Source of the DNA: Pseudomonadota bacterium
GTDB taxonomy: Bacteria; Desulfobacterota; Desulfovibrionia; Desulfovibrionales; Desulfovibrionaceae
Length of the DNA stretch: 34,166 bases
Assembly: GCA_018817515.1 (NCBI GenBank)
Contig: JAHIUD010000012.1
Span: 1 to 34,166, forward strand
Direction: 5' to 3'
The translations under genes and the position numbers were made by a program. This document shows, piece by piece, positions 1 to 34,166 of this stretch; positions within the stretch are counted from its first letter, which is position 1, and each line of letters opens with the position of its first letter. The notes under the pieces are model-generated. The model ran no database searches, was not told the origin of the DNA, and saw nothing but the letters and a program-made list of their open reading frames with translations.

Positions 1-91
1 CGGCGGAAAATCCTTTGCCCACACTGAACAGGGCGCGCGGCCCCAGGCCCAAAAGGGCGCTGGCGAGTAGCGCGCAGGAGATCGACCCCAG
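1..91 (+). other. Window edge; possible 3' tail of an upstream gene
   Basis: Two plus-strand frames are open from the left edge. One ends with TAG at 68-70. The other ends with TGA at 93-95 and would overlap the helicase ATG at 92 as ATGA, a common arrangement for coupled genes. Neither tail (22 or 30 codons) is recognisable, so I cannot say which, if either, is real. The only other element is the Shine-Dalgarno-like AGGAG near 77-81 that serves the helicase start. Confidence 0.2.
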
Positions 92-1834
92 ATGACAGAC
101 GAAATGAAGAGCGAAATGAAGAGCGACGCAAAAGACGAAGTGAAAGACACCGGCAAAGAGACCAGCGCAGGCGAAAGCGGCCACGCCGCCGCCAAGGCCC
201 CCGTCCAGCCGTCCATGCAGGCCTCCGGCCTGACCCAGGTCCAGAAGGCCCTGCTCTACGCCGAGCAGGCCGAACAGGCCAAACCGGTGGAGGCCGTAGG
301 CGTCATCGCCCCGGAGGACGCCCTGCCCGAGGTGAGCCTGGCCGACCTGCCCGCCTCCATGCAGGAGGCCTGCGCCCGCGCCGGGTGGGCCAGCCTCATG
401 CCCGTGCAGCGGCAGGCCCTGCCCTACATGCTCAAAAGCCGCGACATCATGGTCCAGGCGCGCACCGGCTCCGGCAAGACCGGGGCCTTCCTGCTGCCGC
501 TTTTAGGCCGCCTGAAGACCAGCCAGAACTCCTGCCAGGTGCTCATCCTGGTGCCCACGCGCGAGCTGGCCCAGCAGGTGGCGGCCGAGGCCACCACGGT
601 CTTCGCGGGAACCGGCATCGAGGCCGTGGCCGTGTACGGCGGCGTGGGCTACGGCGCGCAGCTGGAGGCCTTTGCCCGCGGCGCGCAGATCGTGGTCGGC
701 ACCCCGGGCCGCATCCTCGACCACCTGCTCAAGCGCTCACTGTCCCTGGCCGACCTGTCCACGCTGATCTTCGACGAAGCCGACCGCATGCTCTCCATCG
801 GCTTCTACCCGGACATGAAGGACATCCAGCGCTACCTGCCGCCGCGCAAGAGGATCCACGCGGCCATGTTCTCGGCCACCTTCCCGCAGCAGGTGCTGCG
901 CCTGGCCCAGGAGTTCCTCACCGATCCGGGCCGGCTGTCCCTGTCCGAGGGCCAGGTCCACATCGCGGACATGACCCACGCCTTCTACGAAATCCCGGGC
1001 ATGAACAAGGACCGCTGCCTCATGCGTATCCTGGAGATGGAATCCCCGGAATCGGCCATCATCTTCTGCAACACCAAGTCCGACGTGCACTACCTGACCG
1101 CGGTGCTGGGCCGCTTCGGCTACAACGCCGACGAGCTCTGCGCCGACCTGACCCAGGCCCGCCGCGACCAGGTGCTCACCAGCGTGCGCCAGGGCCAGCT
1201 GCGCTTTCTGATCGCCACCGACGTGGCCGGGCGCGGCATCGACATCCCCGGCCTTTCCCACGTCATCCTCTACAGCCCGCCGGAGAACCCCGAGAGCTAC
1301 ATCCACCGCGCAGGCCGCACGGGCCGCGCCGGGGCCTCGGGCACGGTCATCTCGCTGGTTGACGTCATGCAGAAGATGGAGCTGGTGCGCATCGCGCGGC
1401 AGTACGACATCCAGCTCCAGGAGCGCCAGCTCCCCACCGAGGCCGACATCGCGGCCCACGTGGCCCAGCGCCTGACCACGGTGCTGGAGGCCCGCCTGCG
1501 CGCCAAGGACAGCCTGGAGCGCGAGCGCATGCGCCGCTTCACGGACATGGCCAAGGCCATGAGCCAGGACGAGGACCAGGTGCTGCTCCTGGCCATGCTG
1601 CTTGACCAGAGCTACCAGCGCGCCATGCACACGCCCCCGCCCCTGCCCGACGGCAAGACCGAGGCCCGCAGACCCGAAGCCCAGTCCGGCGGCGGCGGTC
1701 GTCCTGGTGGCGGCGGCGGTGGTCGCGGCTCCGGTGGCGGCGGACGTTCCGGTGGCGGTTCCGGCGGCCCCTCCAGTGGCGGCGACGGCGCAGCCCAGCC
1801 CGGTTCCGGCCAGGGTCGCCGCCGCAGGCGCTAG
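92..1834 (+). CDS. DEAD-box ATP-dependent RNA helicase with Gly-rich tail
   Basis: This is a 580-residue superfamily 2 RNA helicase that unwinds or remodels RNA in ribosome assembly, translation or decay. Seen: the Walker A motif ARTGSGKT with Lys129, PTRELA, the DEAD box at residues 228-231 (FDEADRM), SAT, and HRAGRTGR starting at His405 in the second RecA lobe. The first 45 residues are charged and low-complexity with repeated MKS-type units. The last 50 or so are almost only Gly, Ser, Arg and Pro and end in an Arg run, a typical RNA-binding tail. The start at 92 has AGGAG about 10 bases upstream; ATGs at 104 and 116 are alternatives. The methyltransferase gene follows after 9 bases, suggesting co-transcription and a shared RNA-maturation role. 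The subfamily (RhlE, DeaD or other) cannot be settled by eye. Confidence 0.95.
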   Translation: MTDEMKSEMKSDAKDEVKDTGKETSAGESGHAAAKAPVQPSMQASGLTQVQKALLYAEQAEQAKPVEAVGVIAPEDALPEVSLADLPASMQEACARAGWASLMPVQRQALPYMLKSRDIMVQARTGSGKTGAFLLPLLGRLKTSQNSCQVLILVPTRELAQQVAAEATTVFAGTGIEAVAVYGGVGYGAQLEAFARGAQIVVGTPGRILDHLLKRSLSLADLSTLIFDEADRMLSIGFYPDMKDIQRYLPPRKRIHAAMFSATFPQQVLRLAQEFLTDPGRLSLSEGQVHIADMTHAFYEIPGMNKDRCLMRILEMESPESAIIFCNTKSDVHYLTAVLGRFGYNADELCADLTQARRDQVLTSVRQGQLRFLIATDVAGRGIDIPGLSHVILYSPPENPESYIHRAGRTGRAGASGTVISLVDVMQKMELVRIARQYDIQLQERQLPTEADIAAHVAQRLTTVLEARLRAKDSLERERMRRFTDMAKAMSQDEDQVLLLAMLLDQSYQRAMHTPPPLPDGKTEARRPEAQSGGGGRPGGGGGGRGSGGGGRSGGGSGGPSSGGDGAAQPGSGQGRRRRR

Positions 1835-1843
1835 GGGACGAGC

Positions 1844-3172
1844 ATGACCGCCCTGCCTCCGGCCCGCGCCGTCGCCCTCGACTGCCTGGCCTCCTGCCTG
1901 CTTGAAGGCCGCGACCTCCAGGCCGCGCTGGACACGGCCCTCATGGCCGACCCGCTCTCCGACCGCGACGCCGGGCTGGTGACGGAGCTCGTCTACGGAT
2001 ACTGCCGCCTCAAGGGTCGTTCCGAGGCGCTCCTGTCGCGCTTTCTCGACCCCGGACGCAAGCTGCCCGACGAGGCCATGCTGGCCCTCGGCCTGGCCGC
2101 CCACGAGATCGTCCACCTGGACCGCGTGCCGGCCTACGCCAGCGTGAACTGGGCCGTGGACTGGGCCAAGGGCTACACGAAAGCCCACCTGTCCGGGCTG
2201 TTCAACGCCGTGCTGCGCAAGGTGGCCGACATCGCCCAGAGCGCGCGCACCATCACCCCCTATCGCGAGAACGCGCGCGACGAAGTCGAGGCCTTGTCGC
2301 GCTTCTACTCCTGCCCGGAGTGGATCATCGGCATGTGGCTGAAAGAGTACCCGCGCGAGGACGTGGCCCGCTACCTCAAGGCCCAGGCCCGCCCGCCCGC
2401 CGTGGGCATCGCCGTGGACGCTGCCTACGCGGACGGAGCCGAGGCCCTGACGCTCAAGCTGGCGGCCCACCCGGCCTGCCTGGGCCGCTCTGGCCTCGGC
2501 CTGGCCTTCGAGTCCGGCACCTCGCTCACCGCCCTGGCCACGGACCTTGCCCTGACCCCGGAAGAAATCTCGGCCCTGTACCGCCAGGGTTTTGCCGCAC
2601 GCGAGGCCCTGGCCGCCCTTGACCCCGCAGGCTGGAAAACCCCGGCCTGGGACGCCTGCGCCGGTCGCGGCGGAAAGACCCGCCTGCTCCTTGAGGCCGG
2701 GCTCTCCCCGGTGCTGGCCAGCGACACCCACAAGGGCAGGCTCAGCGCGCTCTCGCGCGAGCTGGCGGCCTTTGCCGAGGACGGGCGGCTGGTGGTCTTC
2801 CGCGCCAGGGCCGACGAGCCTGCGGAAATTCCAGGCGGCCTGCGGCCCGCCAGCATCCTGCTCGACGCGCCCTGCACGGGCCTGGGCACGCTGTCGCGCC
2901 GCCCGGACATCAAGTGGAAGCGCACCCAGGCCGACGCCCAGAACCTCGTGCGCACCCAGGCGGCCATGCTGCGCCAGGCCTTTGAAACCCTGGCCCCGGG
3001 CGGCACGCTGTTCTACGTCACCTGCACCATCAACCCCGAGGAGAACCAGGGCCAGGTGGCGCGCTTCCTCAAGGACGTGCCCGCCGCGCGCCTGGCCGGG
3101 ACCTGGAGCACCGGAGCCGACGTGCCCACGGGCGAGTTCTTCTACTCCGCCACCTTGAGCAAGGACAAATAA
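1844..3172 (+). CDS. rsmB: 16S rRNA m5C methyltransferase, RsmB/Sun (NOL1/NOP2) family
   Basis: This is a 442-residue SAM-dependent RNA cytosine-C5 methyltransferase. Residues 1-130 or so look like the NusB-type helical RNA-binding domain that marks RsmB. The catalytic domain shows the SAM-binding motif DACAGRGGKT from residue 270, motif IV DAPCTG with Cys344, and motif VI VTCTINPEEN with Cys394. Those are the two cysteines used for release and catalysis in this family. Length matches RsmB (about 430 residues). It starts 9 bases after the helicase stop, so the two genes are probably one transcript. The family is certain; the exact rRNA position (C967 for E. coli RsmB) is inferred from the NusB-type N-terminus, which argues against RsmF-like enzymes. 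Confidence 0.88.
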   Translation: MTALPPARAVALDCLASCLLEGRDLQAALDTALMADPLSDRDAGLVTELVYGYCRLKGRSEALLSRFLDPGRKLPDEAMLALGLAAHEIVHLDRVPAYASVNWAVDWAKGYTKAHLSGLFNAVLRKVADIAQSARTITPYRENARDEVEALSRFYSCPEWIIGMWLKEYPREDVARYLKAQARPPAVGIAVDAAYADGAEALTLKLAAHPACLGRSGLGLAFESGTSLTALATDLALTPEEISALYRQGFAAREALAALDPAGWKTPAWDACAGRGGKTRLLLEAGLSPVLASDTHKGRLSALSRELAAFAEDGRLVVFRARADEPAEIPGGLRPASILLDAPCTGLGTLSRRPDIKWKRTQADAQNLVRTQAAMLRQAFETLAPGGTLFYVTCTINPEENQGQVARFLKDVPAARLAGTWSTGADVPTGEFFYSATLSKDK

Positions 3173-3204
3173 GCAGGGGAGACAGCCGCAATCGCCCGTC
3201 CCTC

Positions 3205-3233
3205 TTTACATGCAGCGCCTGGGCGGGTATCTG
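3205..3233 (+). promoter_or_regulatory. Candidate sigma-70-type promoter for the PAS kinase
   Basis: TTTACA (3205-3210, 5 of 6 to consensus), then a 17-base spacer, then TATCTG (3228-3233, 3 of 6). It lies in the 83-base gap between the methyltransferase and the kinase and would place transcription start near 3240, about 16 bases before the kinase ATG. The -10 box is weak, so this is tentative. Confidence 0.35.
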
Positions 3234-3255
3234 GCGTAGTGGAGCACCTGAACCC

Positions 3256-5526
3256 ATGAGCGCGAAAAACACCGCCGACGCCAGTCCCCCTGCAGGATCA
3301 AGCCCTGCGGCAGGCCTTGATCTGTCTGGAGACAACATCTTCCAGACGGTCTTTCAGGCCAGTCTGGCGATCATGTACCTGCTCGACCCCCATACCGGGG
3401 TCATCCTGGATGCCAACCCGGCGGCCAGCGCCTTCTACGGCATCCCGCGCGCGGAGTTGCGCGGCCTGCCCCTGGCGGGCCTGTCCACCCTGACCATGCG
3501 CAAGATCAAGACCATCCTGGCGGAAATTCGCAAAAACGGAAGCGGACACCTGCTCAGCCGACACCGCCTGAAGAACGGCGAGCTGCGCGACGTGGAGCTT
3601 CACGCCACGCCCATGGCCCTGGCCGACGGACGCGAATGCATCTTCATCATCGTCCACGACATCGCTGCACGCATCCAGGCCGAGCGCAACCTGCGCGAGC
3701 GCGAGAGCCTGCTGCGCGCCATCCTGGATTCCGCGGGCGACGGCATCGGCTTCAAGGACCGCGCCCACATCTACCGCGAGGCCAACCCGGCCTTCTGCCA
3801 GCTCCTGGGACGCAACTGCAAGGACGTGCTGGGGCACAAGAGCGCGGACTTCAGCGACCGCCGCAGAAACGCCAAGTACATCGACGAATCCGACAACGAG
3901 GTCATGCGCACGCGCCAAAGCGTGATCTACGAGAGCAACTACACCTGCCCGGAGGGCACCCGCACCCTGAGCGTGAACAAGGCCCCTGTGCTGGACGGCC
4001 AGGGCGACTGCCTCGGCGTGGTCTTCATCGCCCACGACATCACCGAGCAGCGCGTGGCCGAGGCCGCCCTGCGCCAGTCCGAGGGGCTGCTGCGGGCCAT
4101 GCTCCAATCCGCCCAGGACGCCATCTACATCACCGACTCCTTGGGCCTTTTGAGCGAAATCAACCCGGCCTTCTGCGAACTGGTGGACAAGCCGCGCGAG
4201 GCCCTCCTGGGCCAGCCGCTGACCGCCGCCTTCGAGCCCGAGGAGCTGAACATCCAGCAATCCACCAGGCAGCTGGCGCTCGATACCCAGGGCCCGGTGA
4301 ACTTCACCCAGCGCATCAAGCGGCCCGGCCGCGACTCCTGGATCAACGTGGTCAAGACCCCGGTCATCGACGACCAGGGCTACTGCCTGGGTGTGGTCAG
4401 CATGGGCCGCGACATCACCGCCCAGAAAACCGGCGAGATCGCCCTGCGCGAGAGCGAGCGGCGCTTCTCCGTCCTGGTGCACCAGTCCCCGGTGGGCGTG
4501 TTCGAGACCGACGCCAAGGGCAAGCTGACCTTCGCCAATGACCGCATGCTGCGCCTGACCGGCAGGCCGCTTGAGCAGCTGCTCGGCACGGACTGGCTCG
4601 CCAGCATCCACCCGGAGGAGCGCCAGGAGTTCACGCGCGACTGGCACGCGGCCCTGTCCGCCCGGCGCGAGTTCTCGACGGAAGTGCGCCTGCGCACCCC
4701 GCGCGGGACCCTCACCTGGGTCACTACCCTGATGCGGCCCATGCGCGACAACGCCAGCCGCATCGTGGGCTACCTGGGCGCGGTCTCCGACATCAGCGAA
4801 CGCAAGAAGGCCGAGAACATGCGCGAGGATGTGGAGAAGGTCATCCGCCACGATCTGAAGAGCCCGCTCTCGGCCATAGGCAACGCCGCGGAACTTCTGG
4901 AGATGCTCGGGCCGCTCAACGCCGAGCAGACGCACGTGCTGGAGGAGCTGCGCTCCCTGTCCAAGCGCATGTACGGGCTCATCAACCTCTCGCTGGACCT
5001 GCGGGCCATGGAGACCGGCCGCTACACCCTGGAGCCGGAGAGCTTCGATCTTGGCGCGGCGCTGGAGGCCCTCCGGGCCGAGCTGCGGCCGCTGACCGAC
5101 GGCAAGGAGCTCTCCCTGCGCATGAAGGTGGAGGGGCGTGGACCGCTGCTGGTGTTGGGCGAACGCAGGTTGGTGGACACGGTGTTCGTGAACCTGCTGA
5201 AGAACGCCGCCGAGGCCTCGCCCGAAGGCGCGGATATTTTGGTGCGGCTCAAGGCCCAGAAGGGCTTTGCCGTGGCCACCCTGCGCAACAGCGGCGAGGT
5301 GCCGCTGGACATCCGCGAGCGCTTCTTCGAGAAGTACGCCACCTCGGGCAAGCTCCACGGCACGGGCCTGGGGACCTATTCTGCCCGGCTCATGGTGCGC
5401 GCCTTAAACGGCAGCATCGAGCTCGACACCTCGGAGCCAGGCGCCACCACCCTGGTGGTGCGCCTGCCCCTGGCGGAGCAGACGCAGCAGGCAAATCAGG
5501 CCGATCAGGCGGGTCCAGCCGCCTAG
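3256..5526 (+). CDS. Soluble multi-PAS sensor histidine kinase
   Basis: This 756-residue histidine kinase has no membrane segment or signal peptide, so it senses a cytoplasmic cue. Four PAS-type sensor units are visible, at roughly residues 25-135, 150-270, 275-395 and 400-520. Each starts with an FxxxxxSxxDxI-like helix and ends in a C-terminal DIT/DIS segment. The dimerisation and phosphoacceptor domain carries IRHDLKSPLSA with His532, followed by an HATPase domain (NLLKNAAE as N box, GTGLGTYSARL as G2 box) up to about residue 745. The tail is Gln/Ala-rich. No response regulator is encoded next to it, so its partner is elsewhere. It converges on the GGDEF-EAL gene, leaving 82 bases in which I see no clear terminator hairpin. 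Confidence 0.92.
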   Translation: MSAKNTADASPPAGSSPAAGLDLSGDNIFQTVFQASLAIMYLLDPHTGVILDANPAASAFYGIPRAELRGLPLAGLSTLTMRKIKTILAEIRKNGSGHLLSRHRLKNGELRDVELHATPMALADGRECIFIIVHDIAARIQAERNLRERESLLRAILDSAGDGIGFKDRAHIYREANPAFCQLLGRNCKDVLGHKSADFSDRRRNAKYIDESDNEVMRTRQSVIYESNYTCPEGTRTLSVNKAPVLDGQGDCLGVVFIAHDITEQRVAEAALRQSEGLLRAMLQSAQDAIYITDSLGLLSEINPAFCELVDKPREALLGQPLTAAFEPEELNIQQSTRQLALDTQGPVNFTQRIKRPGRDSWINVVKTPVIDDQGYCLGVVSMGRDITAQKTGEIALRESERRFSVLVHQSPVGVFETDAKGKLTFANDRMLRLTGRPLEQLLGTDWLASIHPEERQEFTRDWHAALSARREFSTEVRLRTPRGTLTWVTTLMRPMRDNASRIVGYLGAVSDISERKKAENMREDVEKVIRHDLKSPLSAIGNAAELLEMLGPLNAEQTHVLEELRSLSKRMYGLINLSLDLRAMETGRYTLEPESFDLGAALEALRAELRPLTDGKELSLRMKVEGRGPLLVLGERRLVDTVFVNLLKNAAEASPEGADILVRLKAQKGFAVATLRNSGEVPLDIRERFFEKYATSGKLHGTGLGTYSARLMVRALNGSIELDTSEPGATTLVVRLPLAEQTQQANQADQAGPAA

Positions 5527-5608
5527 CCACGCCCGCGCGCCCATCGCCCCTGGCCGCCAGTACGGCTGCCCCAAATAGACGAACCTGGGCGCGAATCTCA
5601 TCGCGACA

Positions 5609-8600
5609 CTACGCTTGCGCCACCTCGACGCCGCCGCGGCGCACCAGTTCCAGGACCTCGGCCAGGGGCATGGGCCGGGCAAAGAGGTACCCCTGCCCCA
5701 GGGTGCAGCCCAGGGCCAGGAGCTGTTCGCGTTGCTCGGCGGTCTCCACGCCCTCGGCCATCACGCCCATGCCCAGGCCCGACGCCAACGACACCACGGC
5801 CTGCACGATGCGCAGGCTTTGGCGCCCCTGCTCCATTCCCGTGACGAAGCGCATGTCCACCTTGAGGGCGTCGATGGGATACTGCTGCAAGGAGAAAAGC
5901 GAGGAGTAGCCGGTGCCGAAGTCGTCCAGGGCCACGCGCAGGCCGCTCTCGCGCAGTTGCCAGAGCCTGCGCGCCGCAACGCGCGGATCATGCATGAGCT
6001 CGGTCTCGGCAAGCTCCACCACGACGCTGCCCGGAGCCACTCCGGACGCCGCCATGGCCTGGGCCAGGGACTCGGCCAGGTCGCCCTGGCTGAACTGCCG
6101 CCCGGAGATGTTTATGTGCAGGGGCAGCGGCGGTGCGCCGGGGACCAGCTTCTGCCAGTTGGCGGCATCGCCGCAGGCCTGGCCCAGCAACCACTGGCCA
6201 AGCGGCAGCATGAGCCCGCACTCCTCCGCCGCAGCCAGAAACTCCGCCGGCGGCAAGAGCCCGCGAGTCTCGTGGCGCCAGCGCAGCAGCGCCTCCAACC
6301 CGGTAAGCGCGCCGCTCTTCATGTCCACGATGGGCTGGTAGAATAGCTCGAAGTGCCGCCCGTCCACGGCCAGGCGCAGCTCGGTCTCCAGCGTCAGGTG
6401 GCGCATGGCCTTGGCCCGCAGGCCGGAATGGAAGACCTTGTAGCGGCCCCGGCCCAGGTCCTTGGCGCGGTACATGGCGATGTCGGCGTCGCGCAGCAGG
6501 TCGTCGGTGTTGTCGTACTCCCCGGAGGAAAAGACGATGCCGATGGAGGCCGAGGTGTGGATGTCGCGCCCGCCGACCTGCACCGGATGGCGCACATCCT
6601 CCAGGATGCGCCCGGCGATGTGGATGGCGTCGCGCGGGGCGGCGATGCCGTCGAGCAGCACCACGAACTCGTCGCCGCCCAGGCGGGCCACGGTGTCCAC
6701 GTCGCGCACCACGGCCTCGAGCCTGCGGGCCACGGTGGTCAAAAGCGCATCGCCCGCCAGATGCCCCAGGGTGTCGTTGATGCGTTTGAAACGGTCCAGG
6801 TCAAGCAGGAGCACGGCCAGGCGATGGTCCGGGCTGCGCAGGGAGCGCTTGAGCGAGTGCTCCAGGCGGTTGCCGAACAGGGCGCGGTTGGCCAGGCCGG
6901 TCAAGGTGTCGTGCAGGGCGTGGTGCGTCAGCTTCTTCTGGGTCTTCACGCGCTCGGTGACGTCGCGGATGCTTTCGATGGCCCCGATGACCGCGCCCTC
7001 GGTGTTGAACAGCGGGGTGGCGATGGCCGAAAGGTGCACCGGCCGCCCGCCCATGTTTGGCACGGCGATCTCCGCGCGCAGGGTGCGGCCCACGCGCACC
7101 ACGCCGGGATAGAGCCGTTCCAGCTCCGGGTCATCCTCGTCGGCGCGCAGCACCATGTCGATGAGCGTGGGCCTGCGCTCATTGTAAAAGGGCTCGGCAT
7201 AGGCGTATTGGTTCTGGCCCACCATCTGCCCGGCGCTGACCCCGGTGATCTCCACTATGGCCCGGTTCCAGGCGATGACCCGGCCCGCGCGGTCGATGAC
7301 GAAAGTGGCGTCGGGCAGAAAGTCCAGGATGTCCATGAAGCGTTGCTCGGATTCCTTGAGCTTGCGCTCGGCGTGCTGGCGCTCCTCTATCTCCCGGGTC
7401 AGCGAGCGGTTGCGCTGGGTCAGCTCGTCGGTGCGCTGCGCCACCACGCCTTCCAGCTCCAGGTTGAACTGCGCCAGCTTCTCGTAGCTGGTCTCCATCT
7501 CGCGCGCGTAGGATTCCTTGATCTCAAGGGCGCTGATGATACCGCTGCGCGCCGCCTCCATGTGCTCGGCCATCTCATTGAAGCCCTCTGCCAGGGCGCC
7601 CAGCTCGTCTTCCCGGTCCACGCTGACGCGCGTGCCGAGCCGCCCCTGGGTCAGGGCCTGGAGGCCCCCGCGCAGAATCTGGATTGGCCGGGTGAAGGAG
7701 TTGGCCACGATGAAGCCCAGGACCAGGGCCAGCAGCAGGGCCAGGGCCACGGAGAGGAGCACCAGCCGGGTGGTGTCGTGGATGCCCAGGCGGATGTCCT
7801 CATTGTCCATCAGGGACATGAGCGTGGCCACGGCCCGGCCCTGGTTGTCGCGCAGGGTGGCCGCCGCCATGGCGTAGGAGCCGCCGGGCCCGGGCCGGAT
7901 GCCCAGAGACACGGGCTGCTCCTGCCCCCCGGGCGCTGGCAGGTCAAGCCCGGAGGCCACGCTCCCGCCATGCTCGTCCACCAGGGTGCTGACGATGCGG
8001 CCGGAGCCGTCCCAGCGCAGGGCGAAGTCGGCGCGCACCTGATCCTTGAGCGCGGTGAGCTGGGTTGCGCCCACGGGATAGGTCACGGCCACCACGCCCT
8101 GAACCTGCATGGTACCGGGCGCAAGCACCGGGGCAAAGGCCCGGATGCAGAGGCCCGAGGGGGCGGCATAAAAATCCGCGCTGCCGACGAGGTCCAGCGC
8201 GTTCTTCAGGGCCAGGCTGTCCAGCGGTGTGGCGGACCGCCCGGCCAACCCGTCGTCCGCGCCCACTCCGGCGGACGCAACGAGCCGCCCGTTCTTGTCG
8301 AAGACCTCCACCAGCCCCAAGAACCACAGGGAGCGGGCCTCTTCCAGCAGGCCATCCAGACCCTGCGCGCCGATGCCGGCGCGCACCTCGGAGAGCCCGG
8401 CCAGGTGCCGGGCCGTGGTCTCGGCCTGGCGCGAGAGGCGCAGAAGCGAGTTCTGGGCCTCGTGCAGGGCGGCCACGGACTGCTCGCTCAGGTCGCTTTC
8501 CATGCGCCGCAGGTGGATGAACATATTGGCCACCGTGGCCAGCGTCACCGTGGCAAGGATGACCAACAGCAGCACGACGACCAGCCGGTTGCGCACGGAG

Positions 8601-8644
8601 TGCCGCAGAGAGCGGGGAAGCTTCAGCTTCAGGCGCACAGGCAT
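5609..8644 (-). CDS. Membrane GGDEF-EAL bifunctional c-di-GMP enzyme with periplasmic sensor, HAMP and PAS
   Basis: This 1011-residue inner-membrane protein makes and/or degrades c-di-GMP. Order: TM1 about 17-42, a periplasmic region of about 245 residues, TM2 about 287-315, HAMP about 315-370, coiled coil, PAS about 440-560, GGDEF, EAL. The cyclase site is intact (RLGGDEF, GGDEF at 656-660) and has the inhibitory RxxD five residues upstream (RDVD). The phosphodiesterase also looks competent: EAL at 784-786, HINIS, ELAETEL, DDFGTGYSSL, LKVDM and AEGVET. The ATG at 8644 overlaps the upstream stop as TGATG, with GGGAG just before it; GTG at 8647 is an alternative. It is the last gene of an operon with two binding proteins, suggesting its periplasmic domain is controlled by their ligands. 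Confidence 0.93.
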   Translation of the reverse strand: MPVRLKLKLPRSLRHSVRNRLVVVLLLVILATVTLATVANMFIHLRRMESDLSEQSVAALHEAQNSLLRLSRQAETTARHLAGLSEVRAGIGAQGLDGLLEEARSLWFLGLVEVFDKNGRLVASAGVGADDGLAGRSATPLDSLALKNALDLVGSADFYAAPSGLCIRAFAPVLAPGTMQVQGVVAVTYPVGATQLTALKDQVRADFALRWDGSGRIVSTLVDEHGGSVASGLDLPAPGGQEQPVSLGIRPGPGGSYAMAAATLRDNQGRAVATLMSLMDNEDIRLGIHDTTRLVLLSVALALLLALVLGFIVANSFTRPIQILRGGLQALTQGRLGTRVSVDREDELGALAEGFNEMAEHMEAARSGIISALEIKESYAREMETSYEKLAQFNLELEGVVAQRTDELTQRNRSLTREIEERQHAERKLKESEQRFMDILDFLPDATFVIDRAGRVIAWNRAIVEITGVSAGQMVGQNQYAYAEPFYNERRPTLIDMVLRADEDDPELERLYPGVVRVGRTLRAEIAVPNMGGRPVHLSAIATPLFNTEGAVIGAIESIRDVTERVKTQKKLTHHALHDTLTGLANRALFGNRLEHSLKRSLRSPDHRLAVLLLDLDRFKRINDTLGHLAGDALLTTVARRLEAVVRDVDTVARLGGDEFVVLLDGIAAPRDAIHIAGRILEDVRHPVQVGGRDIHTSASIGIVFSSGEYDNTDDLLRDADIAMYRAKDLGRGRYKVFHSGLRAKAMRHLTLETELRLAVDGRHFELFYQPIVDMKSGALTGLEALLRWRHETRGLLPPAEFLAAAEECGLMLPLGQWLLGQACGDAANWQKLVPGAPPLPLHINISGRQFSQGDLAESLAQAMAASGVAPGSVVVELAETELMHDPRVAARRLWQLRESGLRVALDDFGTGYSSLFSLQQYPIDALKVDMRFVTGMEQGRQSLRIVQAVVSLASGLGMGVMAEGVETAEQREQLLALGCTLGQGYLFARPMPLAEVLELVRRGGVEVAQA

Positions 8645-10203
8645 CACTCCCAGTAAGCCTTGGCGAAACGGATGGCGGCGCCCGTCGGTTGCAGCACTAC
8701 GCCCTTGAGGCCTTCACGCAGGGCCACGGTGTCGCGCACGTGGGCCAGGGGCACGGCGGGGACCTCCGCGGCCAACAGGCGCGCGGCCTGGCGGAACAGG
8801 CCACTGCGTTCGCCCTCATCCCGGCTGGCCTCGGCGCGGTCCAGCAGGGCTTGAAAAGCCGCGCTCTGCCAGTGGGAGAAGTTGCCGCGCGAATCCAAAC
8901 CGAACTTGTAACGCAGCAATTCATGTGGGTTGGGCGCATCAAAGGTCCAGCCAGCCAGGCACATGTCATTGTCGCCTCTGTTGGCCACGGCCACGTACTT
9001 GGCCCAGGGCACGACGACGATGTGCGCCCGGATGCCCACCCCGGCCAGAGCCTGACGGATGGCCTGAGCCATGCGCCGGGGCTCGGGCAGGTAGGGCCGG
9101 GGGATGTCCATGACCTGCAGGGTGACGTCGAAGCCCTTGGCCAGCCCCTCCTGGGCCAGCAGCGCGCGGGCCTGGGCCGCATCGCCCCTGGCGTTGGGCT
9201 CGCCGGGCACGAAGCCGTTGTCCAGCAGTCCGGGCGGCAGCACGCTTGTGGCGGCCTGGCCGGCAGAGCCATAGACCAGCCGGGTCAGGGCCTCGCGGTT
9301 CAGGGCCAGGCGCACGGCCAGGCGCACGCCGACCTTGCGCATATGCCCGCGCTGGGTGTTCAGGGCCAGGTAGGCGATGTTCAGTCCGGCCACCCGCAGC
9401 ATCTGCACCCCGGGCATCTTCTCCAAGAGCGGCTGGTCCGAGGGTGGGATGCCGGTGACGGCGTCGGCGCGGCGGGTCTGAAACTCAAGAAAGCGCGCAC
9501 CGGCGTCGGGGATGGTGCGGATCACCAGGCGCTCCAGGCGCGGCACGCCGCCCCAGTAGTCCTGATTGCGCACCAGGGTGATGGACTCGCCCCGGCGCCA
9601 CTCGGCGAATTTGAACGGCCCGGTGCCCACGGGATGCTGCCCGATGTCCGGGCCCCATTTGGCCAAGGCCTGGGGGCTCAGGATGGGCGCCTGATGCGCG
9701 GCCAGCGAGTTCAAGAGCGAGGCCGAGGGGCGCTTGAGCCGAATGCGCAGGGTGTCGTCATCCAGGGCCTCTGCCCCGGCCACATGCTCGAACAGGTATT
9801 TGGCCGTGAACATCCCGGGCGTGTGAAAAGGGTTGGCCGGGTCGATCTGGCGCATGATGGACAGGGCCGCGGCCTGGGCGTTCATCGGACTGCCGTCGTG
9901 GAAGCGCACGCCCCGGCGGATGCGGAAGGTCCACTCCCGGCCATCAGGCGACACGGCCCAGGACTCGGCCAGGGCGGGCTCCACCTGAAACCCGCTGTCC
10001 TTTATGCGCACCAGGCCCTCGCAGATCTGACACACAACCAGGGTCGACTCGGAGTCGGTAGCCCGCGCCGGGTCCAGGGTCAGGGAGTCGCCGCCGCGCA
10101 CCAGGATCAGCGTGCCGGTGGACTCTGCGGCCTGGGCCGGAGCAAAGGCGGCAAGCAGACAGGCCAGGATCAGGAGCGCGCGCAGGGTGGTGGCGTATTT
10201 CAT
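8644..10203 (-). CDS. Periplasmic peptide/solute-binding protein, DppA/OppA (SBP_bac_5) family, copy 2
   Basis: A 519-residue extracytoplasmic binding protein with an N-terminal signal peptide (cleavage near AQA-A, residues 23-26). Family hallmarks are visible: early SLTLDPA, FHDGSP, PVGTGPFKF and YLALNTQ. It is a paralogue of the protein encoded just upstream; both share these blocks and end in IRFAKA plus three residues. The start is fixed by ATGA overlap with the upstream stop (ATG at 10203); a longer open frame reaching 10527 is only a shadow of the upstream gene. Its stop overlaps the next ATG as TGATG. No permease or ATPase gene is adjacent, so a sensory role towards the GGDEF-EAL protein is as likely as transport. 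The ligand is unknown. Confidence 0.9.
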   Translation of the reverse strand: MKYATTLRALLILACLLAAFAPAQAAESTGTLILVRGGDSLTLDPARATDSESTLVVCQICEGLVRIKDSGFQVEPALAESWAVSPDGREWTFRIRRGVRFHDGSPMNAQAAALSIMRQIDPANPFHTPGMFTAKYLFEHVAGAEALDDDTLRIRLKRPSASLLNSLAAHQAPILSPQALAKWGPDIGQHPVGTGPFKFAEWRRGESITLVRNQDYWGGVPRLERLVIRTIPDAGARFLEFQTRRADAVTGIPPSDQPLLEKMPGVQMLRVAGLNIAYLALNTQRGHMRKVGVRLAVRLALNREALTRLVYGSAGQAATSVLPPGLLDNGFVPGEPNARGDAAQARALLAQEGLAKGFDVTLQVMDIPRPYLPEPRRMAQAIRQALAGVGIRAHIVVVPWAKYVAVANRGDNDMCLAGWTFDAPNPHELLRYKFGLDSRGNFSHWQSAAFQALLDRAEASRDEGERSGLFRQAARLLAAEVPAVPLAHVRDTVALREGLKGVVLQPTGAAIRFAKAYWE

Positions 10204-11756
10204 TGGATGGTGGCCTTGGCGAAGCGGATGACGCCGGACGGATGGTTGACGATGCCCTGGACGTATCGGCTCCGGGCCAGGGTCTGGTTGGCGTGGGCCA
10301 GGGGCAGCAGCGGGACCTCCCGCCCGGCGATGTCCTGGACCTGGGCGAAGAGGGCCTCGCGCATTTTCTGGTCCGCGCTGGTCCTGGCCTGGGCCAGCAG
10401 ATCGTGCACCCGCCTGCCACGGTAGAAGCTGATGTTGGACGCGTGCGGCTTCTGGGCGTTGTCCAGGTCCAGCAGGTGCTCCAGAATGTCGGAGGCATCG
10501 CCGGTGCTGACCCAGCCGAGCAGGCACAGGTCGTGCTCTCCGGCATAGGCGCGGGCCAGGTAGGTGGCCCAGTCACAGGTCACTATCTTGGCGCGGATGC
10601 CCACGCTGGCCAGGTTCTCCTGGATGAAGCGGGCGATCTTGTCCGGCTGGGGCATGTAGGGCCGGGACACGGGCATGGCCCAGAGGGTGGTCAAAAAGCC
10701 GTTGGGCAACCCAGCCTGGCGCAGCAGCCTGCGGGCCAGGGCCGGATCATAGGCGGCGGCGGGCGCGGCCGGGTTGTAGCCCGGCATGCCCGGCGGCACC
10801 AGGGTCCGGGCCTGGGTGGCCTGCCCCCGGTAGATGCTCTTGACCAGTGCCGGACGATTGATGGCGTGGGCGATGGCCAGGCGCACCTTGGGATTGTCCA
10901 GGGGGGCGCGCTCGGTGTTCATGGCCAGATAGCCCACGTTCATGCCGGGCCAGGAATCCAGCACCAGGGCCGGATTGCGGCGCACCTCGACCTGCTGCTC
11001 CGGGGTCAGGGCATCCATGGCCTGGATGTTCCCGGCGCGCAGCTCCAGCATGCGCACCAGCGGGTCGGGCACGACCTTGAACACCAGGGCGTCGATCTTG
11101 GGGGCGCCGCCAAAGTACTTGGGGTTGGCCTCCAGCACGATGCGCTCGCCCTTGAGCCAGGAGCCGAAGATGAAGGGGCCGGTGCCCACGGGTCGGCGAT
11201 CGAAGCTCTCGCCCAGGGACTTCACCGCCGTGGGGCTGACGATGTAGGCCGAGTGCCGCGCCAGGGCCGCGAGGAAGAGCGGGTCCGGCTCCTTCAGGGT
11301 GATGCGCAGGGTGTGCGCGTTCAGGGCCTCCACCGAGCGCACGCCTCTGAGGGTGTCGTCCATCTTGCTGAAATGGGCCCGAAAATAAGGGTGCGCCGGG
11401 TCGATCTTGCGCAAGAGCGAGAAGCGCGCGGCCTCGGCGTCAAAGGCCGTGCCGTCGTGAAAATTGACGCCGGTGCGCAACGTGAAGACGTAGGCCAGCC
11501 CGCCTTCGGCCACGCTCCAGGAGGCGGCCAGGGCGGGCTCCACAATAGTGGAGTCGTCCCGGTAGCGCACCAGGCCATCGAAGATGTTCTCGATGACCAT
11601 GGCCGACTCGTTGTCCAGGAATTTTGCCGGGTCGAGGAAGGAGGCGTCCGCGCTGCGCGCGAAGACCAGAGTCTTGTGCCTGGGCTGGGCGGCCAGTTGG
11701 CCCCCGGTGAGCAACAGCGTCAGCAGTACCGCGATGAGGGTTGTGAAACGCACCAT
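10200..11756 (-). CDS. Periplasmic peptide/solute-binding protein, DppA/OppA (SBP_bac_5) family, copy 1
   Basis: A 518-residue binding protein and first gene of the three-gene operon. The start chosen is the ATG at 11756, with AGGGAG 4 bases upstream and a classic signal peptide (cleavage near residue 23, LAA-Q). An in-frame start near 11813 would add a non-signal leader and is less likely. Family blocks seen: ASFLDPA, NFHDGTAF, RPVGTGPFIFGSW, VGYLAMNTE and LGWVSTGDASD in the ligand-binding lobe. It probably arose with copy 2 by tandem duplication. Its 3' end overlaps the next gene as ATGA, implying translational coupling, and the codons for the conserved RFAKA end supply an AAGG that can act as ribosome-binding site for copy 2. 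The ligand cannot be read from the sequence. Confidence 0.9.
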   Translation of the reverse strand: MVRFTTLIAVLLTLLLTGGQLAAQPRHKTLVFARSADASFLDPAKFLDNESAMVIENIFDGLVRYRDDSTIVEPALAASWSVAEGGLAYVFTLRTGVNFHDGTAFDAEAARFSLLRKIDPAHPYFRAHFSKMDDTLRGVRSVEALNAHTLRITLKEPDPLFLAALARHSAYIVSPTAVKSLGESFDRRPVGTGPFIFGSWLKGERIVLEANPKYFGGAPKIDALVFKVVPDPLVRMLELRAGNIQAMDALTPEQQVEVRRNPALVLDSWPGMNVGYLAMNTERAPLDNPKVRLAIAHAINRPALVKSIYRGQATQARTLVPPGMPGYNPAAPAAAYDPALARRLLRQAGLPNGFLTTLWAMPVSRPYMPQPDKIARFIQENLASVGIRAKIVTCDWATYLARAYAGEHDLCLLGWVSTGDASDILEHLLDLDNAQKPHASNISFYRGRRVHDLLAQARTSADQKMREALFAQVQDIAGREVPLLPLAHANQTLARSRYVQGIVNHPSGVIRFAKATIQ

Positions 11757-11813
11757 GTTCTCCCTGCTGCATGCCGGATCAAGGCCATCCAAGGCGGTGG
11801 CCCGTCTCGACAT

Positions 11814-11828
11814 CCTGCCTCAGGCAGG
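11814..11828. promoter_or_regulatory. Inverted repeat in the 5' leader of the SBP operon
   Basis: CCTGCC-TCA-GGCAGG is a perfect 6-bp inverted repeat with a 3-base centre. It lies between the candidate promoter (-10 at 11902-11897) and the first SBP start. It could be an operator half-site pair or a small RNA hairpin; no T-run follows in the operon direction. Confidence 0.25.
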
Positions 11829-11896
11829 GGGAAAAATCCAGCGGCAATGCGCGGACTTGTGCCAACTCTTTCATAGATGAATCGTATTTGACAAAT

Positions 11897-11925
11897 AGCA
11901 TATGACCCCATTAACCAACTCGCAA
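11897..11925 (-). promoter_or_regulatory. Candidate sigma-70-type promoter of the SBP-SBP-GGDEF/EAL operon
   Basis: Read on the minus strand: TTGCGA (11925-11920), 17-base spacer, TATGCT (11902-11897), each 4 of 6 to consensus with ideal spacing. It sits in the only AT-rich stretch between the divergent operon and the YedE-like gene and gives a leader of about 130 bases. On the plus strand a perfect TTGACA (11888-11893) overlaps this region but lacks a good -10 at the right distance. Confidence 0.4.
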
Positions 11926-11987
11926 CAGATTGTATTGGTGGATTTTTTATGGGTCATGGGGTGTTTGATCACGCGAGGGGGGGGATC

Positions 11988-13079
11988 ATGGAGACGAAGA
12001 GGAGCCTGCTATCCGGCAAGGGCGAAATTTTGATTGCGGGGGCCGTCATCGGCCTGGCGGCCGTGCTGCTGCAATACGCCGGGAACCCGGCCAACATGGG
12101 CGTGTGCGTGGCCTGCTTCCTGCGCGACATCGCAGGCGCGCTCGGCCTGCACCGGGCCGCGCCCGTGCAGTATCTGCGCCCGGAGATACCGGCCTTTGTG
12201 CTGGGTTCGGTGGCTGCGGCCATGGTCGGCGGCGAGTTCCGCGCGCGCGCCGGGTCCGCCCCGCTGCTGCGCTTTTTCCTGGGCATGGCGGCCATGGCCG
12301 GGGCCCTGGTGTTCCTGGGCTGCCCCTGGCGCGTGCTGCTGCGCCTGGCCGGTGGCGACGGCAACGCGCTCTTCGGCCTCGCCGGGCTCTTGACCGGCAT
12401 CTATATGGGCCACCGCTTCTACAAGGCCGGGTTCGCCCTGCCCGCCAGCCAGGGCCAGTCGACCTTCTCCGGTCTGGCCATGCCGCTGGCCGCCCTGGGG
12501 CTGCTGGCCGTCCGCATGCTGCTCTCCCCGGACCCGGAAACGGGCTCGCTCGGCTGGATCTGGGCCTCGGCCAAGGGACCGGGCGCCGCCCACGCGCCGC
12601 TGCTGGCCTCCATCGGCGGGGGACTGCTCATCGGCGTGCTGGCCCAGCGCAGCCGTTTCTGCACCGTGGGCTCCCTGCGCGAGCTGTTCACCCGGCGCCA
12701 GATGCACCTGATCTACGGAGTGGCCACGTTCCTGCTTGCGGCCCTCATCGGCAACCTGCTCCTGGGCCAGTTCCACCCCAGCTTCGAGGGCCAGCCCGTG
12801 TCGCACACCGCGTCGCTGTGGAACTACCTGGGCATGGTGGTGGCGGGCCTGGCCTTCTCCCTTGCCGGGGGCTGCCCGGGCCGCCAGCTGATCCTCTCCG
12901 GCGAGGGCAGCAGCGACGCCGGCGTCTTTGTGCTGGGCATGCTCACCGCCGGAGCCCTGGCCCACAACATGGGCTGGGCCAGCTCTCCTGCCGGGCCGGG
13001 ACCCAACGCGCTGGCCGTCATCGTGGTGGGCCTGGGTTTCTGCCTGGCCGTGGGCTTCTTCAACCGCAAAAGCGCCTAG
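11988..13079 (+). CDS. yedE: YedE/YeeE-family membrane transporter, putative selenium (or thiosulfate-type) uptake
   Basis: A 363-residue polytopic membrane protein with about ten hydrophobic segments. Cys-containing family motifs are visible: GVCVACFLRD near the N-terminus, FLGCPWRVL, QRSRFCTVGSLRELF, and GGCPGRQLILSGEGSSDAG near the C-terminus. The family moves sulfur or selenium compounds such as thiosulfate; this pattern resembles the YedE branch proposed to serve selenium metabolism, which is inference. I start it at ATG 11988, after a GAGGGGGGG Shine-Dalgarno-like run. The in-frame ATG at 11949 lacks a clear site and would add 13 hydrophilic residues. No yedF, selD or other selenium gene is within the window. 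A strong bidirectional hairpin terminator follows. Confidence 0.82.
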   Translation: METKRSLLSGKGEILIAGAVIGLAAVLLQYAGNPANMGVCVACFLRDIAGALGLHRAAPVQYLRPEIPAFVLGSVAAAMVGGEFRARAGSAPLLRFFLGMAAMAGALVFLGCPWRVLLRLAGGDGNALFGLAGLLTGIYMGHRFYKAGFALPASQGQSTFSGLAMPLAALGLLAVRMLLSPDPETGSLGWIWASAKGPGAAHAPLLASIGGGLLIGVLAQRSRFCTVGSLRELFTRRQMHLIYGVATFLLAALIGNLLLGQFHPSFEGQPVSHTASLWNYLGMVVAGLAFSLAGGCPGRQLILSGEGSSDAGVFVLGMLTAGALAHNMGWASSPAGPGPNALAVIVVGLGFCLAVGFFNRKSA

Positions 13080-13099
13080 CGTTCCATATAACAAATGAC

Positions 13100-13142
13100 G
13101 ACGGCCCGGCGGGATGCTCTCCTGCCGGGCCGTCATTGTTTC
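13100..13142. terminator. Strong, probably bidirectional, intrinsic terminator
   Basis: A 15-bp stem (13100-13114 with 13120-13134, one G-T pair) around a 5-base loop, followed by ATTGTTT on the plus strand and an AT-rich stretch on the minus side. It lies between the convergent YedE-like gene and the small membrane protein gene and fits both. Confidence 0.8.
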
Positions 13143-13161
13143 GGCTGCTGATTGGGGAGGC

Positions 13162-13491
13162 CTAGAGCCGGACGATGCGCAGGATGCCGAGCACCAGGCC
13201 GATGGAGCCCAGGTCCACATTGTAGTTGCACAGGGCCATGGCCGTCAGAAGGCTCCAGAGGAAGACCAGGGCGGTGCCGCCAAAGAGCAGCGCCAACAGG
13301 CCCGAGGCCAGGCTCGTCATGCCCCAGACGTCGAACAACTGGCCCCAGAGCACGCCCTGGCGCAGGGCCAGCAGAAGCGGCCCGTCGTCGCCTGCGCCCA
13401 CGGGCGTGTCGACCACGTAGATGCGGAAGTAGAAGCAGCCCACGTAGGTCAGGAGGAAGATGCAGGCGGCCAGCAGGGTATTGCGCGTCAC
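13162..13491 (-). CDS. Small membrane protein of unknown function
   Basis: I do not recognise this 109-residue protein. It has three hydrophobic segments: about residues 7-27 (LAACIFLLTYVGCFYF), 60-85 (SLASGLLALLFGG and following) and 90-108. Between the first two lies a short polar loop with Asp residues. It starts with GTG at 13491, preceded by GAGGTC about 4 bases upstream. Codon usage matches the neighbours, so it is probably a resident gene. It shares its upstream region with the divergent TPR protein gene. On the minus strand this gap has a perfect TTGACA, but no good -10 box. Confidence 0.7.
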   Translation of the reverse strand: MTRNTLLAACIFLLTYVGCFYFRIYVVDTPVGAGDDGPLLLALRQGVLWGQLFDVWGMTSLASGLLALLFGGTALVFLWSLLTAMALCNYNVDLGSIGLVLGILRIVRL

Positions 13492-13615
13492 GGGGACCTC
13501 TATGATGATTCGTTGGTGGACGCCTGTCTGTGCCGTCCTGCCGCGCGGCTGTCAAGGGCCTGGCTGTTGCCCTCGGGGCGGATTACGCCTACCTTGGCTC
13601 GCGAGAGGTGTCTTT

Positions 13616-14506
13616 ATGCCCCCACGTCCCGCCCTGGCCACAGCCGCCGCGCTCCTGCTCGCAGCCGTCGTCTGCTGCGCCTGCGCTCCGGCTGCGGTTC
13701 CCCCCGCACAGGCTGCCGCACAGACTGCCGCGTCGCCCCTGACACCAGCCCAGGCGGCTTCCCTGGCCCCGCCCGCGCACAGCAGCCGCGTGGCCCTGGC
13801 CGCCTTCCATCTGCGCGACGAACGCGGGCTTGGCCCGGCCGAGGCCCTCCGGGTGCTGGACGAGCCGCGCTCCAATACGGCTGACGCGTCCGAGGCGCCC
13901 AAGGCAATCACCAGCGCGCTGGCGCAGGGCGAACACGGAGAGCTTGCGCTCAGGGCCGTGGCCCTGAACCAGCTGGGGCGCTACGCCGAGGCCGTGGCCG
14001 CTCTGGACAAGCTGATGCTGGCGCGGCGCGACCTGCCGCCAGCCGCCCTGGCCGACGCCTTTGTGGAACGCGGCCTGGCCCTGGCCGCCCTGGGCCACCA
14101 GCTGCGCGCCTCGGAAGACTATGCCGCAGCCCTGGCCGTGGCCCCCCGGCACATCCCGGCGCTCCTGGCCCGGGCCGACCAGCACTTCGCCCTGGGCCAG
14201 GCGGCCGAGGCCGAGGCGGGCTACTCCAAGGTCATAGACATCGCACCAGACAACATCCTCGCGCGCATCAACCGGGGCGTGGCGCGCGACGAGCAGGGCC
14301 GCTTCGGCGAGGCCATCGACGACTTCACCCAGGCGTTGCGGCTTGACCCGCGCTCGCCCGTGGCGCTGGTGAACCGCGGGGTGTCGCGCTCCCAGGCCGG
14401 GGACATGGCCGGGATGTGCGCGGACTATCTGGCCGCCTGCCGCCTGGGCGCCTGCTTCCGGCTTCAGTCGGCGCGGGGCATGGGCTACTGCGGGGTGGAA
14501 GAGTAG
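13616..14506 (+). CDS. TPR protein with signal peptide, probably exported or lipid-anchored
   Basis: A 296-residue protein with a hydrophobic signal sequence (ALLLAAVVCCACAPAA). The clustered cysteines hint at a lipoprotein, but the lipobox is not canonical. After an Ala/Pro-rich linker, TPR helices run from about residue 100 to 275. The clearest units are those containing NQLGRYAEAVAALDKL, ALGHQLRASEDYAAAL, ALGQAAEAEAGYSKVIDIAP and EQGRFGEAIDDFTQALRLDP. TPR proteins of this kind are scaffolds for envelope assemblies. The ATG at 13616 has GAGAGGTG 5 bases upstream; the longer open frame to 13460 has no comparable site and would bury the signal peptide. It converges on the receiver-TPR gene with a 25-base gap. 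Confidence 0.82.
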   Translation: MPPRPALATAAALLLAAVVCCACAPAAVPPAQAAAQTAASPLTPAQAASLAPPAHSSRVALAAFHLRDERGLGPAEALRVLDEPRSNTADASEAPKAITSALAQGEHGELALRAVALNQLGRYAEAVAALDKLMLARRDLPPAALADAFVERGLALAALGHQLRASEDYAAALAVAPRHIPALLARADQHFALGQAAEAEAGYSKVIDIAPDNILARINRGVARDEQGRFGEAIDDFTQALRLDPRSPVALVNRGVSRSQAGDMAGMCADYLAACRLGACFRLQSARGMGYCGVEE

Positions 14507-14531
14507 GCCGCCGGGAAGGCCGGGCGCGGGG

Positions 14532-15881
14532 CTAGTCTCCGGCGTCGAGCTTGGCCAGGAGCCGCTTGGAGCCCTGGTGGTGCGGATCGATGTCCAGGGC
14601 CGACTGGAGATACTCTCTGGCGACATCGCCGCGCTTGACCAGCAGGTAGGCGCTGGCGATGTTGAAGGCCACCACAGCGGCGGTGCGGTGGAAATCCGGG
14701 TCGGAGCGCAGGATCTGCTCGTAGCAGTCCACGGCCTGGCGGTGCTGCTGGCCATCGGCGTAGGCCAGGCCCATGTTGTAGAGCACGCGGCCATCGCCCG
14801 GAACAACGGTGAGGGCCTTCTTGTAGTTGTCGATGGCCTCCTTCCACTTGCCCTGCTTGCGCAAGGCGATGCCCAGACGGTTGAAGGTGACCATGTCCTC
14901 CTTGGTCAGGTTGTCGCCCTTCATCTCCAGAATCTTGACATAATACTTCTCGGCCATGGCCGGAGAGTCTTCGCTTACGCTCTCGGCAATGCCGGAAACC
15001 ACCTGCTCCACATAGCTTGAAGCCTCGCGCTGGGCGCTGGCGATGGCCTCGCCGAAATACACCTCAGCCCGATCCATGTCCTTCTTGCGCACGTAAACCT
15101 TGCCGATCTCGCACTTGCGCTCGGTATTCAGCGGACTGATGACGTCAAGCTTCTTCAGATAGCGCAGGTAGGTGTCTTCATCCTCGCCGCGGTGGACGCT
15201 CGCCAGCTTCTTCAAGGGCTCCAGGAACAACGTGGCTCCCTGGTGGGCCTGCTCATAGGCCTGGATGGCCTCGTCGCGCTTGCCCTCGATGAGCAGGGCG
15301 TCGCCCAGGAGCATGAAGGCCACAGGGCTGTTGTCCTTGATCTTCAGGATGGCCTTGCTGATGAGCTTGGCCTTGACCGTGTCGCCCAGGTCCAGCAGCC
15401 GCCTGGCCTCCTGCACCAGTTGGCTGAGCTTGCCCTGGGGCTTGATGGCTCCGGCCATCTTCTCGATGAGCGTGCCCACGCTCACGGGCTTGGTCAAAAC
15501 GCTGTCCGCGCCAATCTCAAAAATCTGCGACAAACTTTCCTTGCTGGTCTCCTGGGTCATGACCAAGAGCTTGGCTGCCGGGAAAGCGCCCTTGACGCCG
15601 CGCATGAACTCCAGGGTAAGCCTGCCGTTCAGCAGGCGGTCGGCCAGGACGAGCACCGGAGAGGGGTTCTTGATGCTCAAGTAATGGGCCACGCGCCTCA
15701 GAGCCTGGCTGGTGTCCTGGTAGACATCCAGGCAGTCGGTCCGGATGCCCAGAGACTTGAGGACGGTGGTGCGCAGGGTGCGCACGAAGAGCGGGTCGTC
15801 GGAAAGCGTGACCAGAGAGCCGTGCTGGGTCTCCAAGAATTCGCGGATGTCGTTGTCGAACCGAAGCGGTTGTGGCGGCAT
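14532..15881 (-). CDS. Response-regulator receiver fused to TPR repeats
   Basis: A 449-residue cytoplasmic protein. Residues 20-145 form a receiver domain with the expected acidic pair (Asp28-Asp29), phosphoacceptor candidate Asp81 (VLADRLLNG), Thr109 and Lys131 (LTKPVS), so it is probably phosphorylatable. The rest is TPR helices, clearest at AFMLLGDALLIEGKRDEAI, LGIALRKQGKWKEAIDNYK and MGLAYADGQQHRQAVDCY. There is no DNA-binding or enzymatic output, so the output is presumably protein-protein contact. The ATG at 15881 follows a perfect AGGAGG 9 bases upstream; the frame extending to 15971 is not needed. It is divergent from flagellin, suggesting a motility or flagellar regulatory role (inference). 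Confidence 0.88.
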   Translation of the reverse strand: MPPQPLRFDNDIREFLETQHGSLVTLSDDPLFVRTLRTTVLKSLGIRTDCLDVYQDTSQALRRVAHYLSIKNPSPVLVLADRLLNGRLTLEFMRGVKGAFPAAKLLVMTQETSKESLSQIFEIGADSVLTKPVSVGTLIEKMAGAIKPQGKLSQLVQEARRLLDLGDTVKAKLISKAILKIKDNSPVAFMLLGDALLIEGKRDEAIQAYEQAHQGATLFLEPLKKLASVHRGEDEDTYLRYLKKLDVISPLNTERKCEIGKVYVRKKDMDRAEVYFGEAIASAQREASSYVEQVVSGIAESVSEDSPAMAEKYYVKILEMKGDNLTKEDMVTFNRLGIALRKQGKWKEAIDNYKKALTVVPGDGRVLYNMGLAYADGQQHRQAVDCYEQILRSDPDFHRTAAVVAFNIASAYLLVKRGDVAREYLQSALDIDPHHQGSKRLLAKLDAGD

Positions 15882-16140
15882 GGTGCGGCTTTCCTCCTGA
15901 CGCCGAGACGTCGGCCTGATCCAAAAGCCATGGACGGCGTCCTTACACTCATCGCGTTTTACACCCCCCAAACGGCATTGTCGAGGGCAGGTGCTTTCGA
16001 AAGAACGTTGCTTACTTCTTCCCCAGGCGTGGCAACGGCCTGACGCTGCGGCAGGTTTTTCTATTCAGGCAAGGCTTCACAAACATTTCTAGACTTTCTC
16101 GTTACACATAAACATCCGTATTTCAAGATAAACATAACTT
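15882..16140. other. Intergenic region between receiver-TPR gene and flagellin
   Basis: No gene is seen in this stretch. It becomes AT-rich towards flagellin. It contains a perfect 10-bp palindrome, CTTTCGAAAG, at 15994-16003, a possible regulator site. A weak minus-strand promoter-like pair (TCGACA and TGTAAA, spacing only 15) lies nearby. The bases upstream of 16141 are where an enhancer-binding activator of the sigma-54 promoter would be expected, but I recognise no specific site. Confidence 0.3.
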
Positions 16141-16156
16141 TGGCACAGCCAGTGCA
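16141..16156 (+). promoter_or_regulatory. Sigma-54 (RpoN) promoter of flagellin
   Basis: TGGCACAGCCAGTGCA matches the -24/-12 consensus TGGCAC-N5-TTGCA in all positions but one (G for T before TGCA), with exact spacing. It predicts a start near 16167 and a leader of about 37 bases before the flagellin ATG. Sigma-54 control of late flagellar genes is well established. Confidence 0.85.
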
Positions 16157-16170
16157 TTTCAGGCCGCAAA

Positions 16171-16196
16171 AGGGAATGTTTTTTCGAACAAGGAGG
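16171..16196 (+). promoter_or_regulatory. Flagellin leader with strong ribosome-binding site and two ANGGA motifs
   Basis: AAGGAGG at 16190-16196, 7 bases before the ATG, is a near-perfect Shine-Dalgarno. AGGGA (16171-16175) and AAGGA (16190-16194) both match the CsrA core ANGGA, and the second overlaps the ribosome-binding site. CsrA repression of flagellin translation is known in other bacteria; here it is a suggestion from motif position only. Confidence 0.4.
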
Positions 16197-16203
16197 TTTA
16201 ATC

Positions 16204-17142
16204 ATGTCTTTAGTGATCAATCACAACTTGATGGCAATGAATGCCGCCCGCAACCTGCAGAACTCCTACGGCGCCCTGGCCACCTCGACCAGACGCCTGT
16301 CCTCGGGACTGCGTGTCGGCAATGCCGCAGACGACGCCGCTGGCCTGGCCATCCGCGAACTCATGCGCGCAGACATCAAGAGCATGAACCAGGGCATCCG
16401 CAACGCCAACGACGCCATCTCCATGATCCAGGTGACGGACGGAGCGCTGCAGATCATCGACGAGAAGCTCATCCGCCTGAAGGAGCTTGCCATGCAGGCT
16501 GCCACCGGCACCTACTCCTCGGATCAGCGTCTGATGATCGACTCCGAGTACCAGGCCATGTGCTCGGAAATTACCCGAATCGCCAACTCGACGGATTTCA
16601 ACGGCATTTACCTGCTGAACGGAAACCTGTCGGGTGATTTCAGCACGCACAACGGCAGCGGCATCAACTCCAACGGCGCGCTGAAGATCCACTTCGGGTC
16701 CGGCAACGATTCCTCCGAGGACTACTACTACGTGTCCATGGGCTGCGCCACGGCCTCGGCCCTGGGCATCGGGCACCTGACCAGCCACAAGTACGCAGCG
16801 ACCGACCCCCTGTACAACACCGCGGCAGACAACGCGGGCAAGTCCATCTCCACCCAGGAGCTGGCCCAGCAGGCCCTTGGCGCGCTCAACCAGGCCATCA
16901 TCTCCAAGGACAAGATCCGCGCGAGCCTGGGCGCCATCCAGAACCGCCTGCAGAACACCATCACCAACCTCTCCATCCAGGCGGAAAACCTGCAGGCGTC
17001 CGAGTCGCGCATCTCTGACGTCGACGTGGCCTCGGAAATGACCGAGTTCACCCGCCAGCAGATCCTCAGCCAGTCGGCCGTGGCCATGCTGGCCCAGGCC
17101 AACTCCCTGCCCAGGATGGCCATGCAGCTCATCCAGGGCTAG
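16204..17142 (+). CDS. fliC: Flagellin, filament subunit
   Basis: A 312-residue flagellin. The conserved N-terminal D0/D1 region is clear (MSLVINHNLMAMNAARN, then RRLSSGLRVGNAADDAAGLAI), as is the C-terminal D1/D0 region (LGAIQNRLQNTI, ending QANSLPRMAMQLIQG). The variable middle of about 110 residues is short, so the filament surface is small. It polymerises outside the cell after export by the flagellar type III apparatus and carries no signal peptide. Two Cys residues in the middle (MCSEI and MGCATA) are unusual for flagellins, which mostly lack Cys. A sigma-54 promoter and strong ribosome-binding site precede it and a GNRA-looped terminator follows, so it is a single-gene transcript. Only one flagellin copy lies in the window. 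Confidence 0.97.
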   Translation: MSLVINHNLMAMNAARNLQNSYGALATSTRRLSSGLRVGNAADDAAGLAIRELMRADIKSMNQGIRNANDAISMIQVTDGALQIIDEKLIRLKELAMQAATGTYSSDQRLMIDSEYQAMCSEITRIANSTDFNGIYLLNGNLSGDFSTHNGSGINSNGALKIHFGSGNDSSEDYYYVSMGCATASALGIGHLTSHKYAATDPLYNTAADNAGKSISTQELAQQALGALNQAIISKDKIRASLGAIQNRLQNTITNLSIQAENLQASESRISDVDVASEMTEFTRQQILSQSAVAMLAQANSLPRMAMQLIQG

Positions 17143-17168
17143 TCCTGACGGACCAGACACAACGGCTC

Positions 17169-17202
17169 AAAGGCCGGGAGGGGCGACCCTTCCGGCCTTT
17201 TT
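17169..17202 (+). terminator. Intrinsic terminator of flagellin
   Basis: A 14-bp stem (17169-17182 with 17187-17200, one G-T pair) is closed by the tetraloop GCGA (GNRA type). Its 3' arm ends in a T-run, CCTTTTT. It lies 27 bases after the flagellin stop and before the convergent RNase III gene. Confidence 0.88.
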
Positions 17203-17238
17203 CGCGTCGAAACTGCGGGAGATTTTGGCGGTCTGGGC

Positions 17239-17940
17239 CTATGCGGCGCTTCTGGGCCGCAGGGTCGCCAGGGCCAGGGCCGCAGCGGCCTGCTCAGCCT
17301 TCTTCAGGCTGCCGCCCTTGGCCAGGAAGCGCGCACCGTCCGGCAAAACGACCTCCACTGCGAAGACCTTGCTGTGCTCCGGACCGCTCGACTGCGCCAG
17401 AACATACTGGGGCCGCTCGCGGTGCGTCTCCTGGGTGATCTCCTGCAGGCGGCTCTTGTAGTCCTTGGCCGGGGGCGCGGCGGCTGTGTCGGGGAAGCGC
17501 GGGCCGAGCAGCCGCAGCACCAGCTCCTTGGCGGCGTCGAAGCCGCCATCCAGGAATACCGCGCCGAACAGCGCCTCCAGGGCGTCGGCCAAAAGCCCGT
17601 CACGGTCGCGGCCGCCCTGGGCCTCCTCGCCCCGGCCCAGGCACAGGGAGCGCTCCAGATTGAGCTGGCGCGCCACCTCGGCCAGGGTGGCGGTCTTGAC
17701 TAGGCGCGAGCGCACCTTGGTCAGCAGGCCCTCGTCCGCGTCCGCGTAGCGTTGGTAGACCTCCTGGGTCACGCATAGTTCAAGCACGGCATCGCCCAGA
17801 AACTCAAGGCGCTCGTTGCTCTCGCCCGGGCAGCCCCGCTCGTTGGCCCAGGAGCTGTGCGACAGCGCCAGTTCCAGCAGCTTGACTTGCCGGAAACGAT
17901 AGTGGATATCTTCCTGTACAGTCGTGAGAATTTTGTCCAT
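17239..17940 (-). CDS. rnc: Ribonuclease III
   Basis: A 233-residue double-strand-specific endoribonuclease that processes rRNA precursors and structured mRNAs. The signature NERLEFLGDAVL is at residues 42-53, with catalytic Glu46 and Asp50. The second catalytic segment (DALEALFGAVFLDGGF) follows. The C-terminal dsRNA-binding domain starts near DYKSRLQE and ends with the KKAEQAAAALAL helix. Length is typical. The start at 17940 lies back to back with the ACD-like gene, whose frame has an ATG at 17939 overlapping it on the other strand. Any promoter for either gene must therefore lie inside the other's coding region. RNase III often controls its own leader, which is worth noting for this arrangement. 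Confidence 0.97.
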   Translation of the reverse strand: MDKILTTVQEDIHYRFRQVKLLELALSHSSWANERGCPGESNERLEFLGDAVLELCVTQEVYQRYADADEGLLTKVRSRLVKTATLAEVARQLNLERSLCLGRGEEAQGGRDRDGLLADALEALFGAVFLDGGFDAAKELVLRLLGPRFPDTAAAPPAKDYKSRLQEITQETHRERPQYVLAQSSGPEHSKVFAVEVVLPDGARFLAKGGSLKKAEQAAAALALATLRPRSAA

Positions 17941-17965
17941 GAACGCTCCCGGAAGGTCTCAATCC

Positions 17966-20218
17966 ATGCCCCAGCAGCCTCTTGATCTCACGCCGCTTTT
18001 CGAGCCCGCAGCCGTTGCTGTGGTGGGCGCTTCGCGCAGTCAGGCCAAGGTCGGGGGGATGCTGCTGGCAAACCTGCTGGGCGCAGGGTACAGGGGCCGC
18101 GTCCATCCCGTCAATCCCGAGGCCGCGCTGCAAGGCAAGGACATCATGGACCTGCCCGCCGTGGCCTCGTCCGCCGAACTGCCGGACGGCCTGGACCTGG
18201 CCGTGCTCTGCCTGCCACGGGAGCAGGTGCTCGGCGAGATGCGCATCCTGGCCGAAAAGGGCGTGCGCGCGGCCATCGTGCTCGCCGCAGGCTTCCGCGA
18301 GACCGGCCGGCTGGGCTTCGAGGCCGAGATGGAGCTTAAGCGCATCGCCACGAAGGCGGGCATGATCCTGCTCGGGCCAAACTCACTGGGGCTCATCAGC
18401 ACCAGTTGCGGGCTCAACGCCAGCTTCGCCATCGGCCAGCCAAAACCCGGCGGAGTGGCATTTTTTTCCCAGTCCGGGGCCATGTGCGTGGCCGTGCTGG
18501 ACTGGGCCATGGGCCTGAACATGGGCTTTTCGCGCTTCGTCAGCCTGGGCAACAAGGCCCTGCTCAACGAATCCGCCGTGCTGCGCTACCTCGGGGACGA
18601 CCCCGCGACCAAGGTCATCCTCGGCTACTGCGAGAGCGTGGAGGACGGCGGCGAATTCATGGCCGCGGCCGCCGAGGTCTCCTCCCGCAAGCCCGTGCTC
18701 ATGCTCAAGGCCGGCAGCACCGCCGCCGGGGCGCGGGCCGTGTCCGCCCACACCGGGGCCATCTCCGGCTCGCCCGCGGCGTATCGCGCGGCCTTCCGCC
18801 AGTCGGGCGTGCTCCAGGTGGCCGAGAGCGCCCAGCTTTTCGGCCTGGCCCAGGCCTTCGCCACCCAGCCCCTGCCCGGCGGATCGGGCCTGGCCATCCT
18901 CACCAACTCCGGCGGGCCGGGCATCCTGGCCGCAGACGCCTGCGCAGGCAGCTCGCTGACCCTGCCGCGCCCATCGACGGAGACCCTGGCCCGCCTGACG
19001 GAAATTTTGCCGAGCTTCGCCTCGGCTTACAACCCCGTGGACATCCTGGGCGACGCCGGGCCGGAGCGCTACCGCGCGGCCCTGACCGCGCTTCTGGCCG
19101 ACACCCAGACCCACGCCGTGCTGGTGCTTTTGACCCCCACGGCCCAGGCCCAGGCCGAGGCCACGGCGCGCACCATCATCGAGGCCGCAAACGGCCCGGA
19201 GAACGCCGGGCCCGACGGCAAGCCCAAGCCCGTGGCCGCCTGCTTCATGGGCCGCGAGGCCGTGCGCGCCGGGCGCGAGCTGCTCCAGGCCGCGAACATC
19301 CCCTGCTACGACTTTCCCGAGGCCGCCGTGGAGGCCCTGGACGCCCTGTACGTGCACTTCCGGCGCACCCAGAAGGCCACGCCGCCCGCCACCTCCTGCG
19401 ACAGCGCCATCATTCCAGAAGGTGACAGTGTTCTTGAGCCGACAGTCGGCGTACGCGGCTGCGAAGCCCCCTGGGACGAGGAGGCGCGCTTCATCGTGGA
19501 GGCCGCCAAGACGCGCGGGCTCATCGAGATCATCGGCGTGGAGGCCCTGGAGGCCGCCCACGCGGCAGGCCTGCCGGTGCTGACCACCGGACTGGCGCGA
19601 ACCAGCGACGAGGCCGTGCGCCTGGCCGGGGAGATCGGCCTGCCCGTAAGCCTGCACTTGGCCACGCCAGAGCTTGGCCCGGCCGCCGGAGCCTGGTCCG
19701 GCGCGAAAACCGGCGAGGACCAGAAGCTGGCCGTGCGCTTCGCCCGCCTGGACGACGAGGAGGCCGTGCGCCAGGCTTTTCTGACGCTCACCAGCCGCGC
19801 CGCGCGCCTGCGGCCCGAGGCCTACGTCACCGGCTGCCTGGTGCAGGCCGCCACCGGCCTCTCCGGCGAGGGCGGTTTCGAACTGGTGGTGGGCTTCACC
19901 CGCGACCCGCAATTCGGCCCGCTGTTGTCCTTCGGCATGGCCGGGGTGTCGAGCGAGCTTCTGGGCGACGTCTCCCACCGGCTGGCCCCGCTGACCCCGG
20001 AGGACGCGCGGCACATGCTGCGCGAGGTGCGCTTCTACCCCCTGCTGCGCGGGGCGCGCGGCGGAGCGGTGGTATCCCTGGCCGAGCTGGAGCGGCTGCT
20101 TTTGGCCGTGTCGCGGCTGGCGCTGCGCCTGCCCATGCTCGCGGGAGCGGAATTTTCGCCGGTGCTGGCCGGTCCGGGCGGCGTGCACGTCGCCGGGGCG
20201 CGCCTGACCCTGAGATGA
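17966..20218 (+). CDS. Acetyl-CoA synthetase (ADP-forming)-like fused alpha-beta protein with degenerate ATP-grasp half
   Basis: A 750-residue protein with the fused layout of ADP-forming acyl-CoA synthetases: CoA-binding Rossmann domain (AVAVVGASRS), two succinyl-CoA-ligase-like domains (FFSQSGAMC, LTNSGGPGI), then an ATP-grasp-like domain from about residue 520. The alpha-type active-site His is present in SAHTGAISGS (His262). The C-terminal half keeps GFTRDPQFGPLLSFGMAG. However, where the family has a Lys and an HKTDVGGV-type segment this protein reads VSLHLATPELG (561-571), and the usual INP and LDAR elements are FSP (730-732) and VAGAR. So acyl-CoA/ATP chemistry may be altered or lost. 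The ATG at 17966 has GGAAGG 9 bases upstream; 17939 is an alternative. A BioD/DRTGG gene follows. Confidence 0.85.
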   Translation: MPQQPLDLTPLFEPAAVAVVGASRSQAKVGGMLLANLLGAGYRGRVHPVNPEAALQGKDIMDLPAVASSAELPDGLDLAVLCLPREQVLGEMRILAEKGVRAAIVLAAGFRETGRLGFEAEMELKRIATKAGMILLGPNSLGLISTSCGLNASFAIGQPKPGGVAFFSQSGAMCVAVLDWAMGLNMGFSRFVSLGNKALLNESAVLRYLGDDPATKVILGYCESVEDGGEFMAAAAEVSSRKPVLMLKAGSTAAGARAVSAHTGAISGSPAAYRAAFRQSGVLQVAESAQLFGLAQAFATQPLPGGSGLAILTNSGGPGILAADACAGSSLTLPRPSTETLARLTEILPSFASAYNPVDILGDAGPERYRAALTALLADTQTHAVLVLLTPTAQAQAEATARTIIEAANGPENAGPDGKPKPVAACFMGREAVRAGRELLQAANIPCYDFPEAAVEALDALYVHFRRTQKATPPATSCDSAIIPEGDSVLEPTVGVRGCEAPWDEEARFIVEAAKTRGLIEIIGVEALEAAHAAGLPVLTTGLARTSDEAVRLAGEIGLPVSLHLATPELGPAAGAWSGAKTGEDQKLAVRFARLDDEEAVRQAFLTLTSRAARLRPEAYVTGCLVQAATGLSGEGGFELVVGFTRDPQFGPLLSFGMAGVSSELLGDVSHRLAPLTPEDARHMLREVRFYPLLRGARGGAVVSLAELERLLLAVSRLALRLPMLAGAEFSPVLAGPGGVHVAGARLTLR

Positions 20219-20252
20219 CCCTGAGATGATCCTGAAACGATCCTGAATTGAT
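20209..20252 (+). repeat. Four tandem copies of a degenerate 11-bp repeat
   Basis: CCTGAGATGAC (20209), CCTGAGATGAT (20220), CCTGAAACGAT (20231) and CCTGAATTGAT (20242) follow each other without gaps. The ACD-like gene's TGA stop (20216-20218) is inside the first copy. The array reaches to 57 bases before the next ATG. Divergence rises steadily along the array. No hairpin is formed; function unknown. Confidence 0.75.
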
Positions 20253-20308
20253 TCCGGGCTCTCCCCGGAGATTTGCGACCACACACGACATCCACGAAGG
20301 AGGGCGTC

Positions 20309-21397
20309 ATGCCCGGACTCTACATCGGCTCCACCTCGGGCTATTCCGGCAAGAATACCATCACCGTGGGCCTGGGGCTGGCCTTCCAGAAGGCCGGGCT
20401 CAACATCGGCTACATGAAGCCCGTGGGCGCCATGCCCGTGGAGACCGACGCCGGGCTGGCCGACGAGGACGCGCTGTTCGTGCGCGCCGCCCTGGGCCTG
20501 GAGGGCGACCCGGCGCACACGCCCACGGCCATGACCCCGGTGGTGGTGACCCACGACTTCAAGATGGACGCCTTCGAGGGGCGGCTTCCAGGCATTGCCG
20601 ACGGTGGACTGGCGGCTCAGGTCAAGGCGGCCTACCAGGGCCTGGAAAAGGGCCGCGACATCATGCTCGTGGCCGGCAGCGGCAGCATGTACTCCGGCAA
20701 ATACTCCGGCCTGGACGCCGTGGGCCTGGTCAAGACGCTGGGCATCAAGGCCATCGTCATCGACCGCTTCGAAAAGGAGCTGAACTACGACCTGCTGCTC
20801 ATGCTCAAGGAGCAGTTGGAGGGCAACCTTGCGGGCGTGGTCTTAAACGACGTGCCCCCAACCTTCCTGGAGGAGGTCAGCGGACACCTGGCCCCATTCT
20901 TGGAGAGCCGGGGCATTCCGGTGCTGGGCATCCTCCCGCGCGACCCGCTCATGGGCTCCATCACCGTGGGCGACCTGGCCACGCGCCTGGGCGGCAAGGT
21001 CATCAGCGCGCACCACAAGACCGACCGCGTGGTCTCGCAGTTCTTGATCGGCACCATGCAGGTGGAGAACTTCATGCTGCACTTCCGCAAAAAGAAGAAC
21101 GCGGCGGTCATCGTCGGCGGCGACCGCTCCGACGTGCAGCTGGTGGCGCTGGAAGGCGACTGTCCGTGTCTGGTGCTCACCGGCAACCTGTATCCCAACG
21201 ATGTCATCCTGACGCGCTCGGAGGTGCTGGAGACCAGCATCATCATCGTGCGCGAGGACACCTTCACCGTGGCCAAGAAGATGGAGAACCTGCTCACCCG
21301 CCACAAGATGCGCGACGCCGTGAAGGTGCGCCAGGGCGCGGAGCTGGTGGCCAAGCATCTGCGCCTGGACACGCTGCGGGCCAGTTTGGGAGTATGA
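20309..21397 (+). CDS. BioD-like P-loop plus DRTGG domain protein (Pta N-terminal-half family)
   Basis: A 362-residue cytoplasmic protein. Residues 1-210 are a dethiobiotin-synthetase-like P-loop domain with the loop GSTSGYSGKNT (Lys15). Residues about 215-335 are a DRTGG domain, with its signature region at IVGGDRSDVQLVAL. The same two domains form the regulatory N-terminal half of long bacterial phosphotransacetylases, but the catalytic PTA domain is absent. The ATG at 20309 follows GAAGGAGG at 7-base spacing. It lies 90 bases after the ACD-like gene, with the 11-bp repeat in the gap, and is probably co-transcribed with it. A role in acetyl-CoA/acetate metabolism or its sensing is inferred from domains and neighbour; the biochemical activity is unknown. 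Confidence 0.82.
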   Translation: MPGLYIGSTSGYSGKNTITVGLGLAFQKAGLNIGYMKPVGAMPVETDAGLADEDALFVRAALGLEGDPAHTPTAMTPVVVTHDFKMDAFEGRLPGIADGGLAAQVKAAYQGLEKGRDIMLVAGSGSMYSGKYSGLDAVGLVKTLGIKAIVIDRFEKELNYDLLLMLKEQLEGNLAGVVLNDVPPTFLEEVSGHLAPFLESRGIPVLGILPRDPLMGSITVGDLATRLGGKVISAHHKTDRVVSQFLIGTMQVENFMLHFRKKKNAAVIVGGDRSDVQLVALEGDCPCLVLTGNLYPNDVILTRSEVLETSIIIVREDTFTVAKKMENLLTRHKMRDAVKVRQGAELVAKHLRLDTLRASLGV

Positions 21398-21398
21398 G

Positions 21399-22031
21399 AT
21401 GGGAAAATGTTCGGTTGTTAGTGGTAAGAAAGCACCTAGAGGCTGTGCGCCTGTTAAAATTTGCGATGGTAAGAGCATGGACGGCAAGACGCTGAAAGAT
21501 CTTGTCGTTTGCTACACCGAGAACTGTCTCAAGAACCATCCAGGCTATAACCATAATAATGTTGACTTCGATCCGTTGTTTGACGATGCAATACAAATGC
21601 GGTGGCACAAGCGAACTGTAATGGACTCTCACCAGACGCAATTACATAAGGAACCACGCGAAGAATATCTTAAAAATCTTGAGGGCCAAAAGGATGCCCT
21701 TAGGGGTGGCACGTCATTCGAGGATGTTTATAAGACCATGCTGTTGTGCAAAACCGACGGCGTAGCTCAGTTGACGCTATACGACACCGCCCTCCGCCTC
21801 TGTCTGCCTCGTGGCATGAAACCAAAAGATGTCTATTTGCACTCTGGAGCGCGGAAGGGGGCAGGGTACATCAAGAAGCTTATCAAGAATTATTATCCGA
21901 TAGTACCATACCTTCCGAAAAAGAACTTTCCGCCAGAACTCCAAGTGCTTGAGTCGTGGGAAATAGAAAACTTCCTCTGTGTCTGTAAGGACCAACTCTG
22001 CAAGCTATCTCAGGTGGCGGGGGGCGCGTAG
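21399..22031 (+). CDS. Unrecognised 210-residue protein in an AT-richer segment, probably acquired
   Basis: I cannot assign a function. The segment is clearly different in composition: three 60-base lines inside it count to 48, 38 and 52% GC, against 70% in the line just before. It starts one base after the BioD/DRTGG stop (TGA, G, ATG), with GGGAG inside that gene as ribosome-binding site. The protein is basic and soluble. Four Cys lie among residues 5-38, one of them in the CYTENC segment, and two more in CVCKDQLC near the end, which could bind metal. A central LTLYDTALRLC followed by KDVYLHSGARKGAGYI resembles, from memory, a scattered family of uncharacterised proteins. No transposase, integrase or flanking repeat is visible. 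Confidence 0.65.
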   Translation: MGKCSVVSGKKAPRGCAPVKICDGKSMDGKTLKDLVVCYTENCLKNHPGYNHNNVDFDPLFDDAIQMRWHKRTVMDSHQTQLHKEPREEYLKNLEGQKDALRGGTSFEDVYKTMLLCKTDGVAQLTLYDTALRLCLPRGMKPKDVYLHSGARKGAGYIKKLIKNYYPIVPYLPKKNFPPELQVLESWEIENFLCVCKDQLCKLSQVAGGA

Positions 22032-22067
22032 CCTATCGCCCCGGCCCCATAAACGAAAGGAAACACC

Positions 22068-22643
22068 ATGAAGCAGACACTCTCGCTGACGCTCTTCACC
22101 CTGGCCGCCCTGCTGGGCCTTGCCGCCCTGCTGGCCCTGGCCCCCGTGGTCCCGGCAAGCGCCGCCAAGGTTCGGCCAGCCAGCGCCAAGAAGGCCGCAG
22201 CGCCGAAGATCACCATCACCGGGGTCAAGGTGCTGGAGTTCGGCGTCTACACCTCCACCGTCACCAAACGCGAGAAGGTGGCCAGCGTGGTCGACGGCAT
22301 CAAGGACCGCGCCACGGACTTCAAGCTGGTGCGCAAGTCCACCCTGGTGGACGCCGGGCTGGGCACCGGCATCGGCATGAAGTACGTGCTCAGGGGTTCG
22401 CCCAAGGGCGCGGCGGTGAACATCGACGTGGTGGTGCGCCACCCGGCCATGGTCAACCCGGAGACCAAGGAGACCATGACCCAGAGCACAGCCACCTTCG
22501 AACGTGTCATCGGCCAGGGGGAGTACGCGGTGTGGAGCTTCGACATCCCCGCAGACCTGGTGCCCGGCGAGTACGTCATCGAGCTGGTCTACGAGGGCAA
22601 GGTGCTGGCGCAGAAGGTCTTCCGAGTGAAGATCAGGAAATAG
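22068..22643 (+). CDS. Secreted DUF3859-type protein
   Basis: A 191-residue exported protein with a clear signal peptide (hydrophobic stretch, cleavage near residues 31-33 at ASA-A), then a Lys/Ala-rich linker and one beta-rich domain from about residue 47. The pattern matches what I know of DUF3859: an early GVYTSTV, a middle MKYVLRG followed by VVVRHPAMVNPETKETM, and a final PGEYVIELVYEGKVLAQKVF. DUF3859 has no established function; a periplasmic or surface beta-sandwich is likely. AAAGGAAA about 4 bases before the ATG is the ribosome-binding site. GC content is back to the high level of the region, unlike the gene before it. A terminator-like hairpin with six T follows at 22667. Confidence 0.72.
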   Translation: MKQTLSLTLFTLAALLGLAALLALAPVVPASAAKVRPASAKKAAAPKITITGVKVLEFGVYTSTVTKREKVASVVDGIKDRATDFKLVRKSTLVDAGLGTGIGMKYVLRGSPKGAAVNIDVVVRHPAMVNPETKETMTQSTATFERVIGQGEYAVWSFDIPADLVPGEYVIELVYEGKVLAQKVFRVKIRK

Positions 22644-22666
22644 CGCGGCAGCGCTTTGTGACGCCT

Positions 22667-22688
22667 GCGGCGGTCAGCCGCGTTTTTT
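22667..22688 (+). terminator. Likely intrinsic terminator overlapping the convergent gene's last codons
   Basis: GCGGC-GGTCA-GCCGC (22667-22681) then G and TTTTTT (22683-22688). The stem is only 5 bp but all GC. The T-run is the antisense of the AAA AAA lysine codons at the end of the Cys-rich minus-strand gene. Confidence 0.5.
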
Positions 22689-22958
22689 CACCTCACCCCG
22701 CCAGGCGTTGTGCCGGGCGCAGCAGCCCTGGCCCACGAACAGCGGGGTCAAGTCCACGCCGGGCTGCGGGCGCAGCACCAGTGAACAGACGTAGCGCGCG
22801 CCGGTCCATTCCAGCGCCGGGCAGCGTGGCGTGTAGCCGTAGACCGCGTGCGACACCTCGCAGGGATTGTCCAGGCAGCACCAGCCGCAGCCCAGGCAGT
22901 CCAGCTCCGGCAGGCCGGGGTCCGGGGGTGAGAAGAAGTCGTCGTTTTCGTCGAACAT
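22674..22958 (-). CDS. Small Cys-rich YkgJ-like (CxxCxxCC) metal- or cluster-binding protein
   Basis: A 94-residue cytoplasmic protein. The core is LDCLGCGWCC followed by NPCEV, RCPAL, YVCSL and a final GQGCCARH. This CxxCxxCC-first arrangement is that of the YkgJ-type putative zinc- or iron-chelating family, whose function is poorly known. The start at ATG 22958 is chosen because the protein begins acidic (FDENDDFF) and the frame further upstream, open to 23177, is low-complexity and non-conserved in character. No good Shine-Dalgarno precedes it, so the start is uncertain. It is divergent from the cotransporter gene and convergent with the DUF3859 gene, whose terminator overlaps its end. Confidence 0.68.
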   Translation of the reverse strand: MFDENDDFFSPPDPGLPELDCLGCGWCCLDNPCEVSHAVYGYTPRCPALEWTGARYVCSLVLRPQPGVDLTPLFVGQGCCARHNAWRGEVKKRG

Positions 22959-23177
22959 GGGCGCGAAGATAGGCCAGGGCAGGCCGGAAGGCAACCGGAG
23001 CTGAAACCCGCGAGCCCCAGGCCGCCCAGGCGCCACCATCACGCTGCGGCTGCCGCCGTGGCAGGACGCCATGTCAGCTCTTGCGCCCGAACCATCACTG
23101 CGGGTATCGTTCCCCGAGCGAGCACACATCGCCGATTTGCGGCAGGACCCTGAAGCCCAAGGCGAGATTCGAGACAC

Positions 23178-25343
23178 ATGGACACAGCGCGCAAAGGATT
23201 CGGAACCTTTGGCGGAGTCTTCACGCCCTGCACGCTGACCATCCTCGGCGTCATCATGTTCCTGCGCCTGGGCGAGATAGTCGGGCAGAGCGGATTTGTT
23301 GGCGCGCTGGTGATCCTGCTGGCGGCCAAGGCCATCACGCTTTTGACCACCACCTCGCTGGCGGCTATCTCCACCAATACGCGCATCAAGGGCGGCGGCG
23401 CCTACTTCATGATCAGCCGGAGCCTGGGCGTGGAATATGGCACGTCCATCGGCGTGTTCTTCTTCCTGGCCCAGGCCATCTCGGTGGCCATGTACATCAT
23501 CGGCTTCACCGAGGCCTTCTTCCAGATCTTCCCGGCGGTGCCGCTTTCACCCCTGGGCGTGGCCAGCGCCGTCAACGCCCTTTGCTGCATCTTCGTGTTC
23601 ATCGGCGCGGGCTGGACCATCAAGTTCCAGTACTTCATCCTCGCGGCCCTGCTGCTGTCCCTCGCGTCCTTTTTCGCGGGGGCCGGGCAGACGGCCTCCC
23701 TGCAGACGCTCACGGCCAACGCCAGCGCAGGATACGTGGGCGGGGAGTCGTTCTTCAGCATGTTCGCGCTGTTCTTCCCGGCGGTGACAGGCATCATGGC
23801 AGGGGCGAACATGTCCGGCGACCTGCGCGATCCGGCCCGGGCCATCCCGAGCGGGACCTTCGCCGCCATCGGCTTCACGGCGGTGGTCTATATCCTGATG
23901 ATCCTGCTCCTGGCCGCGGCCAACCCCAGGCCCGGGCTCATCGGCAACATCATGGTCATCCGCGAGAACGCCCTGCTGCCCATGCTCATCCCGGTGGGCA
24001 TCTTCTCGGCCACCCTGTCCTCGGCCCTGGGCAGCATGATGGGCGCGCCAAGGATTCTCCAATCCATCGCCAAGGACGGCGTGTTCCCCTGGCTCCGGCC
24101 CTTGGCGCGTATCTCGGGGGGCGAGCCCCGGCACGCAACGGTGCTGACCTTCCTCATCGCCCAGGGGGCCATCCAGGCGGGCAACCTGGACACCATCGCC
24201 CCGGTCATCACCATGTTTTTCATGATCACTTACGGCACGCTGAACCTGGCCTGCTTCTACGAGGCCTACTCGCGCAACCCGAGCTTCCGTCCCAGCTTCC
24301 GCCTGTACGGCTGGGGCACGGCCCTGGCCGGCTGCCTTAGCTGTCTGGTCGTCATGTTCCTGATCAACATTTTCTGGGCGCTGGTGTCCATCTGCGCCAT
24401 GGGGCTGCTCTACTGGGCTGTCAGCCGGGCCGAGATCGAGGCCCGCTGGGGCGACGTGTCCAGCGGCGTGGCCCTGGAGCGCGTACGCTCGGCCCTGCTG
24501 GCCCTGGAGGACGAGCGCTACCACCCCAAGAACTGGCGGCCCCTCATCCTGGCGCTCTCCACGACCTCCTGGACGCGCACCAACCTGGCCCAGTATGCAT
24601 ACTGGCTGGCGGCAGGCCGGGGCATCTTGACCTTGGGGCAGGTGCTGCACGGGGAGATCGAAAGCAAGATGGACGTCAAGGCGAGAAGCGAGCGTATGCT
24701 GCGCAAGTACATCGCCGAGGAGGAACTGGAGGCCTTCCCGGTGGTGGTGGTGGAGGAAGGCCTGGAGGAGGGGCTCAAGGCGCTTTTGCAATGCCACGGC
24801 ATAGGCGGCATCAGGCCGAACACGCTGGTCATCGGCCTGAGCGAGGCCACCCAAAGCCCCCAGGACTTCTTCATGACCATCTCCCAGGCCTTGTTCTTCC
24901 AAAAGAACGTGGCCTGCGTGCGGCAGAACGAGGGCCTGGCCCGCTGGAGCGCGCACGGCACCGACATCACCATCCACTGGGAAGGTGTGCAGGACGGCGT
25001 GCTGATGCTCCTGTTCGCGCATCTGATGAAGCTCAACAAGGAGTGGCGCAACCACGAGATCTCAGTGCTGTGCAAGGCCACGCCACAGACCGACCGGGCC
25101 AACCTGCACGAGAAGATGCAGGACATCCTGGAGCGGGCCCGCGTAAGCGCCAGGGTCGTCATCGTGGATGAGTCCGAAAGCCGGGCGGAGCCACGCCCTG
25201 GACGCTCCGGGCTGACCATCCTCGGCATGCCAAGGCCCGCGGGCAAGCCCAGCGACTATCTGCGAGCCCTGGCGGAGCGTGTCGAGGGCCTGGGAGACAC
25301 CATCCTCATCGCCTCGGCCGGGCACGTGACCCTGGACTCCTAG
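23178..25343 (+). CDS. Cation-chloride cotransporter (SLC12/NKCC-like, APC superfamily)
   Basis: A 721-residue membrane transporter. The N-terminal signature FGTFGGVFTPCTLTILGVIM is that of the cation-chloride cotransporter family (Na-K-Cl, K-Cl), better known from eukaryotes. About 12 hydrophobic segments fill residues 10-420, including KGGGAYFMISRSLGVEYG and GITAG-like GIMAGANMSGDLRDPARAIP, both typical of the family. Residues 430-721 form the cytoplasmic C-terminal domain. Transported ions cannot be told by eye; osmotic or chloride homeostasis is inferred. The ATG at 23178 has only a weak upstream site. The 219-base divergent region upstream has no convincing promoter by eye. It ends 16 bases before the convergent small membrane protein. 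Confidence 0.88.
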   Translation: MDTARKGFGTFGGVFTPCTLTILGVIMFLRLGEIVGQSGFVGALVILLAAKAITLLTTTSLAAISTNTRIKGGGAYFMISRSLGVEYGTSIGVFFFLAQAISVAMYIIGFTEAFFQIFPAVPLSPLGVASAVNALCCIFVFIGAGWTIKFQYFILAALLLSLASFFAGAGQTASLQTLTANASAGYVGGESFFSMFALFFPAVTGIMAGANMSGDLRDPARAIPSGTFAAIGFTAVVYILMILLLAAANPRPGLIGNIMVIRENALLPMLIPVGIFSATLSSALGSMMGAPRILQSIAKDGVFPWLRPLARISGGEPRHATVLTFLIAQGAIQAGNLDTIAPVITMFFMITYGTLNLACFYEAYSRNPSFRPSFRLYGWGTALAGCLSCLVVMFLINIFWALVSICAMGLLYWAVSRAEIEARWGDVSSGVALERVRSALLALEDERYHPKNWRPLILALSTTSWTRTNLAQYAYWLAAGRGILTLGQVLHGEIESKMDVKARSERMLRKYIAEEELEAFPVVVVEEGLEEGLKALLQCHGIGGIRPNTLVIGLSEATQSPQDFFMTISQALFFQKNVACVRQNEGLARWSAHGTDITIHWEGVQDGVLMLLFAHLMKLNKEWRNHEISVLCKATPQTDRANLHEKMQDILERARVSARVVIVDESESRAEPRPGRSGLTILGMPRPAGKPSDYLRALAERVEGLGDTILIASAGHVTLDS

Positions 25344-25359
25344 GGCGCTGCCCCCCGGC

Positions 25360-25875
25360 CTAGCCCTTGCCCGGCAAAAACGTCACCCGCAGGAACTCTG
25401 GATCAAAAAAGCGCAAGGGGTTGTCCACGCTCCCGTCGGGCAGCAGGTGGTACCAGCGGTAGCCCAGCTCGCGGAACTGCGCCCGGGCCAGGGGCAGGTG
25501 CCCCGTCTCGGACGCGGCGGCCAGGGCGGCGTCGCGCTGGCAGCGCGAGGCCGCCACGGGCAAAAGCAGGCGCGGGTGGAAACCCCAGCGGCAGATCATG
25601 CGCTTGAGCCTGCGGTACTCGCGGTAGCGGCAATAGCCGTCGGCCAGGCACAAGAGCCCCAGGCCGAACCAGCCCGAGGCGGGCAACGCCAGGCACAGCC
25701 CGGCCGCCAGCGCCCCCTGGGCCAGCAGCTCCATGCTGAAATGCGTCAGGCCAGCGCCCAGAATCACCGAGAGCGAACCCGTGGCGTGCGGCAGGGGCGC
25801 CACGCAGAACAGGTATCGGCGCGCCGCGCGAGCCAGGGCTCTGAGGCGGCAGGAATCTTGGTCGTGTGGGCGCAT
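25360..25875 (-). CDS. Uncharacterised membrane protein
   Basis: I do not recognise this 171-residue protein. An Arg-rich, probably cytoplasmic N-terminus (RLRALARAARRY) is followed by hydrophobic stretches at about residues 33-60 and 60-80 (LLAQGALAAGLCLALPASG, WFGLGLLCLADG). A basic C-terminal half follows, with RLKRMICRWG and a YRWYHLLPDGSVDNP segment near the end. The ATG at 25875 gives the most sensible N-terminus; the frame is open further upstream but runs into low-complexity sequence. It lies 89 bases downstream of the bacteriohemerythrin gene on the same strand and may share its transcript. Confidence 0.6.
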   Translation of the reverse strand: MRPHDQDSCRLRALARAARRYLFCVAPLPHATGSLSVILGAGLTHFSMELLAQGALAAGLCLALPASGWFGLGLLCLADGYCRYREYRRLKRMICRWGFHPRLLLPVAASRCQRDAALAAASETGHLPLARAQFRELGYRWYHLLPDGSVDNPLRFFDPEFLRVTFLPGKG

Positions 25876-25964
25876 GGCCCAGGCATACCCGAGCTGGCCG
25901 CGCAGGACAAGCCGAGCCGGGGCACGGTCCAGGCGGCTGGCGGGGGAAGGCGTTGACGCTGGGG

Positions 25965-26387
25965 TCAGGGCATTTTGGCTGTGTTGGCGGGCTTTTTCCG
26001 GAGATACTCGCGCAGGGTCTGGTCCACCCCCAGGGTGTGCTCCTTGAACCAGTTGGAGACGAATTCCAGGAAGTCCTGGGCCGTGACGTTCCCCCCGTTG
26101 ATGTACTGCCGGTAATAGTCGAGGGCCTGGGCAGTGCATTCCTCGTGCGCGTCCACCTGCTGAAAATACTCGGGGTAGTCCTGGGAATCCATGAGGCCCT
26201 GCTCGGTGGTGAAATGCTCCGCCGAGTAGTCGCAAAAGGCCCGGATGAGCTGACCGACCTCTCTGCGCCCGGCCCCGCGCGCGGCGGCCTCGGCAAGCTC
26301 GTTGACAAGCCCGACCAGATGCCTGTGCTGCCCGTCGATGCGCTCGTGCCCGACGCACATTTTCTCGTCCCAGTCCAAATAGGCCAT
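25965..26387 (-). CDS. Bacteriohemerythrin with one substituted iron-ligand position
   Basis: A 140-residue single-domain hemerythrin, a four-helix protein whose di-iron centre binds O2 in the cytoplasm. Such proteins are common in anaerobes and microaerophiles. Ligand candidates seen: His21 (IDGQH), His58 and Glu62 (EHFTTE), His81, His117 and Asp122 (HTLGVD). In the usual HxxxH of helix C, the first His is Gln77 here (QVDAH), so one iron ligand appears replaced. I start it at ATG 26387, because GGGAG lies 10 bases upstream and a good promoter maps to 26428-26456. The longer frame to 26495 would include that promoter. It is divergent from the GGDEF gene. Confidence 0.85.
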   Translation of the reverse strand: MAYLDWDEKMCVGHERIDGQHRHLVGLVNELAEAAARGAGRREVGQLIRAFCDYSAEHFTTEQGLMDSQDYPEYFQQVDAHEECTAQALDYYRQYINGGNVTAQDFLEFVSNWFKEHTLGVDQTLREYLRKKPANTAKMP

Positions 26388-26427
26388 GAGTTCAGGCTCC
26401 CGCAGATTAAGCTTCGCCAATAAAGTC

Positions 26428-26456
26428 AGGATACTCTCGTCAGGCGAACCTGTCCA
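26428..26456 (-). promoter_or_regulatory. Candidate sigma-70-type promoter of the bacteriohemerythrin gene
   Basis: Minus strand: TGGACA (26456-26451, 5 of 6), 17-base spacer, TATCCT (26433-26428, 4 of 6). Predicted start near 26421, giving a leader of about 34 bases. It supports 26387 as the real start codon. Confidence 0.55.
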
Positions 26457-26522
26457 GCCTTCCGCGCGCTTGCACGAGACGTTGCCCGCACGCACGAGAA
26501 ATCAGCCCTCCCGATTCTCACA

Positions 26523-26551
26523 TTGACGCCTGCCCCATCCGAGGGTAAATT
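26523..26551 (+). promoter_or_regulatory. Candidate sigma-70-type promoter for the GGDEF gene and its long leader
   Basis: TTGACG (26523-26528, 5 of 6), 17-base spacer, TAAATT (26546-26551, 4 of 6). Predicted start near 26558. That is about 218 bases before the GGDEF ATG but only about 37 bases before a small open frame at 26595. Confidence 0.55.
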
Positions 26552-26594
26552 CTTGCGAGCCTATTTCCAGAACGCAATGAGCTGAGGTGTTCCC

Positions 26595-26768
26595 GTGCCC
26601 CAACCGCACCCTGCGTCCGCAGACGCGGCTTCGGTGAACCAACAGACCTGTTCTTCTGGCGGATCCTCCGCCAGGTCCTCCGACAGGCCCTCCGACAGTC
26701 CCGGCCAGGTTGAGGCGGGCTTTGCTCCTTGGATTCCCGTCGACAATGGGCTACACTTCCGATGGTGA
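26595..26768 (+). CDS. Possible 57-codon leader ORF upstream of the GGDEF gene
   Basis: A GTG-started frame with GAGGTG 5 bases upstream that ends with TGA at 26766-26768, 7 bases before the GGDEF ATG. The end of the frame contains the GGDEF gene's own Shine-Dalgarno (GGTGAGG), so translating it could affect the next gene. The peptide is Ser/Pro/Asp-rich, includes the 12-bp repeat (read as SSARSSDRPSDS) and looks like no family I know. Third-position GC, about two thirds by eye, is lower than in the neighbouring genes, which argues against coding. It may only be an untranslated leader. Confidence 0.25.
   Translation: MPQPHPASADAASVNQQTCSSGGSSARSSDRPSDSPGQVEAGFAPWIPVDNGLHFRW
26664..26699 (+). 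repeat. Three tandem copies of a 12-bp repeat
   Basis: TCCTCCGCCAGG (26664), TCCTCCGACAGG (26676) and CCCTCCGACAGT (26688). It lies in the leader of the GGDEF gene. The 12-bp unit keeps frame on both strands. Function unknown; it could be a protein-binding array or simply slippage-derived. Confidence 0.7.
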
Positions 26769-26775
26769 GGTCACG

Positions 26776-27858
26776 ATGATTCCGGAGAAGCGCAAAAAAT
26801 CCTGCCAAGGCCTGGACAAGGTCCAGGAAGTCCTGGAGCGCTTCGGCGTGGCCGGAGACGCCGACTGGATGGCAGTGGTGCTCTTCGTGCGCAACCTCGT
26901 GGCCGAGATGGACCTCTTCACCGAAAGCCAGAAGGCCGCCATCCAGGCCGTCGTGTTTGAGCAGATGGCCGTAAAGCCCCTGGAACGCAAGCACTTCCGA
27001 CGCGTCGTCAACTCCATCCAGGGCTTTCTGCTGGACAATTCCAAGGTGGCCGACCTGCGCGATCAGCTCAAGGCCGAGCGCGAGGGCGCAACGGCCCTGT
27101 ACTCCGAGATGAGCCGCGTGGTGCAGGAAATCCAGGCCAGCAGCCAGAACCGGCAGACCAGCCTGCAGCGCATGGGCCAGGACACCGAGAAGCTCATCAC
27201 CAGCGAGGGCAGCAAAACCGAGGTGGTGCGGCGCTTCCGCGGCATGATCACCGAGATGGTGAGCCACGCCAGGGAGGAGGCCCGCTCCTGGGAAGAGCGC
27301 GCCAAACAGATGGAGCGCACGGCCAGTTTCGACCCGCTCTTAAGTGAGCTCTACAGCCGCCGCGCGCTGGACGCCCAACTGGAGGCGGCCATGGAGCGCG
27401 CCAGGCAGGATAAACGCCCGTTTTCGCTGATGTTTCTCGACGTGGATCATTTCAAGGCCGTCAACGACACCTTCGGCCACATGGTGGGCGACGGGGTGCT
27501 GCGCGTGCTCGCGGCAATCGTCTCGGCCCACTCCACGCACTTCAAGGGCTACCCCGCCCGCTTCGGCGGGGAGGAGCTGGTGGTGCTCTGCGAGGACATG
27601 GACGAGGCCACCGCAGTGACCCGGGCCGAGGCCATCCGTCTGGACGTGGCCGGCTGCCCCTTTCGTCCCCAGGTCAACGGAGCGGCTCCAGCCGAACCCA
27701 TCAGCATCACCGTGAGCATCGGCGTGGCTCAGTTGAGGCCTGCCCAGACCTCAAGCGACCTGATCCTTGCCGCGGACCAGGCCATGTACGCCGCGAAGAC
27801 CGGGGGCCGCAACCTGGTCGTGCCGCACAGCATCGTCCCGGCCCTCCGCAAAGACTGA
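26776..27858 (+). CDS. Soluble GGDEF diguanylate cyclase
   Basis: A 360-residue cytoplasmic protein. Residues 1-110 form an unrecognised helical domain, and about 105-195 is predicted coiled coil (DLRDQLKAEREG to SWEERAKQME). The C-terminal GGDEF domain has FLDVDHFKAVNDTFGH and the active-site loop FGGEEL at residues 263-268. GGEEL is a functional variant of GGDEF in related enzymes. The RxxD inhibitory site five residues upstream is missing (GYPARF instead), so product inhibition is not expected. The ATG at 26776 has GTGAGG at 7-base spacing; an upstream TTG at 26710 and an ATG at 26746 are less likely. The PhoR-like kinase gene follows after 71 bases and is probably co-transcribed. Confidence 0.88.
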   Translation: MIPEKRKKSCQGLDKVQEVLERFGVAGDADWMAVVLFVRNLVAEMDLFTESQKAAIQAVVFEQMAVKPLERKHFRRVVNSIQGFLLDNSKVADLRDQLKAEREGATALYSEMSRVVQEIQASSQNRQTSLQRMGQDTEKLITSEGSKTEVVRRFRGMITEMVSHAREEARSWEERAKQMERTASFDPLLSELYSRRALDAQLEAAMERARQDKRPFSLMFLDVDHFKAVNDTFGHMVGDGVLRVLAAIVSAHSTHFKGYPARFGGEELVVLCEDMDEATAVTRAEAIRLDVAGCPFRPQVNGAAPAEPISITVSIGVAQLRPAQTSSDLILAADQAMYAAKTGGRNLVVPHSIVPALRKD

Positions 27859-27929
27859 ACAACAGCCCTGGCAACCAGGGCCAATAGCATCCCCGTCCGC
27901 TTGCGGCCGGGCCAAGCAAAGGATCTTGC

Positions 27930-29720
27930 ATGCCCAGAGTCCAATCCATCCAAATGCGCGTGTTGCTGTGGGGCTGGGGTGTGCTCATCGTCGGCCTGGC
28001 CCTGGCCTTCTGGCGCTACAGCGCCTCCCTGGACGAGGAAACCGCCCGCGACTTCGAACGCGAGACCCTGACCCGCCTGGAGACCGTGCAGTGGCTGCTG
28101 GACCGCGGCGGCCCCTTCAAGGAGCCGCGCGACCGCCACGACTTCCTGCAAACGCTGGCGGCCAACATGGGCATGCGCATCAGCCTCATCCAGGGCGGCG
28201 AGGTCCTGGCCGACTCCTCCCGGGCCTTCGGCGACCTGGCCACGATGGACGACCACTCCACAAGGCCTGAAGTGCTGGCCGCCCTGGGCAACGAGCTGGG
28301 CAAGGCCACCCGCCACAGCACCACGCTGGACCGCGACATGATCTACATGGCGCGCAAGCTGCCGGGCCAGGAGGGCGAGGACGCGACCGTACTGCGCCTG
28401 GCCGCGCCGGTCAGCCAGGTGCGCATGCACATGCAGCGCATGCGCTGGGCGCTCTTGGCCGCCGTGATCCCCCTGCTCCTGGGCTCCGGCATCCTGCTCT
28501 ATCTTCTCTCGCGCACCCTCACCTCTGGCATCGCCCAGTTCACCGAAGCCGCCCAGGCCATCGGCGAGGGCGACTACCGGCGCAGGATACTGTTCTATCC
28601 CGCGGCCGAATTCCAGCCCCTGGCCGAGGCCATCAACCGCATGGCCAAGAAGATCAAGAAGAACATGAAGGTCATCGAGAACCAGCGCGGCGAGCTTTGG
28701 GCCATGTTCGAGGGCATGACCGAAGGCGTCATGGTGCTCGACACCGCGGGCCGCATCCTGCACGTGAACCCTGCCATGTCGGCCATCTTCCCCCGCGCGC
28801 AGGAGTTCCTGGGCCGCGCCCCGCTGGAGGCCACCATGAGCCTGGAGATCCAGAACCTCGTGGACACCCTCATGGCCGGGGAAACCACCGAGCCCGTCAG
28901 CAGGCAGATCGAACTCAAGAACCGCCACTGCGCGGAGATGACCGTGGTGCCCTTCCGCGACCATAAGTTCCGCCCCAGGGTCATCCTCATCTTCCACGAC
29001 ACCAGCGAGCAGAAGCGCGTGGAGCGCGTGCTGCGCGACTTCGTGGCCAACGCCTCGCACCAGCTGCGCACCCCGCTCACCAGCATCCGGGGCTACGCCG
29101 AGACCCTGCTCGACGCGCCGCCCGCGGATGACGCCAAGCGCCGCGAGTTCCTCGACATCATCCGCGCCAACGCCGTGCACATGAGCAAGGTCATCGCAGG
29201 CATGTTCGCCCTGGCCAAGAGCGAGCGCGGCGGCAAGCGCCCCAAGGACCTGAACGCCAGCGTGCTCCAGGCCCTGGAGCATGCGCTCATGAACTGCACC
29301 TTCGCCGCGCAGGAGAAGGACATCCACCTCGAAGTGGAGGCCCTCCCGGAAGGCCTGCCCAACGTGGCTGCGGACCCCGACGGCCTGCTGCAGATTGCCG
29401 ACAACCTCCTGGACAACGCCATCAAGTACTCCCCCATGGGCACCGCCGTGCGCATCAGCGCCGAGACGGACGGCCAGAGCGTGACCATGCGCTTCCACGA
29501 CCAAGGCCCTGGCATCAGCCCCGAGGACCAGAAACGCATCTTCGAACGCTTTTTCCGCGCCGACAACAACGACGTGGACGGAGCGGGCAGCGCCGGGCTC
29601 GGCCTGGCCATCTGCCGCCACATCGCCCGCAACTACGGCGGCGAGGTCTGGGTGGACTCCCCGGCCGACAAGGGCGCCGGCAACGGCAGCGTGTTCAGCG
29701 TGCGCCTGCCCGTGGTCTGA
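27930..29720 (+). CDS. PhoR-like transmembrane sensor histidine kinase
   Basis: A 596-residue inner-membrane kinase. TM1 spans about 9-29 and TM2 about 171-195, enclosing a 140-residue periplasmic sensor. HAMP follows to about 245, then PAS at about 255-360. The phosphoacceptor motif is FVANASHQLRTPLTSIRGY with His377 (Gln in place of the usual Glu). The HATPase has DNLLDNAIKYSP, DQGPGISPED, FERFFRAD and GLGLAIC. The HAMP-PAS-HisKA layout is that of PhoR, but there is no phoB or pst gene nearby, so the signal is open. AAGGA 6 bases upstream supports the ATG at 27930. A GC-rich hairpin (29733-29768) follows the stop. Confidence 0.92.
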   Translation: MPRVQSIQMRVLLWGWGVLIVGLALAFWRYSASLDEETARDFERETLTRLETVQWLLDRGGPFKEPRDRHDFLQTLAANMGMRISLIQGGEVLADSSRAFGDLATMDDHSTRPEVLAALGNELGKATRHSTTLDRDMIYMARKLPGQEGEDATVLRLAAPVSQVRMHMQRMRWALLAAVIPLLLGSGILLYLLSRTLTSGIAQFTEAAQAIGEGDYRRRILFYPAAEFQPLAEAINRMAKKIKKNMKVIENQRGELWAMFEGMTEGVMVLDTAGRILHVNPAMSAIFPRAQEFLGRAPLEATMSLEIQNLVDTLMAGETTEPVSRQIELKNRHCAEMTVVPFRDHKFRPRVILIFHDTSEQKRVERVLRDFVANASHQLRTPLTSIRGYAETLLDAPPADDAKRREFLDIIRANAVHMSKVIAGMFALAKSERGGKRPKDLNASVLQALEHALMNCTFAAQEKDIHLEVEALPEGLPNVAADPDGLLQIADNLLDNAIKYSPMGTAVRISAETDGQSVTMRFHDQGPGISPEDQKRIFERFFRADNNDVDGAGSAGLGLAICRHIARNYGGEVWVDSPADKGAGNGSVFSVRLPVV

Positions 29721-29732
29721 AGCGCGCAGGCG

Positions 29733-29768
29733 GCCAGCCCGCCCAGAATACGTACCCGGCGGGCTGGC
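29733..29768 (+). terminator. Hairpin after the PhoR-like kinase
   Basis: A perfect 11-bp stem, GCCAGCCCGCC with GGCGGGCTGGC, around a 14-base loop. No T-run follows (ATAACCC), so it may slow or attenuate transcription, or protect the 3' end, rather than act as a standard intrinsic terminator. Confidence 0.4.
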
Positions 29769-29860
29769 ATAACCCGGCGCGCCGTGCCATAATGAGTTCA
29801 GATCGCGTCTGGCCGCGTTTATGCGGCGCGGTGCGAAATCGCTCAGCCTGACGGGTGCCG

Positions 29861-32800
29861 ATGGCTAGATCCGAGCACACCCAACGCGCCTGCGTCCTCC
29901 TCCGGCGCGCCCTCGTTTGCGCACTTCTCGGCGCAACGCTTCTCTTGTGCCAGGCGGCCCCCGGCCAGGCCGCGCACCTCAAGCATGTCCTGGTCCTGCA
30001 CGCCTACCACCAGGGGTACCAGTGGACGGACAACATCCAGTCCGGCCTCGCCGAGACCCTGGGGCGCCTGGCTCCGGGCGCCATAATCCACGTGGAATAC
30101 ATGGACACCAAGCGCCAGCCCCTGCCCAGGGAATTCAACCTGCTGGCGGATTTCTATGCCAAGAAATATGAAGGCTTCCGGCCCGACGTCATCCTCGCCA
30201 GCGACGACAACGCGCTCGACTTCCTGCTCCTGCACCGCGACCGCCTGTTCCCAGGCTCGCCGGTCGTCTTTTGCGGCGTCAACGACTACCAGCCCGAGCG
30301 CCTGGGCAAGGCGCAAGGCTACACCGGCGTGTCCGAGCGCGCGGACATAGCCGGGACCATCGAGGTCGCCCTCAAGCTCATGCCGTCCATGCGGCGGCTG
30401 GCGATCATCAGCGACACGACCGAGTCCAGTCGCTACAACCACAAGATCGCCCTGGAGGCGGTGCAACCCTTCCTGGGCCGGGTGGAGGTGCAGGACCTGG
30501 CTGGTCTGCCCTTCGGCGAGATGGCCTCGGCCCTGTCCACCCTGTCCCCGGACACGGCCATCCTGCACTTGGGCCTGCTGCGCGACCCGGACAACCAGAC
30601 CATGGACCTGGCCGAGTCCCTGAACTTCATCCGCAGGCACACGCCCCAGCCAATCTTCAGCTCCTGGGACTTCTCCTTTGACCACCACGTGGTGGGCGGC
30701 ATCATGGTCAGCGGCGTGCACCAGGGCCAGGTCATGGCCGAGCTGGCGGCGCGCATCCTGAACGGGGAGCGCGCGGACGACATCCCCGTGGTGACCCAAA
30801 GCCCCAACACGGCCATGTTTGACTACAACGAGCTTAAGCTCCAGGGCTTCTCCCTCAAGAACCTGCCCCAGGGCAGCATCATCCTGAACCAGCCCCAGGG
30901 GCTGTGGCAAAGCCACTGGGTCTGGCTTGTGCTGGTCGGTTCGCTGTTCGTGATCATGGCCGCGGCCATCGGGCTCTTCTGGATAAACATCCTGCGCCGC
31001 CGCAAGGCCGAGGCCCTGCGCAGGGTCTCGGAACGCCGCTACCGCGAATTCGTGGAGGCGCTCTCCTTCGGTGTGGTGGAGCTGGACCTGGAGGGGCGCA
31101 TCATCTTCGCCAACCCCGGCAGCTACGCCATCAGCGGCGCCACAGCAGGGAGCCTGCCCGGCCGGAGCATCCTGGATCTGGCCACCTCCGACGAGGCACG
31201 CCGGACCGTCAAAGCCTTCCTGACCGCTGCGGCCAACGCCCCGCAGCCCCCGGCCTCGGCCCTCATCCGCCTGGACCGTTTCGACGGCGGCACGGCCGAC
31301 CTCAAGCTGGACTGGCTCTGCCTGCACGATGCCGAGGGCCGCGTCACGGGCTTTTTGACCGCCGCCACGGACCTGACCGAGCTGCGCCGGTCCGAGCGTG
31401 AGCGCGAGGCCCAGCATCGCTTCACCACTTCAATCATGGACGCCAGCCCGACTCCCATCTACGCCAAGGACATGCAGGGCCGCTACGTCCGCGTAAACCG
31501 TGCCCTGTGCGAGTTCCTGGGCCGCAGCGAGCAGGAGATCCTGGGGCTGCGCGTCGAAGACGTCTGTCCGGCGGACTTCGCCGGGCGCATTGCCGACCTG
31601 GACGCCCTGCTCCACGAGCACCAGGGCCAGCAGGTCTTCGAGGCCCAGGCCCCGGACAGCCAAGGCCGCCTGCGCGATCTGCTCTACGTGCGCTCCCTGT
31701 ACTACGACGCGACAGGGCATCCTGAAGGCATCGTGGGCACCATGACCGACATCACCCTGCGCAAGCAGACCGAGGCCGATCTGCGCGAGAGCCGGGAAAA
31801 GTACCGCGTCATGTTCGAGAGCCTGCCCCTGGCCCTGGCCGTCACCGACACCTCCGGCCGCTTCCTGGAAATGAACCGCGCGGCCGAAGATCTCTTCGGC
31901 AATCCGCGCGAGGAACTCCTCGGCGTGCCGCCCCTGGAGCGGCCGTTCGCAGTGCTGAGCGAGGACGGTACCCCCATTGGAATCGACGAATACGTTAGCG
32001 TGCGCTCCGCCCGGCGGCAACAAATAGTCCAGGAAGAACAGCAGATACGCCGGGCGGATCACTCCATCCGTATTGTTTCGGTCACGGCGGCGCCCCTGCC
32101 CCTGCTGGGGTTCGGGGCCATGCTGGCGCTGACGGACATAACTGAGCGCAAGCGCCTGGAGCAGATCATCCAGAGCAGGCTGACGGCGGTCACCAGCCCC
32201 CCGGGCGACACCCCGGACCTCACCTTCACCGACCTCTTCAACCTGAAGGACATCCAGGCCATGCAGGATGCCTTCGCCCAGGCCGTGGGCGTAGCCTCCG
32301 TCATCACCAGTCCCGAGGGCCAGGCCCTGACCCGGCCGAGCAATCCCAGCAGGCTGTGCCAGTACATCCAGAACTCCATAAACGGGCAACGGGCCTGCGA
32401 GGCCGCCACCCACGCCCTCACCAGGCCGGGAACCACGCCCGGCCCGCACATCTGCCCCTCAAGCGGCCTCTACACCGGCGTCGCCTCCATCCGTGGCGGC
32501 GGCCGGGAGGACGACCGCGTCCTGGCCTACTGGTTCATCTGCCAGGCGCGCCCCGCCGAGAGCGACCCGGAGACGCTCATGGCCGGAGCGGCAACCTTCG
32601 GCCTGGACCCCGCAGTGTACCGCAAGAGCCTGGACGCCGTGCCGGTCATGGACAGCAGCCGCTTTACGGAGGTCAACACGGCGCTCAGCCGCATGGCCGA
32701 GCAGTTCTCCGAGCTGGCGCTTCGGAACATGCAGCAGGCGCGCTACATCGGCGAGCGCGAACGCGTCGAGGAGGCCCTGAGCCGGGCCAAGGAGGCCGCC

Positions 32801-33940
32801 GAGGCGGGCAGCCTGGCCAAGAGCGAGTTCATGGCCAACGTGAGCCACGAGATCCGCACGCCCCTGCACGGGGTGCTCGGCATGCTCCAGCTCATGCAGA
32901 CCACGACCATGGACAACGACCAGGCCGACTACCTGGACAAGGCCCTGTACTCGGCGCGCAGCCTGCTCTCGGTCATCAACGACATCCTGGACTTTTCGAA
33001 GATCGAATCCGGCACCCTTGAGCTGGCCCTGGAAGTCTTCGACCCGGCACAGCTGGTGCGCTCCTGCGTTGCCGTGTTCGACGACCAGGCCCGGCGCAAG
33101 GGGCTCTCCATGACGACGCGCATGGTCCCAGGCCTGCCACCGCACCTCCTGGGCGATCCGGGAAAAATCCGCCAGATCCTCTTCAACCTGCTGGGCAACG
33201 CCGTGAAGTTCACGGACACCGGCGGCATCAGCGTCGAGGTGGACAGCCTGCCCCAGGCCGGGGACAAGAACGTGCTGCTGCTGACCGTCGCCGACACCGG
33301 CGTGGGCATCCCCGAGGAACGCCAGACCGATGTGTTCGATCCCTTCACCCAGGCCGAGCCCGTGTTCACCAAGCGCTTCGCAGGGACGGGCCTGGGTCTG
33401 GCCATAGTGCGCAAACTCACGGCCCTCATGGACGGCGGCATCACCCTGGAGAGCGCAAGCCACCAGGGCACCAGCATCAGCCTGGCGCTGCGCCTGGACA
33501 AGGCCGACCGCCCCGGCGCGAAGGGACGAGGACGTCGCAAGGCCCTGCCCGAGCTGCCGCCCCTGCGGCTGCTGCTGGCCGAGGACAACCCCGTCAGCCA
33601 ACTGGCCGCCAAAAGCTTCCTGCAGCGCGCCGGGCACACGGTGCTCATCGCCACAAACGGCCTGGAGGTCCTCGCGTTGCTGGAGTCCGAAGCTTTCGAC
33701 GCCGTGCTCATGGACATCCAGATGCCAGAAATGGACGGCGTGGAGGCCACCCGGCGCATCCGCAGCCACAGCGCAGGCCTCTTCAATCCGCAGATCCCCA
33801 TCATCGCGCTCACCGCCTACGCCCAGACCAGCGAGCACAAGCGCTTCCTCGAGGCGGGCATGAACGCGACCATCTCCAAGCCCCTTGAGCTGGCCGACAT
33901 CCTTGAGGCCCTGGGTCAGGTGCTGCACGCCTCCCGCTGA
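29861..33940 (+). CDS. Large hybrid histidine kinase: ABC-type binding domain, PAS x3, PocR, kinase, receiver
   Basis: A 1359-residue inner-membrane hybrid kinase. Order: signal peptide (about 1-38), periplasmic ABC-substrate-binding-type domain (about 38-345; VLVLHAYHQGYQWTDNI, VVFCGVNDY), TM at about 352-377, PAS at about 392-510, 516-640 and 644-765, then a PocR-type ligand-binding domain (about 785-950; LFNLKDIQAMQDAF, HICPSSGLYTGVASI). HisKA follows (FMANVSHEIRTPL, His996), HATPase (NLLGNAVKF, GTGLGLAIV) and a C-terminal receiver with Asp1285 (VLMDIQMPEMDG) and SKP Lys. It therefore reads a periplasmic and at least one cytoplasmic ligand. The ATG at 29861 is preferred over GTG at 29855; the ribosome-binding site is weak either way. 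No output regulator is adjacent. Confidence 0.93.
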   Translation: MARSEHTQRACVLLRRALVCALLGATLLLCQAAPGQAAHLKHVLVLHAYHQGYQWTDNIQSGLAETLGRLAPGAIIHVEYMDTKRQPLPREFNLLADFYAKKYEGFRPDVILASDDNALDFLLLHRDRLFPGSPVVFCGVNDYQPERLGKAQGYTGVSERADIAGTIEVALKLMPSMRRLAIISDTTESSRYNHKIALEAVQPFLGRVEVQDLAGLPFGEMASALSTLSPDTAILHLGLLRDPDNQTMDLAESLNFIRRHTPQPIFSSWDFSFDHHVVGGIMVSGVHQGQVMAELAARILNGERADDIPVVTQSPNTAMFDYNELKLQGFSLKNLPQGSIILNQPQGLWQSHWVWLVLVGSLFVIMAAAIGLFWINILRRRKAEALRRVSERRYREFVEALSFGVVELDLEGRIIFANPGSYAISGATAGSLPGRSILDLATSDEARRTVKAFLTAAANAPQPPASALIRLDRFDGGTADLKLDWLCLHDAEGRVTGFLTAATDLTELRRSEREREAQHRFTTSIMDASPTPIYAKDMQGRYVRVNRALCEFLGRSEQEILGLRVEDVCPADFAGRIADLDALLHEHQGQQVFEAQAPDSQGRLRDLLYVRSLYYDATGHPEGIVGTMTDITLRKQTEADLRESREKYRVMFESLPLALAVTDTSGRFLEMNRAAEDLFGNPREELLGVPPLERPFAVLSEDGTPIGIDEYVSVRSARRQQIVQEEQQIRRADHSIRIVSVTAAPLPLLGFGAMLALTDITERKRLEQIIQSRLTAVTSPPGDTPDLTFTDLFNLKDIQAMQDAFAQAVGVASVITSPEGQALTRPSNPSRLCQYIQNSINGQRACEAATHALTRPGTTPGPHICPSSGLYTGVASIRGGGREDDRVLAYWFICQARPAESDPETLMAGAATFGLDPAVYRKSLDAVPVMDSSRFTEVNTALSRMAEQFSELALRNMQQARYIGERERVEEALSRAKEAAEAGSLAKSEFMANVSHEIRTPLHGVLGMLQLMQTTTMDNDQADYLDKALYSARSLLSVINDILDFSKIESGTLELALEVFDPAQLVRSCVAVFDDQARRKGLSMTTRMVPGLPPHLLGDPGKIRQILFNLLGNAVKFTDTGGISVEVDSLPQAGDKNVLLLTVADTGVGIPEERQTDVFDPFTQAEPVFTKRFAGTGLGLAIVRKLTALMDGGITLESASHQGTSISLALRLDKADRPGAKGRGRRKALPELPPLRLLLAEDNPVSQLAAKSFLQRAGHTVLIATNGLEVLALLESEAFDAVLMDIQMPEMDGVEATRRIRSHSAGLFNPQIPIIALTAYAQTSEHKRFLEAGMNATISKPLELADILEALGQVLHASR

Positions 33941-34106
33941 GAATGGGGGAACGCGCGCGCGCGCCCGAAAGCATGACGGGAACGGCCTTGACTTGAGTCA
34001 TGGAGCCCGGACGCCGCCGCTGCCAAAGTTCTCGGCAGAGGGTCCGGCAAAACGGCTTGGACAGGCATGGCGGCCTGGCCGGAATACACCAAACAGCGAG
34101 ATCCCC
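33941..34106. other. Intergenic region before the last gene
   Basis: It contains a run of alternating CG (33952-33964) and an inverted repeat TGACT-TG-AGTCA (33989-34000), a possible operator. A TTGACT overlaps the palindrome but has no matching -10 box. I see no terminator-like hairpin for the hybrid kinase. Confidence 0.3.
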
Positions 34107-34166
34107 ATGACCACCTTGATGCTCACCCTGGCCGTGCTGGGCCAACTGCTCCTGGCGGCCCACGCC
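34107..34166 (+). CDS. Start of a gene cut by the window edge; signal peptide or first membrane segment
   Basis: Twenty codons from ATG 34107, hydrophobic throughout (MTTLMLTLAVLGQLLLAAHA), consistent with a signal peptide or a first transmembrane helix. Only a weak site (GCGAGA) lies upstream. Nothing can be said about function. Confidence 0.5.
   Translation, partial: MTTLMLTLAVLGQLLLAAHA

Follow-up and report, generated by a model that had tools for sequence, protein, structure and literature searches.

Genetic organization of the locus

The window, the whole 34,166-nucleotide stretch of DNA analysed, carries a compact reverse-strand unit in which two solute-binding protein (SBP) genes precede the gene of a membrane receptor-enzyme:

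10200..11756, (-) strand: SBP1, 518 aa, a solute-binding protein of family 5 (SBP_bac_5), encoded at the head of the unit
10200..10203, (-) strand: ATGA overlap of the SBP1 stop and the SBP2 start
8644..10203, (-) strand: SBP2, 519 aa, likewise a solute-binding protein of family 5; adjoins the receptor gene in the genus
8642..8646, (-) strand: TGATG overlap of the SBP2 stop and the receptor start
5609..8644, (-) strand: membrane receptor-enzyme, 1011 aa, with TM helix, predicted dCache periplasmic domain, TM helix, HAMP, PAS, GGDEF and EAL
11949..13079, (+) strand: YedE-type putative selenium transporter; closest flanking gene past SBP1 and divergent from it

The reading frames, strands and overlaps agree with the initial annotation, which had described SBP1, SBP2 and a GGDEF-EAL gene overlapping by ATGA and TGATG; a GTG at position -1 provides the receptor gene with an alternative start to the ATG. 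The annotation had also proposed a search for the SBP-SBP-GGDEF/EAL order in relatives. Both the order and the tight junctions recur in related genomes, so the arrangement is more than chance. Measured to the nearest candidate start, SBP-receptor junctions range from -5 to +7 nt in all 12 loci found, and SBP-SBP junctions from -1 to +12 nt in all nine tandem pairs. The further claim that no transporter accompanies the genes holds for ABC systems, as neither a permease nor an ATPase gene lies beside the unit, but the adjoining YedE-type gene does encode a transporter, one that is not of the SBP-dependent ABC kind. Within the genus this gene travels with the module, of which it is a putative member.

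Domain structure of the receptor-enzyme

The receptor-enzyme combines a periplasmic input region with two catalytic domains:

7778..8509, (-) strand: sensor domain in the periplasm, spanning about residues 46-289, with a dCache fold by prediction; histidine kinases of other lineages share the domain
7556..7708, (-) strand: HAMP domain, residues 313-363 (Pfam)
6947..7324, (-) strand: PAS domain, residues 441-566 (Pfam)
6446..6919, (-) strand: GGDEF domain, residues 576-733 (Pfam), in which the RxxD I-site and the GGDEF motif are both intact
5672..6382, (-) strand: EAL domain, residues 755-991 (Pfam); intact motifs EALLRW, N, E, DDFGTGYSS, K, EGVE and Q

Hydropathy analysis places two TM helices at about residues 20-45 and 290-318, leaving about 244 periplasmic residues between them, in keeping with the roughly 245-residue domain first proposed. 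Both active sites had likewise been called intact, and the GGDEF, RxxD I-site and EAL motif residues are indeed all present in the sequence. Among seven orthologues compared, the GGDEF motif is intact in each of the six that are readable, and the EAL motif is kept in all seven, G006 deviating at positions that flank it. The G003 orthologue holds unread bases, and loss of its GGDEF motif is not claimed.

The sensor domain model (pLDDT 82.1, pTM 0.72) retrieves dCache domains in Foldseek with E values down to 6.9e-08, including LuxQ (3c38, 3c30), PctA and DctB. It displays the dCache layout, with two PAS-like subdomains after a long helix at the N terminus, the whole lying between the two TM helices; the fold of the periplasmic domain is thus predicted to be dCache. 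Pfam gives no Cache match on the receptor protein, and the dCache_3 cut-off falls between related kinases, with L059 above and L031 below it.

Direct binding of small ligands is frequent among dCache domains, and the SBPs could therefore be accessory. The domain would then sense a small molecule by itself, and the SBPs would be co-regulated scavengers that make no contact with it. The presence of PctA and DctB, amino-acid- and carboxylate-binding dCache receptors, among the best fold matches speaks for such an arrangement, but LuxQ is likewise among the matches, and the amino-acid signature RxWY...D is not apparent by eye in the sensor-domain alignment. An SBP_bac_5 gene directly adjoins the sensor gene in all 12 loci found, a pattern not easily accounted for if the sensor were self-sufficient, and direct sensing appears improbable.

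Properties of SBP1 and SBP2

Pfam assigns SBP_bac_5 to SBP1 and SBP2 (E 8e-96 and 8e-90, respectively), and in the PDB both match chains of DppA and HbpA/GbpA best. The N terminus of SBP1 is signal-peptide-like as judged by eye. The "peptide-type" designation of the initial annotation is a family label for both proteins and no more.

The two proteins differ at one position of functional interest. DppA Asp408 is described as the anchor of the peptide amino terminus (PMC3295651). In the alignment, its equivalent is missing from SBP1 and from all nine members of the SBP1 clade; the SBP2 proteins of the genus carry Asp in six of seven cases and Glu in the seventh (G006), so that an acidic residue is kept. 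This difference makes it likely, at the level of sequence, that SBP1 and SBP2 bind different ligands, and SBP1 is probably not a binder of ordinary peptides. dN is lower than dS in all 15 comparisons, and the dN ranges for SBP1 (0.107-0.179) and SBP2 (0.126-0.191) indicate that SBP1 is conserved like SBP2.

Distribution and co-inheritance of the module

The host is a relative of sulfate-reducing bacteria. Searches covered its Humidesulfovibrio-like genus (15 genomes) and the order (348 genomes), mostly draft assemblies; only the best candidates per genome were scored, 6 in the order-wide sensor search and 13 in the receptor search, so that the counts are lower bounds. At E <= 1e-150 the receptor occurs in at least 7 of 59 genomes, all within the genus, and thus in at least 7 of its 15 genomes. 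SBP2 accompanies it in all seven and SBP1 in six, with 63-100% SBP1 identity across these six. The remaining genome (G012) keeps SBP2 and the enzyme without SBP1; therefore, SBP1 is not indispensable. A 1037-aa frame in G012 was considered as an SBP-enzyme fusion and rejected, its extra N-terminal part having no Pfam match and being read as a frame extension. In G004 the corresponding site is syntenic but for the missing module.

The sensor domain is present in at least 12 of the 348 genomes of the order, making the module rare, and a search across the phylum returned own-genus members only (2/395). The tandem SBP pair is kept in 9 of the 12 loci, across two output contexts, with the SBP2-type gene as receptor neighbour in the tandem loci. 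At G338 one SBP is seen and the contig ends there; at G063 both SBPs fall outside the two clades described below, and one is divergently placed. The SBPs of the G338 and G337 loci were located by tblastn.

These patterns bear on whether both SBPs address the receptor. SBP2 might be the sole sensor partner, with SBP1 acting as a ligand buffer or as a competitor that tunes SBP2, and the position of the SBP2-type gene beside the receptor, its retention as the only SBP in G012 and the absence of the Asp408 anchor from SBP1 are all consistent with this. We nevertheless regard such a division of labour as rather unlikely, given that SBP1 is as conserved as SBP2 and that the pair persists in tandem with either output.

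Exchange of the output domain and SBP phylogeny

In five of the 12 loci, all outside the genus, the sensor is attached to a histidine kinase instead of GGDEF-EAL. Pairwise comparison without HAMP and PAS covered three of the five kinases and retains sensor homology in all three (34% identity, 9e-43; 32%, 1e-42; 27%, 6e-19). In the SBP tree, SBP1 and the first SBPs of the kinase loci form one clade (100/99), and SBP2 and the second SBPs form another (98/98), in which the second SBPs of G337 and G338 sit on long branches. On this phylogeny, the SBP duplication predates the GGDEF-EAL/histidine kinase exchange.

Other SBP matches were rejected as module members. Those adjoining an M14-peptidase-like protein (G045 and G053) occupy a separate branch of the tree, and weaker matches in G048, G055, G058 and G045 have Dpp/Opp-type permease or ATPase genes as neighbours. 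As a control, these are four of five SBP matches outside the module clades, and they adjoin permease or oligo_HPY ATPase genes; around the fifth (G053, C301), one of the two scanned neighbours gives a formamidase-family match and the other gives none.

Sensor function versus import

The source genome contains three SBP_bac_5 genes only, two of them in the module. None of its 16 BPD_transp_1 permease matches lies on the contig of the module. Its single OppC_N permease match lies on C100 and its single oligo_HPY ATPase pair on C77, and no SBP_bac_5 match is found on either contig; the C100 permeases lie at a contig end, which cuts off the neighbour on that side. Placement of the SBPs with dpp/opp permeases in relatives, which the initial annotation had named as counter-evidence, is not found at the 12 module loci: oligo_HPY ATPase or OppC_N permease matches occur on 0 of 12 module contigs, some of which are short (5-18 kb).

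SBPs are able to serve transporters in trans, and the C100 and C77 genes would fit SBPs that feed an Opp/Dpp-type transporter from another part of the genome, their operon with a c-di-GMP enzyme being incidental. This reading is very improbable. Thirteen of the 15 genus genomes carry the third, core SBP (C27) at 78-92% identity, among them six of the eight that lack the module; six of these eight have Opp-type ATPases, and the transporter therefore does not need SBP1 or SBP2. In addition, the SBP pair remains beside the sensor even where the output is a histidine kinase. The SBP pair thus most likely works as a sensor and not as a nutrient importer, because distant relatives keep the pair and the sensor but attach a kinase. 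Co-inheritance, the kinase exchange and the separate core SBP together strongly support, on genomic grounds, the original proposal that the SBPs serve a membrane signalling protein.

Proposed signalling mechanism

We consider it probable that the products of the three genes make up a single extracytoplasmic sensor, in which the SBPs dock on the dCache domain and set c-di-GMP; the docking, its ligand dependence, the difference in ligands and the direction of the response are what we infer. Two secreted family-5 SBPs would bind ligands in the periplasm, and a closed, ligand-loaded SBP, SBP2 first of all, would dock on the dCache domain of a receptor dimer. The docking signal would pass through TM2 to HAMP and PAS and shift the balance of GGDEF versus EAL, setting the c-di-GMP level, with SBP1 supplying a second, different input, probably not an ordinary peptide, to the same receptor.

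A more tentative elaboration, which we hold to be conceivable without favouring it, is a modular two-input receptor in which the diverged SBPs, one for peptides and one for another ligand, act in competition or cooperation at a single dCache domain, the front end being plugged into either a kinase or a c-di-GMP enzyme. Opposite responses to two ligands via SBP1 and SBP2 are possible; if the two-input reading is true, it would allow a single GGDEF-EAL protein to answer two ligands with opposite outputs, by way of two proteins and not one.

Comparison with known systems

LuxP, an SBP, docks on the dCache-type periplasmic domain of LuxQ, to which the modelled domain is similar in predicted fold; that couple differs in its single sugar-type SBP, kinase output and quorum signal, AI-2. 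ScrB-ScrC of Vibrio parahaemolyticus joins an SBP-like periplasmic protein and a GGDEF-EAL membrane protein in one operon, and differs from the module in its SBP family, its single SBP and the signal synthase ScrA. NspS is PotD-like and polyamine-binding, a family to which neither SBP here belongs, both being SBP_bac_5 with DppA/GbpA as best matches. SBP1 and SBP2 share that family with the DppA, OppA and GbpA proteins of ABC importers, but have no adjoining permease or ATPase, and the SBP1 clade is without Asp408.

In the account of NspS-MbaA from Vibrio cholerae, a signalling SBP controls a membrane GGDEF-EAL protein, and ligand occupancy shifts cyclase versus phosphodiesterase activity (PMC8967002); homologues are reported in Sinorhizobium meliloti (PMC9993111). 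As in that system, an SBP gene forms a unit with a membrane GGDEF-EAL gene without an ABC transporter of its own, and the receptor is of the same kind, with a periplasmic domain between two TM helices, HAMP and both catalytic domains with intact motifs. Unlike NspS-MbaA, the module has two family-5 (DppA-like) SBPs instead of one, its SBP-sensor part also occurs joined to a histidine kinase, and its receptor carries consensus GGDEF/EAL where MbaA is given SGDEF/EVL motifs (PMC8967002). SBP control of GGDEF-EAL enzymes is also attributed to Trimble and McCarter 2011, as cited in PMC11113362, which gives the genes of characterised SBP-kinase couples as adjacent or very close in 10 of 11 cases. 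Judged by titles and the starts of abstracts, a literature search returned no described system of a family-5 SBP with a GGDEF protein; the earlier statement that no system of exactly this form is described stands to that extent, with NspS-MbaA, one SBP of another family with GGDEF-EAL, as a close precedent.

Implications for c-di-GMP signalling

Gene order, co-inheritance and the output exchange point to the input proteins of a c-di-GMP enzyme. For most c-di-GMP enzymes, to our knowledge, no ligand has been described. Family-5 SBPs lend themselves to purification and ligand screening, which would open the ligand of a GGDEF-EAL receptor to direct test. According to one review (PMC8846402), SBP_bac_3 is the sole member of the periplasmic-binding-protein clan to have been studied as a domain of c-di-GMP networks. 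The output exchange constitutes a natural experiment, in which a like SBP pair and sensor are found on two output types.

A tandem SBP gene pair overlapping a GGDEF-EAL receptor gene

The window comes from a genome of 3.6 Mb in 114 contigs, and the same locus is seen in Humidesulfovibrio sp. and Desulfovibrionales assemblies. The module and its neighbours are arranged as follows.

3256-5526, plus strand: multi-PAS histidine kinase lacking a receiver, convergent with the GGDEF-EAL gene
5609-8644, minus strand: receptor, 1011 aa, Pfam matches to HAMP, PAS, GGDEF and EAL
8644-10203, minus strand: SBP2, 519 aa, Pfam match to SBP_bac_5
10200-11756, minus strand: SBP1, 518 aa, Pfam match to SBP_bac_5
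11949-13079, plus strand: YedE-type putative selenium transporter (TIGR04112), divergent to the SBP gene
16204-17142, plus strand: flagellin, about 4.4 kb from SBP1, conserved near the module
27930-29720: another histidine kinase, preceding the next gene
29855-33940, plus strand: large PAS-PocR-histidine kinase-receiver protein

The reading frames, their shared minus strand and the overlaps ATGA (SBP1/SBP2) and TGATG (SBP2/receptor) bear out the coupled SBP1-SBP2-GGDEF-EAL unit described in the initial annotation. For both SBPs the closest PDB chains are DppA and HbpA/GbpA and the top NCBIfam model is DppA, at 310 and 250 bits; these scores fall far under the cut-off of 1005, so the name DppA does not fit SBP1 or SBP2.

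Structurally, the receptor holds about 244 residues between two hydrophobic helices, for which a model built from 12 homologous sequences (alignment A4) predicts a dCache layout (mean pLDDT 82.1, pTM 0.72). Among the Foldseek matches to this model are chemoreceptor dCache domains and those of DctB and LuxQ; TM-scores by query length are 0.24-0.48 across the 50 matches listed, a likeness of fold and no closer. The window's receptor has no Pfam match to Cache. The GGDEF, RxxD and EAL-domain motifs are all unbroken in its sequence, in keeping with the earlier proposal that both active sites are intact. Among the seven receptor orthologues, GGDEF is intact in all six that are readable and the EAL motif is present in 7/7, with G006 departing near other catalytic positions. 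Should the c-di-GMP output act on motility, the neighbouring flagellin gene would be pertinent.

Co-inheritance within the genus

A search with the receptor at E <= 1e-150 matches 7 of 59 relatives (the window's own genome included), all within the 15 Humidesulfovibrio-like genomes, and the tandem SBP pair with its GGDEF-EAL receptor, a gene order that the initial annotation proposed to seek in relatives, recurs in these genomes of the genus. SBP1 is found at 63-100% identity in six of the seven receptor-bearing genomes, G012 having SBP2 only, and the G006 module is split across two contigs. In the window and the five other contiguous loci (6/6), the module is flanked by the PAS kinase gene and by a YedE gene divergent beside the SBP gene. 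G004 keeps the neighbouring genes in order and has neither the module nor YedE; a functional link between the two is possible. G001, G005, G009 and G010 have the PAS kinase gene and no module gene in the stretch fetched (in G005 only 2.8 kb beyond), and the absence count leaves out G007 and G011, whose stretches end before or inside the PAS kinase gene, and G014, which has no RsmB anchor. Identity of the multi-PAS kinase is 71-79% in five genomes that have the module and 52-54% in five that do not; the partial G011 sequence gives 70%.

A shared sensor domain with two kinds of output

Across the order, the sensor profile A2 at E <= 1e-15 identifies 12 of 348 genomes; across the phylum, it matches 2 of 395 sampled genomes, both from the window's genus. 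Seven of the 12 sensors carry GGDEF-EAL and five a histidine kinase, with a receiver domain in G035, G038, G337 and G063 and none in G338. Because A2 already contained two kinase sensors, three of the five kinases were in addition compared pairwise with HAMP and PAS excluded, and homology held at 34% (9e-43), 32% (1e-42) and 27% (6e-19). An SBP_bac_5 gene adjoins the sensor gene in 12/12 loci, and a tandem pair is present in nine (G000, G002, G003, G008, G013, split G006, G035, G038 and G337); the others comprise G012 with SBP2 alone, G338 with one SBP visible at a contig end, and G063 with one adjacent and one divergent SBP. Measured to the nearest candidate start, SBP-receptor junctions span -5 to +7 nt (12/12) and SBP-SBP junctions -1 to +12 nt (9/9). 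The G063 module has a further histidine kinase as its neighbour (L060, 2308-6654), which matches Cache weakly and adjoins an SBP gene of the Peripla_BP_6 family; the two may be a second SBP-kinase couple using a different SBP family.

A tree built from 29 SBPs resolves two clades: one unites SBP1 with the first SBPs of the kinase loci (100/99), the other SBP2 with their second SBPs (98/98). The duplication is thus older than the output swap, through which the gene order (first SBP, then second SBP, then receptor) was retained. However, the second SBPs of G337 and G338 lie on long branches, and neither clade takes in the two SBPs of G063.

Relation to transporters and known systems

The alternative, that these SBPs are transporter components, predicts dpp/opp genes nearby in relatives. 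An oligo_HPY ATPase or OppC_N permease match occurs on the module's contig in 0 of 12 loci, although several contigs are short and the absence is weaker evidence there. In contrast, four of five SBPs matched by the SBP1 query but outside the module clades stand beside Dpp/Opp-type permease or ATPase genes; the fifth has neither among the two neighbours scanned. In G045 and G053 (L033 8413-13689, L034 1148-6284), a protein of 1150-1184 aa that carries an M14 carboxypeptidase domain is encoded next to an SBP_bac_5 gene, possibly a peptide-processing pair.

The window's own genome has scattered Opp/Dpp-type parts: a third SBP on contig C27 (L040), which has no permease match, an ATPase pair on C77 (L062), and one OppC_N permease at the end of C100 (L064). 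C77 also carries two permease genes about 4 kb from the ATPases, separated by unrelated genes and lacking an OppC_N match, and neither C77 nor C100 has an SBP_bac_5 gene. These parts may function as one transporter. The C27 SBP (78-92% identity) occurs in 13/15 genus genomes, including 6/8 lacking the module, and Opp-type ATPases in 12/15, including six of those eight; transporter parts with their own SBP therefore occur whether or not the module is present. Together, the SBP neighbour of 12/12 sensors, the output swap and the separate C27 SBP support the earlier view that the SBP pair would serve a membrane signalling protein rather than a transporter.

This arrangement has partial precedents. 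Genes of SBP-controlled kinases are usually adjacent to the SBP gene (PMC11113362), and receptor-binding SBPs span at least 13 families (PMC9602780). NspS-MbaA joins one SBP to a bifunctional GGDEF-EAL receptor, in which norspermidine favours the cyclase and spermidine or the apo state the phosphodiesterase (PMC8967002); a sensor SBP that gives a GGDEF-EAL protein opposite responses to two ligands is thus already known. There, however, a single SBP of another family gives both responses, whereas here two family-5 SBPs are present. The literature searched, from which many journals are missing, yielded no account of two family-5 SBPs in tandem with a GGDEF-EAL protein.

Predicted ligand sites of the two SBPs

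DppA Asp408 forms a salt bridge with the amino terminus of the bound dipeptide, and its replacement in HbpA2 accompanies lost peptide binding (PMC3295651). The SBP1 clade lacks an equivalent in 9/9 members (one-residue gap in eight, Ser in one). Genus SBP2s have Asp in 6/7 and Glu in G006; elsewhere the two SBPs of G063 and the second SBPs of G337 and G338 have Asp at this position, whereas Gln occupies it in the second SBPs of G035 and G038. This difference suggests that SBP2 could take a peptide-like ligand, while that of SBP1 is probably something else. The near match to GbpA and the YedE neighbour are the only grounds for naming glutathione-like peptides and compounds of selenium or sulfur as candidates. 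At the DppA Arg355 position, Arg is present in 21/21 aligned SBPs.
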